Assembly (NCBI GenBank): GCA_003576845.1 | Contig: QEVJ01000050.1 | Location: forward strand, 1 to 64,000 | Length of the DNA: 64,000 nucleotides | Direction of reading: 5' to 3' | Source: Planctomycetota bacterium | Lineage (GTDB): Bacteria; Planctomycetota; Planctomycetia; Pirellulales; PLA5 | Shown here: positions 1 through 64,000 of the stretch, one piece after another | Position numbering within the stretch: position 1 is the stretch's first letter | Layout of the letters: each line of letters starts with the position of its first letter | Notes under the pieces: model-generated | What the model saw: the letters and a program-made list of their open reading frames with translations, nothing else | Databases searched by the model: none | Told to the model about the DNA's origin: nothing | Program-made: the position numbers and the translations under genes

Positions 1-1590
1 GTGCCGTCCCCAACGCTCGCCGTATTGGGGCGATTGCAGCAATTCGTCAATCAGGTTTTCCCACGCCCGCGGCGAAGAGTCGGCCACGAACGCCTCGACG
101 CGCTCCGGCGGGGGCGGCAAACCGACTAGATCGAAGTACGCGCGGCGGATCAACGCGCGGCGGTCGGCCGGCGGCGCGGCCGTGAGTTGTTTCGCTGCGA
201 GCTTCGCGTCGATGAAGGCGTCGATCGGGTTTGATTGCGCGTCCGTCACCGCAAGTTCGACATCGGCGAGCGCGTATTTTGCGATCAACCCCGCCTCGAT
301 GCTCGCCCGCACGTCGCCTTCGAGCGCCCCGGTCGTAAATGGCCACCTCGGCAACGTCGCCGCGAAACCCGCCGAGTTGAGGCAAGGCGCGGCCCATCAT
401 CACCGCAAAATCGCGGCGATGTGCGACGTCGGGAACCGCCTCGGTCCCGCTTGGATTGGCTTGAGCGAACAATTCGCCGGCCGCCAGGCCGTTGAGGTAG
501 AACTCCGTCGAACGGTTCATCGGGCCGGGATGCTTGACGATGGTAATCAACACCGGGCGGCCGCAGACTGCCTGTGCCGATCCAGGCGGCAGAGCGGCGT
601 TGTGCCCAAACCCGCCGGCGTGAACCAGTTGCGAGGTGCCGCGAATCAACTCGCACAGCGCGGCCCGCGGACGGCCGGGATCGCTCGCCGGCGCCGGTTC
701 GCCGAATCCGACCACCACGCTCGACGCGAATTGGTAGCCGGGCGGCTGCAAGTTCGCCACCAGCATGACCGTGTAGGCCGCGTCCCCGTGCATCGGCAAC
801 GGATTACTCGCCGCGGAAGCTAGCCCGTTCTCGTCCGCAAACCGCACCGCCACTCGGCCCGACACGCGGCTTCGCGCGGCGAACGTCGGGGCGGCGCCGC
901 CGCTGGGGGTCGTGGCCGCCGTTGGCGCCAGGTCGCGGCCGCGGCCGCTGGCGTCGGCCCAGCGCGTTACCGCCGCGCCGTCGGGAAGTTCGCACGATTC
1001 AGCGCGGAACCAGGCTTGCAACGAAGCGGACACCGACTCATCGTTTGGCGCTCGAGCCGGCGACGTGGAGGTCGCTGCTTTACGAACAACCTGCCCGGCG
1101 ACCGACGGACGAACCAATCGCTTGAACGCCCAATGATCGGTGCGCGGTTTGTTCGCGGCGGCGTCCGGTCCGGCGGCGGCGGACGTTTTCGCGCCCGCGT
1201 CGATCCAGGCTTGGACGAGGGCGATTTGCTCGGCCGTGAACCGATCGGACTTCTTCGGCGGCATTTCCTCGTCGCGGATCCGCTGATAGAGCAGGCTTTC
1301 TCCGGCGTTGCCCGGCGCGATCGCGGCGCCCGACTCGCCGCCCTTCTTCATTGCGTCGACCGACCTCAGGTCGAGACCCGCTTCCTGCTTCTTTTCACCG
1401 TGGCAAACGAAGCAACTTCGCGGCGAACAGCGGTTGGACGCGATGCTCGAAATCGGCGCGATCCGGCTCGGCTTCCGCGGCCGTCGCCGCAGACGAAAGA
1501 TGCGACGATAGCGGCGACGGCAAATCGGCCGGCGATCGTCGAAAACTCGAGCAGGCCCGGTCGCCGTCGGCAGGTTGCGCTGTGAGGCAT
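1..1590 (-). pseudogene. PSCyt1/LamG/DUF1549 planctomycete cytochrome protein, three frameshifts, runs off the window
   Basis: Reading from an ATG at 1590 (GGGGAG ribosome site just upstream) gives a signal peptide (GRFAVAAIVAS). The reading frame then changes near 1497 to continue as AEAEPDRADFEHRVQPLFAAK, changes again near 1418 to give the haem motif CFVCH with EMPPKK further on (the PSCyt1 signature), followed by a LamG-like domain (about 1010 to 330). It changes a third time near 320, after AIYDRGA, to give [29 protein letters not shown] and [11 protein letters not shown], the start of DUF1549. Each change is explained by a single-base indel. The family consists of large secreted Planctomycetota proteins of unproven function, thought to act in polysaccharide or redox metabolism. 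Domain order is normal and only the reading frame is broken, so the gene is either a recent pseudogene or carries sequence errors. The rest lies before base 1. Confidence 0.8.
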
Positions 1591-1803
1591 GACACAACTC
1601 CCCGCGGAGGATGCGATGGCTTTTTAGCAACAAAAGACAATCTAGTCCCGCCGGGCTTCGCTGTCAACCCTTTCCGTGGCCGCCGCGTAACGGCAGTCAT
1701 CGTAACACGACACGACCCCTCGCCCGCCATAGGGAAAGGGGTCGCGTGCGAAATCTCGCGTATCTCTGCAAGTTCAACTCGAAGCATTCCGAATCGCGAG
1801 TGC

Positions 1804-2478
1804 TTAACTCGCAATCCGGGAGCGTCGTCGGCCGACCGCCGCTAACACCACTAGCCCGAGACCAACCAGCGCCGTCGTCGAGGGTTCGGGGACTGCGTTG
1901 AGAAACTCGCCTGGCGCGAGGGCTCGGTCCGTCAGCCGAATTTCGTCGAACCGGGCGTTCACGCCGTGCCCGCCCTGGCGACCGGCGATCAGCCAATCGA
2001 GCGCCAGCGGCATATCGTCGGTGGTGATCGCGTTGTGCCCCGCACTCAGCACGCCGTCGATATACCAATCCCACGCGACCGTACCGTCTCCCAAATCGCG
2101 GCGCACGATCGCGAAGTGGTGCCATTCATCGAGGGACACCGGCGTGCCGCTATTGTAGCCGGGACCGCCGACGTTGTGCGCCGCGCCGGTTGGATCGCGA
2201 AAACCGCCGTCGACGAACCGGTCCGAGTCCGGTGCGCCGGTGAAACTCGCGTTCCAGAACAAGTTGAAACGGTTTGCGTCGGCCGGTCCGCCATTGGTCC
2301 AGAACATCGCGCTGTGACCGGTCGGCGCCGGCACTTTCATGAACCATTCGAGCGTCGCGTCGCCCGGCGAACCGCCCACGCTCGGATCGTGAAAGATGAA
2401 ACCGTGTCCGTTGACGTGGGCGAATCCGCCCTGCGTAAAGTCGAGACTGTACTGATTCGGCTGTCCCGTCCGCGGCAC
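1804..2478 (-). CDS. LamG-domain PEP-CTERM protein, 5' end missing
   Basis: The 224-residue open frame encodes a concanavalin-like LamG fold (GFAHVNGHGFIFHDPS, then DEWHHFAIVRRDLGDG, WDWYIDG and ARFDEIRLTDRAL) and ends in a clear PEP-CTERM sorting tail: VPEPS, a hydrophobic helix (TALVGLGLVVLAAVG) and RRRSR. PEP-CTERM proteins are exported and processed by an exosortase. There is no signal peptide. The only start offered by the frame is a GTG at 2478 inside what should be mature protein, only 31 bases after the stop of the transporter gene upstream on the same strand. The true 5' end therefore appears to have been lost at a junction near 2480-2510. The domain call is firm; the truncation is inferred. 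Confidence 0.75.
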   Translation of the reverse strand: MPRTGQPNQYSLDFTQGGFAHVNGHGFIFHDPSVGGSPGDATLEWFMKVPAPTGHSAMFWTNGGPADANRFNLFWNASFTGAPDSDRFVDGGFRDPTGAAHNVGGPGYNSGTPVSLDEWHHFAIVRRDLGDGTVAWDWYIDGVLSAGHNAITTDDMPLALDWLIAGRQGGHGVNARFDEIRLTDRALAPGEFLNAVPEPSTTALVGLGLVVLAAVGRRRSRIAS

Positions 2479-2509
2479 GACGGGCCGGTGGCGTGGCGGC
2501 CGCGGGGCC

Positions 2510-3865
2510 TCAAGAGAACAACGCCCCGACCAGGCAGGCCAGCATCACGGCCACCGACAGGACCAGCAGCGCCGCCGTCGGACGGCTCATCCTTGCGGCC
2601 GCGTCGGTCCGAAACGCCACGTAGCAAATCGCGAACATCAACAGGGGCGTGTTGAACGCGCCGGCGAAGAACTGTCCAAACACGACGAGCGTCTGAGGCT
2701 GCGCCGGAAGCAGCAGAAACGCGATGCCGATGCCGACGAGATAGACCGACTGCACGACGCGATGGCAACGGCTCGTGGCGTAGGAATTGCCGCGGTCGAA
2801 GACGCCGAGGCTAGCCAGCAAATCCGACCACATGCGCCCGGTCGCCGCCGTGGCCACCACGAGCGTCGAAAACAGCGTGCAGAACGCGCCGATCAGAAAG
2901 ATGCTCCGCGACCACGGACCGTAGGTTTCCGTAAGCATCTGCGACATGTGATCGACGACGCCTAAGCCCTCGGGTTTCTCCGGCATGCTGCTCAAGATTG
3001 CAGCGCCGAGCAGAAAGTACGCCACCGTACAGACCGTGGCCAGCAACGTAGCCGCGCCCGCGTCGACTTGCAGCACGCGAACCCAACCGCGCGCCCGCTC
3101 GGTCCAACCGTGCGTCTCCTTTGCGCCAACGTGAGCACCGTATCCCTTTTCCAGGATCCAATACGGGTACATGAACAGTTCGTTGGCCTTCGTGCCAAGC
3201 GCGCCGATCAGACTGACCACGGCGTACGCCCCGGCCCGCGCATCATTCCCTAGCGAGAACGTCCATCCCGATGTGAACTGTTCCCACGAAATCGCATAAG
3301 GAGTGCCCTGCAAAAACGCGATCCCGGCGACGACGGAAAGACTGAAGCCCGCGACGAGCATCGCGACCAGCTTCTCCATGTGGTTGTAGATTCCGCGCCA
3401 CAACAGCAGTTGCGTCAGCGCGATCATCAATATGCCCCAGGTCCGCGCCGACGTCGTCGCGTCCTCGGTCAACGGCGCCGCCGCGTGCAACACGCCGCCC
3501 ACCGCGCCGACGATGCCGATCAGGCTGGCCAGCGTGATCGTGTATCCGGCCAGATAGATCAAGGCGATCCAGGACGTGCCGCGCCATTTCGGCCCGGGAC
3601 ACTGGTTGAGCGCCGCGACGGTCGTGCGGCCGTGCACGATGCAATGCCGTCCGATCTCCACTTGCAGGAAGTACTTGATCGCGCACGAAAGCACCACCGC
3701 CCACAATAGCACGAAGCCGAACTTTGCGGCTTGCAGCGGCGTATTGATGAGCTCGCCCGAACCCATGACCGAGCCGGCCACGACGATGCCCGGACCGATG
3801 GACAGCATCATCGCCCCTAATGTGCGCGGTGCGGGACGGACGGTGGTGGCTCGTGAGTCTCCCAT
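2510..3865 (-). CDS. Nramp-like divalent metal/proton transporter
   Basis: This is an intact 451-residue polytopic membrane protein with about 11 hydrophobic segments. The N-terminal region (SIGPGIVVAGSVMGSGELINTPLQ) matches the first helix of Nramp/SLC11 proteins, but in place of the canonical DPGN metal motif it has GSGE, as in the divergent Nramp-related transporters common in Planctomycetota. The substrate may therefore not be Mn2+ or Fe2+. A glycine-rich late helix (FLIGAFCTLFSTLVVATAATGRMWSD) is also typical. It follows the dehydrogenase remnant by about 50 bases on the same strand and may be the last gene of the catabolic cluster, in which case it could import an organic acid or a metal cofactor. 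The family assignment is confident; the substrate is unknown. Confidence 0.75.
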   Translation of the reverse strand: MGDSRATTVRPAPRTLGAMMLSIGPGIVVAGSVMGSGELINTPLQAAKFGFVLLWAVVLSCAIKYFLQVEIGRHCIVHGRTTVAALNQCPGPKWRGTSWIALIYLAGYTITLASLIGIVGAVGGVLHAAAPLTEDATTSARTWGILMIALTQLLLWRGIYNHMEKLVAMLVAGFSLSVVAGIAFLQGTPYAISWEQFTSGWTFSLGNDARAGAYAVVSLIGALGTKANELFMYPYWILEKGYGAHVGAKETHGWTERARGWVRVLQVDAGAATLLATVCTVAYFLLGAAILSSMPEKPEGLGVVDHMSQMLTETYGPWSRSIFLIGAFCTLFSTLVVATAATGRMWSDLLASLGVFDRGNSYATSRCHRVVQSVYLVGIGIAFLLLPAQPQTLVVFGQFFAGAFNTPLLMFAICYVAFRTDAAARMSRPTAALLVLSVAVMLACLVGALFS

Positions 3866-3917
3866 GACGCTTTCGATGTGGGGAATAAGGAGCGCGCTGC
3901 CTTGCCGTTGCCGCGCG

Positions 3918-4456
3918 TCAGCTTCTTTCGGTGCCGGCGCCGCCGACGTCCACGATCACGCGGCCGTGGACGCACCCCGTGCGGACGACGGCCAGCGCCT
4001 CGTTGATCTGCGCCAGCGGAAACCGCGCCGCGATCGGCGGACGTATGATTCCCCGCGCTATCATGCCGAGCGCGTCCACTGCGTCTTGCACGCCGCCGTT
4101 GCGCGATCCGAGGATCTGCAATTCGCGTTGGGCGATGCGGATCGTGTCGATCGCCGGAAACTCGACCTCTTCCCCAACGACGACAATTCTGCCGCCACGC
4201 ATCACGGCATTGGCCGCCAGTTCCATCGTACGCGCAAGGCCGACCATCTCGAACGCGCAGTGCACGCCGTTGCGCTCGCGTGCCGCGAACTCACGGATCC
4301 GCTCCGCGGCGTCGGTTTCTCCGGCGCAAACGCCGGCTTCCGCCCCGGCTTCGACGGCCAATTCCAGACTCTCCATGCTGCGGCTCACCGCCACGGTCCG
4401 CACGCCCGCCGCGCGCAGCAACTGAATCGATCGCGACGGCAAGGACTTTCCACTGT
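3918..4456 (-). pseudogene. Zinc-type alcohol dehydrogenase, C-terminal half only
   Basis: The frame encodes the NAD-binding and C-terminal part of a medium-chain dehydrogenase: IQLLRAAGVRTVAVSRSMESLELAVEAGAEA (the second strand of the Rossmann fold), FEMVGLARTMELAANAVMRGGRIVVVGEE, then QRELQILGSRNGG and a C-terminal region ending ALAVVRTGCVHGRVIVDVG. The N-terminal zinc-binding half (about 170 residues, with the GHE motif) is absent. The sequence immediately 5' belongs to a different gene in another frame (a DUF849 enzyme), so this is the 3' remainder of a fusion or deletion. No start codon or ribosome site is available at the junction near 4445-4460, so it is unlikely to yield a working enzyme. 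Confidence 0.8.
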
Positions 4457-5139
4457 TCTTCGGGGTCCATCACGCTCGTGTTGTAGATGAACCCGCGGGG
4501 CAAGTGGTGATGGTTGAACAGCATCGCCTCGGCGGTGGGCGGCGTGTAACTGCCGCCGCGCCAACCGAGGAAAAACGTGATCCACACCGGCGGTTTGAGC
4601 AGGCCTTTTTGCACCATCCGATGTGCGTTCCCGACACCGCCGTAATGAAAGCACTCGGCCTCGATCTTGACGCCCAACTCCGCCGTTGCCCGGCAGTACT
4701 CCTCCAGTTCCGGCCGATTGTGCAGTCCGTAAAGTTCGATGGGCTCGCGGCCCGGCTCATAGTCGAAACACTCGTCGTGCGGATTGAAGCACGTCGAGAT
4801 CATGTCGGGTTTTTGCTCGGCCATCAGTACCTTGCGCTGCGGAAAGCGGCCGTTGGCGATGCCGTATTGGATAATCGGCTTCGTTGTGCAACCGCCGAGA
4901 ATGTCCTTGCGCAGCTTGGCCCAGCCGGGAATATCGAGATCGGACAGCCGCGTGCCGTCGGCTTGAATCCGTTCGTCGATCGTATACGGACCGTGCAAGT
5001 GGCAGATGCTCGCGCCGGCGTTGACGCTGCGCACGTATTCCCGCGCCACCTCGTCGTAACCCTTGGGCGTCGGGTTATGCGGGTTGCTCGGATAGGCCAT
5101 CGTCGAATCGCACGTGACCGTGATGATCAGCTTGTCCAT
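4446..5139 (-). pseudogene. DUF849/BKACE beta-keto acid cleavage enzyme, C-terminus replaced
   Basis: Residues 1-231 are a clear BKACE-family protein. Known members cleave beta-keto acids with acetyl-CoA, using a bound zinc ion. The N-terminal strand is MDKLIITVTCDSTMAYPSNP, the zinc ligands appear as CHLHG, and the barrel continues through IIQYGIANGRFPQRKVLM and WITFFLGWRGGSYTPPTAEAML to MDPEEQWKVL. Homology stops there. The last 50 or more residues, including the loop expected to carry the third metal ligand and an RVGLEDN-type motif, are missing, and the DNA continues out of frame into an alcohol dehydrogenase remnant. The gene starts 59 bases after the Ldh2-type dehydrogenase, so the two were probably co-transcribed. 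Without its C-terminus the enzyme should be inactive. Confidence 0.8.
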
Positions 5140-5198
5140 CCTGAAGCTCCTCTCAGGGCGACGCGACGGCCGCCGCGGGTGGCGGACTCGAATGCTCG

Positions 5199-6354
5199 TT
5201 AGGTGACGACGCCGGCGGTCATCGGATCGACGGCCGCGCCTTCGGCAGCCGAACGATCCGCGGCGACATGAGGACCGGCCAGAATCGACTTGCTAGGCTT
5301 GGGCGCTGCCACGCCGCGCGCACGCGACGCCGCTTCCAAGGCAAGCCACGTCGCCTCGTCGACTTGTATGCCGTGACGCGAACGAATCATCTGACAGCGA
5401 TGCTCGAGTTCGCCGGGCACGAGCACTTCCTCGACGCCCGGGACGGTCGGCGAGCTTTTCACGTAGCCGATCAACCGCCGCACGTGCTCGCCGAACGCCT
5501 GCGGCGACGTGTAGCGCGCAATGTCGATGGCAATGACCAACATGCCGTCGCGCGCGTCGACAACTTCCTCGCGGCAACAACCCGCCCCGGAAAGCGCCCC
5601 GGCGAGAATATCGATCAAGAGTGCCAAGCCAAAGCCCTTATGGCCGGCAGAACCGCCGAGCGGCAACAAGGCGCCACCGGCCGAGTAAAAATCGTCCGTG
5701 TTTGTCGTCGGACGGCCTTCGTCGTCAACGATCCAACCCGACGGAACCGGTTCGCCACGCTGATGGCAACTGCGAACCTTGCCTTCCGGCGCAACGCTCG
5801 TGGCGATGTCGAGGACCACGGGAAAGTCGCCATTGGACGGCGCGGCGATGGCAATCGGATTCGTCGCCAGCCGGCGGGCGAGTCCTCCAAACGGGGCCAC
5901 TGTCTGCCCGCCGCCGCCAGCGTTGACCATCACCAGGGCGACGAAGCCCCGTTTCGCGGCCCAGGCGGCGTAGCTTCCCAACCGGCCGGAGTGATAGCAG
6001 TTTCTGGCGGCGACCGCGGCGACGCCGCTGCGGGCGGCCTTTTCGACGGCCAGGTGCATCGCGCGCTGCCCGGCCACTTGCCCGAAGCCGCGCTGCCCGT
6101 CCAGAACCGTCGACGAGACGTGATCCACCGTCACGGCGCACTCGGCGGCGGGCAACAGATGCTCGTTCTCGATGGCGTCGAGACATTGGGCCACCCGAAT
6201 GACGCCGTGCGAGTCGTGCCCGACGAGGTTCGCCCTCGACGAGGTGTGCCGCGACGAGTGCCGCGTGATGCTCCGGCGCTCTCGCCGACAGAAAGAGTGC
6301 GCGCACCCACGCCTCCAACGTGCTAGCGCCGATATTTGGCACGGGCGGCTCCAT
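5199..6354 (-). pseudogene. Malate/lactate dehydrogenase, Ldh2/ComC family, one frameshift
   Basis: The ATG at 6354 begins MEPPVPNIGASTLEAWVRALF and runs to AALVAAHLVEG. The frame then changes near 6237 (GAGGGCGAA, where one G fewer restores the frame) to continue ANLVGHDSHGVIRVAQ, the conserved active-site stretch of the Ldh2 family. Later family blocks are intact: ARNCYHSGRLGSYAAWAAKRG, GLARRLATNPIAIAAP and GHKGFGLALLIDILAGALSG. These enzymes oxidise 2-hydroxy acids (malate, lactate, sulfolactate, ureidoglycolate) with NAD(P). The gene is transcribed away from the GntR regulator and would be the first gene of the catabolic cluster. It is full length apart from the single-base change, which may be a sequencing error. 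Confidence 0.85.
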
Positions 6355-6462
6355 GAGAACTCGGGAAACACCTTGACGGCAGGAACGGGCCGGCAGGGGC
6401 GTTGCCGACGCCGATCCGCGACGCGGAGTCGATTCTAACCCGACGGGCGAGTTTCCACAAGC

Positions 6463-6496
6463 TTTTAACGCGCTAAAATGCACGTTTAGCACTAAA
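6463..6496. promoter_or_regulatory. Two candidate GntR operator dyads in the divergent promoter region
   Basis: TTTTAACGCGCTAAAA at 6463-6478 is a 16-bp palindrome with one mismatched pair. TTTAGCACTAAA at 6485-6496 is a perfect dyad. Their centres are 20 bp apart, about two helical turns, and both share CTAAA half-sites. They lie between the divergent starts of the Ldh2-type gene (6354) and the GntR-family regulator (6674), where an autoregulating repressor of the cluster would bind. The assignment is inferred from symmetry and position only. Confidence 0.45.
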
Positions 6497-6673
6497 AATC
6501 ATTCCGGCCCGCGAAATTGCTTCTCGGCTCTCGGCGCAAGTTTACCGAACGCCGTGCCGGTGCTAAGGTTAGAGAAATTGGCCCCGTGCGACCGGATACC
6601 GTCGGCGCGGCGACGCGCCAACGCCGCATCGTCGGCCTCCCAGCGGAATCTACGACCCCACACGTTGTCCTCC

Positions 6674-7570
6674 ATGCCCGCCGCATCGCGGAATCTGCTG
6701 AACGACCGGGTCTATCAGTACCTCACGGCCCAATTGGCGTCGCGGTCGCTGGCGGTCGGCGATCGAATTAGCGCCCGGGCGGTCGCGGAGTCGCTGTCCG
6801 TCAGTCGCACAACCGTCAACAAGGCGATCGAACGGCTGATTGACGCCGGTTACGTCAAGCCCGACGAGTCGCGGCACCCGGTCGTGGCGGCGTTGCCGAC
6901 CAAGCTCAAGGTGATCGCGGAACCGAGCTTCGAGTTCTCCAACCAGACGGAAACGACTTACGAGATGCTGCTCGACCGCATCCTGCGCGGCAAATTTCAG
7001 CCCGGCGAAGTCGTCAAGGAGCGGCCGGTAGCGCAAGAACTCGGCGTGAACCCGGCGACGGTGCGTCGCGCGGCGGAATGGCTGCGGTCCGACGGCCTGC
7101 TCGAGCGGATTCCGCGCCGCGGCTGGCGGGTGTCGATGCTCGGCGCTCGCGATCTCAAGGACGTTTACCAGATTCGGCTGATGCTCGAACCGCTGGCGGT
7201 GGAGTCCGCCGTGCAACGGATCACCGACGCGGCGCTCGACCAACTCGAAAGTGACACCCAGCGGCTGATGGCCCTCGGCGAACATGCGTCGGTGTTCGAC
7301 CGGCGGCAGGCCGATTACCGCTTTCACCAGGTGCTGTGCGAAGCGTCGGGCAACAAGATTCTCTCGGAAACTTTGGAGCCGCTGATCCGCAAGGCGCTGC
7401 TCATTACCACGGTGGGCTTCCGTTACGGACGATCGAGCCGATCGTTCGAGGAGCATCTGCGAATCCTTGCCGCGCTTCGGAAACGCGATGCCAAGCAGGC
7501 GGCAAAAGCGATCCGCGATCATTTGCGCAACGCGCTGCGATTCAACGTCGAAGCCTGGGAGCGGCGGTAA
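6674..7570 (+). CDS. GntR/FadR-type transcriptional regulator with two winged-helix domains
   Basis: The 298-residue protein starts at ATG 6674 (MPAASRNLLNDRVYQYL). The frame is open further upstream but shows no domain there. The first winged helix (residues about 10-75) contains AVAESLSVSRTTVNKAIERLIDAGYV. A second (about 100-165) contains PVAQELGVNPATVRRAAEWLRSDGLLERIPRRGWRV. An FCD-like all-helical effector domain follows: VYQIRLMLEPLAVESAV, DYRFHQVLCEASGN and SFEEHLRILAALRKRDAKQAAKAIRDHL. FCD domains usually bind a carboxylic acid through metal-coordinating His residues. The tandem DNA-binding heads are unusual. The gene diverges from the organic-acid cluster and converges with the aldolase gene (22 bases apart), so it probably controls both. 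Confidence 0.88.
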   Translation: MPAASRNLLNDRVYQYLTAQLASRSLAVGDRISARAVAESLSVSRTTVNKAIERLIDAGYVKPDESRHPVVAALPTKLKVIAEPSFEFSNQTETTYEMLLDRILRGKFQPGEVVKERPVAQELGVNPATVRRAAEWLRSDGLLERIPRRGWRVSMLGARDLKDVYQIRLMLEPLAVESAVQRITDAALDQLESDTQRLMALGEHASVFDRRQADYRFHQVLCEASGNKILSETLEPLIRKALLITTVGFRYGRSSRSFEEHLRILAALRKRDAKQAAKAIRDHLRNALRFNVEAWERR

Positions 7571-7592
7571 GCCGTGTTGCGCAGGCGGAAGC

Positions 7593-8387
7593 TCACGGTT
7601 CGCCTTGCGGCGCGCGCAACGCGGTTCGGGTTTGCTCGAAGACGTTTCGGGCGGCGTGCTGCAAATACTCGACGTCGCCGCCGAGTTGAATCCATTGCAC
7701 GCCCCAGCCGGCGGCCGCCGCCGCGAACGACGGATCGCTGCCGCAGCCCGTGCCGACATTTTTCCCCGCCGCCCGCGCCGCGGCCACCACGCGCTTGAGC
7801 GTCGCCAACACGTCGCCCGCCGTCACCTCCCCGGGCGAACCCATCGAGTACGACAAGTCCCACGGTCCCAGCGCGATCGAGTTAAGGTGCGGAATACGGA
7901 CGATTTCGTCGATTTCGGCTACCGCGGCGACATTCTCAATCTGCACCGTCACGAATAGATCGTTGTTCGCCGCCGAAAGGTAATCGCTCGGGTTCGTTTG
8001 GCCATATCGCGCAGCGCGGCGCGGGCCGTAACCGCGGCTGCCGAGCGGGAAGTAGCGGCAATTGGCGACCACGTCTCGCGCCTCGGCCGCCGAACGGATC
8101 TGCGGCACTATGATTCCGTCGGCGCCCGCATCGAGCACGCGTTTGATCCAGGCCACGTCGCACTGCGGCACACGGACCAGCGCCGGCGTCGCCGTGGCTC
8201 GGGCCGCGATCAGATGCGCCTGCATCGCTTCGAGCGACATCGGCGAATGCTCCAGGTCGATCCACAGGAAATCAACGTGCGGGCCGAGCGCTTCGGTAAC
8301 GGCTGGGTCGCTCAGCGTAACCGCCGCGCCCAGACAGAGCCTGCCGGCGTCGAGTTTTTCGCGGAATGCGCGAATCGGCGATGTCAT
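7593..8387 (-). CDS. HpcH/HpaI-family class II aldolase
   Basis: The 264-residue protein starts at ATG 8387 (MTSPIRAFREKL). It carries the family blocks in order: FLWIDLEHSPMSLEAMQAHL (substrate/metal segment), ALVRVPQCDVAWIKRVLDAGADGIIVPQIRSAAEA, GSRGYGPRRAARYG, and VQIENVAAVAEIDEIVRIPHLNSIALGPWDLSYSMG, where the Glu of QIE and the Asp of WDLS match the metal ligands. Such enzymes reversibly cleave 4-hydroxy-2-keto acids to pyruvate or a related keto acid plus an aldehyde. It lies 17 bases downstream of a cyclase remnant on the same strand, so the two formed an operon. The exact substrate cannot be read from the sequence. Confidence 0.9.
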   Translation of the reverse strand: MTSPIRAFREKLDAGRLCLGAAVTLSDPAVTEALGPHVDFLWIDLEHSPMSLEAMQAHLIAARATATPALVRVPQCDVAWIKRVLDAGADGIIVPQIRSAAEARDVVANCRYFPLGSRGYGPRRAARYGQTNPSDYLSAANNDLFVTVQIENVAAVAEIDEIVRIPHLNSIALGPWDLSYSMGSPGEVTAGDVLATLKRVVAAARAAGKNVGTGCGSDPSFAAAAAGWGVQWIQLGGDVEYLQHAARNVFEQTRTALRAPQGEP

Positions 8388-8404
8388 GGACGACGCCTCA
8401 CGGT

Positions 8405-8655
8405 TTAACGCACGGCGATCGGATTTCCCGGAGAACCGGTGGCTCCCTTGAGCCGCAACGGCGCGAAAATGAAGGCGAACTCGTGAACTCCGTCCGCGGC
8501 CAACTCGTCGAGATTGAGGTTTTCCAGAAAGTAGATGCCGTGTTTCATCAGCATCCACTGGTGCACCTCGATCTTGCGGCTTGGGTTCGGCGCGGGGTCG
8601 ACCTCGATGCCCCAGTTGTCCGCGCCGACGAGCATCGGATCGCGGCCCGGCGTCC
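8405..8655 (-). pseudogene. Cyclase-family (kynurenine formamidase-like) hydrolase, C-terminal fragment
   Basis: Only about 80 residues remain: GRDPMLVGADNWGIEVDP, KIEVHQWMLMKHGIYFLENL, NLDELAADGVHEFAFIFAPLRLKGATGSPGNPIAVR, stop. This is the conserved C-terminus of the PF04199 cyclase family, metal-dependent amidohydrolases related to kynurenine formamidase. The N-terminal two thirds, including the HxGTHxD metal motif, are absent. Homology ends near 8650, exactly where a headless CotH gene begins on the opposite strand. The remnant is next to the HpaI aldolase and probably belonged to the same pathway. Confidence 0.85.
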
Positions 8656-10743
8656 ATCAAACGGTCACTATCGACCGCAATAACGTCAACGAGATCTTCG
8701 CTCTGACGCTCGTTCGTCACGCCGGCGACATTCCAGCCCAGTACAACGATCTGACGTACTTCATCAGCCCCACAGCCGGCCGGACCGGCGTGGCGCAGAT
8801 GCGGCTGGCCGGCTTCGGCGATGAATATCTGTCGTCGCAATACGAGAATGGCGGCGACGGCGCCGCGTTCGAGAAGGAATTGACCTATATCCCGTCAACG
8901 ACGACCGGCGGTCCGGAAGGCTTCAAGATTCCCCAGCGCTATCGGCATCCGGTCGAACTCAACACGGACATCGCCGACTATGGCGACGACGAGGACGTCT
9001 ATCGGGTCCACTGGCTTACCGAAAACCATCGCGATGCCGACGACTACTCGCGAATTATCGACTTGAATCAAGCGTTCGGCCTCACCGGCGCCGCGCTCGA
9101 CGCCGCCACGAGCGAAATCATGGACGTCGACCAATGGCTGCGCGCATTTACCGTGCCGCGGATACTCGGAAACCGCGACTTCTACAGCCAGCCCGGCGGT
9201 CCGCCCGGAAGCTGGAATCACAATCTCATCGTCTACGTCCGGCCGTCCGACGACAAAGTGCTGGCCTTGCTTTGGGACATCGACGAGTCGTACCAGGAAC
9301 CAATCAACGGCTCGATCATCGGCGTGGTGAATTGGGCGAAAGTCGCGCAGCTTCCCGGCAATCTCCGCAAATACTACGCGCATTACCACGACCTGATCTC
9401 ATCGACGTTCAACGACGTCTACATGACCTATTGGGTGAACCACTATTCCGGCCTGGCTCCCGGCGTCGGTTTCAACGGGCCGAAGAGCTACATCGTCAAC
9501 CGCGGCAACTACATCCTGAGCCAACTTCCCGTCGAGATTCCGTTCGAAATCGTCACCAACGGCGGCGTCGACTTCGCCACGGACGAGAGCAGCGTGGTAC
9601 TCCAAGGCAATGCCTGGTACCGCGTGTATGACTTGTATCTCGCCGGGCGGCCGGAGCCGCTCGACGTCACGTGGATCGACGCCGACACCTGGCAAGTGGC
9701 CGTGCCGTTGCATCACGGCGCCAATACGCTGACGTTCCAGGGTTTCGATCTGTGGGGCAATCTCACCGGCGAAGACTCGATTGCGGTGTCGACCACGGCC
9801 GGCGTGCCTCCGCAAGAAGCGTTGCGAGTCGACGAGATCATGTACAATCCTGCCGGGGATGACGCCGCCGAGTTCATTGAAATCGTCAACGTAAACGGCC
9901 AATCGGTCGACCTTGCCGGCGTCCGCTTCGCTGCGGGCATCGACTTCGCGTTCACCTCGGGCAGCCTGGCCAGCGGCGAACGGATCGTCGTCGCCCGCGA
10001 CCCGGCCGCGTTCGCCGCTGCGTATCCGTGGGCGACGAACGTCGTCGGGCCGTTCTCGGGCGGAACGCAACTGGCAAACGACGGAGAGACGATCACCCTC
10101 GTCGACGGAGCGGGCGAGCTGATCCAGAGTTTCGCTTACGACGACGCCTGGTACGGCGAAACCGACGGCGGCGGGCGGGCGTTCGCTCGTTCGCCGCGAT
10201 CCGGCCGGCCCGCTCCATGATTGGAACGTCGCATCCGGTTGGCGCGCCAGCCGCGAATCGCACTCGCCGGGCGAGCGCGACCTGTTCGCCGGCGATGCCG
10301 ACGGCAACGACCGCGTCGATCTTGCCGATCTGGCCATCGTTCAACGGATGTTGGGAACGCCCGCCGGCGCGACGCGCAGCGAGGGCGATCTCAATCGCGA
10401 CGGCGCCGTGACGCGGAACGACGTCGCGCTCTTGGCGCTCAACTACGGGAGGTATGACCCCGACCAGGCGCCGCTTGCCGCCGCGGCTGCCGCAACGCTC
10501 GTGCAGCGCCCGCGTGTCGGCGGCGCAGAGGCCAATCGCCTCGCGGCCGGTCGTCGAACGACCGTCAAGCGCCGCAATGCCGCCGAGGTCGATGGACTTC
10601 TGGGCGATCCAACCGCGATGATCGCCATATCGTCGGCGTTGAAGGCCAAGCGTACGAAGACCACGTTGCGAGGACCGCGCCCAATGGCGGGCAACCATGA
10701 CGTCGCCCATCTCGTCCCGTGCAAGAACAGTTCGAACGAATAG
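8650..10743 (+). pseudogene. CotH-like/lamin-tail/dockerin secreted protein, 5' end missing and one frameshift
   Basis: Homology begins abruptly at GVHQTVTI (about 8649), in the middle of a CotH-kinase-like domain. The same position in the full-length paralogue at 52.2-57.8 kb reads GVHRSVTM. It continues through GFGDEYLSSQYENGGDG, IMDVDQWLRAFTV and VLALLWDIDES, then a lamin-tail domain (RVDEIMYNPAGDDAAEFIEI, GETITLVDGAGELIQSFAYDD). Near 10197 the frame shifts by one base and resumes DPAGPLHDWNVASGW, then a dockerin type I pair (GDADGNDRVDLADLAIVQ and GDLNRDGAVTRNDVALLALNYG) and a basic tail ending at 10743. No start codon or signal peptide precedes the homology. The gene is apparently the 3' two thirds of a large surface protein; the frameshift may be real or an error. 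Confidence 0.8.
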
Positions 10744-11126
10744 AGGGCAATTGCGAGCCGGCAGTAACTCACTCGCCACGCGACGGAGAATGGCATTGCG
10801 ATCGGTCGTGGGCAAGGACTCGATCGCGAAGTCTGATCTTCTCGACTGTCGCCCCGTGGGCTACGTCCAAGTCGACCAGCGCTTCGACGCGAGCGATGTG
10901 ACCGGTGCGGGCGAATAAGTTCCCGTCGCGGCCACGTATGAACGCGATCATGTTCGGAACCCTTCTGAACGAGATCCGCGTCTCTGCGCGACTTCATGCC
11001 GAATTTGATTCCCGATTCGGCGTCGCTTTGCGGTTCAGAAGGAACCAAAAGAAACGCCCACTACCGAAGTAGCGAGCGGATCATGACGTATAGCTAGTAA
11101 CGTGTCGATCGCCGATGCGCTATTTT
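10744..11126. other. Intergenic stretch without a recognisable gene
   Basis: These 383 bases hold only short open frames with no family features and no clear ribosome site. A minus-strand frame at 10769-10951 (MIAFIRGRDGNLFARTGHIARV) looks slightly protein-like but is not matched by neighbouring frames. No repeat, tRNA or strong hairpin was seen. Confidence 0.5.
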
Positions 11127-11378
11127 TCAGGAAACAGTCACAAGCTCGTTCGCGTCAAGTAGTTGGAGCGGCGTCGCGCGCAGCGCTTTGGCAACGCGCT
11201 CGACGATTTCGAGGGTCGGCGTATTGCGGCCACACTCGATTTGCGCGTAAGCCAACTGCGAAATACGTATTTTTGCCGCGATTTCGGCCTGCGTGAGTCT
11301 CATTACGGCGCGTCGCGATTTCACGTTTTTGATAAACCTCCGGTGCAAACGGCTGTCGATCTGGTAGGCCACGTACAT
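11127..11378 (-). CDS. Small XRE-family helix-turn-helix protein
   Basis: The 83-residue protein starts at ATG 11378. Residues about 22-76 form a Cro/C1-type HTH: MRLTQAEIAAKIRISQLAYAQIECGRNTPTLEIVERVAKALRATPLQLL, with the usual Q-A-E-I turn and the PTLEIVERVAKAL helix 4/5. Proteins this short are free-standing regulators or antitoxins. No toxin-like ORF lies beside it, and the flanking regions are empty apart from a tRNA gene 78 bases upstream on the same strand. Its target cannot be inferred. Confidence 0.8.
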   Translation of the reverse strand: MYVAYQIDSRLHRRFIKNVKSRRAVMRLTQAEIAAKIRISQLAYAQIECGRNTPTLEIVERVAKALRATPLQLLDANELVTVS

Positions 11379-11455
11379 TCATCCATTACGACGTATGCGC
11401 AATTAGACTACCACGGAGGCGATTGGACATAAACCGCCCCCCCCTTTTTTAAAAT

Positions 11456-11528
11456 GGGCGGCACAGGATTCGAACCTGTGACCTCCACGGTGTGAGCATG
11501 GCGCTCTAACCAACTGAGCTAGCCGCCC
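11456..11528 (-). tRNA. tRNA-Val (anticodon CAC)
   Basis: The minus strand folds into a full cloverleaf of 73 bases: acceptor GGGCGGC pairs with GCCGCCC, the D-arm is GCTCAGTTGGTTAGAGC, the anticodon stem CCATG/CGTGG encloses loop CTCACAC (anticodon CAC, reading GUG), and the T-arm is ACAGGTTCGAATCCTGT. CCA is not encoded. Confidence 0.96.
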
Positions 11529-11737
11529 TTGGACAATTCGGGCGATGGCTAATCGCCCGGAAAGCGGGTGGTCTCTTCCTTGTGCTCGTGCGACGCACCG
11601 CGCCGGACCGCCTCCCGCTCGCCGTTCAACCATAGCAATCGGCCGCACGGGTGTCCAGTGGCAAGCATTCGTCCGCGAGCCGCGGCGGGACGATCGCGTT
11701 ACTGCACCGCCCGGCGCGCCGCCGCGAGGTAGGACAC

Positions 11738-12469
11738 TTATTTTCGCTCGAAGGTTCCCATCACCTCGACCTTGAGCTTGCCCGAATTGTCGGCCGTTTT
11801 GATGTCGTAGATTCGGAACATCAGTTTGCCGGCGATGGAGGGCGTGAACTGTTTTTCGGCGCCGACCGAGAACGGCTGGAGAACGACGTCCTTCGTCCGG
11901 CCCGAGGCGTCTTTCTCCGGCGGAGGGACAACGACGCCGACGAGCGAGCCGACGTTACAGTCCTTTAATTGCTCGGACACCTGCAAGCCTTCGGGGCCGA
12001 CCTCCTGGTTGATCTTGCACGTCCATGTGCCGGTCGCGGTGATGGTGAGCAGCTTGCCGGGAACCGTGGTGATGCCCGTCTCTTGCCAGCCTTGGTTGGC
12101 GTGTACTTCGACGGATTTTTTGTCGGCCGTCTCCTCCTTCTCGCGAAACTGTTCGAGCTTGTCCTTGGCGGGCTTGTAGTTGGGGGCGAACTTCAGGATT
12201 TCGAGATAAACGCCGCGGGCTTGTTCGGTCTTTCCGGCCGCCTCGTAATCTTTCGCCAGTTTCTCGGCGTCGCGGACGAAATTCAGGTACAGGCCCATCA
12301 GCTTTTCGTCGGCGGGCAATTCGCCCTTGGCGGGGCCCTGGTTCTCCCGATTCGGCTGACGCGGACCCTGATTCGGCCGCGGCCGGTCCGGACGCTGGGC
12401 CAACGTCGCCGATACGAACGCCACGAGGCTCGCTACAACCACCGCCAGGACAAACGCTTTCGCCCGCAT
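11738..12469 (-). CDS. Secreted protein with helical-repeat region and lectin-like beta-sandwich
   Basis: The 243-residue protein starts at ATG 12469 with a classic signal peptide (MRAKAFVLAVVVASLVAFVSATLAQ). A Pro/Gln/Asn-rich linker follows (about 25-45), then a helical TPR-like stretch (LYLNFVRDAEKLAKDYEAAGKTEQARGVYLEILKFAPNYKPAKDKLEQF). The C-terminal domain (about 120-240), with GWQETGITTVPGKLLTITATGTWTC, GPEGL and GSLVGVV, resembles the PA-IL/LecA-like calcium-binding beta-sandwich often attached to planctomycete periplasmic proteins. It probably acts in the periplasm or at the surface; any ligand is unknown. No operon partner is evident. Confidence 0.7.
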   Translation of the reverse strand: MRAKAFVLAVVVASLVAFVSATLAQRPDRPRPNQGPRQPNRENQGPAKGELPADEKLMGLYLNFVRDAEKLAKDYEAAGKTEQARGVYLEILKFAPNYKPAKDKLEQFREKEETADKKSVEVHANQGWQETGITTVPGKLLTITATGTWTCKINQEVGPEGLQVSEQLKDCNVGSLVGVVVPPPEKDASGRTKDVVLQPFSVGAEKQFTPSIAGKLMFRIYDIKTADNSGKLKVEVMGTFERK

Positions 12470-12694
12470 CGCCGAATCTCCTAACTCCGAGGGGCAAACC
12501 GAGCCGGCCGCCGGCAATCGCGCCGCGACCGACCCTTGGAATTGCGTCCCATTAAAAATTGCTCCCCCGAAGGTATCAAGCGCGATTTTCCGCCGTTCGG
12601 ACTCACCGATTAGGGCGAAATTGCCGGCGGAATCGCGCCAGCCGCCCGAATCGGTTGACCCCGGGCACGACCACCCAGCGCGGATGGACGACCG

Positions 12695-15600
12695 CTACCG
12701 CCGCGAAAACGCTCCGGCCGCGCGTCGCCGCACTTCGGCATCGTCGTGGTTCTTGAGCCGTGTCACGCGCGCCGCTCCCAGCGTCTCCGCGCTCAGCCGT
12801 CCCGCGGCAACGCGTTCGAGCACATGCTTGGCCCGCTCCGAGTTGCGCAACAGGGCATCGAGCGCGAAGTTCCGATTGCCCGGCGACAGGTGGGGCACTG
12901 CGTCCAGGAGCGCCGTTGCCGCGGGCGGTTCGTCGATGTCGCCGGCGGCGCTCGCGGCGCCCATTGCCAACTCGTCGTCCACGCCTTTCGTCAAATACTT
13001 GGCGATCTGCGTTCCGCGGCTTGACCACGTATCGCAGCCGAGCATCCGTAAAGCGTCGTAGCGCGTGCCCTTGGCGATGCGCTCGTCGTCGGCCATTGCG
13101 GCGGCGAGTTCGATCGACCTCCGCCAGCGCGCGGCAAGCGCGGCGTCGTCGCCGAGGATCTCTTTCACTCGCGGCCACGGCCAAACTCCGGCCTGCGAAA
13201 TCCCGTTGACCACGCCACCGCCGATGACCACCGCCTGCCAGTCGCGGAGCGGTTCCTTGTCACCAGGCAGCGACGCTTCAAGCACCGCTTTCAACTGCCG
13301 CGCGTCGTTCTTGCGGCCGGTGGCAATCGACACGCGCCAGATCCACGGGATGCGGCGGTATTCCTCGGACTTCTCCCCAGCATCGGCGGGCAAGCCGTCG
13401 GCCAGGGCGGTAATCAATGCGGCCGCCCGTTCGACGTTTTCCGCGACGAGCCGCTCGCGCTCGGCGGCGGGCGTTTTGTCGTCGAGGACGAGTGCGGCGA
13501 TTTCCTTTACCGGCCGCGCCGCCGCGGTTTGCGCCAACGTCGTTCGGGGTTTCCCCTCGGGCGGAACGAGTTGGAGCGTGCGCAAATCGACGAGCGCGCC
13601 GCGAATGGGTCCGTCGCTGCGCACGAGGATCGTGCTCGTGCCCGCGGATAGCGAGAGTTCGCCGATGTTCGCGAGTCGATATCGGCTCCACGCGCCGGTA
13701 CCTGCGATTCGCGTGCGGAGCGGTTCGTCCGCCGACTCGACGAGCAGCGCATTCCCCGCCGCGCCGTCGTCGCAGGCGTATTCGAGAAACGCGAGGTAAC
13801 GTCCCGCGGCGGCAAGCTCGATCGTCCACGTAGCCGAGTCGTCGGCCGTATGCCACATGCCGAGGTTGCGGAATGGGCTCTCGAACGCGAGTTCCGGTCC
13901 GCGAATTTCGCAGTTCTCGGCCGACAGTTCCAATATCCCGGTCGCGTCGGGCCGAACGGTCACGGGCGCGTTTCCGGCGAACGCTTTCGGCGGCGCGGCG
14001 GCCGAGGCGAGAAACGCCAGCAGGTCGGCCATCTGTGCCGGCGTAATGTCGCGTTCCAACCCTTCGGGCATCAGCGATTTGCCGGTCGACTGAAACTGGT
14101 CGATCTCGGCGCGCAGGAGCGTGTGCTGTTTGCCGTCTTGGGCGGTAAGCACGACGCTCGTTGCGGTTTCATTCGTCAGCAACCCGCCGATCATCAGGCC
14201 GCCGTCGGTCAGCGCCTGGTAGCTAACGTAGCGCGGATCGACGGCCTGGTTCGGATCGAGGATTGCCGCGAGCAACGTTTGGCGAGGCTTCCCGGCAAGC
14301 GGCGCGAGGTCGGGTCCCACGGCGACGCCCAGGTTGCCGAGCCGATGGCACGTGGCGCACGTCTTGGCGAACACGGTTTGCCCGCGCGACGCCGCGCCGC
14401 CGGCCGCCGCGGCAGACGCGTATCGTTCGAGAATCTGCTTGCGGTCGGCGGTTGCGGATTGGCTCAGCAGCTTCGCAGCGCGAGAGCGCACCGACTCGTC
14501 GGCCGCTTCGAGCAATCTCTGGCGATGGGCCGCGTCAAAGTCGGTTGCAGCGATCGCCCCGCGTTCGAGCGCGTCGAGCAGGGCCGCTTGTCCGGCCGAT
14601 CGCGCGAGGAGCGCATCGAGTATCGCCGCGCGCACCACAGGCGAATGGCTCGACCAGCGATCGAGAAGCAGTTTCGGCGCATCGTCGCCGGCCACCGACG
14701 CCAGCTGCGCCACGGCGGCAAGTTGGATTTCGGCGCTTGCACGCGGCGACAGGAGTTCGGCGAGCAACGCGCGGTCGGCCGGGAGAGCGGGATCTTCGCC
14801 GATTCCCAGCGATCGCAACGCGGCAATTCGATCGCGTGCCTCCGCGTCTTCGGCCGCGACGAGCTTTCGCGCCGCGGCGAGCAGATCTGCAATGCGCCGT
14901 TCGTCTTCGGCGGCGAGCTCCTGCCTCTTCGTCGCGGCACTCCGCTGCCGAGCCGCGAGCAGTTGCGCCAGCACCGCGAACTGCCACTCGCGAGGCGGCC
15001 GCTCGCCGTCGGTTGCCGCTGCGTGCAACATCTCCACCCAAAACGCCGAGTCGCTTGCCGCGAAATCCATTGCGAGCAGCGCGGAGAGCAATTGCGAGGG
15101 CGGTTCTTGTCCCCGCGACGCCGACATCGCGAGCACGCGCCGAGCAAACGGCCGCACATTCTCCCGGCGCAGCGACGACATGGCGGCGGCGACGAGATAT
15201 GCGTCGTCGCGGCGCGCCGTAGCCAGCGTCGCGAGCGCCGTTGCCGCTTCCTCGCCGGGGAACTCGCCGAGCGTGTACGCCAATTGCAACCGGACCTGGT
15301 CGTCGGCATCGCCGGTCATCGCGCTGAGTTTGGCGAGCGGACTGCCCGGCGTCTCGGCGAAACGTTCGGCGAGACGAATCGCGTGGCGGCGCACGCCGGC
15401 GTGCTCATCGGAGAGGGCGCGCTCGACCGTTCCTGGGGCGAGCGCATCCAAACCGTCGAGCGCACAGAGCGCCTGCAAGCGCGCCTGCGCTCGCCGGCTT
15501 TCTCGGGTGAGGCGTTCGAGCTGCGGCGCGACCGTGCGATCGCCCAGATCCACGAGCATTCGCTGGGCCAAATCGCGCTGTGGCCCGTTGGGCGAATCGA

Positions 15601-18307
15601 GCGCTGCAACCAACCCCGCGGCGTCCAGCTTATCGAGTCGGACGATCGGCCGCGGGCGGCGGTTTTTCGGATAGACGCGGTAGATTCGCCCCAGCGCGTC
15701 GCCGGCGCGCACGTCGAGGGCCGCCACGACGTCCGGCGGTATCCAGATCGGGTGTTCGATCACGTAGCGGTACATATCGACGACGTACAGCGCGCCGTCC
15801 GGACCGGTCCGCGCTTGCACGGGGCGGAACCAGTTGTCGCTCGACGCGAGAAACTCGGATTGTTGTTCTTCGGACGCGCGGCGGCCGCGGAACGTCGTCC
15901 CACGCGGCGACAGGACGAGACGATGCACGACCTGACACACCGGTTCGCACGTGAAGGCATTGCCGGCGAACTCCTCGCCCAGCAGTTCGTCGCGATAGAT
16001 GCCCAAGCCGCACGCGGCGGTAACGGACCCCGGCGGGCCGGACAGCTTGAACGTCACGAGCGGTGAAATCGGAAAGAGCCGGTTCGCGTTGGGGTCGTCC
16101 GCCACGTTGACGGCCGTCGCCGGCGGCGCAAACTGCGGATTGCGGCCGACGTACCGATCGACGACCGGATAGTGGCGGATCAACGTCCCGCTGTCGCAGC
16201 CGAACCAGTTGCCCCAATCGTCGCGGACGCGGCTCTGCTGCGTCTGGCCCGTCACCGGTTCGATCTCGCCGGTGTCGGGTTTCATGCGAAAATCGCGGCT
16301 GGTAAGGTCGATTTGCTGGCCCGCGAACCCGGTGATCTTGCCGCCGAACAGGCCGGTCGAAGCGTAAACCCAATTGTCGAGACCATATTGGAGACTGTTC
16401 ACGCGGGCCTGATAGTTATGCGTGGCAAAACCCGTGAAGAGCTTCTCGACGATGTCGGCTTTACCGTCGCCGTTGGTGTCTTCCGCATACAGTATGTCCG
16501 GCGCGGTACAGACGAGCACACCTTTGCGCCAGACCGTCACGCCGGTCGGAAACGGGATTCCGTCGAGAAAAGTCGCCGCGCGGTCGTAGCGGCCGTCGCC
16601 GTCCGTATCGGTAAGCACTTTGACGCGCCCGCCGGGCGCGTACTTGCCGTCGACACCCATCGGATAGTCGTGCATTTCGGCCACCCAGAGCCGGCCGTCC
16701 GCGCCGAAGTCGATCGCGACGGGATCGACGACGAGCGGTTCGGCGGCGACGAGTTCGACGGTCATTTCGGGCCGCGTGCGGATCGCCGCGAGCGACTCGA
16801 GCGGCGAGCGGGGCGACGTGCCGCCCGTCTTTGTCGCGTCGTGCGCGGCGTCGTACGCATCCGGGGTCGTCTCGTGGACCGCGTCGACGATCTTCTGTTC
16901 CAAACCGGGCACGAATCGCGACGGCATGTCGAAATAGATCATCGAGTCGCCGCCTTCGTAGCCGCCTTCGCGCAGCACGCGCTCCGACGGGATGTAGCAG
17001 GGATACTCGTTCGAATAGCCGTGAATCCAGACCCGCGAGCGGTCGAGTTCGCGTTTGAGCCGCAGCGAATAATCGACGACGACCTCGCCGGCCAAGAACA
17101 CCATCGCCAGATCGTCGCCGAACGTCCACGTTTGCACGGGATAGTCGACTTTCGTCGGCAGCGCCTCGCCGCGGTCGAGACGGGCGAGTTGCGTCTTCGC
17201 GTGGTGCGCGATCCAGCCATTCGCGTCGGCCGCGCGGCGCTGCCATTCTTCGCGTTTTGGCGCCGGAGCGAGCGGCAAGTCGATCCGTTTGTAATGCACG
17301 TCGACGCGGCCCGCGATCGATCGCGCGGGGAGCGCGGAGAGCCGCTTGACTTCTTCGCCGATCTCGCGGCCTTGGGCCATCGCTTTCTCGCCGTCGCCGT
17401 TCGTTACGCCGGAGTTTGGATTCTGATCCGCGCCGCAGCCGATCGACACCATCGCCACCGCGCCGGGGAACAGCTTCTCGATGGTCTCGGCGGCGTATCC
17501 GGCCCAATCGCCGCTGATTTTGTTGTGGCCAAACGTCACGCAGTGGCAGGCGTAGCTCGTGTAGACCGCCCGCGGCTTGCCGTCCAGATCGCGAACGAAC
17601 AGCACGGGCAGATCGTGGTCGATGACACTGCCGCCGCGGCGATTCTGGGCGAACGTCGCCCGGCCGACGCTCCACGAGAGCCGCGCGCGAGCCCGCGCGT
17701 CGAACGCTTTGGTCGCCGCCTCTTCGAGCCAGCCGGCCATCTGCTCGGTGTACTTGTCGATGTGGGCTTGATGTTCCGGCGGGATGGGCACGCCGAAGAG
17801 CGTGGCCGCCGCGCCGCGGAGCATCGGGGCCGTATGCGTGTGCGTGTAGGTAATGGTCAGCCGCTGGGGATCGAGCCCCAGCTTCTCGTGAAGACGCTTG
17901 CCGACTTGCCGCGACATCCAGTCGGGCACGCCGAGGTTGTCGACGGTCATCAAAACGGCGGCCGACTTCGCGTCGTCGCCGATCGCCAGGGCCTTGACCC
18001 AAATCTTGTGCGTCACCCCGTCGGATTCCGCCCGCCGCCCGCCGAAGCCGCTCAGCCGCACCGGATAATCGGGGGTGGCGTCGATCGCGGCGACGCCGAC
18101 CATTGCTTCGCTCGCTTTGGGATCGGTCGTGAGCTTGGGCGGCGCGGCCGGTGCTTGCGGTTTGGATGCCGTGCGAGCGGCGTCTTGTGCAGCGTCCTCC
18201 CCGCGTGCAAGACCGGTCATGATTGGGATTGCGGCGCATACCAGCGCCAGCACGACGCGACGCGCAATGCAAGCCACAGAACCTACGCCGTTGCGATCGA
18301 CCGACAT
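12695..18307 (-). CDS. Neutral ceramidase-like domain fused to PVC-type membrane-bound dehydrogenase with HEAT repeats and cytochrome c
   Basis: The 1870-residue protein starts at ATG 18307 (GGGAG ribosome site) with a signal peptide. Residues about 65-480 resemble neutral/alkaline ceramidases (VGVAAIDATPDYPVRLSGFGG, TITYTHTHTAPML, GCGADQNPNS), which hydrolyse ceramide-like amides using zinc. Residues about 505-890 are the PVC-type beta-propeller (MTVELVAAEPLVVDPVAIDF, GRLWVAEMHDYPMG). Residues about 890-1280 are HEAT-like repeats. A haem site CATCH lies at about 1315 in the PVC-type c-haem region (AILDPNQAVDPRYVSYQALT). A carbohydrate-binding-like beta domain (about 1460-1570) and a further helical region follow. 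The redox half is a standard planctomycete architecture; its fusion to a ceramidase half is unusual. The frame is intact throughout. The substrate is unknown. Confidence 0.85.
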   Translation of the reverse strand: MSVDRNGVGSVACIARRVVLALVCAAIPIMTGLARGEDAAQDAARTASKPQAPAAPPKLTTDPKASEAMVGVAAIDATPDYPVRLSGFGGRRAESDGVTHKIWVKALAIGDDAKSAAVLMTVDNLGVPDWMSRQVGKRLHEKLGLDPQRLTITYTHTHTAPMLRGAAATLFGVPIPPEHQAHIDKYTEQMAGWLEEAATKAFDARARARLSWSVGRATFAQNRRGGSVIDHDLPVLFVRDLDGKPRAVYTSYACHCVTFGHNKISGDWAGYAAETIEKLFPGAVAMVSIGCGADQNPNSGVTNGDGEKAMAQGREIGEEVKRLSALPARSIAGRVDVHYKRIDLPLAPAPKREEWQRRAADANGWIAHHAKTQLARLDRGEALPTKVDYPVQTWTFGDDLAMVFLAGEVVVDYSLRLKRELDRSRVWIHGYSNEYPCYIPSERVLREGGYEGGDSMIYFDMPSRFVPGLEQKIVDAVHETTPDAYDAAHDATKTGGTSPRSPLESLAAIRTRPEMTVELVAAEPLVVDPVAIDFGADGRLWVAEMHDYPMGVDGKYAPGGRVKVLTDTDGDGRYDRAATFLDGIPFPTGVTVWRKGVLVCTAPDILYAEDTNGDGKADIVEKLFTGFATHNYQARVNSLQYGLDNWVYASTGLFGGKITGFAGQQIDLTSRDFRMKPDTGEIEPVTGQTQQSRVRDDWGNWFGCDSGTLIRHYPVVDRYVGRNPQFAPPATAVNVADDPNANRLFPISPLVTFKLSGPPGSVTAACGLGIYRDELLGEEFAGNAFTCEPVCQVVHRLVLSPRGTTFRGRRASEEQQSEFLASSDNWFRPVQARTGPDGALYVVDMYRYVIEHPIWIPPDVVAALDVRAGDALGRIYRVYPKNRRPRPIVRLDKLDAAGLVAALDSPNGPQRDLAQRMLVDLGDRTVAPQLERLTRESRRAQARLQALCALDGLDALAPGTVERALSDEHAGVRRHAIRLAERFAETPGSPLAKLSAMTGDADDQVRLQLAYTLGEFPGEEAATALATLATARRDDAYLVAAAMSSLRRENVRPFARRVLAMSASRGQEPPSQLLSALLAMDFAASDSAFWVEMLHAAATDGERPPREWQFAVLAQLLAARQRSAATKRQELAAEDERRIADLLAAARKLVAAEDAEARDRIAALRSLGIGEDPALPADRALLAELLSPRASAEIQLAAVAQLASVAGDDAPKLLLDRWSSHSPVVRAAILDALLARSAGQAALLDALERGAIAATDFDAAHRQRLLEAADESVRSRAAKLLSQSATADRKQILERYASAAAAGGAASRGQTVFAKTCATCHRLGNLGVAVGPDLAPLAGKPRQTLLAAILDPNQAVDPRYVSYQALTDGGLMIGGLLTNETATSVVLTAQDGKQHTLLRAEIDQFQSTGKSLMPEGLERDITPAQMADLLAFLASAAAPPKAFAGNAPVTVRPDATGILELSAENCEIRGPELAFESPFRNLGMWHTADDSATWTIELAAAGRYLAFLEYACDDGAAGNALLVESADEPLRTRIAGTGAWSRYRLANIGELSLSAGTSTILVRSDGPIRGALVDLRTLQLVPPEGKPRTTLAQTAAARPVKEIAALVLDDKTPAAERERLVAENVERAAALITALADGLPADAGEKSEEYRRIPWIWRVSIATGRKNDARQLKAVLEASLPGDKEPLRDWQAVVIGGGVVNGISQAGVWPWPRVKEILGDDAALAARWRRSIELAAAMADDERIAKGTRYDALRMLGCDTWSSRGTQIAKYLTKGVDDELAMGAASAAGDIDEPPAATALLDAVPHLSPGNRNFALDALLRNSERAKHVLERVAAGRLSAETLGAARVTRLKNHDDAEVRRRAAGAFSRR

Positions 18308-18448
18308 GGAGATTGCTCCCGAAGGATCAGGAATTGCGCGGCGCACGACGATTCGTTGCCGGCCGTTCACGCGACTAAAGCCGCAGACGGGGCGCCGCGT
18401 GCACAATCGTAGTATACCGACAACGTGCTTTGTCCGCGCGCCGCTACG

Positions 18449-21400
18449 CTAACGAATCGCAGCGCGCGCTAATGCCCGCCGCGTTGCCGCAGGCGCCTCG
18501 TGCGAGAGCGCGTCGGCCAGAACCGCGTCGGCGCCACGCGGCGACAGCGCCTTCGCCTTCCGCCGCGCCACGAGCGTCGTCGGGCGAATCGCGGCGGTTA
18601 CGACGGCCTCCGGCGCTTGCAGCGGAGCGGCGGGCGCCGGAAGGCGGCCGAAGTTCGACGCGACGATCGCCAGGTCCGCTCGGTCCACGTCGCCGTCGCC
18701 GTCCAAGTCGCCGTCCGTCCACGCGGCGTCGACCAGCTTGCCGAAATTGCGCTGCACAGCGGCGATGTCCGCAAGTCCAACGGCGCCGTCGAGATTTACG
18801 TCGCCGGGCACGGTCAGCGTCAGCGTGCCGTCGATGTACGTGAACGAAAAGCCGCCGTCGCTCGCCGGACCCGACAGATCGAGCAGCGTCGTGCCGGCGG
18901 CCGATGCAAGCGAGTTGAAGTGCATGTCCACGAGCGTCGCCGCGCCCGCCGTGCCCGGTTGCGCCGAGAACGCCGCCAGGTACGCGACGCCGCCGGAGTC
19001 GTCGACGTTTTGCACGAGGCTCCAGCCGGCGGCCTCCAACTCGGCGGCCAGCGTGACTTGCTCGTTGGCGAGGTCGAGCGGACCCGTTTCGTAGTTGACC
19101 CGCAAGGTCACGCCGAACAGGCCGTCGAGGTCGTCGACCGTCACGGGGACGTGCGCCGACGCGCCCGCTTGCGCAAAGACCGCGGCCGGCACGCCGATCG
19201 CCGGATCGACGGCCGCCGGCGAAGGCGCGGGCAAGTTCGGCGGGAGGTCCGGAATCTCGGGCCGCGGCAGGAACACGGCTTTTTGTGCGACGTAAGCCGC
19301 GTCGAGCCCGCTGAGCGAACCCGTGCCCGACGAGTTGCCGATGACGACCGGATCGACGAGCGGGAAGGCGTCGAAGCCCGTGTCGAAGCCGACGACGACC
19401 CGCGAGATGAACGCGGCGTCGAAAGCCGTGTATGCGAAGTTCCCGTCGACGTCGGCGAGGAAGGCGACCTTGTGGAGCGCGGCATCGGCGATCGACGCGA
19501 TCAGCCCACCGTTGACCCGCACGTTTTCGAGCCGCACGATCTGGGCGTCGCCGATGGCTGCGGCGGTGGGGACCGTCGCGGCGATCCGCAGCACGTCGAC
19601 CGGTCCGGCCGAGAGCGCCGTTACGCCCGAAGCGGTCACCCGCGCGCGGCCGGGCTGCGTCAGGTTCGCGGTCACGGTCCAATTCGTCGGGACGCCCGCC
19701 GCCCGCGCGATCGACGAGATGTTCAACAGCGCCGGGTCGTAGACGACGTCCAAGTCGACGCTCAACACGCCCGAACCGTCGCTGAGGCGAACCGGCATTC
19801 CCGTCGACGTATTCGGCACGTGGACTGCTTGCGTCGGGCCGCGGGCAAAGTCGGGCAAGCTCACGACCCGCGCGTTTGCCGACGCCACCGTAAATGTATT
19901 CTCGTAATCGCCGCCGGGCGAAAAGTCGCCGTCGCCGTCGAGCAGATTGCCCGCCGTATCGACGAACCCCGACGCGCGGCTCGACAACCGCACGCGATAG
20001 GTGTCGGCCGCCAGCGGCGCTCCGGTCTTGATGAATGTGAATTGCGTGTAGGCCGCATTCCAAACGAGCGAACCCGCAACCGGACCGACCGCGTCGCCGA
20101 CGAGCGTCGCGTCGGCCGGCTCGACTTCCGCGTCGGGACCGTCGTAGAGATTGACGGAGCTCGCGTCCACCGGGCGGTCGAACGTCACGACGAATCCGGT
20201 GCTCGTCGGCGCGAGGCTGCTGACGAGGAACGTCGGCTCGACGATCACTTGGAACAAGTCCACGCCGACGCCGCCGTCGTCGTCCGTGACGCGAACCTGG
20301 ACCGCCTTCGTGCCGGGCGTGGCGTATTGCAATTCGAGCGTAAACGTGTTGTCGGCGGCGAGCGCGAGCGGCACGAAGCCGCCGCCGTCGCCGTAGTCGA
20401 CTTCGGCGGTCCACGCGTCGTCGCCGGGGTCGTCGAACGAGCCGCCGCGGACGACCGTTGTGCCGGGGTCCGTCGTTACGTCTTCGCCGGCGTCGACGCT
20501 CGGGGCGACGTTGTTTACCGTCACCGCGTGAACCGCCCCGACGTGAACGCCGTCGTCGTCGACCAAACCGTCGTTCCAATCGACGCGCCACTCGGACACC
20601 GTGTCGGCGCCGGAATCGGCGACGGGGCCGACCGCTAGCGAGTACGCCGCTCCTTCGTCGATGGCCGCATCGCCGGCAAGCGCCACGGTCGGAGAAGCAT
20701 TCGCCACGGTGGCAAAGAACGACCGCACGGACGTTTGCCCCGTCGGGTCCGTCAGCCGCACGACGACGTGGTACTGCCCGTCGTCGGCGTAGGTGTGCTG
20801 GCCGTCCAAGGAGCCGAAGCCAATCGCACTTATTGGAGCAAGTGGGTCGAGAGCGATGCTAAGCGTCTTCCAAGTGCCGGGAATATTGAGGGCCAGGATG
20901 TCCTCGATACCCGAGCCGTTAAGATTAGAGCGCTGAATGTGCGTAGCAGTACTCCAATAGAGCTTTGAGTTCGTTGAATCTAGCTCGATATCGAACGCGC
21001 GAACATTCTGAAAGAACGTCCCTATGTTGTCGCCAGATAGGTCGCCGCGACCGAGCAACGGAGTCGTGCGTCCAATGTTGCTGGCCGTGAAATAAAACTG
21101 GGCGTTCGCTGAGTCGAACGCGATGTGGACACTCGAGTAGGTCACATCGAGCTTCTTGAGTTGCTGGTCGTTAGCGCCAGTTCCAGCGTCCATTCGTCGA
21201 ATACTATCGGCGTTTGTGTAGTATACGAGCCCTGACTGCACATCCACCTCAATGTCGTGTGTGTACTGCAAGCCAAGATCAACGATCGTACGTATATTTG
21301 TTCCGTCCAAGTTGGCTACCTGGATCCCGCGTTGATGGTCTCCAAAGTACAATTCACCGCGGGACGGGGATACCGCGAAGCCATAGATATCAGCAGTGGA

Positions 21401-24400
21401 TACTTGCGGCCCTTCAACAATGTATTCCAAGTCACTCCCATCGTAGTTGCTACGCCAAATCATTCCCGAACCATTTCGCGTGCCGTAATAATAAAGCTTT
21501 CGGGCCGTTCTATCGACGTCAATGAATGCTTCATTTCCAACGCCCGCAGGGCGAACGTACACCGCGTGCATGTTTGACCCGTCGAGATTTGCGCGATAAA
21601 CGCTCCCGTCGTTATCGAAGAAAACGGCTCCCTCGCCAGACGTGAGCGACACAGAACCGTTGTCGGGATTTGTGCCGTCGCCCCAGTCGATCGAATAGGT
21701 GTAGTTACCCAAGTCGAAATCGGCGAAGGTTGCCAGGTCGACGGCGACGAGCGGCGTTCCTTCGGTCGCGATCGCGGTCGCGGATAGCTTGGCAAAGACG
21801 ACGTCCCAGCCGCCGGCATGGTTGGCGGCGAGACTTCCTTGCGAGATGGCGGCGAGATAGACGTTTCCCGCGGCGTCGACGGCGGCGCCCCAGGGCAAAT
21901 CGCTGGCCTGCGTGCCGAATTGGAGCACGGATTGCCGCGTGCCGGCGGTGTCGTAGCGGGCAAGAAACAGGTCGTTGACGCCGAGGTTCGGGCGGCCGAA
22001 ATTCCCCGCAGTGAACCCAGCGACGATGACGTTGCCCTCGGCGTCAACCGCCAGGCCGCGCTGCTGATCGGCGGCGCTGGTTCCGTCTTGAACCGCCCAG
22101 AGCAGTGTCCCTTGCGGGTCGAACTTGTGGACGTGAAAGTCGCTTCCGCCGCGGTTGGGTCCTGCGAGACTGCCGCTAGTCGTGCCGGTGGTGTACACGT
22201 TTCCGTTGGCATCGAGCCGGACGTTGTGCCCGATTTCGTCCGCGCTCGTGCCGAGTTGTCGGGTCCAGACGCGATTTCCCTCGCGGTCGTAGCGGGCGAC
22301 GAACGCATCGAGCGCGCCGGCATTCTGCGCGGCGAGATCGCCGTTGGTCACGCCGCCGCCGTAGACATTTCCCGCCGCATCGACCGCAACGGACAAGAAG
22401 CTATCGTTGTCGCCGGTCGTGCCGAGGATTCTGGTCCAGAGCAAGTTTCCATCGGTATCGTATTTCGCGATGTAACCATCCGTGCCGGCAAGGTTCGTTC
22501 CTCCCAAGTCGCCGTTCGTGCCGCCGACGATGTATGCGTTGCCGTCCGCGTCGAGCGCCAAGCCGCGGTTCACGTCGAGGGCGGGAGAGCCTAATTGCTG
22601 GGACCAGATGAGTTGGCCGTCGGCGGTGTACTTGCTCAGGAAAGCGTCGGTCTGGCCCGCGTTTGGCCCGCCGAGGCTGCCGATCGTGTCGCCGGACACA
22701 AACACGTTCCCGTCGGCGTCGACGGCCACGCCGCGGGCCACGTCGCCTTCGGGCGTGCCGAACTGGATCGTCCATAGGCGATTGCCGGCAGGATCGATCT
22801 TGCCCAGGATCACGTCGTTCGAGCCGAGATTCGCCACCACGAGATCGCCCTGCGTGTAGCCGGCGAAGTACGAGTTGCCCGCCGCGTCGATTGCCATCGC
22901 GCGGCCTTCCTCGTTTGCGGACGTGCCGAACTGCTGGATCCAACCGGCGTTTATCTGGGGGTTGAGCGTCACGGTCGGCGGCCCGCTGCGGACGGTGACG
23001 GTAAACGAGTCCGTTCCGACGCCGCCGTCGTCGTCGGCAACGCGGACTGTCACGGTGTGCGATCCGGGCGCCGGGTAATCGTGATTCAGGGTAAACTGCT
23101 TGTTGGCGGCCAGCGCGAGCGGTGCGAAACCGGCCCCGTCGCCGTAATCGACTTCGGCCGTCCACGTGTCGCTGCCCGGATCGGCAAACGTGCCCGTGCG
23201 CGTCAAGGCCGCGCCGGCGTCGATCGTCGTGGCGTTTCCCGCGTCGACGATCGGGGCCACGTTGGCGACGCTTACCGATTGCGTCGCTGCGAGATGCGAG
23301 CCGTCCTCGTCGACGAGCGTCACTTGAACGAGCCGTTCCTCGGGACCGTCGGCGAACACGTGCGCGATCGTTCCCGGCGGCGATGTGAACACGTCGATGG
23401 GCGAGCCGTCGTTCCAGTCGATGCGCCACTGGCTGACCGTGTCCGATCCCGGGTCTACGACTGCGCCAAGCGTGAGTTGATACGCCGTCCCTTCGTTGAC
23501 GTTCGCCGCGCCGGAAACAGCGAGCGTCGGCGCTACGTTGCCGACGGTCACCTGGAAGGGACGCGAACTCGAAGCGCCGGAGGGATCGGTCACCCTCAGG
23601 GTCGCCGTGTACACGCCGTCGTCCGCATAGGTGTGCGAACCGCCGGCGACGCCGCGAAGGATCGCGCCCGCGCTTACGTCCGAAACGTACAACAGCGAGT
23701 CGGCGATCGCCGGACCGGTCTCGCCCGGCAGGACCAGCGTGATGTCGTCGATGCCGAAACCGTCCGTGGTCGTTTGATTGCGAAGGACCGTGAAGCGGAT
23801 GAACGGATTGCTCGGATCGACCAGGCCGTAGTAAGCGACGCTGCCGTCGTTGTTGTTGCCGGGCGTCGGACTGGCCATCGTGGGCAGTAAGCGGCGGATC
23901 GTCGTCGATCCGTCGGCGAGCACGAACTCGACGGTGATATTTCCTGGATTTTCGGCGTCGGTCACGTAGAAGCCGACGCCGATCTGCGGCTGTGCGAAGT
24001 CGATCGAGAACACGGGACCGATCGGCCCCGCGTCGACGAACAGCATTTTGTCGCCGGTCGTCGGAAACGCGCCGTTGAGCGTGCCGGTCGGCTGCGCGCG
24101 AATCGACTGCCCGGCGGAGAGGACCGCGGTTTGCCCGCCGAGATTCAAGAACCTCGGGATTAGGATCGTGCCGGTCGGCAGATTCTCGAACGACTCGGTC
24201 GCCGTGCCGTTCGCGGCCAATCCCACGAGCGCGTTGCGCGCGCTGTCGGCGTTGGGATGGGGAATTCGGCTGGCCGTGCCGCCGCCCGAGAGATTCGTGC
24301 GATTGAGGTCTTCGCCGAATGTCTCGCCGCGGCGGACGTCGCCGGCCGTCGCGGGCGATCCGTCGCCCCAGTCGATCGTGTACGCATACTCGCCGCCGTC

Positions 24401-27400
24401 ACGGTCGATGAACGTTGCGATCTCGGCGATCGCGAGCGGCAGGCCCTCGGTCGCGGTGCGGTCGTCGATTGCCGACAACACGGGCGGCACGCCCGTTACC
24501 GTCACTTGAAAACTTGCGGACCCGAGTCCGCCCTCGTCGTCGCGGACGCGCACCGTGACCGTAAACGTTCCGGTGGCGAGGTAGACGTGCACTGCGTCGA
24601 GCGAGCCTTGCGTGGCCACGCCGGGGGCGCCGGGGACGTCGATCGTCGGTACGCCGGCGTCGAGCGGCGATCCGTCGCCCCAGTCGATCGTGTACATAAA
24701 CGTTTCCGAGCTTGGCGGCGAAACGCTCGTGCTCGAAAATCCCGGATCTGAAAACGTGGCGATGTCGGAGATCGACAGCGCGATGCCTTGGAGGGCGGCT
24801 TGATTGCCGACGGCCGTCACTTGCGGGGCGACGTTGGTGATGGACACGGTGCGGAGTTGCGTGCTCGAACCCGCATCGTCGTCGACGAGCGTGACGACGA
24901 TTCCGTAGGAACCGCCGTCGGCATAACGATGCGACGCCTGAAACTCGCCGGTCGTGGGCACGCCCGGACCGCCGGGCGTAACGGTCACGACGGGCAGAAC
25001 GACCGGCAGCGTGCCGTCGCCCCAGTTGATCCAATAGGAGAACGTCTCCCGCGTCGGGCCGTTGGGGTGCGTGGGATTGTCGTAGCCGGGGTCTAAGACG
25101 GTTGCGGAGAGCGTCACGAGGCTTCCTTCCGAAGCGGCGGAGGGCGTGTTCAAGATGACCGCGGGCGCGATGTTCGTCACGTTCACGGGGAACTGGGTCG
25201 AACGGGTGCCGCCGTCGTCGTCGGTCACCGTCACGCTGACCGTGTAGACGCCGTTGTCGGCGTAATGATGCGTCGCCGGAATGATTCCTTGCGTCGCGAC
25301 TCCGGGCGAACCGGCGACGGTTACGGTCGCCGCGCCGCTCGACGGAGCGGAGTTGTCGCCCCAATCGACTTGATACGTGAACGTCTCCGTCGTCGCGCCG
25401 CCGGGCATAGACGGGTTGTCGAAGCCCGGATCGGTAAATGCGATTCCGGCCAGCGAGTAGAGCGCGCCTTCGGCCGCCTGTTGGAAACCGATCGAGCCGA
25501 ACACGGGCGCGGCGTTGCCGACGCCGAACGTCGTGCCTCCCGTCGCCGTGCGTTCCGGCGACTGCTGGTCGACGAGCGTGAGCGACACCGAGTACGAACC
25601 GTTGTCGGCGTAGACGTGCGTCGGCCGGACGCTGGACGTTGCCGCGCCGAGCGCGATTTGTTCGAGGCTGCCGTCGCCCCAGTCGATGGTGAGCGTGTGC
25701 GCGTGGCCGTAGTTCTGGAACGTGACGTCGAAGGCGCTTGCCTGGCCTTCCGGCGCTGCCGCGACGTTCGCGACGGCAAGCGCCAGGTCGTTGAACTGTC
25801 CGCCGAACAAGACGTAACCGCGGCCCGCGTTCGAGCGTCCCGCGGGATCGGCGTAGTATGCGCCGACGATCACGTCGTCAAAACCATCGCCGTTCACGTC
25901 GCCCGCGCCGGCGACGGACGAGCCCGCCAGATCGTTGGCCGCCGCGCCTTGGATGGTCAGGCCATTGAGGCCGTCGACGGTTTCGAGGCTTTGCTCGGCG
26001 GCAAAACCGCCGGCCTTGCCGAAGACGAGATAAGCCTCGCCGGCGTCGGTGCGGCCGAGCGGATCGCCGCGGACCGCGCCGAGGATGAGGTCGTCGAAGC
26101 CGTCGCCATTCACGTCGCCCGCGCCGTCGACCGAACGTCCCGCGCGATCGGCCGGGTCGATGCCGACGAGCGCGAACCCGTTCGTCCCATTCAGGCTCGA
26201 AAGCTCCATCTGGGCGGGAAACGCGCCGCCGTGTCCGAACACGACGTAAACCTCGCCGACGCGGACCTCTCCCGGCTCGGAATGGTCCCACGCGCCGATG
26301 ATCAGGTCGTCGTAGCCGTCGCCGTTGATGTCGCCGCCGCGACCGACGGCTCGGCCCGCGGCGTCGCTCGCCGCGATGCCGTTGAGGGCGAAGCCATTCG
26401 CGCCGTCGAGGCTGCTGAGGTTGAGTTGGGGCGCAAATCCGCTCGCTTTGCCGAACACGACGTAGGCCCGGCCCGCCTGATCGCGTCCGCCGGGGTCGGC
26501 GCGATAGGCGCCGATCAGGATGTCGTCGAAGCCGTCTCCGTTGACGTCGCCGGCGCTCGACAGCGACGCGCCGGCATAGTCGCCGATCGCCGCGCCGTTG
26601 ATGACGAAGCCGTTGGCGCCGGTGAGCGACGCCAGCGTAACGAGCGTGCCGAAGCCGGTCGTCCGCCCAAACACGACGTAAGCCTGGCCGCTACGAACGT
26701 TGCCGTTCGGGCTTGCCTCGGGCGCACCGACGAGCACGTCGCCGATGCCGTCGCCATTCACGTCGCCCGCGGCGCTCACGGCCCAGCCGGCCTTGTCGAA
26801 GGCCGCCGCGCCGCGAATCTGAAACCCGACGGAAGACCCCATCGAGGCGAGGTCGATCACCGACGGGAACGCCGTGGTGCGGCCGAAGACGACGTAGGCT
26901 TGTCCCACCTGGTCGAGCCCTGCGGTCTGGGCCGTGTCGAACGAGCCGAGGATCAGATCGTCGACGCCGTCGCCGTTGACGTCGCCGGCCGTGCGGACGG
27001 AAAAGCCGGAGCGGTCGAACGCTTCCGCGCCGCGAATGCGAAAGCCGTTGGTTCCATTGAGCGCGGCGGCGTCGACGCTGGCGGGAATTCCGCTCGCCGC
27101 GCCGAACACGACGTAGGTCTCTCCCGATTGCGTGCGTCCGGCGATCGTGGCATTGTGCGCGCCGACGACGACGTCGGCGAAGCCATCGTTGTTGACATCG
27201 CCCGCCGGACCGACGGAATACCCGGCGAAAGCGTTGGCCGCGGCGCCGTCGATGGCGAAGCCGAGATTGCCGAGATTGGCAAGGTCGATCGTGGGGCCGA
27301 CGACGGCCAGCAATTGCCGACTCTCAAGGTGTTCGAGCGAGAGCCGAGTCCTTCGTAGCTCCGAATGTGAATGCAACCTTGTCCTGCGTGTCCTGCGTTG

Positions 27401-27418
27401 CGTCGTGGCGAGGTCCAT
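18449..27418 (-). CDS. Giant FG-GAP / PKD / SBBP beta-propeller / dockerin surface protein
   Basis: The 2989-residue protein opens with a basic segment and an LEPR-XLL-like export motif (LEHLESRQLLAVV). In order it carries seven FG-GAP repeats (about 45-530, each with a calcium-type DVNGDGxDD loop), several PKD domains (IDWGDGS ... HTYADDGVY), an SBBP-type propeller (about 1490-1885, repeats of VDAAGNVYxxG), a YWTD/LDL-receptor-like propeller (about 1910-2200), more PKD/Cadherin-like domains, a cohesin-like region and a dockerin pair (GDVNLDGAVGLADIAAVQ, GDLDGDGDVDRADLAIVASNFG). A 60-residue tail follows. Two of the PKD domains are interrupted by other domains. It is a likely cell-surface adhesin or binding scaffold, about 300 kDa, with no catalytic site seen. 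Confidence 0.88.
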   Translation of the reverse strand: MDLATTQRRTRRTRLHSHSELRRTRLSLEHLESRQLLAVVGPTIDLANLGNLGFAIDGAAANAFAGYSVGPAGDVNNDGFADVVVGAHNATIAGRTQSGETYVVFGAASGIPASVDAAALNGTNGFRIRGAEAFDRSGFSVRTAGDVNGDGVDDLILGSFDTAQTAGLDQVGQAYVVFGRTTAFPSVIDLASMGSSVGFQIRGAAAFDKAGWAVSAAGDVNGDGIGDVLVGAPEASPNGNVRSGQAYVVFGRTTGFGTLVTLASLTGANGFVINGAAIGDYAGASLSSAGDVNGDGFDDILIGAYRADPGGRDQAGRAYVVFGKASGFAPQLNLSSLDGANGFALNGIAASDAAGRAVGRGGDINGDGYDDLIIGAWDHSEPGEVRVGEVYVVFGHGGAFPAQMELSSLNGTNGFALVGIDPADRAGRSVDGAGDVNGDGFDDLILGAVRGDPLGRTDAGEAYLVFGKAGGFAAEQSLETVDGLNGLTIQGAAANDLAGSSVAGAGDVNGDGFDDVIVGAYYADPAGRSNAGRGYVLFGGQFNDLALAVANVAAAPEGQASAFDVTFQNYGHAHTLTIDWGDGSLEQIALGAATSSVRPTHVYADNGSYSVSLTLVDQQSPERTATGGTTFGVGNAAPVFGSIGFQQAAEGALYSLAGIAFTDPGFDNPSMPGGATTETFTYQVDWGDNSAPSSGAATVTVAGSPGVATQGIIPATHHYADNGVYTVSVTVTDDDGGTRSTQFPVNVTNIAPAVILNTPSAASEGSLVTLSATVLDPGYDNPTHPNGPTRETFSYWINWGDGTLPVVLPVVTVTPGGPGVPTTGEFQASHRYADGGSYGIVVTLVDDDAGSSTQLRTVSITNVAPQVTAVGNQAALQGIALSISDIATFSDPGFSSTSVSPPSSETFMYTIDWGDGSPLDAGVPTIDVPGAPGVATQGSLDAVHVYLATGTFTVTVRVRDDEGGLGSASFQVTVTGVPPVLSAIDDRTATEGLPLAIAEIATFIDRDGGEYAYTIDWGDGSPATAGDVRRGETFGEDLNRTNLSGGGTASRIPHPNADSARNALVGLAANGTATESFENLPTGTILIPRFLNLGGQTAVLSAGQSIRAQPTGTLNGAFPTTGDKMLFVDAGPIGPVFSIDFAQPQIGVGFYVTDAENPGNITVEFVLADGSTTIRRLLPTMASPTPGNNNDGSVAYYGLVDPSNPFIRFTVLRNQTTTDGFGIDDITLVLPGETGPAIADSLLYVSDVSAGAILRGVAGGSHTYADDGVYTATLRVTDPSGASSSRPFQVTVGNVAPTLAVSGAANVNEGTAYQLTLGAVVDPGSDTVSQWRIDWNDGSPIDVFTSPPGTIAHVFADGPEERLVQVTLVDEDGSHLAATQSVSVANVAPIVDAGNATTIDAGAALTRTGTFADPGSDTWTAEVDYGDGAGFAPLALAANKQFTLNHDYPAPGSHTVTVRVADDDGGVGTDSFTVTVRSGPPTVTLNPQINAGWIQQFGTSANEEGRAMAIDAAGNSYFAGYTQGDLVVANLGSNDVILGKIDPAGNRLWTIQFGTPEGDVARGVAVDADGNVFVSGDTIGSLGGPNAGQTDAFLSKYTADGQLIWSQQLGSPALDVNRGLALDADGNAYIVGGTNGDLGGTNLAGTDGYIAKYDTDGNLLWTRILGTTGDNDSFLSVAVDAAGNVYGGGVTNGDLAAQNAGALDAFVARYDREGNRVWTRQLGTSADEIGHNVRLDANGNVYTTGTTSGSLAGPNRGGSDFHVHKFDPQGTLLWAVQDGTSAADQQRGLAVDAEGNVIVAGFTAGNFGRPNLGVNDLFLARYDTAGTRQSVLQFGTQASDLPWGAAVDAAGNVYLAAISQGSLAANHAGGWDVVFAKLSATAIATEGTPLVAVDLATFADFDLGNYTYSIDWGDGTNPDNGSVSLTSGEGAVFFDNDGSVYRANLDGSNMHAVYVRPAGVGNEAFIDVDRTARKLYYYGTRNGSGMIWRSNYDGSDLEYIVEGPQVSTADIYGFAVSPSRGELYFGDHQRGIQVANLDGTNIRTIVDLGLQYTHDIEVDVQSGLVYYTNADSIRRMDAGTGANDQQLKKLDVTYSSVHIAFDSANAQFYFTASNIGRTTPLLGRGDLSGDNIGTFFQNVRAFDIELDSTNSKLYWSTATHIQRSNLNGSGIEDILALNIPGTWKTLSIALDPLAPISAIGFGSLDGQHTYADDGQYHVVVRLTDPTGQTSVRSFFATVANASPTVALAGDAAIDEGAAYSLAVGPVADSGADTVSEWRVDWNDGLVDDDGVHVGAVHAVTVNNVAPSVDAGEDVTTDPGTTVVRGGSFDDPGDDAWTAEVDYGDGGGFVPLALAADNTFTLELQYATPGTKAVQVRVTDDDGGVGVDLFQVIVEPTFLVSSLAPTSTGFVVTFDRPVDASSVNLYDGPDAEVEPADATLVGDAVGPVAGSLVWNAAYTQFTFIKTGAPLAADTYRVRLSSRASGFVDTAGNLLDGDGDFSPGGDYENTFTVASANARVVSLPDFARGPTQAVHVPNTSTGMPVRLSDGSGVLSVDLDVVYDPALLNISSIARAAGVPTNWTVTANLTQPGRARVTASGVTALSAGPVDVLRIAATVPTAAAIGDAQIVRLENVRVNGGLIASIADAALHKVAFLADVDGNFAYTAFDAAFISRVVVGFDTGFDAFPLVDPVVIGNSSGTGSLSGLDAAYVAQKAVFLPRPEIPDLPPNLPAPSPAAVDPAIGVPAAVFAQAGASAHVPVTVDDLDGLFGVTLRVNYETGPLDLANEQVTLAAELEAAGWSLVQNVDDSGGVAYLAAFSAQPGTAGAATLVDMHFNSLASAAGTTLLDLSGPASDGGFSFTYIDGTLTLTVPGDVNLDGAVGLADIAAVQRNFGKLVDAAWTDGDLDGDGDVDRADLAIVASNFGRLPAPAAPLQAPEAVVTAAIRPTTLVARRKAKALSPRGADAVLADALSHEAPAATRRALARAAIR

Positions 27419-27496
27419 GATGTCCGCCTTTCATATCCAGAGTTCAACGTTCGGAGTTTCCTTGCGCAGTCCCGCGAAACCCGACTGCGGCCGCGC

Positions 27497-28618
27497 TTAA
27501 CTCGCGCCGCCCGAGTCGAGATCGATAATCCGCTGGATTTCATCCGTCTTGAATCCCAGCGCCATGGGCCGCCTTACGTTGGGCAGCACCACGACGTCGT
27601 ACAGTTCCGCGACGATCCCATCGAGCCGCAGCCAGTGGACGAGGTCGCCGGAATTCAGGTTGACGATGGCGATGCCGCACCAGGCTTCGGCGTCGCGGGC
27701 TGCGAGCGCGTCTTGTAGCGCGAGTTTTGCAAACGTCTCGCTCGCCCGCAGCTTCGACAGCCCGACGACGGCATATCCGTCGCACAGCGCGAGACCGCGC
27801 GCATATCCCGGACAAAACGTTACGCGCTGAAACTCACTCGTTTGCGCGCCGCCGTCGCGCGGAGCGTCGCTTGACTTAACGCGCGCGCTCACGTCGATGT
27901 ACCCAAGAAAACCCGTGCCGCTGTCGAGCAGCCATAGCTTGTCGTCGGCGAGGCGCGGCGAATGCGGCATCGACAGGCCGCCGGCCACGGTCTCGTTCGT
28001 CGCGATATCGAGAACGCAGCCGCCGTCGCGCGAGCGGTCGCGCCACCCGCCGGCCATGTCGCTGCGACTGCACAGCGTCGCGAATCGCGGCGCGCCGTCG
28101 TGCATCGCCAAGCCGTTGAGATGACAGCGATCCTCGGCCGCCAATCGCGAGATAAACGGCGGCCGCCACAGGGGCGTGAAGCTGTAGCGCTCGCTTACCG
28201 TGGCGACGCAACTGAAGAGCGCGTTGGCGAACACCGCGTGGCCGGTTGCGTCGACGGCGATGTCGTGGGCGTCGACGTCGCCGGTCGTGTAGCCGACGCG
28301 GGGGACGTAGAGGCGGTCGTAGCCTTCGTGGGTTTGGCCCGGTTCGAGGGCGTTCTCGAACCGCCAGATCTGATAGAGCGAGGTCATCCAGAGGGTTTGG
28401 TCGTCGCCCCAGAGGCCCATTGCTCGATTGAAGGTCCGCTCGAAGACGGAGAGCCGTCCGTCCGGTTGCAGGCCAACGAGAAAGAGCTTGCCCGTTTGGT
28501 AGGTCGTCAGCGCCAAGCTCACCCGCTGCTCGGCGAGCCAGGCGGCGAAGTGCCGCGACGCCGTTAGCGACACGGCGGGCGTGCCAGGGGCGTCGGGCGA
28601 CGGGGCCGCTTGCGACAT
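27497..28618 (-). CDS. TIGR03032/DUF4915 family protein
   Basis: The 373-residue protein has the hallmark start of the family: FAAWLAEQRVSLALTTYQTGKLFLVG, then FNRAMGLWGDDQTLWMTSLYQIWRFEN, DAHDIAVDATGHAVFANALFSCVATV, WRPPFISRLAAEDRCHLNGLAM and a C-terminal segment HWLRLDGIVAELYDVVVLP. The family is cytoplasmic, predicted to fold as a beta-propeller, and is widespread in Planctomycetota and Cyanobacteria without an assigned reaction. It lies 78 bases upstream of the giant surface gene on the same strand, but co-function is only a guess. The start at 28618 matches the family N-terminus after a short Ala/Pro lead. Confidence 0.88.
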   Translation of the reverse strand: MSQAAPSPDAPGTPAVSLTASRHFAAWLAEQRVSLALTTYQTGKLFLVGLQPDGRLSVFERTFNRAMGLWGDDQTLWMTSLYQIWRFENALEPGQTHEGYDRLYVPRVGYTTGDVDAHDIAVDATGHAVFANALFSCVATVSERYSFTPLWRPPFISRLAAEDRCHLNGLAMHDGAPRFATLCSRSDMAGGWRDRSRDGGCVLDIATNETVAGGLSMPHSPRLADDKLWLLDSGTGFLGYIDVSARVKSSDAPRDGGAQTSEFQRVTFCPGYARGLALCDGYAVVGLSKLRASETFAKLALQDALAARDAEAWCGIAIVNLNSGDLVHWLRLDGIVAELYDVVVLPNVRRPMALGFKTDEIQRIIDLDSGGAS

Positions 28619-28836
28619 GGAGGCGTCCCTTCGTTCGCGACGCGGCAGCGGCCAAACGGCGCAGGGGAGCTGCCGAACTCGCGATCGTATGTGTCAACGT
28701 ATTGGCGTTACCCGAATTCCATCGCTGCGTACAATGTCTGAGGAGATCGACAGCCTACCAGCGGGGAGTGTGGCCGTCAACAAAGTCAAGACGCGGGGGA
28801 GAACTTTGTTCGGGGGCACGGTCGCGGCGTCACCGT

Positions 28837-28908
28837 TGGCTTGTCCAGCAGTGAGGATGCACGTTTGACGTTGCAGCGCGAATCGCACTGCTGGACAAGC
28901 CAGCAGTG
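28837..28908. repeat. REP-like inverted repeat with self-palindromic right arm
   Basis: TGGCTTGTCCAGCAGTG (28837-28853) is repeated inverted and perfectly as CACTGCTGGACAAGCCA (28886-28902). The right arm extends to CCAGCAGTG, so CACTGCTGG-ACAAG-CCAGCAGTG (28886-28908) also folds on itself. It lies in the 406-base gap between the TIGR03032 gene and the FHA gene, where I see no other feature. Confidence 0.8.
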
Positions 28909-29024
28909 GCACACGGAACAATGGTGGAAGCGGACAGCGGCACGCGGCGCAAGCCATGGCGCCTCGAGGCGGCCCATTCGGACAGCGGCGAGAGATGCCG
29001 CCGATTGCCGCGAGCGTCCGGCGA

Positions 29025-30476
29025 CTATTCCAGGCGGCCGGCGGAGACCGTCAACGCCGCGCTCTCGTTGGGTTGCGCGGAAAGCGTTGCGGGACGGCGC
29101 GCTGGGGCGGTTTCCGGCCATGGTACGCGCGTGGTCGAAGCGCCTTCACGCGGCGGAGGGTTGTCCTCGCGCTCGACATTGGGACGCTCGGCTTCGAGGC
29201 CCGGACCCGTGTAATAGAAATCCAGGTTCCGCGAACCCCACACGACGGCCGAGAGAAACGCGGCGAGGATCACGCTGCTGGCGATCGACCAGCGGAACAT
29301 CGTGCGGCGGTAATTCCTTTTGTGCCGGACGATCAAGCGATCGAGCGATGGATCGGGAAGCGAAGACTGTGGGTTGACGGTTGCCGATGGGACGCTGAGT
29401 GCGGAATCGATAATCCCGGCAACGCGCGGATCGCCGGTAAGTTCCGCCAGCGCTGCGGGCGGCTGCGATACGCCGTTGCGGGGTGGCGGCGGCTCAAGGA
29501 CCGTGTCGCGCAGCGCGAGCGGATCGACGGTCGTGTCGGTGAACGTCGGCGTCAAGCTCGGCAGAGCCGGCAACGCGCCGTTATCCGGCTGGAAGGCCGG
29601 GTCGGCGGCGGCGGAATTCTCGGCGGCTGGGTTTTCGGCGGCGAGTTCACTGGCGACGGCCGGGCTGGCCGCGGGCGCCGAGAACGGCGCGGGTTCGCGA
29701 GCGTCCGAGCCGCCGTCGACGACGAACACAGGCGTGCTATCGGCGCTGACGGCAACGCCCGAATCGGACGCGGCGTCGGTTGCGTGCGACTTCGACTTGG
29801 CGTGGCTCCAGCGCACGAGCGTCATGCTCGGCTTACCGAGGGTGACGACATCGCCGGCCAGAACGGGACTGGCCGCGACGCGCCGGCCGCGCACGTAGGT
29901 GCCTTCACGGCTGAGCAGGTCGACGACCCAGGCGCTGCGGTCGTTCACGTAGAACAAGCAGTGATCGTGCGACACGTGGCGATTGCGCAATCGCAGGCGG
30001 CAACGCTCCGACTGGCCGACGAGCGTCACGGCGCTCGTAAGTTTTGCGCGGGCAATCCGCTCGCCGTGATGTTCGACGTCGAAGACCGGCGCATCGGCGA
30101 GGCTGTCGCCGGGGAGCGTCATGCTGCGACATTCCACTTCGCGTGGCGGCGTCGGGTTAATCGCCGGAATGCGTTCGAGGGCGATGTGATAGCCGCGCCA
30201 GACGAGGCAACCGGATCGGTAGAACGTGCCCGAGCGCCATTGCCCCGAGTGCGTAGCGAGATCGAGCCACGCGATGGCATCGTCGGTGACGTGCAGGTAG
30301 AGCGCGACGGGCAGGTCGTCTCGCAGCGGCAGCACGACGTCGCACTGCGAACTCGCGCCGAGAAGCACGAATGGCTTGTCGAATTGACATACCTGTTGCA
30401 CGCCGGGCCCGTCAATGCTTACGGACACGCCGTCGGCACACCAGAGCGAGGTCGGCGGTGACAGCACGGTCTGCAT
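29025..30476 (-). CDS. FHA-domain protein with C-terminal transmembrane helix
   Basis: The 483-residue protein starts at ATG 30476 (MQTVLSPPTSLWCADG). Residues about 1-115 form a beta-rich domain with FVLLGASSQCDVVLP that looks like a degenerate FHA domain. A second, canonical FHA domain follows (about 140-225): LVGQSERCRLRLRNRHVSHDHCLFYV ... SREGTYVRG, with the GxS...RxxS/HxH core that binds phosphothreonine. A long Ala/Pro/Ser/Asp linker (about 230-385) precedes one membrane helix (FRWSIASSVILAAFLSAVVWGS) and a short Pro-rich tail. Planctomycetes have many Ser/Thr kinases, and such proteins read out their signals at the membrane. No kinase gene is adjacent. Confidence 0.88.
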   Translation of the reverse strand: MQTVLSPPTSLWCADGVSVSIDGPGVQQVCQFDKPFVLLGASSQCDVVLPLRDDLPVALYLHVTDDAIAWLDLATHSGQWRSGTFYRSGCLVWRGYHIALERIPAINPTPPREVECRSMTLPGDSLADAPVFDVEHHGERIARAKLTSAVTLVGQSERCRLRLRNRHVSHDHCLFYVNDRSAWVVDLLSREGTYVRGRRVAASPVLAGDVVTLGKPSMTLVRWSHAKSKSHATDAASDSGVAVSADSTPVFVVDGGSDAREPAPFSAPAASPAVASELAAENPAAENSAAADPAFQPDNGALPALPSLTPTFTDTTVDPLALRDTVLEPPPPRNGVSQPPAALAELTGDPRVAGIIDSALSVPSATVNPQSSLPDPSLDRLIVRHKRNYRRTMFRWSIASSVILAAFLSAVVWGSRNLDFYYTGPGLEAERPNVEREDNPPPREGASTTRVPWPETAPARRPATLSAQPNESAALTVSAGRLE

Positions 30477-30676
30477 GGCGGCTTCGCGCAATCGCCAAGG
30501 GACGGAAACGGGACGGCAACGGTAAGGTCGTCCTTCGGCTCGCCGCTTGCAAGGCATCGCGAGCGTTGGGCAACAAGGGTCTATTGTAACCGGCGATAGG
30601 GGACGGGGGGTGCGCAGTTTTTGACGTTTTTCTGCGAACCCGGCAAGAATCGGGACGGACTGTACGGGCTATTCCG

Positions 30677-30700
30677 CGGCTGCGCCCAAAAGCGCAGCCG
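30677..30700 (-). terminator. Strong hairpin downstream of the EthD-like gene
   Basis: CGGCTGCGC and GCGCAGCCG form a perfect 9-bp stem with a CCAAAA loop, 49 bases past the stop codon of the minus-strand EthD-like gene and before the FHA gene. There is no T-run, so it is either a factor-assisted terminator or an mRNA-stabilising hairpin. Confidence 0.45.
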
Positions 30701-30748
30701 GTGCGCTGACGAATCGCCTCGCCGCGACCGTTCCGCGTTGTTCCTAGG

Positions 30749-31075
30749 TTAAGCGAAAGAGCACGGAATGAGAACTATTTCTTCGTCGAACATGAAAGAA
30801 AATCCGCCGGTCGCGAAGTTGGGGACGTCGGCGATGGCGGCCTGGCCCTCGGGAGAAGAAAGGATGGCGTCGAGGTCTGCACGGGTGTCGGCGTAGAGGC
30901 CGACGATCATGTAGTACGGCGGTTTTTCGCCGGGCACGGCCGATTCGCACTTGCCGATGGTCCAGCCCTTGAGACCCCGCATTCTCTGGGCAATCGGGAG
31001 GTGCGATTCGTGGTAATAGCGGTCGAATTCGGCCGGGTCGGTCGGGTGGCCGTAGAGCACGGTGAGGCGGTGCAT
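30749..31075 (-). CDS. EthD-family dimeric alpha-beta barrel protein
   Basis: The 108-residue protein starts at ATG 31075 (MHRLTVLYGHPTDPAEFDRYYHESHLP), the signature of EthD proteins, followed by LKGWTIGKCES, PYYMIVGLYADTRADLDAILSSPEGQAAIADVPNF and FDEEIVL. EthD proteins are ferredoxin-like folds that dimerise and act as monooxygenase helpers or small-molecule binding proteins. The start is fixed by homology because the frame upstream encodes only the translation of a GC-rich heptamer array that directly abuts the ATG, leaving no recognisable ribosome site. No partner gene is adjacent. Confidence 0.85.
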   Translation of the reverse strand: MHRLTVLYGHPTDPAEFDRYYHESHLPIAQRMRGLKGWTIGKCESAVPGEKPPYYMIVGLYADTRADLDAILSSPEGQAAIADVPNFATGGFSFMFDEEIVLIPCSFA

Positions 31076-31079
31076 GGGT

Positions 31080-31142
31080 GGGCTCGGGGCTCGGGGCTCG
31101 GGGCTCGGGGCTCGGGGCTCGGGGCTCGGGGCTCGGGGCGCG
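31080..31142. repeat. Heptamer tandem array GGGCTCG
   Basis: Eight exact copies of GGGCTCG from 31080 to 31135 plus one variant GGGCGCG. The array begins 5 bases upstream of the start codon of the minus-strand EthD-like gene, so on the coding strand C-rich heptamers occupy the place of the ribosome-binding site. Confidence 0.95.
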
Positions 31143-31401
31143 GGACTGGATAATCTATCCGCTGGCGGCAAGGTGCGTCATCTTGCAATGATTGCGGACA
31201 AATATATGCCTTCGAGCCGTGCGAGAGCGATCCGGGCGCACTCGGGGGGCAAACGGAGCAAACTCTAGACACGGCCGGCACGGCGAGTTAATAAAGAATG
31301 CGCGATTTTACCGGCTGCGGAGTCGTGAACGGCTTTCGCACCGGCCCGCCGGACCGTCCTTCCCGCCTTTTTCATTTTCCATCGCACGAGAGGATCACAC
31401 G

Positions 31402-32622
31402 ATGGGTACGTTTCGTAGTCCCACGCGGCGCGAGTTCGTCAAGGCGGCCGGTGCCGCCGTGGCCGCGCCCTACGTCATTACTTCGGCCGCGCTGGGCAAT
31501 GCCAATCGCGCCGCGGCCAGCGAACGGATCGTCATGGCCGGTATCGGCATCGGCAACATGGGCCGCGGCGATCAGGGCGCATTTCTTGGCCGCGGCGACG
31601 TGCAGTACGTGGCTACGTGCGACGTTCGCCGGGGCGCACGCGAAGGCGCGAAGGACAACGTCAACAAGAAATACAACAACTCCGACTGCAAGAGCTACGT
31701 CGACTTCCGCGAGATTCTCGGCCGCGACGATATCGACGCGGTTCACGTGGCAACGCCGGATCATTGGCACGCGATCATGGTGATCGAGGCCTGCCGGCAC
31801 GGGAAGGACGTGTATTGCCAGAAGCCGGAGTGCCGGACGCTCCGCGAAGGGTCGCTGATGGTGGAAGCGGCGCGGCGATATGCCCGCGTGGTTTCGGGCG
31901 GTAGCCAGCGGGTGCTCGAAGATTACCGCGGCATCGTCAATTCGTGCTGGGGCGGCGAGCTTGGGCCGATCAAGTCGATCAACGTCGAAGTCGGCCCGCT
32001 TTCGCAGCCGTGCAACCTGCCCGCCGAGGCGGTTCCGGACGGCATGGAATGGGATTTGTGGCTTGGCCCGGCGCCGTGGGCTCCGTACAACCATCATCGC
32101 TGCGACGGCAATTTCGGCACGAGCGGCAATAGCTGGCGATCGTACTTCGATTATTCCGGCGGCGGCATGACCGACTGGGGGGCGCACCATTTCGGCGGGG
32201 CGACGTTTGCCGTCGACGTTCGCGAGAAGCAGCCGACCGAGGTCGAATACATCATCGAAGGGGACAAGAAGTTCCTGGCGTTCAAATACGACAATGGGAT
32301 CACGATCTATCACAACAAGCCCGGCTCGAAGAACATGCAGGTCGTTGGGACGCCGGGCGAGAAGCGCGAGGCGAAGCCGGTGCCGAGCTACAAGGGGAGC
32401 GGCGGGATCTACGGCGACTTCATCGAATGCGTGAAGACCCGCGAGCGGCCGTTCCGCGACATCGAGCTGGCGATCAACACGATGGTCGTGCCGCTTATGG
32501 GCATCGTGGCGTACAAGCTCGAACGCTCGCTCAAGTGGGACGCCAAGGCGCAGCAGTTCGTCGGCGACGAGCAGGCGAATCGCAAGCTCGACCGGGCGCG
32601 GCGCGAGCCGTGGGTGCTGTAG
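31402..32622 (+). CDS. Tat-exported Gfo/Idh/MocA-family oxidoreductase
   Basis: The 406-residue protein starts at ATG 31402, preceded by GAGAGGAT. It has a twin-arginine signal (TRREFVKAAGAAVAAPYVITSAALG). The Rossmann fold opens with IVMAGIGIGNMGRGDQ, and HVATPDHWHAIMVIEACRHGKDVYCQKPECRTLREG contains the usual nicotinamide/catalytic loop (QKP in place of EKP). The C-terminal alpha/beta domain has WDLWLGPAPWAPYN and GGGMTDWGAHHF, typical of the large planctomycete secreted Gfo/Idh group acting on sugars or sugar acids with NAD(P) folded in before export. Two HEAT genes follow on the same strand and may be co-expressed. The substrate is unknown. Confidence 0.92.
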   Translation: MGTFRSPTRREFVKAAGAAVAAPYVITSAALGNANRAAASERIVMAGIGIGNMGRGDQGAFLGRGDVQYVATCDVRRGAREGAKDNVNKKYNNSDCKSYVDFREILGRDDIDAVHVATPDHWHAIMVIEACRHGKDVYCQKPECRTLREGSLMVEAARRYARVVSGGSQRVLEDYRGIVNSCWGGELGPIKSINVEVGPLSQPCNLPAEAVPDGMEWDLWLGPAPWAPYNHHRCDGNFGTSGNSWRSYFDYSGGGMTDWGAHHFGGATFAVDVREKQPTEVEYIIEGDKKFLAFKYDNGITIYHNKPGSKNMQVVGTPGEKREAKPVPSYKGSGGIYGDFIECVKTRERPFRDIELAINTMVVPLMGIVAYKLERSLKWDAKAQQFVGDEQANRKLDRARREPWVL

Positions 32623-32623
32623 G

Positions 32624-32679
32624 GTCGAGGAGCAAGGAGCAAGGATTGAGGATTGAGGATTGAGGATTGAGGATTGAAC
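32624..32679. repeat. Heptamer array AGCAAGG / ATTGAGG
   Basis: Eight consecutive 7-base units start right after the Gfo/Idh stop codon: GTCGAGG, AGCAAGG twice, ATTGAGG four times, ATTGAAC. The units share a terminal AGG while the first four bases drift, so the period is kept although the sequence changes. Confidence 0.92.
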
Positions 32680-32706
32680 GTTTCTGCCTGAACAAGGATT
32701 ATTAAT

Positions 32707-33414
32707 ATGTTGGATCAAGCGTTCGATGAACTGAACAAATACGATTGGGGCGTCGATCCGAAGGTCTTGCGGCCGATCGACGAGGCCGTCGTGAAGTGTC
32801 ACGGCGACGAGGGGGCGCGGGCGAAGCTGGAGGAACGCTTTGCGGCCGTGCTATCGAGCGACGCGCCGCGGTCGGCGAAGGATTACGTTTGCCGCAAGCT
32901 GATGCTGATCGGCTCGGCGGCGTGCGTGCCGGCGCTGGCGGCGCTGTTGGGCGAAAAGGAGTTGTCGCACATGGCGCGGTACGCGCTCGAGCGGATTCCT
33001 GCCGGCGAGGCCGCGGAAGCGCTGCGCGACGCGGCGGGTAAGCTAAGCGGCGCCTTGCAAGCCGGCGCGATTTCGTCGCTGTGCTCGCGCGGCGATGTGG
33101 GAAGCGTTTCGGTGCTCGGCGGATTGGTCGGCGATTCGGACGCGGCGGTGGTGAAAGCCGCCGCGGCGGCGCTGGGTTCGATCGGCAACGGCGATGCCGC
33201 GGCGGCGCTGGCGAAGGCCGACGCGAAGGACGCCGAGGCCAAGGTCGCGACGACCGACGCGAAGCTCGCGTGCGCGGAGAACCTGGTCTCGGCCGGCAAG
33301 AAGACCGAGGCTTTGGCGATCTACAAGTCGCTTTCCGGCGACGATCAACCGAAGCACGTGTCGCTAGCGGCCAAGCGCGGCGTGCTGGCGTGCCTGGGGT
33401 CGAAGGCGGAGTAG
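32707..33414 (+). CDS. HEAT-repeat protein
   Basis: The 235-residue Ala-rich, all-helical protein starts with MLDQAFDELNKYDWGVDPKVLRPIDEAVVKCHGDEGARAKLEERFAAVL. Helix pairs such as SAKDYVCRKLMLIGSAACVPALAALLGEKELSHMARYALERIP and DAAVVKAAAAALGSIGNGDAAAALA are HEAT or PBS-lyase-like repeats. No signal peptide is seen, so it is probably cytoplasmic, unlike its neighbour. It lies 84 bases after the Gfo/Idh gene, with a heptamer array between. HEAT solenoids bind proteins; the partner cannot be told. Confidence 0.8.
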   Translation: MLDQAFDELNKYDWGVDPKVLRPIDEAVVKCHGDEGARAKLEERFAAVLSSDAPRSAKDYVCRKLMLIGSAACVPALAALLGEKELSHMARYALERIPAGEAAEALRDAAGKLSGALQAGAISSLCSRGDVGSVSVLGGLVGDSDAAVVKAAAAALGSIGNGDAAAALAKADAKDAEAKVATTDAKLACAENLVSAGKKTEALAIYKSLSGDDQPKHVSLAAKRGVLACLGSKAE

Positions 33415-33430
33415 GCGCCATTGCGACGCC

Positions 33431-33570
33431 GTAGGTCAGGCCAAGCGGCAAATGGCGTTGTGCTCATGCGAGACGTCGTCCGCGCCGGCCTGAATCGGCG
33501 AGTGCTGTCAGGCCGGCGCGGATCGAGCCGTTCGATAATGGGCGGCCGAACGCCGCTTGGCCTGACCTAC
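33431..33570. repeat. Nested double inverted repeat (MITE-like or structured RNA element)
   Basis: Outer arms GTAGGTCAGGCCAAGCGGC (33431-33449) and GCCGCTTGGCCTGACCTAC (33552-33570) are a perfect 19-bp pair. Inner arms CCGCGCCGGCCTGA (33480-33493) and TCAGGCCGGCGCGG (33508-33521) are a perfect 14-bp pair. The spacers between outer and inner arms are 30 bases on both sides. A further imperfect inverted repeat (CACACGGAGAGACGGAG against CTCCGTTTCGCCGTGTG) follows at 33594-33650. The whole gap between the two HEAT genes is therefore repeat DNA. Confidence 0.9.
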
Positions 33571-33686
33571 ACGTGCTTACACGTGCAACCACAGAGGCAC
33601 ACGGAGAGACGGAGGCGTACTGCGAGTCTCCGTTTCGCCGTGTGCTCGTGTATTTGACGTTCGACAACTCGGCAAGGCGAATACGA

Positions 33687-35081
33687 ATGATGCGGTTTGG
33701 TTTTTTGACGCTCGTCGTAACGATGCTCATTGCTGGCGCCGGCAATCGCAACCATGCCGCAGCGCAGGACGATGCCGAGTTAGTCCAGGTCGTCGTGGAG
33801 TTGCTGGGCGACAAGGACAAGGACATCCGCGCGCTGGGGCTGGAGCAAGTGCGGACGCAGGCCAAGGGCGAGGCGGCGACGAAGTTGTTTGCCGCTCAGT
33901 TGCCGAAGCTGCCGGCCGATGCACAGGTTGGGCTGCTTTCCGCGCTGGCGGATCGCGGCGACCGGGCGGCGCGGCCCGCGGTCGTAGAACTGCTCGGCGC
34001 GAGCAAAGACGAAGCGGTGCGCGTCGCAGCGATTGCGGCGCTCGGGCCGCTCGGCAAGACGGACGACGCGACGCTGCTCGTCGGTTTGCTCAAGAGCGAT
34101 GCCAAGCCGGAAGCTGCGGCGGCGCGGAAGAGTCTCGTGCGGCTCGCGGACGACGGGGTGGGCGCGTCGATTTCGGCCCAGATGAAGGCCGCCGAGCCGG
34201 CGTTGCGGGTGGCGCTCATCGAAGTGCTCGTCGCGCGGCGCGAAAAGGCGGCGGTCGGCGATTTGCTGGCGGCCGCGGTCGACGAAAATGAAAAAGTGCG
34301 CGCCGCGGCGATGGCGGCGCTCGGCGAGCTTGCATCTGCGGAGCACGTCGGCGGAATGGTCCAGGGCGTGCTGGCTGCGACGAGCAATGCCGAGCGAGCG
34401 GCGGCGGAGAAGGCCGTCATGTTCGTCTGCGAGCGGATCGCGGATCCCGACAAGCGTGCGGAACCGCTGATTGCCGCGATGGAGGGACTCAAGCCGGAAG
34501 ATCGCGACGCGATGCTCTCGACGCTCGGGCGGATCGGCGGCGCGGCGGCGCTTGCGCGAATCGAGGCGGCGATTTCCGACACCGACGCGAAGCAGCGCGA
34601 CGTGGGCATTCGCGCAATTTGCAACTGGCCCGACGCGTCGATCGCGGCGCGGATTTTGGAATTAGCAACGAAAGCCGAAACGCCGGAGCAGCGGACGATG
34701 GCTCTGCGGGCGCTGATCCGCGTGGCGCCGCTGGCGGACAAACGCACGGACAAGGAGCGGCTCGAATTGCTGGCCAAGGCGATGAAGATGGCCCAGCGGG
34801 ACGACGAGCGAAAGCTCGTGTTGCAGCGCTCTCGGGCCGTGCGGACGGTCGAATCGCTGCGCTACGTGCTGCCGTACGTCGACGACGCGAAGCTTTCCGA
34901 AACGGCCGCGGAGTCGGTCGTCGAGTTGGCGCATCATCGGGCGCTGCGCGATGCGAACAAGGAAGAGTTTCACCGGGCGCTCGACAAGGTAATCGCGAAG
35001 AGCAAAGACGCCGTGGTCGTCGATCGGGCGAAGCGGTACAAGCGCGGCGAGACGTGGGTGCGGCCGAAGCCGAGCGGGTGA
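33687..35081 (+). CDS. Secreted HEAT-repeat protein
   Basis: The 464-residue protein starts at the paired ATGs 33687/33690. The signal peptide (MMRFGFLTLVVTMLIAGAG ... AAAQ) fixes the start; the frame upstream only translates repeat DNA. About ten HEAT-like repeats follow, for example KDKDIRALGLEQVRTQAKGEAATKLF, DEAVRVAAIAALGPLGKTDDATLL and NEKVRAAAMAALGELASAEHVGGM. It ends in a basic KRYKRGETWVRPKPSG. It is likely periplasmic and a protein-binding solenoid, plausibly a partner for the exported Gfo/Idh oxidoreductase two genes upstream; that link is inferred from position only. Confidence 0.82.
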   Translation: MMRFGFLTLVVTMLIAGAGNRNHAAAQDDAELVQVVVELLGDKDKDIRALGLEQVRTQAKGEAATKLFAAQLPKLPADAQVGLLSALADRGDRAARPAVVELLGASKDEAVRVAAIAALGPLGKTDDATLLVGLLKSDAKPEAAAARKSLVRLADDGVGASISAQMKAAEPALRVALIEVLVARREKAAVGDLLAAAVDENEKVRAAAMAALGELASAEHVGGMVQGVLAATSNAERAAAEKAVMFVCERIADPDKRAEPLIAAMEGLKPEDRDAMLSTLGRIGGAAALARIEAAISDTDAKQRDVGIRAICNWPDASIAARILELATKAETPEQRTMALRALIRVAPLADKRTDKERLELLAKAMKMAQRDDERKLVLQRSRAVRTVESLRYVLPYVDDAKLSETAAESVVELAHHRALRDANKEEFHRALDKVIAKSKDAVVVDRAKRYKRGETWVRPKPSG

Positions 35082-35082
35082 G

Positions 35083-35682
35083 TTACCCAAGCGCGGCGCG
35101 GAAGGCGGCGAGGCGCGGGGCGATTGGGCCGGGAGATTCGAGGCGGAAGTCGCCTTCGACGGGGGCGACGATGAGTTCGATGAATCGCGGGCCGGGCTGG
35201 TCGAGCGAGGTGGCCGCCTCTTGCCGCCAGCGATCGAGGTCATCGAAGGTGCGAGACGTCGAAATGCCGGCGTGTTCCGCGATGGCGACGAAATCGACGT
35301 GTTTGTGGGCGGCGCTCGCCGCGCCCGCGGCGGTGGCCTGTCCGCCGGTAACTTCGTAGACCGCGTTGTTGAAAAGGACGATCGTCAAGTTCGCGGCGCC
35401 CGAGGCCGCGACCGTGACGAGCGAGCCGAGGTTCATCAGCAGCGAGCCGTCGCCGCCAAGCACGATGAATTCTCGGTCCGGCCGGGCGAGGGCGAGGCCC
35501 AGCGCGAGCGGAATCGCGCCGCCCATCGTCGACGGCAGGTAGTGGAAGTCGAGCGGATGCTGCGAGAGCCGGGGCCATTCGCGGGCGGAACCCATCGACG
35601 TAATGACCGCCCGGTCGCCGCGAACGTCGCGCAGCACTTCAAGCGCGGCGACGAGCGGCATCGCTTTGTTCTTGCCGGCCAT
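35083..35682 (-). CDS. ThDP-dependent decarboxylase, pyrophosphate-binding (beta/ComE-like) subunit
   Basis: The 199-residue protein starts at ATG 35682, which overlaps the stop of the partner gene (TAATG). It contains the thiamine-diphosphate motif as GGDGSLLMNLGSLVTVAASGAANLTIVLFNNAVYEVTGGQ (GDG followed about 25 residues later by NN). The N-terminus VITSMGSAREWPRLSQHPLDFHYLPSTMGGAIPLALGLALARPD is typical of the C-terminal domain of sulfopyruvate or phosphonopyruvate decarboxylase. With the alpha subunit it would decarboxylate a 3-substituted pyruvate to the aldehyde. No other sulfonate or phosphonate gene is nearby, so the substrate is open. Confidence 0.85.
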   Translation of the reverse strand: MAGKNKAMPLVAALEVLRDVRGDRAVITSMGSAREWPRLSQHPLDFHYLPSTMGGAIPLALGLALARPDREFIVLGGDGSLLMNLGSLVTVAASGAANLTIVLFNNAVYEVTGGQATAAGAASAAHKHVDFVAIAEHAGISTSRTFDDLDRWRQEAATSLDQPGPRFIELIVAPVEGDFRLESPGPIAPRLAAFRAALG

Positions 35683-36167
35683 TACATGCTCCCTTCGGCC
35701 AGGAGGATGAACCCGGGCTGGTTCGCGACGAGGCACGCGCGGAAGTGTTCGGCGAGCCGAGGTTTGTCCGCTTCCGACGCAATGAGGCGGTAGTTTACGC
35801 CCCAGGCATTGAGAATCGGCTCAGCGAAGCGGCGCGCGGAGTCGGGCGAGTTCGGCACGAGATAGCTGCGATGGCCAACGATCGCCAGGATCGGTAATTG
35901 CAGATCGAACAGCGCGTTGCGGAGTGCGTCGCCCGACTCGAACATGCCGGTGGTCTGGATGACGACGAGCGGGCGGCGACCGCCGACGTGCAAGCCGGCG
36001 GCGAGCGGCCAGGCTTCGCCCTCGCGACAGACGCGGATGAGCCGCAAGTCCGGTGCGGCGATGAGGGCCGTTTCCCAGGGGCCGATTTCCGAGTCGGGAA
36101 TCCAGACGACATCGGTGATGCCGAGCGAAGTGAGTTCCGCAACGATCTCGGGGCCGGAGAAAAGCAT
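35682..36167 (-). CDS. ThDP-dependent decarboxylase, N-terminal (alpha/ComD-like) subunit
   Basis: The 161-residue protein starts at ATG 36167 (MLFSGPEIVAELTSLGITDVVWIPDSEIGPW). The DSE stretch and the following LRLIRVCREGEAWPLAAGLHVGGRRPLVVIQTTGMFESGDALRNAL hold the expected catalytic Glu (CREGEA) of the PYR domain, which activates the cofactor bound by the partner. The size equals the separate ComD-type subunit of sulfopyruvate decarboxylase. The stop shares one base with the start of the beta gene, showing translational coupling. Upstream, a 7-bp-period inverted repeat lies directly before the start codon. Confidence 0.83.
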   Translation of the reverse strand: MLFSGPEIVAELTSLGITDVVWIPDSEIGPWETALIAAPDLRLIRVCREGEAWPLAAGLHVGGRRPLVVIQTTGMFESGDALRNALFDLQLPILAIVGHRSYLVPNSPDSARRFAEPILNAWGVNYRLIASEADKPRLAEHFRACLVANQPGFILLAEGSM

Positions 36168-36173
36168 TTGGGA

Positions 36174-36318
36174 ATGCAAAATGCAAAATGAAGAATGCAG
36201 AATGAGAATTGCAGGATGGCGGGTGGGGATGGGCCAGTCAAGGTGTGCGTGGGAAACCGTGACCGCCACGCGGCATTCTTCATTCCGCGTTCTTCATTCT
36301 TCATTTTGCATTTTGCCT
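36174..36318. repeat. Inverted pair of AATGCAA-type heptamer arrays
   Basis: Left arm (36174-36217): AATGCAA, AATGCAA, AATGAAG, AATGCAG and variants. Right arm (36274-36318) is its inverse: CATTCTT, CATTTTG, CATTTTG. A 20-bp perfect match links AAAATGCAAAATGAAGAATG (36178-36197) with CATTCTTCATTTTGCATTTT (36295-36314). It fills the gap between the AnmK-like gene and the ThDP alpha-subunit gene. Confidence 0.9.
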
Positions 36319-36322
36319 TCCT

Positions 36323-37624
36323 CTATACCGCACTGCGGAGCGACATCATTGCCGGGCGGTGGGCGGACATTTCGCTTAGTAGGCGATGCCAGCGGGTGGG
36401 CGAGCCGGGTGTGAGGCGGCCGAGGACGCGGGGCGACGAGGCGCCGGTGAGCGACATGGGGTTGGCCGGCGCGTGGTCGATGTGCAAGAGTGCGAGCAGC
36501 GCGGCGGCGGCGGGGTCGATGGCCGCGTCGGGAAGTCCTTCGTCGACGACGCGGGTCAAGTGGCGTCCCGAAAGTCTCGAGGCCAGGCCGCGAAGCAACA
36601 TGCCGTTGTGCTGGCCTCCGCCGGCGAGCAGGATTTCTTCGACGTCGTTCGCCGGGAGTCGGTCGCGCACGGCGCGGGCGGTGGTTTCGGCGATGAAGTG
36701 GCAGGCGGTGCAGAGGAGATCGCGGACGGACCAGCCCGAGTCGATGGCCATTTTGACAGTTTCGCCGAGTTCCTGTTCGTGGCGGCAGCCGAGCGGGTGC
36801 CAGCGCGGGATGGGCCGCTTGAAGTACGGATCGTTGAGCCAATGCTCGACGAGGTCGGGAATGCGGCGGCCTTGGACAGCGAGCTTGCCGCCGGGGTCGA
36901 ACGGGTGCTCGCCGAAGGTGAGTTGTTCGGCCAGGCGATCAAGCAGGCTCGTGCCCGGGCCGACGTCGAAGGAGAGCGCGCGGTTGGCGGCCGACGTCGC
37001 GAATGCGGGCAGGTAGGTCGCACGAATCGTGCGCCCCAGATCGATAAACACGGCCGGACGATCGACGCGGCGGAGCAAAATCCACTGCGGAATTGCCAGC
37101 GTTGGGCCGCCGAGACCACCTTGTGCCAAATCGCGGGCGGGAAAACCGTCGATCACGGGGTAGCCCGTCATGTCGGCGAGCGTTGCCGCGTCGCAAAGGC
37201 CGTTGTACGTGCGGCGGTTCGTCGTCAAATCCCAGAGTCCGGGGTCGTAAACGCCGATCGCCAACGCGCGGTCGGCAACGTCGGCGTGCTGCGATGCCAA
37301 ACGCTGTACGAGCGCGGCGACGGCAATCGCCAGATGATTGGCGAGCGTGGCGGGCGCGCCGGGATGGGTGTCGCGGCCGGCAGCGATCTGTCGATAGAGC
37401 GTCGCGACTTCGGTGGGCAGCGACTCGACGGCATGAGCAACGACGTGCGAGCGGGCTTCGGTGCCGCGGCCGAGCACGGACACGATCGCCACCGAAACGC
37501 GGCGACATTCGGACGAGACGTGCGCCCCGATCACCGACCGCTGCGGCACGTCGCCGCTGCGCGCCCACACGGGGAGCGAGGCGGGGCGGTCGCCAGATGA
37601 ATCGTGAGAATAATCGGCGGACAT
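36323..37624 (-). CDS. Divergent anhydro-N-acetylmuramate kinase-like protein
   Basis: The 433-residue protein matches AnmK through its middle and end. DAATLADMTGYPVIDGFPARDLAQGGLGGPTLAIP corresponds to the conserved TG-x-VVxDFRxxDxAxGGxGAPL block with its catalytic Asp, and LSFDVGPGTSLLDRLAEQL and EEILLAGGGQHNGMLLRGLASRLSG are further conserved blocks. The N-terminal GTSxDGxD nucleotide motif of true AnmK is absent (IGAHVSSECRRVSVAIVSV stands there). AnmK phosphorylates anhydroMurNAc during cell-wall recycling. This paralogue may have a different substrate or activity. It lies upstream of the ThDP decarboxylase pair on the same strand, separated by a repeat. Confidence 0.72.
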   Translation of the reverse strand: MSADYSHDSSGDRPASLPVWARSGDVPQRSVIGAHVSSECRRVSVAIVSVLGRGTEARSHVVAHAVESLPTEVATLYRQIAAGRDTHPGAPATLANHLAIAVAALVQRLASQHADVADRALAIGVYDPGLWDLTTNRRTYNGLCDAATLADMTGYPVIDGFPARDLAQGGLGGPTLAIPQWILLRRVDRPAVFIDLGRTIRATYLPAFATSAANRALSFDVGPGTSLLDRLAEQLTFGEHPFDPGGKLAVQGRRIPDLVEHWLNDPYFKRPIPRWHPLGCRHEQELGETVKMAIDSGWSVRDLLCTACHFIAETTARAVRDRLPANDVEEILLAGGGQHNGMLLRGLASRLSGRHLTRVVDEGLPDAAIDPAAAALLALLHIDHAPANPMSLTGASSPRVLGRLTPGSPTRWHRLLSEMSAHRPAMMSLRSAV

Positions 37625-37666
37625 GAGTCCCTTCTCGCCGCTTGTCTATCGACCGTGTTGAGGCGG

Positions 37667-37865
37667 TTTCTTAAACACAGAGAACACGGAGGTTTGCACA
37701 GAGGAGAAATGCCGAGGAGAAGCGCCAGTGATAATTGATGAACGATGAGCGACGAGTGATTGCGGGAAGCTCTTAACGTTCATCGCTCCTCGTTCATCAA
37801 TCATCATTCATCACTGATCCTTTGTGTTCCTCTGTGCCAGCTTCTGTGCCCTCTGCGTTTAGAAA
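37667..37865. repeat. Nested inverted element with ACACAGAG outer and ATGAACG heptamer inner arms
   Basis: Outer arms: TTTCTTAAACACAGAG (37667 on) against CTCTGCGTTTAGAAA (37851-37865), imperfect. Inner arms: GATGAACGATGAGCGACGAG (from about 37737) against CTCGTTCATCAATCATCATTCATC (to about 37812), with differing numbers of 7-base units. It follows the AnmK-like gene start region; the remaining 138 bases to the next gene show nothing recognisable. Confidence 0.82.
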
Positions 37866-38003
37866 TACCGCCCGTTTCTCGATGGCCACCGAAACTGCCA
37901 ACGCCGCTTCTCGTCCCTCATGCTTCGCGCCTGATGAAAACTGGCGTCGCGGGTTTGGGTCCGTCCTTACCCGCGACGCCTGTCGCGACGTTTCGACGAG
38001 AAA

Positions 38004-38750
38004 CTACGCCACGAGCTTGGCAACCGGCTGTTCGCCGGTGATTGCGCAGATGAACTCCTCGAAGATTCGCATGTCGAGGGCCGAGGCGGTGTCGGATTCG
38101 GGATGGAACTGGGTGCCGATGGCGATCCAGTCGTCGGTCGTGCTCTCGATCGCTTCGATGACGCCGTCGGGCGAGCGGGCGGAGACGTGGAAGCCCGGGG
38201 CGACTTCGTCGATCGCCATGTGGTGGCAACTGTTGACGCGGATCTCGCCGTCGCCGTAGATCCGCTCCATGAGCGTGCCGGGCACGACTTCGAGGGCGTG
38301 GCGATGGCCAGGATCGAGCGGGTCCTTGTGCGGCAGGGCCTTGGGCAAGTCTTCGGGAATGTGGTAGTGCAAGTTGCCGCCTTGCGAGAGGTTGAGGAGT
38401 TGCATGCCCACGCCGATACCGAAGACGGGCATGCGTCGTTTGGCGATCAGTTCCATCAAGCGGCGATCGAACTTCTCGCGGCGGCCGTCGAGCGGGCGGA
38501 CGGACGGCGGGCGCATGAAGCCGTCGTTTTGCGGGTCGAGATCGGCCCCGCCGACGAGGACGAAGCCTTCGAGCACGTCGAGGACGTTTTCGATGTCGGC
38601 GTCGTCGACGAGGGGCGGCACGACGACGGGAATCGCGCCGCAGTGAATGAGCGCGTTGTAATAGCCGGCGGCGAGAAAGGTGTAGGCCGGGGCGTCCTTC
38701 GTGGCCGGGCGATAATCGGCATTGAGACCAATACGCGGTTTGGCACGCAT
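38004..38750 (-). CDS. Class I glutamine amidotransferase-like (peptidase C26/PuuD family), nucleophile Cys replaced by Gly
   Basis: The 248-residue protein starts at ATG 38750 (MRAKPRIGLNADYRPA). Family blocks are FLAAGYYNALIHCGAIPVVVPPL, GFVLVGGADLDPQNDG, FDRRLMELIAKRRMPVFGIGVGMQLLNLSQGGNLHYHI, HHMAIDEVAPGFHVSARSPDGVIEAIE and GTQFHPES. In active gamma-glutamyl hydrolases the nucleophile elbow reads GICRGMQ. Here it reads GIGVGMQ, so the catalytic Cys is Gly, while the His-Pro-Glu of the triad is kept. The protein is well conserved otherwise, which suggests a non-hydrolytic role such as binding, or different chemistry. It stands alone between two gaps. Confidence 0.85.
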   Translation of the reverse strand: MRAKPRIGLNADYRPATKDAPAYTFLAAGYYNALIHCGAIPVVVPPLVDDADIENVLDVLEGFVLVGGADLDPQNDGFMRPPSVRPLDGRREKFDRRLMELIAKRRMPVFGIGVGMQLLNLSQGGNLHYHIPEDLPKALPHKDPLDPGHRHALEVVPGTLMERIYGDGEIRVNSCHHMAIDEVAPGFHVSARSPDGVIEAIESTTDDWIAIGTQFHPESDTASALDMRIFEEFICAITGEQPVAKLVA

Positions 38751-39209
38751 GCAAAATCCCTCCCTGCAAGCGGAAGTGCAAACCGGGAACGGCATGCGAC
38801 GAGGCCGGCGAGAGAGATATGCAAACCCAGAGAAGCTTTGCCCAGGTTGGACCGGTCCGCTTTGGACCGTGGCCACGTCTTTGCGGTCCGTGCCAGGGGG
38901 CAACGCGAACGCCTCGGTCGGCGTGGCGGCGTTGTCCCTAACGCGACGCGCTTGAGCTTGGACAAAGTCGGTTGGATATCCCTATCGTCGCCTGGTGCTC
39001 CGAATGCGGTTCCCGCGTCACCGGGAAGGGAAAATGCAAGTCGGGCGTGAATTTAACTCGCTTGGGGAGGATGGCAAGCGCTTGCGGGCATTTTGCGGAA
39101 ACGCGAGACGCGGACGCTATATGATGTGCTAGCGAGCGGGGACAAATCGAGACGCGGCGTTGTGATGCGGGGCGAAAGCGGCCCCCTATTGGGCGAAAAC
39201 GGCTAGTTT
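38751..39209. other. Intergenic stretch without a recognisable gene
   Basis: These 459 bases lie between the amidotransferase-like gene and the universal stress protein gene, both on the minus strand. No conserved coding frame, tandem repeat, tRNA or long hairpin was seen. The upstream control region of the amidotransferase gene must lie here. Confidence 0.5.
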
Positions 39210-39638
39210 TCACTTCCGGATTACGAGCACGGGGCAGTGGGCGAGGCGGACGATGCGTTCGGCAACGGAGCCGATCAACAGCCGCGAAAGCCCTGTGCGG
39301 CCGTGCGAGGAGAGGACGATCAACTCGGCCTTTTGGCTGGCGGCGTAATCGGCCACTTCGCGGCCGGGATCGCCGAAACCGACCTGGATCGTCAGGCCCT
39401 GATATTTGGCGTCGGCGAGGCGTTCCCTGAGGGCGTCTTCGGCGTGTTTACGGCGGCTATCGTCGTCGATCGCTTCCCAAATCACGCCGGGATCGGTGAC
39501 TTCCATGTACGGCAGGACGTGAATCGCGTGCACGTGCGACGCGTCGGCGACGAGTTCGAGCGCCGTATCGAGCGCGGCAAAGGCGTCGTCGGAGAAGTCG
39601 ATCGGAACGATGACGGATTTTTTGGGGAGCCAGGGCAT
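39210..39638 (-). CDS. Universal stress protein (UspA family)
   Basis: The 142-residue single-domain protein opens SVIVPIDFSDDAFAALDTALELVADASHVHAIHVLP and ends with the ATP-binding signature GRTGLSRLLIGSVAERIVRLAHCPVLVIRK, fitting the G-2x-G-9x-G(S/T) motif of nucleotide-binding Usp proteins. An Asp early in strand 1 (PIDFSD) fits adenine binding. Such proteins form cytoplasmic dimers that support survival under stress. It follows the symporter gene by 129 bases on the same strand and could be co-transcribed with it. Confidence 0.93.
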   Translation of the reverse strand: MPWLPKKSVIVPIDFSDDAFAALDTALELVADASHVHAIHVLPYMEVTDPGVIWEAIDDDSRRKHAEDALRERLADAKYQGLTIQVGFGDPGREVADYAASQKAELIVLSSHGRTGLSRLLIGSVAERIVRLAHCPVLVIRK

Positions 39639-39767
39639 GGTTGAATCCTTGGAGAGGAATCGCGCTCACGTCATTGATTATGGCACGCCATTTCGGTTAC
39701 CCGCAACCAACCGGTCTTACGATTAGACGCAAAGGGCGAGGAAATACGAACCAATCCGCCGGCCTCG

Positions 39768-41450
39768 CTATTTCTTGGCCGGAGCGATTTCGCCGGATTG
39801 GACGCGTCTCCAATAGTCGTCGAGCGCTCGGCGGACCTTGCTGCTGAGCAAAACGACGCCGAGCACATTCGGGACGGCCATCGAGAGAATCATCAAGTCG
39901 CTGAATTCGAGAATGTTGGTCGCGGTGATTACCGACCCCAGGAACGTAAACGTCAGAAATACAAGCTTGTAGGCCAGCGACGATCGCGGCCCAAAGAGCC
40001 AGGTCCAGCAGCGTTCGCCGTAGTACGACCAGGAGATCAGCGTCGAGTAGGCGAATAAGAATACCGTTGCGCAGAGCACCCACGGAAACCACGAGATGAC
40101 GTCGCCAAAGGCTTTCATTGTGAGCGCGGCGCCGTTGTTGCGCTCGACGAGAACGGCGTACTCGGGAAACTGCTGTGCGTCGTATACGCCGGTGATGACG
40201 ACTACGAGAGCGGTCATCGTGCAAACGACGACGGTGTCGATGAAGGGTTCCAAAAGGGCCACGATACCTTCGCTGACCGGCTCGTTGGTTTTTGCCGCGG
40301 AGTGGGCGATGGCGGCCGACCCGACTCCGGCTTCGTTGGAGAATGCAGCGCGCTTGATGCCGATGACCATGACGCCGAGCGCTCCGCCGTATGCCGCGTC
40401 GGGAGTGAATGCACCGCGGAAGATTTCGGCGAACGCCCCAGCGACGTGGTCCCAATGGCCGATAATGATGAAGAGACAGGTAATCACGTAAATGCCGCAC
40501 ATAAGCGGGACGATCTTTTCCGCGGTGGCCGCGATGCGCCGGATTCCGCCGATAATCACCATTCCGGCGAGGATGGCCATGACGAGGCCGTATATCCAGG
40601 GCATGCCGTCGGGACTTTCATGATCGAGAAGCGGAATCTTCTGGCCGAGAGCGCGAAGCGATTGATTGACTTGAAACGCGTTTCCTCCTCCGAACGAGCC
40701 GCCGACGCACAGCACGGCAAACATGACGGCGAGCACTTTGCCGAGCCGGGGCATTCTCAGTTCGGCGAGACCGTCTTTGAGATAGTGCATTGCGCCGCCG
40801 GACACCGTGCCGGCGGGATCGACCGTGCGGTACATCTGGCCGAGCGTGCATTCGGCGAACTTGCTCGTCATCCCCAACAGGCCGGCGACGATTAGCCAGA
40901 ACACCGCCCCTGGTCCACCTTGCCCGACCGCGATTGCGACGCCGGCAATGTTGCCCAAGCCGACGGTCGCGGAGAGTGCCGATGCGAGCGCTTGAAAGTG
41001 CGAAACTTCGCCCGGATCGCTTTTGTCGTCGTAGTCGCCTTTCGTGAGTCGAATCGCGTGACCAAAAGCGCGGATGTTGATGAACTTCATGCGGATCGTG
41101 AAAAAGATGGCTCCGCAGAGGAGCCAAACCACGACGAACGGCAAAGCGGTGCCTAAGCTTTCCTTCGTGCCAAAGTCATAGAACAGCACGGTCGCAATCG
41201 GCGTGACGACGTTCTTGCCGAACCAGGCGTCGATTTTCCCCATCCACGTATCGGCTTGTGGATTCGCGGGTTCGGTTTCTTCGGCCTGGGGGGCCGCGGG
41301 AGCGTCGGCCGATGCTGCGGCTTTCTCCGTTGCGGCCGTGCCTTCGCCTTGGGTTTGCTGGGCATCGACGGTGCCGGCCGAAATGCAGAGGACGACCGCG
41401 GCCAAGACGCACATGCATGCACTCCAGGGGATAACGTACCAGCGTTTCAT
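39768..41450 (-). CDS. Sodium:alanine/glycine symporter (AGCS family) with N-terminal extension
   Basis: The 560-residue protein carries the AGCS signature NIAGVAIAVGQGGPGAVFWLIVAGLLGMTSKFAECTLGQMYR and the later block GIKRAAFSNEAGVGSAAIAHSAAKTNEPVSEG, with about 10 to 11 membrane helices. These carriers move alanine or glycine with Na+. The first 75 residues are unusual: a signal-peptide-like helix (MKRWYVIPWSACMCVLAAVVLCISAGTVDAQ) and an Ala/Glu/Pro-rich stretch precede the usual N-terminus (WMGKIDAWFGKNVVTPI). The ATG at 41450 is the only start that includes this leader. The gene is divergent from the suf cluster. Confidence 0.92.
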   Translation of the reverse strand: MKRWYVIPWSACMCVLAAVVLCISAGTVDAQQTQGEGTAATEKAAASADAPAAPQAEETEPANPQADTWMGKIDAWFGKNVVTPIATVLFYDFGTKESLGTALPFVVVWLLCGAIFFTIRMKFINIRAFGHAIRLTKGDYDDKSDPGEVSHFQALASALSATVGLGNIAGVAIAVGQGGPGAVFWLIVAGLLGMTSKFAECTLGQMYRTVDPAGTVSGGAMHYLKDGLAELRMPRLGKVLAVMFAVLCVGGSFGGGNAFQVNQSLRALGQKIPLLDHESPDGMPWIYGLVMAILAGMVIIGGIRRIAATAEKIVPLMCGIYVITCLFIIIGHWDHVAGAFAEIFRGAFTPDAAYGGALGVMVIGIKRAAFSNEAGVGSAAIAHSAAKTNEPVSEGIVALLEPFIDTVVVCTMTALVVVITGVYDAQQFPEYAVLVERNNGAALTMKAFGDVISWFPWVLCATVFLFAYSTLISWSYYGERCWTWLFGPRSSLAYKLVFLTFTFLGSVITATNILEFSDLMILSMAVPNVLGVVLLSSKVRRALDDYWRRVQSGEIAPAKK

Positions 41451-41678
41451 GCAACGACCTCAGCGTCGTAATGGCCGTGTGGTTTTTCAAAGCACCGCTA
41501 AAACTCGGAACTTACCATGCCCGCCCCGTTCGGGGAACCACTTTTTTCCCTACAATGGACCAGCGGTGCCGCGGACGGGCCGAAGGCGCAAGTTGTTGCT
41601 ATTGAACCGGTTAGTGGCGATGGCCATGGCCAGAGGCAGGCAGGCCAAACTGCCTACCGGGCATTTAGAAACATCTGG

Positions 41679-41706
41679 TTGTCAAAAATGTCAGAATGGA
41701 TATGAT
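41679..41706 (+). promoter_or_regulatory. Predicted sigma70-type promoter of the suf cluster
   Basis: TTGTCA (41679-41684) is followed after 16 bases by TATGAT (41701-41706), close to the consensus -35 and -10 boxes. It lies in an AT-richer patch in the 340-base divergent gap, placing transcription start near 41713, about 78 bases before the sufR ATG. SufR proteins repress their own promoter, so the operator is probably here, but I could not identify one with confidence. Confidence 0.55.
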
Positions 41707-41790
41707 GCTAGAGGCGACGGCGTGCTTGGCGGTGTCGGATGTGCCAGGCGCCGGACGCGTATTCCCCGGCGACTTTGTGGAGCTGCTTCC

Positions 41791-42423
41791 ATGCCCGCCG
41801 AACTCGAAAATCCGATTCCGGCCACGAGCGACGTGATGATTCTGGACCTGCTGCGCAAGCAGGGGCCGATGTCGGTGGCGCAGTTGGCGCGGGTGACCGG
41901 AGTGACGGCGACGGCGGTGCGGCAGCGGCTCAACCGGCTGATGGGCGAGTTGCTCATCGAACGGGTGCTGCTGCGGTCGGGGCGGGGGCGGCCGAGTCAT
42001 CGGTATTCGCTCACGGAGAAGGGGCGACGGCAGACCGGATCGAATTTTGCGGACCTGGCCGTCGCGCTGTGGAATGAAATCCGCGAGATCAAAGACGCGG
42101 AGGTCCGCCGGGGGTTGCTCCAGCGGCTCGCCAAGCGGATGGCGGCGGTTTACGCGGGGCGGGTTTGCGGCGACACGGTCCGCGAGCGGATGGACTCGCT
42201 GCGGCAGGTGTTCGACGAGCGGGACGTGACGCTTACGATCGGCTCTCAGGGGCAGTTGCCGGTGCTCACCGCGCTCGATTGCCCTTATCCCGACCTGGCG
42301 GAGAAGGACCACTCCGTCTGTGCGATGGAGCGGATGTTGTTCAGCGAGTTGTTGGGCGAGAACTTGCGGTTGTCGGAATGCCGTTTGGACGGCGGGGCGT
42401 GCTGCACCTTTGAGACGAACTGA
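41791..42423 (+). CDS. sufR: Iron-sulfur cluster-sensing repressor SufR
   Basis: The 210-residue protein starts at ATG 41791. The winged helix at residues about 12-75 reads VMILDLLRKQGPMSVAQLARVTGVTATAVRQRLNRLMGELLIERVLLRSGRGRPSHRYSLTEKG. The C-terminal half carries the cysteine set of SufR, C-x12-C-x19-C-x6-CC (DCPYPDLAEKDHSVCAMERM ... SECRLDGGACCTF), which binds a 4Fe-4S cluster. Holo-SufR represses the suf operon when clusters are plentiful. Being first in this cluster, behind a clear promoter, supports the assignment. The frame is open far upstream, but the family N-terminus and position favour 41791. Confidence 0.9.
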   Translation: MPAELENPIPATSDVMILDLLRKQGPMSVAQLARVTGVTATAVRQRLNRLMGELLIERVLLRSGRGRPSHRYSLTEKGRRQTGSNFADLAVALWNEIREIKDAEVRRGLLQRLAKRMAAVYAGRVCGDTVRERMDSLRQVFDERDVTLTIGSQGQLPVLTALDCPYPDLAEKDHSVCAMERMLFSELLGENLRLSECRLDGGACCTFETN

Positions 42424-42454
42424 TTGGGGCATATATTGGTGAGTTTTAACGCGG

Positions 42455-42556
42455 GGGAGGGGCGCGGGACTCGGGGCGCGGGGCTCGGGATGGGTTTGGG
42501 GCGCGTTTTGGCCTTTAGCCTTTAACCTTATTTGAGCCTTGAAACTTGAGCCTTCG
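42455..42556. repeat. Two heptamer arrays, GGGGCGC-type and CCTTTAG/CTTGAGC-type
   Basis: From 42455, G-rich 7-base units (GGGGCGC, GGGACTC, GGGGCGC, GGGGCTC). From 42511, units CCTTTAG, CCTTTAA, CCTTATT, TGAGCCTTGAA, ACTTGAG. The second array is the inverse of the one at 45728-45775 over AAGGCTCAAATAAGGTT. Both lie between sufR and nuoB. Confidence 0.85.
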
Positions 42557-42631
42557 AGCTTTCGCCCGACCGGCACGATTCATAGCGACGAGTGTTGCCG
42601 CAAAACTCACCATCCACAGGAATGTAACGCC

Positions 42632-43228
42632 ATGACCCAGCCTTGGATTGAAGGACGATTCGAAGAAAACGTCATCACGACGTCGCTCGAGCAGGCGATC
42701 AACTGGGCTCGGCAGGCAAGCGTGTGGCCGATGACGTTCGGTTTGGCTTGTTGCGCGATCGAAATGATGGCGGCCGGGGCGAGCCGCTACGACTTGGATC
42801 GCTTCGGGGCGGGGGCGTTTCGGGCGACTCCGCGGCAGGCGGACTTGATGATCGTCGCCGGGACGGTGACGTACAAAATGGCGAGCCGGGTGCGGCGGCT
42901 TTACAACCTGATGCCCGATCCGAAGTTCGTGATCGCCATGGGGGCCTGCACGGTCGGTGGCGGGCCGTATTTCAAATATGGCTATCACGTGGTCAAGGGC
43001 GTCGATTTGGTCGTGCCGGTGGACGTGTACGTGCCGGGCTGCCCTCCGCGGCCGGAAGCGTTGCTGGAAGGGCTGATGCGGATACAAGACAAGATTCGCG
43101 GGCACAAGATCGCGAATCGCGGCGGCGTGCGAATCGAGGACGAGATTCCGCTGCCGCACCACAGCGGGTACGTCGAGCCGGAAGTGGATGAGTCGCCGCT
43201 GTTTAGTCACCAGAAGATCACGGGTTAG
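42632..43228 (+). CDS. nuoB: NADH-quinone oxidoreductase subunit B (NuoB), stand-alone copy
   Basis: The 198-residue protein starts at ATG 42632 ([46 protein letters not shown]). All four Cys ligands of the N2 4Fe-4S cluster are present: the CC pair in LACCAIEMM, one in [13 protein letters not shown] and one in [15 protein letters not shown]. Complex I passes electrons through N2 to quinone. No other nuo gene is in the window. The gene stands between sufR and sufC, which suggests it is expressed with Fe-S assembly. It appears full length and functional. Whether it is the only nuoB of the genome cannot be seen from here. Confidence 0.95.
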
Positions 43229-43270
43229 AGGTTGGAGGTTAGAGGTTAGAGGTTAGAGGTTAGAGGTTAG
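43229..43270. repeat. Heptamer array AGGTTAG
   Basis: Six 7-base units directly after the nuoB stop codon: AGGTTGG once, then AGGTTAG five times. It fills most of the 65-base spacer before sufC. Confidence 0.96.
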
Positions 43271-43293
43271 AAACGACTCAATACGAGACCGAA

Positions 43294-44121
43294 ATGTCCG
43301 ACACGTTGACGATTACGAATTTGCACGTGGCCGTGGAGGGAAAAGAGATTCTCCGCGGCGTTGACCTTACGTTGCGCCGCGGCGAAACGCATGCCTTGAT
43401 GGGACCGAATGGGTCCGGCAAGAGCACGCTGGGTTTCGCGATCATGGGGCATCCCAAGTACGAGGTCACCGAAGGGGAGATCCGGCTCAACGATCAGGAC
43501 ATTACCGAGTGGGAACCTCACGAGCGTGCCCGGGCCGGCGTGTTTATGGCGTTTCAGCGGCCGATGGCGATACCCGGCGTGAAGATGGCGGACTTCCTGC
43601 GGCACGCGACGACGAATGTGCGGCGGCCGGACCGTAAGGAAGACGAAGAGCTGCTGCCGATGCGCGAGTTCCGCAAGGAACTCTATGAGAAGATGGATCA
43701 GCTCAAGATCAATCGCGATTTCGCCCGGCGGTATGTGAACGACGGGTTTTCCGGCGGCGAAATGAAGCGGGCGGAGATTCTACAGATGGCGATGCTGCGG
43801 CCGAAGTTCGCGATTTTGGACGAGACGGACAGCGGCCTCGACGTCGACGCGGTGAAGCTGGCGAGCCAGAGCATCGCGGAAATCGGCCGCTCGCAGATGG
43901 GCATTTTGATCATCACGCACCACGACAAGCTGCTCGAACACAACCGGCCGGACTATACGCACGTGATGCTCGGCGGGCGGATCGTCGAGACGGGCGGCGC
44001 GGAGCTTGCCGCCGAAATGCACCAGCACGGCTACGACCGGATTCGCCGCGAGCATCCGGAGGATGCGGCGGTGGAGAGCGAGATGAAGAACGAAGCGAAG
44101 AAGGAAGAAGCGGTGGCCTGA
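43294..44121 (+). CDS. sufC: Fe-S cluster assembly ATPase SufC
   Basis: The 275-residue ABC-type ATPase has Walker A GPNGSGKST, the Q-loop region FMAFQRPMAIPGVKMADFLR, the signature FSGGEMKRAEILQMAML, Walker B FAILDETDSGLDVDAV and the H-loop IITHHDKLL. The DETDSGLD form and the GxKMADFL stretch are specific to SufC. It energises the SufBCD scaffold that builds Fe-S clusters in the cytoplasm. A short Lys/Glu tail (EMKNEAKKEEAVA) extends the usual C-terminus. The sufB gene follows after a 190-base repeat-filled spacer. Confidence 0.97.
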   Translation: MSDTLTITNLHVAVEGKEILRGVDLTLRRGETHALMGPNGSGKSTLGFAIMGHPKYEVTEGEIRLNDQDITEWEPHERARAGVFMAFQRPMAIPGVKMADFLRHATTNVRRPDRKEDEELLPMREFRKELYEKMDQLKINRDFARRYVNDGFSGGEMKRAEILQMAMLRPKFAILDETDSGLDVDAVKLASQSIAEIGRSQMGILIITHHDKLLEHNRPDYTHVMLGGRIVETGGAELAAEMHQHGYDRIRREHPEDAAVESEMKNEAKKEEAVA

Positions 44122-44125
44122 GAGG

Positions 44126-44252
44126 AAGTTTCAAGGCCTAAGTTTCGAAGGTTCAAATAAGGATAAAGGTGCAAGGCTTAAGCGGTTTGACTGCCCGTAG
44201 ACCTTGAGCCTTATGCCTTATTCGAAACTTGATACTTAAGACTTGAAACTTA
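44126..44252. repeat. Inverted heptamer-rich element between sufC and sufB
   Basis: Left arm from 44126 (AAGTTTC, AAGGCCT, AAGTTTC, GAAGGTTC, AAATAAGGATAAAGGTGC, AAGGCTT) and right arm to 44252 (CCTTGAG, CCTTATG, CCTTATT, CGAAACT, TGATACT, TAAGACT, TGAAACT) are imperfect inverses over about 50 bases and both keep a 7-base period. Transcribed, they would form a long hairpin inside the operon. Confidence 0.88.
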
Positions 44253-44310
44253 GCCGCCGCTGATACGATTCGCCGCCGGACACCGTTCCGTCAACCATAT
44301 AGGTTCGATC

Positions 44311-45729
44311 ATGGCCAGCAACGTTCTTGAGCCGCGCGTCGCCGATCCGATGGCGGAGCTCAATAAGTACGATTTTCGCACCGAGAACAAGCCGGTGTTC
44401 AAGGCCCGCAAGGGCATCGACCGGGAGATCGTTGCGCAGATTTCCGAGATGAAAAACGAGCCGGCGTGGATGCGCGATTTCCGGCTCAAGTCGCTGGAAA
44501 TCTTCGAGTCGAAGCCGCTGCCGAAGTGGGGTGGCGGCGTCGATGCGATTCACTTTCAGGACATCTACTATTACCTCAAGCCGACCGAGCATCAGGGCAA
44601 GTCGTGGGACGACGTGCCCGAGGATATCAAGCGGACGTTCGACCGGCTGGGGATTCCCGAGGCGGAAAAGAAGTATCTCGCCGGCGTGAAGGCGCAGTTC
44701 GAGAGCGAAGTCGTGTACGGCTCGCTCGTCGAGGAGTTGTCGAAGCAGGGCGTGATCTTCACCGATACGGACACCGCGGTTCGCGAGCACGGCGACTTGC
44801 TGCGCGAGTATTTCGGGACGATCATTCCGCCGTCGGACAACAAGTTTGCCGCGCTAAACTCGGCCGTCTGGTCCGGCGGAAGCTTTATCTATGTGCCCAA
44901 GGGCGTGAAAGTCGAGTTTCCGCTTCAGGCGTATTTCCGGATCAATGCCGAGCAGATGGGGCAGTTCGAGCGGACGCTGATCATCGTCGACGAAGGCGCC
45001 GAGGTGCACTACGTCGAAGGCTGCACGGCGCCGATGTATTCGACGGAGAGCCTGCACTCGGCGGTGGTCGAGATCATCGTCAAGAAGCACGCCCGATGCC
45101 GGTACACGACGATTCAGAACTGGGCGAACAACATTTACAACCTCGTAACCAAGCGGGCGGTGGCCTACGAAAACGCGCTGATGGAGTGGATCGACGGTAA
45201 TCTCGGCAGCCGGCTGACGATGAAGTATCCGGCGGTGTACATGATGGAGCCGGGCGCTCGCGGCGAGATTCTATCGATCGCCTTCGCCTCGAACGGTCAA
45301 CATCAAGACGCGGGCGCCAAGGTCGTGCACTGTGCGCCGAACACGTCGAGCCGGATCGTGTCGAAGTCGATCTCGAAGAACGGCGGCCGGGCGAGCTATC
45401 GCGGGCTGGTGAAGGTCGAAAAGGGTGCGACGAACGTCAAGAGCAGCGTGGTTTGCGACGCCTTGATTCTCGATCCCAAAAGCCGCAGCGATACGTATCC
45501 GTATATCGAAATCGAAGAGCAAGACGTGCAGGTCGGCCACGAAGCGAGCGTGTCGCGGATCGGCGAGGAGCAGTTGTTCTATCTGACGAGCCGCGGGCTG
45601 TCCGAGGAGGAAGCCAGCACGATGATCGTCAGCGGGTTCATCGAGCCGCTGGTGAAGGAGTTGCCGATGGAGTACGCCGTGGAGATGAATCGATTGATTC
45701 AGTTGCAGATGGAAGGGACGGTTGGGTAA
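44311..45729 (+). CDS. sufB: Fe-S cluster assembly protein SufB
   Basis: The 472-residue protein has the SufB core: [113 protein letters not shown] and [60 protein letters not shown] holds the conserved cluster-ligand Cys. SufB with SufC and SufD forms the cytoplasmic scaffold. The ATG at 44311 matches the family start closely. Confidence 0.97.
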
Positions 45730-45775
45730 GGCTCAACGATCAAGGCTCAAATAAGGTTCAAGGCACAAGGTTTAG
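45728..45775. repeat. Heptamer array AAGGCTC-type after sufB
   Basis: Units AAGGCTC, AACGATC, AAGGCTC, AAATAAGGTTC, AAGGCAC, AAGGTTT begin over the sufB stop codon. AAGGCTCAAATAAGGTT is identical to the inverse of part of the array at 42511-42556. Confidence 0.88.
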
Positions 45776-45827
45776 GGACTGCTGGGCGAGACACCGCTGC
45801 ATTGAGCGATTGAAGTTGGGTGATTCC

Positions 45828-45947
45828 ATGACGACCGAACAGCTACAGAACGTGTAGGACCCTCAGCCGTTCCAGCCTTTTCAATTGCATATGGCGGATG
45901 GGCGAAGCATCGATGTGCCGCACCGTGAGTTCTTGGCGATGAATTAG
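45828..45947 (+). pseudogene. Decayed copy of the small suf-cluster hypothetical protein
   Basis: The frame reads MTTEQLQNV, a TAG stop (45855-45857), then DPQPFQPFQLHMADGRSIDVPHREFLAMN and another TAG (45945-45947). It aligns with the start of the intact gene 70 bases downstream (MRGDELKELLVRKPFVPLRLHMTDGTTFDIRHPDNLIVL). This is therefore a tandem duplicate broken by an early stop and lacking its C-terminal half. Confidence 0.75.
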
Positions 45948-46014
45948 CTCGCAGGCGAATGCGGTTGTAGATTGCGGGTACGGTCAGACTACTCCGGTGA
46001 AGGATCATTATGCT

Positions 46015-46257
46015 ATGCGCGGCGATGAACTCAAGGAATTGCTAGTCCGAAAGCCGTTTGTGCCGTTGCGCCTTCACATGACCGACGGTACCACCTTCGA
46101 CATTCGGCACCCCGACAATCTGATCGTTCTCAAGTCGAGAGTCGACATTGGCGTCGGCGTTGACGCACGAGGCGTGGTGGATCGAGTGGAGTATTGTTCT
46201 CTATTGCACGTGGTTCGCGTTGAAGAACTTCAGAGCGCGAGCGCCGAATTGAATTGA
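46015..46257 (+). CDS. Small planctomycete hypothetical protein in the suf cluster
   Basis: The 80-residue protein starts at ATG 46015, with AAGGA about 10 bases upstream; a GTG at 45997 is possible. The sequence PFVPLRLHMTDGTTFDIRHPDNLIVLKSRVDIGVGVDARGVVDRVEYCSLLHVVRVEELQ is a compact all-beta pattern shared by many short planctomycete proteins with the form QPFxPFRxxxTDGxxFxIRHP. The function is unknown. It ends 3 bases before sufD, so it is translated with the suf genes. Confidence 0.75.
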   Translation: MRGDELKELLVRKPFVPLRLHMTDGTTFDIRHPDNLIVLKSRVDIGVGVDARGVVDRVEYCSLLHVVRVEELQSASAELN

Positions 46258-46260
46258 ACG

Positions 46261-47589
46261 ATGGTGAATTCTTTGGCAATGCCGGTAGCCGCGCGAAGTT
46301 CGTTCAGTCAAGAAGCGTTTGACGCTTTTATCTCCGCGCGCGACGAGCCGCAGTGGTTGCTCGATTTGCGGCGGGAATGTTGGGAGGCGTTTCGTGCCTT
46401 GCCGATGCCGGGCAATAAGGACGAGGAATGGATGCGGACGGATATCCGCACGTTCCGCCTCGACAAGTTTGCCGTGCCGGGCGTACTTGCCGACGATGCG
46501 ATTGCTCCGCCCGCACAACTGACGCAAGGCGTCGAGCTAGCCGGCCAGGCGACGGCGGTCGACAGCCAGCCGCTTTCGTCGTGGCTCGATGGGCGTCTGA
46601 CGAAGCGCGGCGTGCTGTTCGGGAGTCTCGATTCGCTCGTCCGCACGCACGGCGACTTGCTGCGACCGCACTTGATGACGCGGGCCGTCGATCCGCGCAA
46701 AGACAAGTTCGCCGCGCTGCACGGCGCGTTCTGGACGGGCGGGTTCGCGCTGTACGTGCCCAAGGGCGTCGCCGTGGCCGAGCCGTTTCACATGCTCTCC
46801 GCACTGTCGGACGGCGCGGTCGATTTCGGACACGCGCTTGTGATTCTCGAAGACGGCGCGGATGCGACGGTGCTCGCCGAGACGGCCAGCGATGCCGAGA
46901 TGTCCGGCGGGTTGCACTGCGGGGCGATCGAGCTGATCGTCGGCCGCGGGGCGCGGCTGCGGTACGTGAACTTGCAGGATTGGGGCCGCGGCGTTTGGCA
47001 CTTTGCCCAGCAGAAGGCGCTCGTCGACCGCGATGCGAGCATTCAATGGACGATCGGCGCGCTCGGCTCGCGGTTGGCGAAGGTGAATCAGCATGTGGCG
47101 CTGGTCGGCGAAGGGGCGGACGCGCAGGTCAACGGCGTGATGTTCACCGAAGGCAAGCAGCACTTGTCGTATCACACGCTGCAACACCATCGGGCGGCGC
47201 ACTGTCGCAGCGACTTGTTGTACAAGGGCGGGTTGCAGGACAAGTCGCGGATCGTGTGGCGGGGGATGATCAAGGTCGACCCCGGCGCGCAGAAGACCGA
47301 CGGGTATCAACGCAACGACAACCTGATGCTCTCGGCCGACGCGCGGAGCGACTCGATTCCGGGTTTGGAGATCGAGGCCGACGACGTTCGCTGCACGCAC
47401 GGTTCGACGAGCGGTCGGGTGGACGAGGAACTGATCTACTACGCCCAAGCCCGGGGGCTGACGCGCAACGAAGCCGTGCGGCTAGTCGTCACGGGCTTCT
47501 TTCAGCAGGTGTTCGACCGGATCACGATCGAGAGCGTTCGCGAGGCGCTGGGGGAGGCGATTCGGCGGCGCGTTCGAGAAGTGGAATAG
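46261..47589 (+). CDS. sufD: Fe-S cluster assembly protein SufD
   Basis: The 442-residue protein has the SufD layout: an N-terminal helical part (FDAFISARDEPQWLLDLRRECWEAFRALPMPGNKDEEWMRTDI), then the beta-helix core with DKFAALHGAFWTGGFALYVPKGVAVAEPFHML, LQDWGRGVWHFAQQKALVDRDASIQWTIGALGSRLAKVNQHVALVGEGADAQVNGVMF and LQDKSRIVWRGMIKVDPGAQKTDGYQRNDNLMLS, and the HGSTSGRVDEELIYYAQARGL end. SufD pairs with SufB in the scaffold and helps iron entry. The ATG at 46261 follows the upstream stop by 3 bases, indicating coupling. Confidence 0.95.
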   Translation: MVNSLAMPVAARSSFSQEAFDAFISARDEPQWLLDLRRECWEAFRALPMPGNKDEEWMRTDIRTFRLDKFAVPGVLADDAIAPPAQLTQGVELAGQATAVDSQPLSSWLDGRLTKRGVLFGSLDSLVRTHGDLLRPHLMTRAVDPRKDKFAALHGAFWTGGFALYVPKGVAVAEPFHMLSALSDGAVDFGHALVILEDGADATVLAETASDAEMSGGLHCGAIELIVGRGARLRYVNLQDWGRGVWHFAQQKALVDRDASIQWTIGALGSRLAKVNQHVALVGEGADAQVNGVMFTEGKQHLSYHTLQHHRAAHCRSDLLYKGGLQDKSRIVWRGMIKVDPGAQKTDGYQRNDNLMLSADARSDSIPGLEIEADDVRCTHGSTSGRVDEELIYYAQARGLTRNEAVRLVVTGFFQQVFDRITIESVREALGEAIRRRVREVE

Positions 47590-47678
47590 GGATCGTGGGG
47601 CAGGAGAATGTTCGCCGACCGTCGTCGCGCAGTAATCGTTTGCCTCGGCTTGGTATCAAGATTGGATCGCTAGATCAC

Positions 47679-48002
47679 ATGTCCGACTTCGCTCCCGTCG
47701 CCCGGCTTTCTGAGATTCCCGACCCCGGCAAGATTCTGGCTGAGGTGGACGAGGAGCTTGTGGTGGTGATTCGCGTGGGCGATGCGGTATACTGCATCGA
47801 CGACGTTTGCACGCACGACGGCGGGCCGCTGTCGGAGGGCGAACTCGACGCGGCACGTTGCACGATCGCCTGCCCGCGCCACGGCGCCAAGTTCGACATC
47901 CGCGACGGGCGCGCCTTGACCATGCCGGCGACGAAGGCCACGCGGGCGCACGAAGCCAAGGTGGTCGACGGGCAAGTGCTCGTGCGGTTGAATGAATCGT
48001 AG
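47679..48002 (+). CDS. Rieske-type 2Fe-2S ferredoxin
   Basis: The 107-residue protein starts at ATG 47679 (MSDFAPVARLSEIPDPGKILAEVDEELVVVIRVGD). The Rieske cluster motif is complete: CTHDGGPLSEG and CPRHGAKFDI supply the two Cys and two His. Small Rieske ferredoxins of this kind often end suf operons in Planctomycetota and other bacteria and may deliver electrons for cluster assembly. A longer open frame running upstream belongs to another frame of sufD and is not coding. Confidence 0.93.
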   Translation: MSDFAPVARLSEIPDPGKILAEVDEELVVVIRVGDAVYCIDDVCTHDGGPLSEGELDAARCTIACPRHGAKFDIRDGRALTMPATKATRAHEAKVVDGQVLVRLNES

Positions 48003-48020
48003 CAGCAGGAGATCGCGATC

Positions 48021-48380
48021 GTGGACACTCCAACTCCCAGTCCCCAGCCCGCGGCCTCCGTCGCGCTCAGCGAAGACGCGGTCCGCGAAGCGCTCAAGCA
48101 GGTGGTCGACCCGGAATTGTTCGTGAACATCATCGACCTGGGCTTGGTGTACAACGTCGACATCGAGGCGCCGGACGCGGACGGCAAATCGCTGGTCAAG
48201 ATCGACATGACGATGACGAGTCCGGCGTGTCCGGCGGGTCCGCAATTGATCGCCAACAGCAAGCAGGCGGTGGGACGGATGGAGGGCGTGCGCGATGTCG
48301 AGGTCAAGCTGGTAATGGTCCCGCCGTGGACTCCGGACCGGATGACGGAAGAGGCGCGGGATCAGCTTGGCATTTTCTAG
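48021..48380 (+). CDS. SufT-like MIP18/DUF59 Fe-S maturation protein
   Basis: The 119-residue protein starts at GTG 48021, preceded by AGGAG eight bases upstream. The DUF59 core is EDAVREALKQVVDPELFVNIIDLGLVYNVDIE, then KIDMTMTSPACPAGPQLIANSKQAVGRMEGVRDVEVKLVMVPPWTPDRMTEEARDQLGIF. The DPE, the TSPACPAG Cys and the PPWTPDRM motif are the family hallmarks. SufT proteins help insert Fe-S clusters into target enzymes. It follows the Rieske gene by 18 bases and closes the cluster. No cysteine desulfurase (sufS) or sufE/sufU gene is found after it. Confidence 0.92.
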   Translation: MDTPTPSPQPAASVALSEDAVREALKQVVDPELFVNIIDLGLVYNVDIEAPDADGKSLVKIDMTMTSPACPAGPQLIANSKQAVGRMEGVRDVEVKLVMVPPWTPDRMTEEARDQLGIF

Positions 48381-48676
48381 GGATGCGTTTCCAGGCGGCT
48401 TTCTTTCGAGCGCGTCGCCGGTGCGGCGGGGGCGTTCGTGCCAGCGACAATGCGGAGTCCGCCGGCGCGAATCTTGCAGAAGCCTTGCGCCGCGGGTCCG
48501 CTTCGCTCCGCATCGACGTATTCCGCGAGAGTCCGTTCGAGCGGACGGTTGGCGAAGTCGGTTTGCCGGTATAATCTCCGGCGGCGGGGCACTTAGCCGA
48601 GGCATCGGTTTGCGGCGCCGTCGGCGAAAGGATTTGCCTCTTACATGTCCTCGACGGGAGACTTTGTGGTTAGCCG

Positions 48677-50041
48677 ATGAGTATCAGCGTTCTGGCCATT
48701 ATCGCCCTGATGGTTCTGCTCAATAGCTTGCTGGCGGCCTACGAGTTGGCGTTGGCATCGGCGCGCCCGGAACGGCTGCGGGCATTGGCGGCGCAACGCC
48801 GGCGCGGAGCGGCCGCCGCCGCATACATGAAGGAACGAATCGAGGGGAGTCTCGCGGTCGTCCAGCTTGGAATCACATTCGTCGGAGCGATTGCCGCGGC
48901 GACGGGCGGGGCGAACGCCGAGGAGCAAATCTCGCCCTGGATCATGCAGACGCTCGGGGTTCGCGAGGGCGTCGCCGACTTCATCTCGGTCGCGCTGTTG
49001 GTCGTGCCGCTGTCGGCCATCACGATCGTCGCCGGCGAGCTGATTCCGAAAGTGTTCGCGATCCGCAACGCGGAGTTCGTCTGCTTGGCGCTGAGCCCGG
49101 CGATGCGGGTGTTCGCGCTGGTCGCGTTTCCGATCGTGTGGGTGTTCGAGACGGTGACGAAGCTCGTCGTCGCAATCGGCTCGACGTTCGTGCCCGATCA
49201 TGCCCAGGGCGGCGACCGCCACACGGGTCTGCACGAGCTGCGGGCGCAAGTGAACCTGTTGCGGGCGAGCAAGGTGATCGGCCACGAGCAGGAGCAGATC
49301 ATCATTCAGGCCAGCCGGCTCTCCGACATGAAGGTCCGCGACATCATGCTGCCGGCGGAAGATATCGTGATGGTGCTGGCCGACGGGAGCCTGGCCGAGA
49401 ATCTCGTGATTGCGCATCTGGACTTGCACACGCGGTTTCCGGTGGCGGGGAAGAAGGGCGATCCGCAGTCGATCGTGGGCTACGTCACGTTCAAGGAAAT
49501 GATCCTCCTGGCGAAGACGCACCCGGAGAACCCGCAGATCGAGGAGATCACGCGGCCGCTCATCAGTTTGCCGGCGAATCTGACGGTAAGCGAAGCGCTA
49601 CGGCGAATGCTGGCCGAGCATTTGCACCTGGCGCTCGTGCGGGACGACGAAGATCGCGTGGTGGGCATGATTACGCAGGAAGACGTGTTCGAGGAATTGT
49701 TCGGCGACATCTTGGACGAGTTCGACCGGTTGCCGCGGCACATTGCGCCGTCTGGCCGGCAATGGATTCTCGGCGGGGGCGCGACGCTGGGACGGCTCCG
49801 CGACTTGCTCAAGCGGCCCACACTCGGCGGCGAGTTGAGCGAGACAACGACGGTTAACGATTGGCTGCACGGCGCGGCGGGTCGGCGGCTCCGCGGCGGC
49901 GACGTACTACAAATCGACGGCGCGTCGATCATCGTTCGCAAAGTGCGACGGCGGCAGGTTACGGAGGCCTTGTTGGACCCGAATCCGGCCGCGTCCGCGC
50001 CGACGAAAGCGGCCGAACCGCCGGCACGCACCACCGTGTAA
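48677..50041 (+). CDS. CNNM/CorC-HlyC-type membrane protein with CBS pair
   Basis: The 454-residue protein starts at ATG 48677. Residues about 1-195 are a DUF21 (CNNM) membrane domain with four helices (LNSLLAAYELALASARPERL, LGITFVGAIAAATGG, VVPLSAITIVAGELIPKVFAIRN). Two CBS domains follow (about 210-330: VRDIMLPAEDIVMVLADG and LALVRDDEDRVVGMITQEDVFEELFGDI), then a CorC_HlyC domain (QWILGGGATLGRLRDLL ... LHGAAGRRLRGGDVLQIDGASIIVRKV). Related proteins export Mg2+ or other divalent ions with regulation by ATP at the CBS pair. It appears monocistronic. The 296 bases before it hold nothing recognisable. Confidence 0.92.
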   Translation: MSISVLAIIALMVLLNSLLAAYELALASARPERLRALAAQRRRGAAAAAYMKERIEGSLAVVQLGITFVGAIAAATGGANAEEQISPWIMQTLGVREGVADFISVALLVVPLSAITIVAGELIPKVFAIRNAEFVCLALSPAMRVFALVAFPIVWVFETVTKLVVAIGSTFVPDHAQGGDRHTGLHELRAQVNLLRASKVIGHEQEQIIIQASRLSDMKVRDIMLPAEDIVMVLADGSLAENLVIAHLDLHTRFPVAGKKGDPQSIVGYVTFKEMILLAKTHPENPQIEEITRPLISLPANLTVSEALRRMLAEHLHLALVRDDEDRVVGMITQEDVFEELFGDILDEFDRLPRHIAPSGRQWILGGGATLGRLRDLLKRPTLGGELSETTTVNDWLHGAAGRRLRGGDVLQIDGASIIVRKVRRRQVTEALLDPNPAASAPTKAAEPPARTTV

Positions 50042-50258
50042 ACGGCGAGATTCGATGCCGGCCCCTCGGTGCGGGCCGAGCTTCACGATGTCGCCGCCAA
50101 GCGTCCGGCGCTACGGCGCGACCGGCGTGGCGGGTGGCCCTTGAGGATTGCGCGGTTGTGTGCCATCATCGTCGTGCGCGTTGCACGCACGCTGCATCCA
50201 ACCGCCACTTGCGATTCCTCACTCCCGCCTCATTTCCGCCTCTTGGCGGTCCTTCACC

Positions 50259-51506
50259 ATGAATTTCATCGAACGGAATGATCCCGAAGTCTGGGCGACG
50301 ATCGCAGCCGAAATGCACCGGCAGACGGACGGGCTGGAAATGATCGCGAGCGAGAACTACACCAGCCCGGCGGTCATGCAGGCGGTCGGGAGCGTGCTGA
50401 CGAACAAGTATGCCGAGGGCTATCCGGGGCGGCGGTATTACGGCGGGTGCGAGCACGTCGATGCGACGGAAAACATCGCCCGCGACCGGGCGAAGCAGCT
50501 CTTCGGCGCGGAGCATGTCAATGTCCAGCCGCACTCGGGCAGCCAGGCGAACATGGCCGTGTATGTGGCCGCGCTTCAGCCCGGCGATACCGTGCTGGGG
50601 CTCGATCTGGCCCACGGCGGACACTTGACGCATGGGATGAAGCTGAACATCTCGGGCGTTCTCTACCACTTCGTCAACTACGGCGTGACGCGGGACACGC
50701 ATCGGATCGACTTCGATCAGGTCGCGAGGCTCGCTCGCGAGCACAAGCCAAAGATGATCGTGGCGGGGGCGAGCGCGTATCCGCGGGAGATTCCGCACGG
50801 GCGGTTCGCCGAGATTGCCCGCGAGGTGGGAGCGAAGCTGTTCGTCGATATGGCGCATTACGCCGGTCTGGTCGCTGCCGGCTTGCACGACAACCCAGTG
50901 CCGGTGGCGGACTTCGTGACCACCACGACGCACAAGACGCTTCGCGGGCCGCGGGCGGGGATCACGATGTGCAAAGCGGAGTTTGCCAAGGACATCGACC
51001 GCAGCGTGTTTCCCGGTTTGCAAGGCGGGCCGCTGATGCACGTCATCGCTGGCAAGGCGGTGTGTTTCGGCGAGGCGCTGCGGCCGGAGTTCAAGGAGTA
51101 CGGCAAGCGGATCATCGCGAACGCCAAAGCGCTATCGGAAGCGTTGCTGTCCGGCGGGCTGCGGCTGGTAAGCGGCGGCACGGACAACCACTTGATGCTC
51201 GTCGACGTGACGCCGCTGGGCTTCGGCGGCAAGACGGCCGAGGCGGTACTCGATCGCTGCGGCATTACGGTCAACAAGAACATGATTCCCTACGACGAGC
51301 GAAAGCCGCTCGACCCGTCGGGCATTCGGATCGGCACGCCGGCGCTTTCGACCCGCGGCATGGGCGCGAGCGAAATGCAGCGGATCGGCGGTTGGATGCT
51401 AGCGGCGCTTAAAGCGGCGGAGGACGAGACGTTGCACAAGAAGATTCGCGGCGAGGTTTCGGAGTTGTGCAATCAATTCCCAGTGCCAGCGGCGGCGATT
51501 GGATAG
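50259..51506 (+). CDS. glyA: Serine hydroxymethyltransferase
   Basis: The 415-residue protein starts at ATG 50259 ([68 protein letters not shown]). The PLP lysine lies in [14 protein letters not shown], and [37 protein letters not shown] and [16 protein letters not shown] complete the family. It interconverts serine and glycine while charging tetrahydrofolate with a one-carbon unit in the cytoplasm. The upstream frame is open but non-homologous. The 217-base leader shows no tandem glycine riboswitch that I could recognise. Confidence 0.98.
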
Positions 51507-51535
51507 CGCGGTTCGATTGGTAAACCGAGAGAGTC

Positions 51536-52003
51536 ATGGGAAGCACATTCGTGACGTTCTCGCGCGAACTGTCTGTCGACATGATCGGCTTTTGGATGCG
51601 CGATTCCGTCTTGGAGCTGTGGTTGCGGCTATTGGCGCTGCACGTGCCCGAACCGCAAAGCAACGAGAATTCTGCACGTAGTTACATAATCCGAAACCAG
51701 TGGTTGCTGGCGTCGCTCGGGTGTTTCAACGGTTGCGTTCCACATGAGCTTGAAGAAGTGGCGGCCACGGCCGAAGGGCGGGGTATTCTGCGCGCTGCGG
51801 TCGGTTCGCTGCTGGCGGAACTTCGTTCGGCCCCACCGCATTTGAATCGTGCCGTACTCAACCTTCTCGGGATGCAGGGGCACTTCAACGAAGACTTCCC
51901 GACGGCAAGGCTCGTGGAGGTCGGCGTTGCCTTCGAAGACCTCCTCGACGGCAAGCTCACCTGTACGGTCGCGTCAACGGAATTCATGCCGGGCTGCCGT
52001 TAG
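51536..52003 (+). CDS. Hypothetical helical protein
   Basis: I do not recognise this 155-residue protein. It starts at ATG 51536 with a GAGAGAG stretch just upstream, 29 bases after glyA on the same strand. It is predominantly helical: DSVLELWLRLLALHVPEP, SARSYIIRNQWLLASLGCFNGCVPHELEEVA and AVGSLLAELRSAPPHLNRAVLNLLGMQG. It contains three Cys residues in the middle and end and no signal peptide or membrane helix. Its base composition is somewhat lower in GC than glyA. It could be read with glyA, but a shared role is not indicated. Confidence 0.6.
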   Translation: MGSTFVTFSRELSVDMIGFWMRDSVLELWLRLLALHVPEPQSNENSARSYIIRNQWLLASLGCFNGCVPHELEEVAATAEGRGILRAAVGSLLAELRSAPPHLNRAVLNLLGMQGHFNEDFPTARLVEVGVAFEDLLDGKLTCTVASTEFMPGCR

Positions 52004-52073
52004 CGAGCAACAATCTGCGCCGACGCGGCAAGCTGCGGTGTTGTCAAGCTCTGTTTTTTCTCACCCTTTATGT

Positions 52074-52091
52074 GCGTTTCACGTGAAACGC
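52074..52091. other. Candidate parS centromere site
   Basis: GCGTTTCACGTGAAACGC is a perfect 18-bp palindrome whose inner 14 bases, GTTTCACGTGAAAC, equal the core of the widely conserved ParB-binding parS site (TGTTTCACGTGAAACA). It lies in a 162-base gap between convergent genes, where a transcriptional operator would have no promoter to serve. Confidence 0.8.
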
Positions 52092-52165
52092 GCGAAGTTT
52101 TTGAGTCATCAAAAAGTCGCGCTGTGCCGATGGCGGGCGTTTTCCGTCGCGGCAGGACTGTTCCG

Positions 52166-55100
52166 TTAGTCGGTTGAAGCGCTGAGCCGCAATGGTCTGG
52201 TGACCGTTCGCACGGCTTGTGACCGCTCTCGGACCGTTTCGCGCGACTCGTGAGCGGCGTCGACGGCTTGGGGACGAACGAGACCGCGGCGCGCGGCGTG
52301 CAAGCGTAGCGGCGGAACTGGTTCGCCCCCGCGGTCGGCGCGTGGTGACCGCGCGGAACGCACGATGGCCGCCGGGGCGCTGGGGATAGGGCTGGGCGCG
52401 CTGCGACCGAAGTTTTGCGCCAAGATCGCCGCATCGGCCGCGGTTACTTTCGCGTCGCCGTTGAGGTCGCCGCTTGCGCGCGTCGCGCCGGCGAGCGTGC
52501 CGAGGTTGGCTTGGACGATCGCCAGATCGAGCAGATCGACGCGCAGGTCGCCATTGAGGTCGCCATCGAGAACGGGCGTATCGTCGGCCGCCGGCGAACC
52601 GCCGATCGCGTAGCTCGGACGCCACGCCGCCGGATCGTTCCACGTCGCTACCGGCGCGGCGGCGTCGAGGATGACCAGCGAGTAACCGTCGCCGTCGGTC
52701 GTCGGGTGCCAGCCTTCGCCGACGTCGTCGTAGGTAAACTCCTGGATCGCGACGCCGTCGCCGTCCTCCAAACGGACCGTTTCGCCCGCGTTGTTGAGCT
52801 GGCCGCTGTACGTGCCAGCCACAGGAAGTCCCGAACCATATCTCAGGGCAAACGCCTCGGCATTGGAGACGACGAGCGCGTACGCGCCCGGCGCGAGCGA
52901 ACTCACGGCGCTTCCCGCAAAGTCGAAGGCGACGCCGTTCGTGAACCGGGCCTCGCTCAGGTCGAGCGTCGTTTCATCGCTGATGTTGCGCAGCTCGACG
53001 AACTCGAACGCATCCGCGTCGTAGCCGAACTGAAGGTCGTCGGCCGGGTGATACATCAACTCGGTGACTCGCAGAAAGTCGTTGAGCGGCCGCGACGAGA
53101 CGGTGCTCGAAACCGTCACGGTGTCCGTGCCAACGACATTGCCTTGGTGGTCGAGAGCTTCGAGCACAATGGTGTTCGAGCCGAACGCGACGGGGATTGT
53201 CGTCTGCCAACTGTCGAAGTCGGTCCAGGTCACGTCGAGCGGATCGGTGGTTCCCGCGACGCGAATCTCGCGGACGTTGATCCAGCCGTCGCCCGCGATC
53301 GTCGCCACTGTGTCGTTCACCTGCTGGCCGTTGGGCGTGGTGATGTTGAACGGCACATTGGGCGCAACGGTGTTGAGCTGCGACAGGACGTAGTTTCCGC
53401 GCTGCGTGATGTACGTCGCATAGTTGCCGTAGCTCTCGCCGGTCAGCGAACCGTAGTGCGTCGTCCACGCGGTCATGTAGGCGGGATTGTAGACCGTCTG
53501 GATCATGTCGAGCATGTGGCCGTAGTACAGGCGGCGATAGATGGGCCGGTCGATCACTTCCGTGACGTTGCGGTTCTCGATGCCATACAGCGGCGAAGTC
53601 GCGCCGTAGCTGGCGACGAAGTTCCAATCCCAGGGGAGCGCGAGCAGCTTGCCGTCCGACGGGCGAATGTAGAAGTCGATGTTGTGCGGATTGCCCTGCA
53701 TGTAGGCGTCGCCGATGCCCCAGAGATTCTGCAGCGCGAACACCCGCATCCACTGGTCGACGTCGATGTAGTCGTCGACGGCCTGCTCCAATTGTAGACC
53801 CGATAGGCTCAGCGCCTGCATGGCGTCGACCAGCGGGCCGTAGTCGTCCTTGGCCCGATTGTTCATGATCTGGATCGACCAGCGGTACTGCTCCTTGTCG
53901 TCTCCGAGGTTGGTCAGGTCGTAGCTGCTGATCCAACCGACGGGCTGATAGGTCTTGAGCGATTCCGCGCCCGTGTTGTTGAGGAGCACGCGGATGCCCT
54001 GCATTTTGAACACGGTACCATCGCCGCCGTCTTCGTACTGCGTGGTGATATACTCGTCGCCGTAGCGGGCCATCGACATGTTGGCGACGCTGCTCACGCC
54101 CGGCGACGCGGTAATCATATAGATCACGTCGTCGTACATCTCCGGCACGCCGACTTGCAGGGCGGTGTGCTTGACGAGAATTTCGGCGCGGCCAGCCGCC
54201 TTCATCGTTACGCTGCGGTGCACCCCGCGAAACAAGTGGTCGGGCTGGAACTTGATGTTGTAGCCGGTGCTGGACGGGTTCCCGCGGCTGAACATGCTGC
54301 CGCGCTGGCGGATGCCGACGTCATAAAACACTTCGGTTTCGTCGTAGACAATGGTCCCGCCGAGACGCTGGTTGCTCATCATGTTCGTGGCGGTGAACAT
54401 CTTGGCGAGATCGGCCGCCGTCATAATCATGCGGAAGTTGTGGCGCGCGCCGGATTGCGCGGCGCCGTCATTCCATTTGATGAGCGCGCGCGAATTCGGT
54501 CCGGCCGCCGGATAGGTCGAGATTGCGCCGAGCGCGTCCTGACCTTGGACGTAGAACTGCACGACCGTGCCGGCCGCTTGCCCGGGGATGCTGGCCGCGT
54601 ACTCGCCGCCGGCCGTTGCCGTCATCGCGACGTTGTTCCACGCGCCGCCGGCCACCGAGTAGTACAGCCGCATCGACGCCACGCCGTCCGGGTCGCTCGG
54701 CAGCACCGTCACGGTCGCGGGCTGGCTCGCCGTCGGCACGGCGGGACCGTGGCGGAAGTTCTCGTAGGTCGGGCCGATGTTCGGCGCGTAGGTCGAGTTC
54801 TGCCAGCCGGGCGTGCCGCTCAGTGTGGGCTGGTCGAGTATGTCGAGCTTCACGACCCGGTTGTAATACAGCTCAGTTCGCAACTGCGGCGAACCGGAAA
54901 GCCACTTCGCATCGAACGAGATTCTATAGGTGCGGCCGGGCACGATGGGCAAATTGCCCACGGTCGTGGTTTCCAGCAGATTGTCGAGATAGTCTGCTTT
55001 CGACTCGGCGACGATCCGCAACACTTTGTTGGTCGGGTCGTCGGGATCGGCAGCGACGTGCGTGCCTTCGTGCGTGCCGAGGAACCGCCATTTGTTCGCG

Positions 55101-57835
55101 CCGCCGCCGATCGCGTCGGCGGTGAACGTGCCGTTTTGGACCATTTCGACGTTCGTGCCGCCGGGATTTTCGATGACACTGAGGTTGTCGAGCAAGACGT
55201 CGCCCGAGTCGAGCAGTCCGATGCGAATCTCGCGGAAATCACCGCCGGAAGTCACCGGGTCGTAGACCGGGGCAATCGCGATCGCCGTGTACTCGTAGTG
55301 CCGCCACTCGGATCTGGTGCTTTCATCGCTCGGCGCCCAGGCTTCGGCCTGCGCGTTATCGGCGTCGGGGTCGCGGAGCTCGACGCTCGTGCCGCCGCCG
55401 TCGGCCGAGTTGGCCCAACGACCATCTTGATAGTACGTCACTTCGTCCGCGATGTTCTCGGCGGTGTCTTCGAGGACGATGCGATCGGCGCTGTTGCTCA
55501 GGCCATCGCTGTATGGGCCGAGCGGCGCGAGGCCGGGATAATTGGCGGCGAGCGCCGCCGGATCGTTGCTCACGACAAGATACGCGCCGGGCTGCACGAC
55601 CGTGCCGGCGGGGAAGGTATAGTGAATCGCGTCGTCGAACCGCCAGCCGCCGATGTCGACCTCGTGGTCGCTGCGGTTGTAGAGCTCGATCCATTCTTCG
55701 TCCGACTCGGTGAACGGAGACGCCGGCGAAACGGTGGTCACGCCGGTCACTTCCGCGCCGAACACGACGTCGTTGTTCTGCGGAATAATGTTGTGCAACT
55801 CTACGGCGAGCACGTTGCGGCCGGATTGCAGCAGGCTCGACGGAATGTTAATCGGGCCGACGGTCACGGCGTCGCCCACCGGCACGGAGGCGTTCGTGTT
55901 GAACGTGACGTTCACGCCCTCGGCGATGTTGAACCGATAGAACTCCGTGCCGTTGAGATAAAACACGGCGCCGTCGTCGATGATGTGCCGCAGTTGCAGC
56001 ACCGCATCGGCGGGATCGCCCTGGATGTCGAACGTGGTGCGGAAGTAGTAGGTCGGGCGGAGCGGGGTTAGCGGCGTGCTCTTCGCCGCCGGTAGTGTCG
56101 CCGTTTCGATATAAAACAGACCGGTTCCCGCCGACCAGCCGTCGTAGGCCAGGTCCGGATCGTAGACCCGCCACGACGTGCCCAGGTCGACGTTGGCCTG
56201 GTTGAACTGCCACGTCCCCGTCATCGGCACGAGCGTCGCCGACGAAGTTTCCGCAGGTTCGGCGAACGTCGGTCGGTGGTGATACATGATTTCGTTGATG
56301 ACGATCTCGTCGTGAAACGCGAAGGCGTTCGCCGTGCCGAACGTGTCGGCCGACGTGTATTGCCAATTCCCGTCGGGCGTGCGGCCGCGAGCGCGAGCGC
56401 GGACCGTGGCCGCATCGACGACGCGCATTTTGTCGGGAGAAAAGAGAAACAGGCGTTCGCCGTCGGCCGGATTGAAACCCAACTGAGCGGATGTGAACGC
56501 GGCATATCCGCCCGCCGGCACGGAGAGGGCCGGAACGACGAATTCGCCGCCGGAAGCGCCCGTTGCCGCGATGACGTAGCCGGAGAGGTCCTGTTCGGTC
56601 ACGGCGTTGTTCTGCAATTCGACTTGAAACGCAGCGCCCGCGGCGGCGATCTCATTGAGCGCGACGGTGGGCGTGCCGACGCCGGGGTTGACGGTCGTCT
56701 TTTCAAGGACGAGTTCCGCACCAAACACGATATCGCTGCTCGTCGTGCTGGCCTGGTGAACCTCGACGGCAAAGGTATTCGTTCCGGCGACGAGTAAATT
56801 CGTTGGCAGGCTGAACAAGCCGGAGAGTGCGGCGTCGCCGACGCCGACGTTGGCCAGCGTGGAAAACGTCACGGCACCCGCGGCCATGTTGAATCGGCTC
56901 ACCTCCTGGCCGTTGAGGTAAAACACGGCGCCGTCGTCGACGCGGTGGCGGAGCTTGAGTTCCGCGCCATTGAGGTTGCCGTCGAACTGAAACGTCGTGC
57001 GGAAGTAATAGGTGCGAACGCTTTGGACGTATGGCGTGAAGGTCGTGGCGAGAGGAAATGCGCTTTCGACTCCCAGCAGGGCCGGTCCGCTCTCCCAGCC
57101 GGCGTCGTTGTAGCCGACGTTTCGCCAGGCGGTTCCCAAGTCCGTGCCGGACTTGTCGTAACGCCAGGTACTGCTCAGTGGCAACAGCGTGCGTTCCTCG
57201 GTCGTAACCGGCGGCGGAATGTTCGGCGCGCCGGGCGATCCGCCCATCTGGACGCTCGTGTTCCAACTCGCCGGGTCCTCGCTGCCGCTTTGCGGATTAA
57301 ATTTAGCGAGCGTCGCGCCGGAGCCGTCCGGACCGGAGGGCCATTTGTTGTCGTCGCCATATTCGAGGCGATCCATCACGCGGCCGGCGTGATTCAGCAG
57401 TTCGATCCGTTCGCCGCCGTTCGACAGACTTCCGGTAAACGGGCCGAGGGCGCCGGCGAAACCCGTGTGCACAGCGAGCGCGGCGGGGTCGGCGGAAATG
57501 ACGATGCGGCCGCCGCCCGCAACGACGGTCCCGGCGGGAAACGTGAAATCCACGCCGTCGGCCAGCTTCCAGTTCGACACATCGACGTTCACGGCCATCT
57601 GGTTGTGCAACTCGATCCACTCCGGCGTGCCGTCGCCGGCGGGGTTGTACATGATCTCGTTGAACACGACGGTGCTGTCGAGAACGATTCGCGCCTCCAG
57701 CGGCTCGATGCGCAGGCTCCGGCCGCGTTGCGATTTCCGGGCGGCGTTCGCGGCGGGGAAGATTCGACGTTCGCGCTTGGACGCCGGACACGACACGTCC
57801 GAATCCAAGCGCCGGCGCATTCGAGAAAACCGCAT
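52166..57835 (-). CDS. Giant CotH-like / lamin-tail / dockerin surface protein
   Basis: The 1889-residue protein starts at ATG 57835 (MRFSRMRRRLDSDVS) with a basic leader and the export motif RSLRIEPLEARIVLDS. Lamin-tail domains recur: STVVFNEIMYNPAGDGTPEWIELHN, EIVINEIMYHHRP ... EEWIELYNRSDHEVDIGGW and LRVTELMYHPADD. Between them are jelly-roll modules with YYFRTTFQFDG and DDGAVFYLNGQEV. A CotH-kinase-like domain (about 1175-1500) has GIRQRGSMFSRGNPSSTGYNIKFQPD, GRAEILVKHTA, DDYIDVDQWMRVFALQNLWG and LLALPWDWNFVASYG. A dockerin pair (GDLNGDLRVDLLDLAIVQANLG, GDLNGDAKVTAADAAILAQNFG) and a basic tail end it. CotH proteins phosphorylate secreted proteins; whether this domain is active is unknown. 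The frame is intact. Confidence 0.88.
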   Translation of the reverse strand: MRFSRMRRRLDSDVSCPASKRERRIFPAANAARKSQRGRSLRIEPLEARIVLDSTVVFNEIMYNPAGDGTPEWIELHNQMAVNVDVSNWKLADGVDFTFPAGTVVAGGGRIVISADPAALAVHTGFAGALGPFTGSLSNGGERIELLNHAGRVMDRLEYGDDNKWPSGPDGSGATLAKFNPQSGSEDPASWNTSVQMGGSPGAPNIPPPVTTEERTLLPLSSTWRYDKSGTDLGTAWRNVGYNDAGWESGPALLGVESAFPLATTFTPYVQSVRTYYFRTTFQFDGNLNGAELKLRHRVDDGAVFYLNGQEVSRFNMAAGAVTFSTLANVGVGDAALSGLFSLPTNLLVAGTNTFAVEVHQASTTSSDIVFGAELVLEKTTVNPGVGTPTVALNEIAAAGAAFQVELQNNAVTEQDLSGYVIAATGASGGEFVVPALSVPAGGYAAFTSAQLGFNPADGERLFLFSPDKMRVVDAATVRARARGRTPDGNWQYTSADTFGTANAFAFHDEIVINEIMYHHRPTFAEPAETSSATLVPMTGTWQFNQANVDLGTSWRVYDPDLAYDGWSAGTGLFYIETATLPAAKSTPLTPLRPTYYFRTTFDIQGDPADAVLQLRHIIDDGAVFYLNGTEFYRFNIAEGVNVTFNTNASVPVGDAVTVGPINIPSSLLQSGRNVLAVELHNIIPQNNDVVFGAEVTGVTTVSPASPFTESDEEWIELYNRSDHEVDIGGWRFDDAIHYTFPAGTVVQPGAYLVVSNDPAALAANYPGLAPLGPYSDGLSNSADRIVLEDTAENIADEVTYYQDGRWANSADGGGTSVELRDPDADNAQAEAWAPSDESTRSEWRHYEYTAIAIAPVYDPVTSGGDFREIRIGLLDSGDVLLDNLSVIENPGGTNVEMVQNGTFTADAIGGGANKWRFLGTHEGTHVAADPDDPTNKVLRIVAESKADYLDNLLETTTVGNLPIVPGRTYRISFDAKWLSGSPQLRTELYYNRVVKLDILDQPTLSGTPGWQNSTYAPNIGPTYENFRHGPAVPTASQPATVTVLPSDPDGVASMRLYYSVAGGAWNNVAMTATAGGEYAASIPGQAAGTVVQFYVQGQDALGAISTYPAAGPNSRALIKWNDGAAQSGARHNFRMIMTAADLAKMFTATNMMSNQRLGGTIVYDETEVFYDVGIRQRGSMFSRGNPSSTGYNIKFQPDHLFRGVHRSVTMKAAGRAEILVKHTALQVGVPEMYDDVIYMITASPGVSSVANMSMARYGDEYITTQYEDGGDGTVFKMQGIRVLLNNTGAESLKTYQPVGWISSYDLTNLGDDKEQYRWSIQIMNNRAKDDYGPLVDAMQALSLSGLQLEQAVDDYIDVDQWMRVFALQNLWGIGDAYMQGNPHNIDFYIRPSDGKLLALPWDWNFVASYGATSPLYGIENRNVTEVIDRPIYRRLYYGHMLDMIQTVYNPAYMTAWTTHYGSLTGESYGNYATYITQRGNYVLSQLNTVAPNVPFNITTPNGQQVNDTVATIAGDGWINVREIRVAGTTDPLDVTWTDFDSWQTTIPVAFGSNTIVLEALDHQGNVVGTDTVTVSSTVSSRPLNDFLRVTELMYHPADDLQFGYDADAFEFVELRNISDETTLDLSEARFTNGVAFDFAGSAVSSLAPGAYALVVSNAEAFALRYGSGLPVAGTYSGQLNNAGETVRLEDGDGVAIQEFTYDDVGEGWHPTTDGDGYSLVILDAAAPVATWNDPAAWRPSYAIGGSPAADDTPVLDGDLNGDLRVDLLDLAIVQANLGTLAGATRASGDLNGDAKVTAADAAILAQNFGRSAPSPIPSAPAAIVRSARSPRADRGGEPVPPLRLHAARRGLVRPQAVDAAHESRETVRERSQAVRTVTRPLRLSASTD

Positions 57836-57945
57836 TCCATACACTCCGCGACACGAGGCCAGACGAACGGAGAAAAAGACCGAGGCCGTCCGGTTTCCCG
57901 CACGGCCCCGCGAACTCATAGGGGATTGAGCCAACGATCCGTGAA

Positions 57946-58254
57946 TCAGTCGCGACGCGAGCGCCGGCGCAACGCCACGACGGCCGCTGCCATTGCCCCC
58001 ATCGACGCCAACGCCAGCGTGCCGGGTTCGGGAACGACGGTTCCGTACACGCGGATGTCGTTCAGGCCGGCACTGCCGTTCGTGGCGCTCGAATGATACG
58101 TGAGCGCGACGAACTTAATGTACCGCGCCTGCCCGGGCAACAGGCCATTGGCGCCCGTGAACGATTCGGGCGCGAGCACCGACTGGCCGTCGGTCCGCTG
58201 GAGATTCGCGCTGAGGAGCACGACCGGGTCGATCAGTTGATTGGCCCCGTCGAC
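57946..58254 (-). pseudogene. PEP-CTERM protein, C-terminal fragment
   Basis: About 100 residues remain: VDGANQLIDPVVLLSANLQRTDGQSV, GLLPGQARYIKFVALTYHSSATNGSAGLNDIRVYGTV and the PEP-CTERM tail VPEPGTLALASMGAMAAAVVALRRRSRRD. The middle looks like the end of a discoidin or galactose-binding beta-sandwich. The frame is closed upstream by a stop at 58255-58257, with no start or signal peptide, so the 5' part is missing. The gene ends about 110 bases upstream of the giant CotH gene on the same strand. Confidence 0.75.
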
Positions 58255-58275
58255 CTAAGCCGTTGGCCGCCGTAA

Positions 58276-58893
58276 ACACGGCTTCTTGGGAGGGCGAAAG
58301 CCGCGTCAAGCACGTTCGGCGTTCTGCTCGTGACCGCCGTAATACTGGTTGGTGGCGCGGATCGTGCCGCGGCTCAACCATCGGGCGCTCCGGGCGCTGC
58401 CGCCGCGGCCGATCCCAAGCGCTCGGCCGCCGAGCTGGCTGCGCTCCGCGAAAAGCTCGATGCCACGCTCTGGTCGAACGAGGTCACCGCCCAACGGCAC
58501 GAAGAGACGTTTATCAAGCTCTGGGACGATCTGCGGGCCAGTCCGGATCAATGGAAGGTGCTGGGCAGTTTCCCGTTCCAGGCGCTCCACGTCGGCGAAC
58601 TTGCGCCGTCTCCGCCGCGCGATGGTAAGCCGACCGCGCTCGGCCTCGAAGAGTTCATCGTCGGACCGGCCAAACGCAAGCTTTCGGCCGATGATTTCAA
58701 GGGGCAACTGGCGGCACTCGCGTCGGCCGGCTATCGGCTCGTCGAAACCGAGTGGCACCACTCGACGTTCGACCAACCCAAGGACGGCCCGGCGCGTTCG
58801 ACCGTGAGCATGACGCTGCACGTCGTTCGCGAGAAACCCGTCGAACGGATCGTGGTGAAGGGGAAGATCGACGTCGAATGGTCAAACGACTGA
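58276..58893 (+). pseudogene. CRTAC1-type FG-GAP protein, N-terminal part
   Basis: The frame opens after a stop at 58273-58275 with the hydrophobic end of a signal peptide (ASSTFGVLLVTAVILVGGADRAAAQ) but no ATG; GTG 58330 lies inside the hydrophobic core. Residues run through ALREKLDATLWSNEVTAQRHEETFIKLWDDLR, FQALHVGELAP and VETEWHHSTFDQPKDGPARSTVSMTLHVVREKPVERIVVKGKIDVEWSND and stop at 58893. This is the usual N-terminal domain of planctomycete CRTAC1-like proteins. The start has been lost near 58276, and the link to the repeat domain is broken at the 3' end. Confidence 0.7.
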
Positions 58894-60500
58894 TGCCGCT
58901 GTTGGTTTACGACCTCAACGGCGACGGCCTTTCGGAAATCGTCCTCGGCGGGTTGAACCGCATTTACTGGAACGAAGGCGCTGGCAAGTTTCGCCAGGCG
59001 CCGCTCGCCGAGTATCCCGTCGAAATGTTCGACGCCGCGATCCTGGCCGACTTCACGGGCGACGGGCACGTCGACCTGGTGTGCGTTTCCGAAGACCGCT
59101 ATCCGCGAATCTTCGAGGGCGGCCAGGACGGGAAGTTCTTGCAGCCTTCGCGACGCTGCGCTCGGTCGCAACTCGAACTCCCGAAATCGTTCACCGCCGG
59201 CGATATCGACGGCGACGGCGACTTGGACCTGTGGATCGGCCAGTACAAGTTTCCCTACGTCGAAGGCTCGATGCCGACGCCGTTTTACGACGCCAACGAC
59301 GGTTTTCCCTCGGTGTTGCTCGTGAACGACGGCAAGGGGAACTTCCTCGACAAGACCGACGCGGCGGGCCTCTCAAAAAAGCGTAACCGCCGCACGTTCA
59401 GCAGTTCGCTCGTCGATCTCGACGACGACCGCGACCTCGACTTGATCACGGTCAACGACTTTTGCGGCTTCGACGTGTACGCCAACGACGGCCAGGGCAA
59501 GTTCACCGACGTCACCGACCAGATCGTCGACCAGAAGCATTTGTTCGGCATGGGGCACTGTTTCGCCGACTTCGACGGCGACGGCCTGCTCGATATCTAC
59601 GGGATCGGCATGAGCAGCACCACGGCCAGACGGCTCGACCACATGAAGCTTGGGCCAGCCGACCGCGCCGATATCAACGCCAAACGCTCGGCGATGGGGT
59701 ACGGCAATCGCCTGATGTTCGGTCGAGAGAACACGATCGACCGTCGCAAGCAGCGCGTCTATCGCCAGGCCGCGTTCAATGACCAGCTTTGCCGCACCGG
59801 CTGGTCCTGGGGCACAACCGCCATCGACTTCGACAACGACGGCGATAAGGACATCTTCGTCACGAACGGCCATTCGAGCGGCCGTTCGGCCCGCGACTAT
59901 TGCACGCGGTATTGGTGTCACGACGTGTACACGGGCACTTCGCAGGCCAATCGCGAGTTGCTCTCGCTATTCGGCGATTCGCTGCGCGATTTGCATCGCG
60001 GCGAGATTTCTTGGAACGGCTTCGAGCACGACGTGCTGTGGATGAACGATCGCGGACGCGGTTTTGCCGATGCGGCGTTTCCGCTGGGCATCGCGTTCGA
60101 GTTCGACGGCCGCGCCGCCGCCAGCGACGATCTCGACCTCGACGGTCGGCCCGACTTGCTCGTCGTCGAACACAGCGCCGTCGACCGCCAAACCGTAACT
60201 TATCGCCTGCACGTCCTGCGGAATCGGCTGGAGACGAGCAACAACTGGATCGGCGTGCAACTGGGCGAGAGCCCGGCCGGTTCGCCGATCGGCGCGCGCG
60301 TCGCGGTCACCTATCCCGGCGGCCGCCAAATCGCTCGCGTCGTCACCGGCGACTCATTCTCGTCGCAACACGCGGCAACGGTACACTTCGGCCTCGGTGC
60401 CGCAACCCGCGTCGAAGCCATCGACATCGAATGGGCGAGCGGCAAGAAACGACGCCTGGAAGGTCCAACGATTCGCCGCTATATGCGGGCAACGCCCTAG
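58878..60500 (+). CDS. CRTAC1-type FG-GAP repeat protein with ASPIC/UnbV domain (main part)
   Basis: The 540-residue frame begins at ATG 58878, overlapping the preceding frame by 16 bases. From the tenth codon it is plainly coding: LLVYDLNGDGLSEIVLGGLN, then FG-GAP/VCBS repeats (FTAGDIDGDGDLDLWIGQYKFPY, FADFDGDGLLDIYGIGM, AIDFDNDGDKDIFVTNGH) whose DxDxDG loops bind calcium. It ends in an ASPIC/UnbV domain: NNWIGVQLGESPAGSPIGARVAVTYPGGRQIARVVTGDSFSSQHAATVHFGLG. In relatives the N-terminal domain and this part form one protein with about 40 more residues between them. Here those residues are missing and the frames do not meet. It is probably surface-exposed and its role is unknown. Confidence 0.78.
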   Translation: MVKRLMPLLVYDLNGDGLSEIVLGGLNRIYWNEGAGKFRQAPLAEYPVEMFDAAILADFTGDGHVDLVCVSEDRYPRIFEGGQDGKFLQPSRRCARSQLELPKSFTAGDIDGDGDLDLWIGQYKFPYVEGSMPTPFYDANDGFPSVLLVNDGKGNFLDKTDAAGLSKKRNRRTFSSSLVDLDDDRDLDLITVNDFCGFDVYANDGQGKFTDVTDQIVDQKHLFGMGHCFADFDGDGLLDIYGIGMSSTTARRLDHMKLGPADRADINAKRSAMGYGNRLMFGRENTIDRRKQRVYRQAAFNDQLCRTGWSWGTTAIDFDNDGDKDIFVTNGHSSGRSARDYCTRYWCHDVYTGTSQANRELLSLFGDSLRDLHRGEISWNGFEHDVLWMNDRGRGFADAAFPLGIAFEFDGRAAASDDLDLDGRPDLLVVEHSAVDRQTVTYRLHVLRNRLETSNNWIGVQLGESPAGSPIGARVAVTYPGGRQIARVVTGDSFSSQHAATVHFGLGAATRVEAIDIEWASGKKRRLEGPTIRRYMRATP

Positions 60501-60940
60501 CAGAGAGCCGCGCACGGGGACGTGGCCGAGCGCGTCATCACGATTCGCCGCAACGGCAACGTTAACCTACGGATGCGCACCGCCGAAACAACCGGCGACC
60601 ACATCGCACCAGCGGACCAAGGATCCCGAGTAGCGGCAGCAGGACTCGAACCGGATTCCATAACGTGTTGCAGCGTAAAGGATTCGCAAGAATCGGACAA
60701 CCCGGGCGCTGCAAAATGCGCAGCAGTCGGCGCACCATCATTTCGACCCCGCTTCGGTCGAACGCGGTCTGAGTTTAAGTTTCACCAACCTCGCCATGAG
60801 GCGACGAGTCGGCCACGACGGTCAACTCACTTCCGACGTCGACCTGTCACCCCGACGACGGCTGACATTGACCGCCTTCGGCGTATCACTAAAATGTTGC
60901 GATTCTTGGGGTTAGTACGCTCTGCTCCCGCCCTTGCCGC
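60501..60940. other. Intergenic stretch before lysS without a clear gene
   Basis: An open frame at 60522-60953 has no family features. A minus-strand GGTTCGAGTCC box near 60632-60650 recalls a tRNA T-loop, but the T-stem does not pair and no cloverleaf can be drawn. I see no repeat of the heptamer type here. Confidence 0.5.
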
Positions 60941-62593
60941 ATGTCGACGATAACGAACCGCGCCGGTACAATGCCATCCGAACAGGCCAAACCGATCCCC
61001 GCTCCCGAGGACCGAGGCATCCACGAAGCTTCGCGGCGCGAGAAGCTGGCGAAGATCGGCGCCTTGGGGCACGACCCCTGGGGGCAGCGGTTCGACGGTC
61101 ACTCCGCGATCGCGGCCCTGCAAGGGCGGGCGGGCGAAGTGAAGCTACAACTTGCTGACGGCCGAACCCTCGACCTGCCCGACCCTAAGGCCGACGCCGC
61201 GTTTGATTTTCGCGCATGGCTCGCCGCGCAAGGACAGGGCGAGCTTGTCGGACCCAAGGTCCGCGCCGCCGGGCGGATCGTTCTCCTTCGCGATGCCGGC
61301 AAGCTCAAGTTCGCGAACATCCGCGACTGGACCGGCGATATCCAGATACTCATCGGCAAGAGCCAGGTCGGCGACGACAATTGGGCGCTCGCCCAGTGCT
61401 TCGATCTCGGCGACTTGATCGGCGTCGACGGCACGCTGCGGCGGACCAAGACCGGCGAGCTGACCATCTTCGCCGAATCGCTCACGTTCTTGTCGAAGTC
61501 GATCGAGCCGCCGCCGGACAAGCACCACGGGCTCTCCGACACCGAGCAGCGCCAGCGGATGCGGTACGTCGATCTCGCCTACAACGAGGGCGTGCTGGAG
61601 CGGTTCTTGAAGCGGACCAAGATCGTCCAATCGATCCGTAGCACGCTCGGCGGCGAAGGCTTCGTCGAAATCGAAGGCCCCACGTTGCACAGCGTCGCGG
61701 GCGGGGCGGCCGCGCGGCCGTTCATCACGCACCACAATACGCTCGACATGCAACTCTTCATGCGGATCGCGCTGGAGTTGCACCTCAAGCGGCTCTTGGT
61801 CGGCGGCATGGAGCGGGTGTATGAGCTGGGCCGCGTGTATCGCAATGAAGGGATCAGCCCGCGGCACAATCCCGAGTTCACGATGCTCGAGGTCTATCAG
61901 GCCTATGGCGATTACGGCTCGATGATGGATCTGACCGAGAAGATCATCGTCGACGCGATCAAGGCGACGGGGCAGCCGTTTCGATTGCCCTGGGGCGAGA
62001 GCACGATCGACTTCACGCCGCCGTTCACGAGGGCCACGTACGACGAGTTGTTCTTCGAGCACACCGGCGTGAAGGCCGACGACACCGCCGGCGTGAAGGC
62101 GCTCGCCGAGACGATCGGCTTCGACACCGCGGGCAAGCATCCGGACGTCATCAAAAGCGAGGTGTTCGAGGAGAAGGTCGAGGACGCGCTGATTGGCCCG
62201 GTTTTCGTGCTCGACTACCCGGCGAGCATTTGCCCGCTGACGAAGCGGAAGAAATCGAATCCGGCCCTGGCGGAGCGGTTCGAATTGTTCGTCGAGGGCA
62301 TGGAAGTGGCGAACGCGTATACGGAGCTGAACGATCCCGACTTGCAGGAACAACTGTTTCGCACGCAACTCGCCGGGCAGAACGAAGAGGACTCGATGGC
62401 GAAAATGGACCACGACTTCATACGGGCGCTGCGGCACGGAATGCCGCCGGCGGGAGGTCTAGGGATCGGGATTGATCGGTTGGTCATGCTGCTGACGAAC
62501 AGCCAGACGATTCGGGATGTGATTCTGTTTCCGCTGTTGCGGGAAGAGGGACGCGGGGCGCGGGGCGCGGGGCGCGGGGACGACGAGGCTTAG
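60941..62593 (+). CDS. lysS: Lysyl-tRNA synthetase, class II
   Basis: The 550-residue enzyme has an N-terminal OB-fold tRNA-binding domain (VRAAGRIVLLRDAGKLKFANIRDWTGDIQILIGKSQVGDDNWALA) and the class II core: motif 1 region FVEIEGPTLHSVAGGAAARPFITHHNTLDMQLFMRIALELHLKRLLVGGMERVYELGRVYRNEGISPRHNPEFTMLEVYQAY (including motif 2), and motif 3 GLGIGIDRLVMLLTNSQTIRDVILFPLLR. The ATG at 60941 or 60971 may start it. Relative to bacterial LysRS there is an insert in the N-terminal domain. After the normal end FPLLRxE the frame reads on through a GGGGCGC heptamer array to add GRGARGAGRGDDEA. Confidence 0.97.
   Translation: MSTITNRAGTMPSEQAKPIPAPEDRGIHEASRREKLAKIGALGHDPWGQRFDGHSAIAALQGRAGEVKLQLADGRTLDLPDPKADAAFDFRAWLAAQGQGELVGPKVRAAGRIVLLRDAGKLKFANIRDWTGDIQILIGKSQVGDDNWALAQCFDLGDLIGVDGTLRRTKTGELTIFAESLTFLSKSIEPPPDKHHGLSDTEQRQRMRYVDLAYNEGVLERFLKRTKIVQSIRSTLGGEGFVEIEGPTLHSVAGGAAARPFITHHNTLDMQLFMRIALELHLKRLLVGGMERVYELGRVYRNEGISPRHNPEFTMLEVYQAYGDYGSMMDLTEKIIVDAIKATGQPFRLPWGESTIDFTPPFTRATYDELFFEHTGVKADDTAGVKALAETIGFDTAGKHPDVIKSEVFEEKVEDALIGPVFVLDYPASICPLTKRKKSNPALAERFELFVEGMEVANAYTELNDPDLQEQLFRTQLAGQNEEDSMAKMDHDFIRALRHGMPPAGGLGIGIDRLVMLLTNSQTIRDVILFPLLREEGRGARGAGRGDDEA
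62551..62580. repeat. Heptamer array GGGGCGC inside the lysS 3' end
   Basis: Units GGGACGC, GGGGCGC three times, GGGGACG lie in the last codons of lysS and are translated as Gly/Arg/Ala. The array is the inverse of the one at 63018-63050. Confidence 0.9.
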
Positions 62594-62630
62594 CCTGCGA
62601 TTCAAGAGCTGCGCACACGGAGGTGCGATT

Positions 62631-63008
62631 GTGAAATCTTATCGCGACTTGCACGTCTGGCAGAACGGAGTCGAGTTCATTGCCGAAATCTACCGCGCAA
62701 CGGAGTCATTTCCTGCCCGGGAACAGTATGGGCTGACGTCGCAGTTGCGCCGCTCGGCCGTTTCCATCGCCGCTAACGTTGCCGAGGGGCACGCCCGGCT
62801 TTCGACTCGCGAGTACTTGCGGTTCGTCTCGATCTCGCTCGGTTCACTCGCGGAAACGGAGACCCACATTACCGTTGCCCGTCGTCTTGGTTACTTCGAC
62901 GCGAAACAGGAAAGCCAGCTTCTCGGCCGTTGCGATGCACTAAGCCGCATGCTCCACGGTCTGTCGAAGTCGCTGCGCACGAAGATCAGGAATCAAGCCG
63001 AGAAGTGA
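62631..63008 (+). CDS. Four-helix bundle protein (23S rRNA IVP family)
   Basis: The 125-residue protein starts at GTG 62631 with a strong GGAGGTG ribosome site. It is a typical TIGR02436 member: MKSYRDLHVWQNGVEFIAEIYRATESFPAREQYGLTSQLRRSAVSIAANVAEGHARLSTREYLRFVSISLGSLAETETHITVARRLGYF. These proteins were first seen inside intervening sequences of 23S rRNA genes but also occur alone; they form pentamers and their role is unknown. Here the gene is not in an rRNA operon but is bracketed by inverted GGGGCGC/GCGCCCC heptamer arrays, which suggests movement as a unit. Confidence 0.93.
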   Translation: MKSYRDLHVWQNGVEFIAEIYRATESFPAREQYGLTSQLRRSAVSIAANVAEGHARLSTREYLRFVSISLGSLAETETHITVARRLGYFDAKQESQLLGRCDALSRMLHGLSKSLRTKIRNQAEK

Positions 63009-63017
63009 GCGGCATTT

Positions 63018-63050
63018 CCCGCGCCCCGCGCCCCTAGCCCCGCGCCCCTC
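63018..63050. repeat. Heptamer array CGCGCCC before the FtsX-like gene
   Basis: Units CGCGCCC, CGCGCCC, CTAGCCC, CGCGCCC, CTC end one base before the ATG at 63052. They are the inverse of the array in the lysS 3' end and leave no room for a ribosome-binding site. Confidence 0.9.
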
Positions 63051-63051
63051 A

Positions 63052-64000
63052 TGTACAAATATCTCCTCTGTCTCCGCTACCTCCGCACGCGCTATATCGC
63101 CCTGGCTTCGATCATCAGCGTCATGCTCGGCGTGGCGACGATGATCGTCGTCAACGCTGTGATGGCCGGGTTCATTAACGAAACGCAGGTCCGTATTCAG
63201 GGTTTCATTTCGGACCTCGTCGTCGAGTCGCACAGCCTCGACGGGTTCATGGCGCCCGAGTGGCACATGGACCAGATTCGCCGCGTGGCGGGCGACGACG
63301 TCGTCGGAATGACGGCGACCGTGCAAGTGCCGGGAATGCTGATCTTTTCCGTCAACGGGAAGGATGGCGCCGAGTCGATCACGCGGCAAGTGAACGTGGT
63401 CGGCATCGACGACGCGACCTACGCCAGCGTCAGCGATTTTGGCAAATACTTGCAGCACCCGGCAAATCGCGAGCGGCTCAGCTTCGACTTGCGCGAGAAC
63501 GGCTACGACGCCCGCGACCAGCAGGTCGAAAACGGCGAGGAACGCAAGGAGCTTGCGTTCGCGGGTTGGGAATATCGCCGCCGCAAAGAGGCGCAAGCGG
63601 CGCGGCTGCGGCGCGAGGCCCACACGCCGCTCGATTCCGTGCCGCCCGAAACGCCGCAAGCCGAAGCGAGCCGCATTCCCGACAACCTTCTCGCCGAGGA
63701 ATCCGGCGCGGCCGCCGGGTCGCCGAGCGCCCCAACGCTCGACGAACTCGTGGAAGACGGCGGCGGCCACAACCCGTTCCAAGGTAGGCGCTGGCAACCG
63801 TCGGAGGGCGAAGCCAGCGTCTTCGATCCAGCCAAGCAACAACATCCTGGATTGGTAATGGGCATCGCTTTGCCCAGCTATCGCCATCGCGACGCCGACG
63901 GCAAGGTGCAAACGGGCTTTCTGCTGCGGCCCGGCGACGACGTGCAGCTCATGCTCCCGTCGGCCGGCAACAACCCCAAGGGCGTTCGCGGTTACTTCAC
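63052..64000 (+). CDS. FtsX/LolC-type ABC transporter permease, 3' end beyond the window
   Basis: The frame opens at ATG 63052 and is still open at the window edge after 316 codons. The N-terminus MYKYLLCLRYLRTRYIALASIISVMLGVATMIVVNAVMAGFINE is the first membrane helix of LolC/E and MacB-type permeases, followed by a periplasmic domain (QVRIQGFISDLVVESHSLDGF, ITRQVNVVGIDDATYASVSDFGKYL). A charged, Ala/Glu/Arg-rich insert of about 100 residues (DQQVENGEERKELAF through GGHNPFQG) is a planctomycete feature. Such permeases move lipoproteins or lipids outwards together with an ATPase, expected downstream of the window. No ribosome site is visible. Confidence 0.88.

Follow-up and report, generated by a model that had tools for sequence, protein, structure and literature searches.

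The open frame studied here raises the question whether a ceramidase-type hydrolase and the propeller, HEAT and c-haem set of the PVC-type haem-binding proteins are really encoded on one chain and, if so, what such a chain might do. In the window (the whole stretch of DNA that was analysed, 64,000 nucleotides of a Planctomycetota genome), positions 12695-18307 of the minus strand form a single open frame of 1870 codons, which was translated without meeting an internal stop. A putative ribosome-binding site, GGGAG (18316..18320), can be read from the sequence 8 nt before the ATG. Judged by eye from the translation, residues 1-36 (18200..18307) resemble a signal peptide, with a basic n-region, a hydrophobic stretch and small residues, and the protein is probably exported, as far as its sequence indicates.

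The domains follow one another along the minus strand as given here. A neutral-ceramidase-fold domain occupies residues 68-488 (16844..18106; Pfam PF04734, profile and AlphaFold2 model), within which Pfam places Ceramidase_alk at residues 70-280 with 40.7 bits against a cut-off of 32.1. It is followed by a DUF7133/TIGR02604 propeller at residues 501-882 (15662..16807; Pfam, NCBIfam and AlphaFold2 model), which Pfam matches as DUF7133 over its full length with 492.9 bits. A HEAT-repeat region extends over about residues 890-1290 (14438..15640; PF13646, HEAT_2, in three stretches), and a TIGR02603 c-type cytochrome domain over residues 1305-1435 (14003..14395; Pfam, NCBIfam and profile), with Pfam Cytochrom_C at residues 1307-1374. 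The NCBIfam matches TIGR02604 (residues 516-882) and TIGR02603 (1305-1435) each exceed the curated cut-off. The haem-attachment motif CATCH (residues 1317-1321, 14345..14359) is the sole CxxCH of the whole chain. Behind the cytochrome lie a CBM35/CBM6-like module (residues 1446-1589, 13541..13972; profile A4) and a conserved C-terminal module (residues 1609-1870, 12698..13483; profile A5) that appears HEAT-like by cross-matching. Frame, Pfam and NCBIfam thus bear out a preliminary description of the locus, in which a ceramidase-type part was joined to propeller, HEAT and c-haem on one chain; the domains that it named are all present, and the CBM35-like and C-terminal modules were missing from its list.

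A simple possibility is that an assembly error or a lost stop codon has merged two genes. Nothing speaks for this except the unusual length of the frame. Of 386 distinct genomes from the window's phylum, 34, counting the window's own, were confirmed to carry the same fused frame, with ceramidase and propeller parts. These genomes came from two sets (294 and 97, with 5 in common), and the count is a lower bound: at least 34 carriers among the matches listed and fetched, with the best 5 candidates per genome scored in the 294-genome set. The cytochrome part also matches in 31 of the 34 fused frames, and the remaining 3 run off their contigs. Carriers include single-contig genomes, and a genome of the same genus (G294) has the same fused frame with 86% identity in the ceramidase part. 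In a second collection, which may share genomes with the 386-genome set, both parts were found in one frame in 34 of the best 80 loci, and the cytochrome too in 29. A missing stop or an assembly error is therefore ruled out for practical purposes, the chance that we leave to it being negligible.

These counts also bear on the earlier statement that the architecture is not a standard one. Its rarity did not hold up, since the fusion recurs across families of the phylum and in Verrucomicrobiota-titled records. By record title, which for genomes from metagenomes can be wrong, the 34 fused loci of the second collection comprise 26 from Planctomycetota and 8 from Verrucomicrobiota; the complete domain set is found, for example, in Singulisphaera sp. 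GP187 (L176). The ceramidase part stands alone in every one of the 17 Poribacteria-titled loci of the best 80. When a 194-genome sample of the phylum of the Pedosphaera-titled genome G386 (L167) was searched, matches at E up to 1e-40 were obtained in 8 of the 194, and only the seed itself has a frame long enough for the fusion, which is therefore rare in that phylum. A description of the fusion was not found among the open-access papers listed, approached from the ceramidase, PVC-type haem protein and carbohydrate-esterase angles. Both halves are of already known kinds, and the joint architecture is a recurrent one.

The two parts have been joined or separated repeatedly. On a tree of the ceramidase domain, the fused and non-fused states require at least 16 changes (parsimony minimum, undirected, over 117 labelled rows). 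The tree, of 119 rows, was built by a 'quick' method with no bootstrap and has 33 of its 116 inner branches open and one very long row, L138 (second copy). L086 and L087, which duplicate L104 and L105, were omitted; two rows cut by contig ends were left unlabelled, which gives the 117 of 119 rows counted. Since rows were picked for their likeness to the query, the proportions among them do not represent frequencies. The order of the parts can also be reversed: in G130 (L073) it reads propeller-HEAT-cytochrome-CBM-ceramidase. In addition, 31 non-fused loci were inspected with about 1.5 kb of flank each; in 4 of them (L057, L060, L062, L064) the gene immediately upstream, on the same strand, encodes a protein that ends in the same cytochrome domain.

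To what extent is the ceramidase half a ceramidase? A single-sequence phmmer search of this part against the PDB returned no ceramidase, its best match being a ribosomal protein (E 0.0084). With profile A1, made from 40 domains, the matches at E up to 0.1 comprised two different solved sequences, the neutral ceramidases of Pseudomonas (2zws/2zxc, E 1.6e-24) and of human (4wgk, E 4.9e-23). The AlphaFold2 model of the domain (pLDDT 96.2; 82 sequences) supports the same assignment, with Z 38.7 and rmsd 3.5 over 391 residues of 2zws, while the best other fold reached Z 4.2.

The active-site residues can be located on the minus strand of the gene. His156 and His158 of an HTHT motif (17831..17842) are aligned with His97 and His99 of the P. 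aeruginosa enzyme, and His255 (17543..17545) with His204. Glu408 (17084..17086) is aligned with Glu411, and Tyr438 and Tyr450 (16958..16996) with Tyr448 and Tyr460; these alignments come from a second profile stretch that is weak alone, and the fold match spans the same region. The zinc ligands of the P. aeruginosa enzyme, which we take to be His97, His204, Glu411 and Tyr448, would correspond here to His156, His255, Glu408 and Tyr438. Likewise, His158, Arg223 (17639..17641, in an NR motif), Tyr438 and Tyr450 are presumed to stand for human His196, Arg257, Tyr579 and Tyr591, and the Ser of the motif GDVSPN for human Ser354. His156, His158, Arg223, His255, Glu408, Tyr438 and Tyr450 are invariant in 40/40 and in 82/82 sequences. 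A dead hydrolase is thus unlikely, and the comparison of zinc ligands with solved structures that the preliminary description proposed shows them conserved.

According to the accessible part of PMC6952831, His196, Arg257, Tyr579 and Tyr591 are critical in human neutral ceramidase, Ser354 keeps Arg257 in place, and GDVSPN is named as a ceramidase motif. The studied protein reads GADQNPN in place of GDVSPN. Its Asp294-Gln-Asn296 (17420..17428, minus strand), placed by motif since the profile alignment stops before that site, occupies the position of D-V-S, with Asn replacing Ser. Over the 82 sequences the Asp is found in all, and the Ser position holds Asn in 76 and Ser in none. The C-terminal Ig-like domain of ceramidases is absent: Pfam gives no match to such a domain at E of 1 or below, and along 2zws the structural match extends as far as residue 488. 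In the studied chain the next domain is the propeller. Compared with the neutral/alkaline ceramidases (PF04734; 2zws, 2zxc, 4wgk), the protein has the same catalytic fold, aligned zinc ligands and the catalytic His/Arg/Tyr/Tyr, but differs in its 16-20% identity, the Asn in GDVSPN, the missing C-terminal domain, the sugar-active partners and a far longer chain. The ceramidase half therefore has the catalytic machinery of neutral ceramidases and yet is not classed as a ceramidase, because the Ser of GDVSPN is replaced and the C-terminal domain is missing.

The second half is that of a PVC-type haem-binding CxxCH protein (TIGR02604, HEAT and TIGR02603, as in Lac161_ORF7), with the same order, scores over cut-off and the CxxCH; the studied chain differs in the ceramidase-like hydrolase added before it and the CBM35-like and C-terminal modules added after it. 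The propeller profile A3 matched no solved chain even at E up to 10. Its AlphaFold2 model (pLDDT 89.8) lies closest to the PQQ-dependent sugar dehydrogenases and AA12 enzymes (3a9g, 2ism, 6jt5, 6h7t), at 13-20% identity. The best entry is 3a9g with Z 26.3, and all 16 best structural entries are of this type (Z 23.4-26.3). The margin is modest, lactonases (about 22.8) and generic propellers following at Z about 22-23, and the Foldseek list also includes the non-enzyme Hedgehog-interacting protein. The cytochrome-domain profile matches solved c-type cytochromes, best 7zs0.

When 392 genomes of the phylum were searched for pqqC, matches were obtained in 11, 2 of them over the cut-off, and in 0 of 14 control genomes. 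The gene was not found in the window's own genome, which is 99% complete, and none of the 11 matching genomes is among the 34 known carriers of the fusion; 18 of the 34 (the window's genome and 17 others) are named as searched, and the other 16 are simply absent from the matches. A home-made PQQ cofactor is therefore unlikely, and the name 'dehydrogenase' is unproven. It is possible that PQQ is taken up from outside by the organism. From the part of PMC5342196 that is accessible, a purified verrucomicrobial protein with TIGR02604, HEAT and c-haem (Lac161_ORF7) hydrolysed lactose with a Km of 1.8 mM; it was described as a hydrolase and not as an oxidase, and whether it carried haem is not stated there. 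In freshwater Verrucomicrobia a different planctomycete-type cytochrome c set, PSCyt1 to PSCyt3, is connected with carbohydrate-binding modules, and the accessible text states that the functions of these genes are not known (PMC5615132). The window's genome has DUF7133 in 19 frames (22 matches), 18 of them other genes. At locus L106 a second DUF7133-HEAT-cytochrome protein (17403-21107, plus strand), with a weak match to a GH2 sugar-binding domain near its start, is encoded about 3 kb from a fused gene.

For profile A4, which covers the module at residues 1446-1589, a match was obtained to an exo-beta-D-glucosaminidase CBM35 (2vzp, E 1.4e-5); modules from an agarase, a mannanase and a GDSL enzyme were matched less strongly. 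Of the module's 20 members, 13 match CBM_35 and 11 match CBM_6 with E values of 0.1 or below. The likeness to CBM35 is one of the profile; the studied protein's own copy, with 18.2 bits, stays under the Pfam cut-off of 28. Profile A5, for the C-terminal module, contains 16 sequences and also matches HEAT regions. In L174 (9071-11272, plus strand) this module stands directly before a ceramidase-like domain, and propeller and cytochrome are absent from the chain.

The partners of the ceramidase-like domain were surveyed in chosen chains, which is not a census. It is combined with SGNH/GDSL domains (L101, L102, L178, L049, L050, L051, L053), with glucuronyl or acetyl-xylan-type esterases (L127, L129, L136, L137) and, in L033 (661-2874, minus strand), with an SMP-30/gluconolactonase propeller. 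A polysaccharide deacetylase occurs in chains that also carry the fusion (L092, L093), LamG in L138 and in a fused chain (L070), a nucleoside hydrolase in another fused chain (L128), and FG-GAP in L110. No further recognised domain was found beside it in L099 or in L022 (the same gene as L100). Most of the recognised enzymatic partner families act on sugars or glycans; SGNH/GDSL is broad. In the window's genome, 5 of 6 ceramidase-family matches lie outside the studied gene; an 1145-residue open frame (L002/L006; G000 contig C52, 30479-32533) has two ceramidase-like matches in tandem. No consistent glycan operon was found near 22 fused loci, the commonest neighbour families reaching 3 of the 99 neighbours scanned (of 128 picked, each cut to 400 residues).

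We propose, with a probability of roughly 45%, that the protein is a deacylase which is exported and bound to a glycan, and whose reaction is coupled to the oxidation or cleavage of a sugar, the haem serving as acceptor. Following the chemistry of neutral ceramidases, in which a water is bound to zinc and His, Arg and Tyr assist, the N-terminal hydrolase would take an acyl group off a sugar or glycan; the group would probably be an N-acyl, for instance acetyl, and possibly an ester. The propeller, like the PQQ sugar dehydrogenases in fold, may next act on the same sugar by oxidation or oxidation-assisted cleavage, and electrons would pass from it to the haem that the chain itself carries. The HEAT repeats would serve as a scaffold, and the CBM35-like module may keep the chain on its glycan. 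A glycan substrate is suggested because sister domains have sugar-active partners, because the chain has a CBM35-like module and because a relative of the propeller-HEAT-haem half is reported to cleave lactose (PMC5342196). The preliminary description had offered a sphingolipid-like or an amino-sugar amide as the substrate; a carbohydrate amide is still plausible, and the case for the sphingolipid is weakened by the substituted Ser in GDVSPN, by the absence of the ceramidase C-terminal domain, by the CBM35-like module and by fusion partners that are sugar-active. We know of no activity established for any fused member. A bolder form of the proposal, in which the ceramidase fold is a zinc deacylase on sugars and the amino sugar that it exposes is then cleaved or oxidised by the haem-linked propeller of the same exported chain, with no need for PQQ, seems quite unlikely at present.

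In favour of a deacylase coupled to a sugar-active propeller are the recurrence in 34/386 genomes, the at least 16 state changes, the reversed order in L073 and the upstream cytochrome gene in 4/31 loci, together with the invariant zinc-site and catalytic columns that match solved neutral ceramidases and the nearness of the propeller to PQQ sugar dehydrogenases and AA12. Counting against it are that pqqC was not found in this genome or in 17 other searched carriers, the match to Hedgehog-interacting protein, the lack of a consistent operon and a relative reported as a hydrolase (PMC5342196). Two serious rivals have to be weighed, and the odds given to them and to our reading overlap and do not sum to one. 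Two independent activities, acting in unrelated steps or on unrelated substrates, may have been joined for joint export or co-regulation; we regard this as doubtful. Both parts occur apart, as 5/6 ceramidase matches and 18/19 DUF7133 frames lie outside the gene, and the many partners of the ceramidase domain point to a loose modularity. Yet the same two parts are joined repeatedly, in both orders, and are also found as neighbouring genes, and repeated joining of the same parts usually signals a shared substrate or pathway.

The other serious rival concerns the propeller, which might be a glycoside hydrolase, lyase or lactonase and not a dehydrogenase, the haem being a mere electron carrier or vestigial. 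The lactose-hydrolysing relative (PMC5342196) fits this, as do the search for pqqC, which found none in the window's genome or 17 other searched carriers, the SMP-30/gluconolactonase propeller that takes its place in L033, and the lactonases matched at Z about 22.8. However, the cytochrome is joined in the 31 of the 34 carriers whose frame stays within the contig, and the nearest folds are oxidoreductases, so that we hold this alternative to be rather unlikely. Less likely than either is a true ceramidase or lipid amidase, which would split ceramide-like lipids and leave the propeller to oxidise the head-group product. The neutral-ceramidase fold and zinc site would suit such an enzyme, but the GDVSPN Ser is found in 0/82 sequences and Asn in 76/82, the ceramidase C-terminal domain is absent, and the partners and the CBM35-like module are of sugar-active kinds; we consider it improbable.

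Such bacteria have many PVC-type haem-binding proteins, as the 19 DUF7133 frames of this genome illustrate, and Pfam still lists their propeller (DUF7133) as a domain of unknown function. Because the propeller is repeatedly fused to a hydrolase whose zinc site can be recognised, there is now a concrete way to approach its substrate. If the deacylase proposal is true, many bacterial proteins with a 'neutral/alkaline ceramidase' annotation may be sugar deacylases. If its bolder form, on amino sugars without PQQ, holds, the ceramidase fold would gain the role of a broad carbohydrate-deacylase family, and a coupled substrate would be assigned to PVC-type haem proteins for the first time.

Some further genes were noted in the window and in the related loci. 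Directly upstream of the fused gene, on the same strand, the window encodes a 2989-residue protein (18449-27418, minus strand) with PKD, FG-GAP, beta-propeller repeat, cohesin and dockerin; a DUF4915 protein (27497-28618, minus strand; 436.9 bits) and a 1922-residue protein with three Lamin Tail stretches, a CotH-like domain and dockerin (52166-57934, minus strand) lie farther on. Around the Poribacterial standalone genes the neighbours are housekeeping-like (53 of 117 picked neighbours scanned, 8 of 14 loci); these neighbourhoods were not used in reading the fused protein. The Poribacterial genes in L148 (9899-11299) and L163 (9962-11302) each encode a standalone ceramidase-like protein, about 450-465 residues long, in which little precedes the domain. 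On one side both adjoin alanine racemase and an ABC ATPase, and on its other side L148 has dapA, dapF and dusB, which may hint at a cytoplasmic, cell-wall-related amidase.

What the first reader, a model, noticed from the sequence alone, without database searches (positions are those of the whole stretch)
20815..21690. A YWTD-type beta-propeller of lower GC is inserted inside a PKD domain
The PKD start YTYSIDWGDGTNPDNGSV is separated from its end DGQHTYADDGQYHVVVRL by about 290 residues that form a six-bladed YWTD-like propeller (VYRANLDGSN, IWRSNYDGSD, LYFGDHQRGIQVANLDGTN, LYWSTATHIQRSNLNGSG). The DNA of the insert is visibly AT-richer (about 50 % GC) than the 62 to 65 % around it. This points to recent acquisition of a whole domain into a loop of another domain with the frame preserved.
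Basis: partly seen in the sequence, partly recalled or inferred. Interest (0 to 1): 0.65.

Follow-up and report, generated by a model that had tools for sequence, protein, structure and literature searches.

The report
Propeller domain grafted into PKD loop
One giant secreted planctomycete protein carries a complete LDL-receptor-like six-bladed propeller spliced in frame into a loop of another domain; a sister species has the same gene with that loop empty, so this looks like evolution caught in the act of grafting a probable binding module onto a surface protein.

Summary
In a 2,989-aa exported protein (window 18449-27418, minus strand) a six-bladed YWTD propeller (aa 1922-2201, window 20816-21655) interrupts a PKD domain in frame. 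Its synonymous GC3 is 0.58, against 0.83 expected from host codon usage (z = -11). An unsupervised GC3 change point (aa 1916-2199) matches the domain borders within six codons. AlphaFold gives an LRP4/LRP6-like propeller (Z about 33). Decisive test: the only congener held has the same protein with an intact PKD; the joined PKD halves align to it with one main gap, 16 residues. So the propeller was most likely inserted in this lineage. Its age is bounded only by the genus split (53% of four-fold sites differ); no close donor was found. The event is not isolated: the ortholog pair differs by several more domain-sized insertions, while four other giant ortholog pairs show none internally. Free-standing, mostly PEP-CTERM-tailed secreted proteins are among the best homologs of three of the four inserts searched, with homology ending at or just before the PEP motif. 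Likely function (inferred): "split-domain" display of a ligand-binding module on an adhesin-like scaffold, as in RTX adhesins. New variant of a known kind.

The parts
18449..27418 (-). Host gene: 2,989-aa giant exported protein (planctomycete export motif, FG-GAP propeller, PKD array, SBBP propeller, cohesin-like, dockerin)
   Evidence: ORF and translation; Pfam PKD_4 9 stretches, FG-GAP 7, SBBP 5, cohesin, dockerin I; Planc_extracel sub-threshold
20816..21655 (-). Insert 1: six-bladed YWTD beta-propeller, aa 1922-2201
   Evidence: Alignment with the empty ortholog PKD; phmmer to LRP4/2/6; AF2 propeller pLDDT about 90 and Z 32.8 to LRP4; GC3 change point aa 1916-2199 = window 20822-21673
21656..21781 (-). 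N-terminal half of the split PKD (aa 1880-1921, ...NYTYSIDWGDGTNPDNG)
   Evidence: Aligns residue by residue with the intact congener PKD
20699..20815 (-). C-terminal half of the split PKD (aa 2202-2240, GSLDGQHTYADDGQYHVVVRLTDPTG...)
   Evidence: Aligns residue by residue with the intact congener PKD
23648..24337 (-). Insert 2: about 230-aa domain (aa 1028-1257) at the equivalent loop of another PKD; host-like GC3 (about 0.85)
   Evidence: Sequence and GC3 profile; corresponding PKD in the congener is intact; only homolog among 58 genomes is a PEP-CTERM protein; fold not obtained
24338..24472 (-). N-terminal half of the second split PKD
   Evidence: Sequence comparison with other PKD repeats
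23519..23647 (-). C-terminal half of the second split PKD
   Evidence: Sequence comparison with other PKD repeats
25784..27289 (-). FG-GAP (integrin-type) propeller region; in the congener two domains are inserted between its repeats
   Evidence: Pfam FG-GAP; comparison with L055
21785..22951 (-). SBBP propeller lying between PKD domains, shared with the congener
   Evidence: Pfam SBBP; shared with L055
19529..19798 (-). Cohesin-like domain
   Evidence: Pfam Cohesin E 1e-8
18659..18808 (-). Dockerin type I
   Evidence: Pfam Dockerin_1 E 3e-5, above cut-off

Best explanation
A complete YWTD beta-propeller was inserted in frame into the surface loop of a PKD domain of a giant exported protein, after this species split from its congener. 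The donor was most likely a secreted propeller gene of a lower-GC bacterium; the inserted stretch corresponds to the mature domain of free-standing secreted propeller proteins, without signal peptide and PEP-CTERM tail. Because the first and last strands of a closed propeller lie close together, the PKD can still close around it and the propeller should bud sideways from the rod-like scaffold. Shown: nesting, in-frame insertion, absence from the ortholog, deviating synonymous composition, propeller fold. Inferred: horizontal donor, lateral display (a 'split domain'; about 0.6), and a role in binding an extracellular protein or glycan on an adhesin-like surface protein (about 0.5).
For: Intact PKD in the congener's ortholog; joined halves align to it with one main gap of 16 aa. 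Flanking C-terminal block 75% identical, within the 62-80% range of four other giant ortholog pairs. Synonymous GC3 z = -11.2 and a change point at the domain borders. A second nested YWTD domain in the same genome (G000:C269) shows no comparable GC3 dip, so the dip is not a property of the fold. The four free-standing relatives in alignment A1 all carry a PEP-CTERM motif directly after the region matched by the insert. AF2 propeller. Published analogue: ligand-binding domains budding from Ig-like split domains in RTX adhesins (PMC12077191, PMC10865825).
Against: No close donor sequence found (best about 39% identity over half the domain), so transfer is not proven and the composition could be an unusual native segment. 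The ortholog is not syntenic: the neighbour's ortholog lies on another contig in the congener. Only one congener is held. The PKD halves are low-confidence in the AF2 model (pLDDT about 50-67), so refolding around the insert is not shown. No ligand or phenotype.
Confidence: 0.78

Rival explanations
1. The insert is ancestral and was lost from the congener, with the PKD loop restored (deletion or conversion from a neighbouring PKD repeat).
For: The congener has another PKD with a similar loop (GLATIDVPGGGGALVRGSFDGSHTYADDG) that could serve as template.
Against: The two congener loops differ in many codons, so no recent conversion; a clean restoration is less parsimonious; low GC3 at exactly the insert borders fits a later arrival.
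Confidence: 0.08
2. Assembly chimera: a fragment of another organism's propeller gene joined into the contig of this draft genome (289 contigs).
For: Draft assembly; composition shift at both borders.
Against: Two joins would both have to fall in frame and at the domain borders, inside one PKD loop; 2,989-aa frame without stops; comparable nested domains occur independently in other genomes and the congener's ortholog has its own inserts.
Confidence: 0.03
3. Native segment: the propeller was duplicated or moved within the genome into the PKD and its low GC3 reflects drift or relaxed codon selection, not foreign origin.
For: Other YWTD genes exist in this genome.
Against: Best in-genome copy is about 35% identical; the other propeller genes examined there have ORF GC3 of about 0.72-0.74.
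Confidence: 0.11

Closest known systems
Split Ig-like domains of RTX adhesins (MpIBP, FrhA, AhLap)
   Same: A ligand-binding domain is inserted within an Ig-like fold and projects sideways from a long repeat rod (PMC12077191, PMC10865825).
   Different: Here the host is a PKD domain in a planctomycete giant protein, the guest is a YWTD propeller, and the insertion is visible as an evolutionary event between congeners; RTX/T1SS features were not looked for; ligand unknown.
Integrin alpha-I domain inserted in the FG-GAP propeller
   Same: A whole domain inserted in a beta-propeller protein, described as a later acquisition in chordates (abstract of PMC12422189); the congener's ortholog here has two domains inserted between FG-GAP repeats.
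   Different: Different guests; bacterial; in the window's species the FG-GAP part has no insert.
LDL-receptor-family YWTD propellers (LRP4, LRP6, LDLR, nidogen)
   Same: Six blades, YWTD-like motifs, fold match Z about 30-33, rmsd about 2 A over about 250 residues.
   Different: No EGF module follows; about 20% identity; nested in a PKD.
Free-standing PEP-CTERM YWTD proteins of planctomycetes
   Same: Among the best sequence homologs, same mature-domain extent.
   Different: They are whole small genes with an N-terminal leader and PEP-CTERM tail; the insert has neither.

Membership tests
YWTD (LDL receptor class B) beta-propeller | Sequence homology to YWTD repeats | tested here: met
   phmmer E 1.8e-33 to LRP4; Pfam PF00058 19.1 bits, below its cut-off of 21
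YWTD (LDL receptor class B) beta-propeller | Closed six-bladed propeller fold | tested here: met
   AF2 pLDDT about 90 over the propeller; Z 32.8, 248 residues, rmsd 2.0 to LRP4 3v64
PKD domain (host) | Complete PKD sequence once the insert is set aside | tested here: met
   Joined halves align over the whole PKD with the intact ortholog; one 16-aa gap plus a single-residue gap
Adhesin 'split domain' display | Guest domain emerges from within an Ig-like host domain | tested here: met
   Sequence nesting
Adhesin 'split domain' display | Host fold closes around the guest and projects it | tested here: inconclusive
   PKD halves at pLDDT about 50-67 in the model
Adhesin 'split domain' display | Guest binds a ligand and mediates adhesion | not testable with these tools
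   Needs binding assays
Horizontally acquired segment | Absent from the closest relative, deviating composition | tested here: met
Horizontally acquired segment | Identifiable donor lineage | tested here: inconclusive
   No homolog above about 40% in 398 class genomes, two GTDB pattern scans, plasmids or phages; the donor may be unsampled

The most novel reading that the evidence does not exclude
Mature domains of PEP-CTERM-sorted secreted proteins form a transferable pool that is repeatedly grafted into loops of Ig-like, PKD, GEVED and FG-GAP domains of giant planctomycete surface proteins, so that a few 'platform' genes exchange binding modules between closely related species while other giant genes stay colinear.
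Probability: 0.3. Interest if true: 0.65.

Novelty: new variant of a known kind. Interest (0 to 1): 0.52.

Why it matters
How nested domain architectures arise is usually inferred from deep comparisons. Here filled and empty states of the same site exist in two species of one genus, with sharp compositional borders, which makes the step from free-standing module to nested module directly testable. It also suggests how planctomycete giant proteins gain binding specificities, and gives a criterion (an interrupted PKD or cadherin-like repeat) for finding candidate ligand-binding modules in them.

Tried and rejected
Strict PKD motif scans found DWGDG only in this gene in both congeners, so no other interrupted PKD of this strict type was seen there. 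A search for flanking direct or inverted repeats showed no target-site duplication or mobile-element signature; the 10-bp repeat TGCTGGCCGT at 20796 recurs at 21079 inside the insert and was taken as chance. Phages gave no match and plasmids only matches of 30% identity or less. The six-row alignment was too diverse for a GTDB scan. PKD rows from the window misaligned and were dropped before folding. Insert 2 could not be folded from a single sequence (pLDDT 34). G007 and G011 proteins share the C-terminal part but carry no counterpart of the split PKD that I could recognise, so they do not serve as outgroup. One of the two FG-GAP inserts of the congener had no homolog in 58 relatives. The MAFFT alignment of the ortholog pair forces unrelated inserts onto each other in places, so its gap list understates the events.

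Full report
Observation. The minus-strand ORF 18449-27418 encodes 2,989 aa: a planctomycete-type export motif (below Pfam's cut-off), seven FG-GAP stretches, PKD domains, an SBBP propeller, a cohesin-like domain and a dockerin. In the PKD that begins IATEGTPLVAVDLATFADFDLGNYTYSIDWGDG, 280 residues (aa 1922-2201, window 20816-21655) stand between DNG and GSLDGQHTYADDG. They form six YWTD-like blades. Pfam sees them only below threshold, but phmmer against PDB sequences gives LRP4, LRP2 and LRP6 (E down to 1.8e-33), and the AF2 model of the PKD-propeller-PKD unit, made with 29 related sequences, has a propeller at pLDDT about 90 that aligns to LRP4 with Z 32.8, rmsd 2.0 over 248 residues.

Composition. 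GC of the insert is 0.525; 840-bp windows over the whole 64 kb average 0.643 (sd 0.032) and the lowest overlaps the insert. With the host gene's own codon usage and the insert's residues, GC3 should be 0.83; it is 0.58 (z = -11.2). A two-border change-point search on GC3 alone returned aa 1916-2199, within six codons of the borders that homology gives. Using all three codon positions the left border moves to aa 1900 and the right one stays. Two controls argue that this is not a property of the fold: a YWTD propeller nested in a cadherin-like domain of another protein of the same genome (G000:C269) and one nested in a GEVED domain of a distant relative (G374:C3) show no comparable dip.

Filled and empty site. 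The only congener held (G001) has one protein of this kind (open frame 3,568 aa, cut by the contig end). Its C-terminal block is 75% identical, within the 62-80% range of four other giant ortholog pairs. At the site in question the congener has an uninterrupted PKD. The two window flanks, joined, align with it end to end; the main gap is 16 residues (LATIDVSGGGQNTLQQ; there is also a single-residue gap near the start), so the propeller replaced a short loop. The intact loop resembles the loop of another PKD of the congener protein, so the empty state is most likely ancestral. Four-fold sites of the flanking block differ at 53%, so the insertion is younger than a fairly deep within-genus split; nothing dates it more tightly. 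The gene is not in the same neighbourhood in the two species.

Not an isolated event. The window protein has a second insert (aa 1028-1257) at the same loop of another PKD, with host-like GC3; the corresponding congener PKD is intact. Conversely the congener has two domains inserted between FG-GAP repeats (one with lowered GC3, 0.63), an extra SBBP propeller between PKDs and an extra N-terminal domain. Which of these are gains and which are losses is not polarised except for the two PKD loops. Four other giant ortholog pairs of the two species have no internal insertion above 32 residues, so this gene is unusually labile rather than typical. This contrast rests on five pairs, chosen because their C-terminal parts matched the query; it was not a random sample.

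Sources of the inserts. For the propeller, the two strongest relatives are the nested propeller of G374 and a free-standing protein of G002; the four free-standing relatives in alignment A1 are matched over the mature domain and carry the PEP-CTERM motif directly after it. The only relative of insert 2 among 58 genomes is a PEP-CTERM protein. Of the three relatives of the congener's first FG-GAP insert, G022's is a PEP-CTERM protein, G039's locus holds PEP-tailed proteins, and G012's shows no PEP motif. The congener's second FG-GAP insert has no relative there. PEP-CTERM proteins seem common in these genomes and I did not measure the rate expected by chance, so the pattern is suggestive only. 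None of the relatives is close, so no donor is identified.

Nesting elsewhere. By reading the sequences, YWTD propellers also interrupt cadherin-like repeats in G000:C269 and G004:C61 and a GEVED domain in G374:C3, while in G014, G347 and G405 they lie beside or between domains. These assignments were made by eye from repeat consensus, without a profile search.

Function. Published work on RTX adhesins describes ligand-binding domains that emerge from Ig-like split domains and are thereby projected from the adhesin axis, with N and C termini on one side (PMC12077191, PMC10865825). A closed propeller also has adjacent termini (established fold knowledge). I therefore infer that the PKD acts as a split domain that presents the propeller. 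[quoted passage not shown] Ligand and adhesion were not testable here.

Literature scope. Six searches of the open-access library found no report of such an insertion in planctomycetes; this is absence in that library, not proof of novelty.

Noticed in passing
23648-24337 (-): Second nested domain in the same protein, at the equivalent PKD loop, with normal GC; its only relative found is a PEP-CTERM protein.
   Followed up: partly
L055 (G001:C713), aa 222-455 and 523-821 of the 3,568-aa frame: The congener's ortholog has two different domains inserted between FG-GAP repeats, reminiscent of the integrin alpha-I insertion.
   Followed up: partly
L070 (G000:C269:1-14000): Another giant protein (or several frames of one, possibly broken by a frameshift) in which LamG-like, jelly-roll-like and propeller segments interrupt cadherin-like repeats.
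   Followed up: partly
10561-11880, 43621-45000 and 45061-46650: Other stretches of the window with 840-bp GC below 0.58.
   Followed up: no
12695-18406 (-): Neighbouring ORF of up to 1,903 aa that reads like a hydrolase-type N-terminal part followed by a propeller-like part and a CxxCH (haem-type) segment; its ortholog lies on a different contig in the congener.
   Followed up: partly
L147 (CAMCUD010000021.1): A YWTD propeller on a contig labelled Bifidobacterium breve MAG; possibly a mislabelled or contaminated bin.
   Followed up: no
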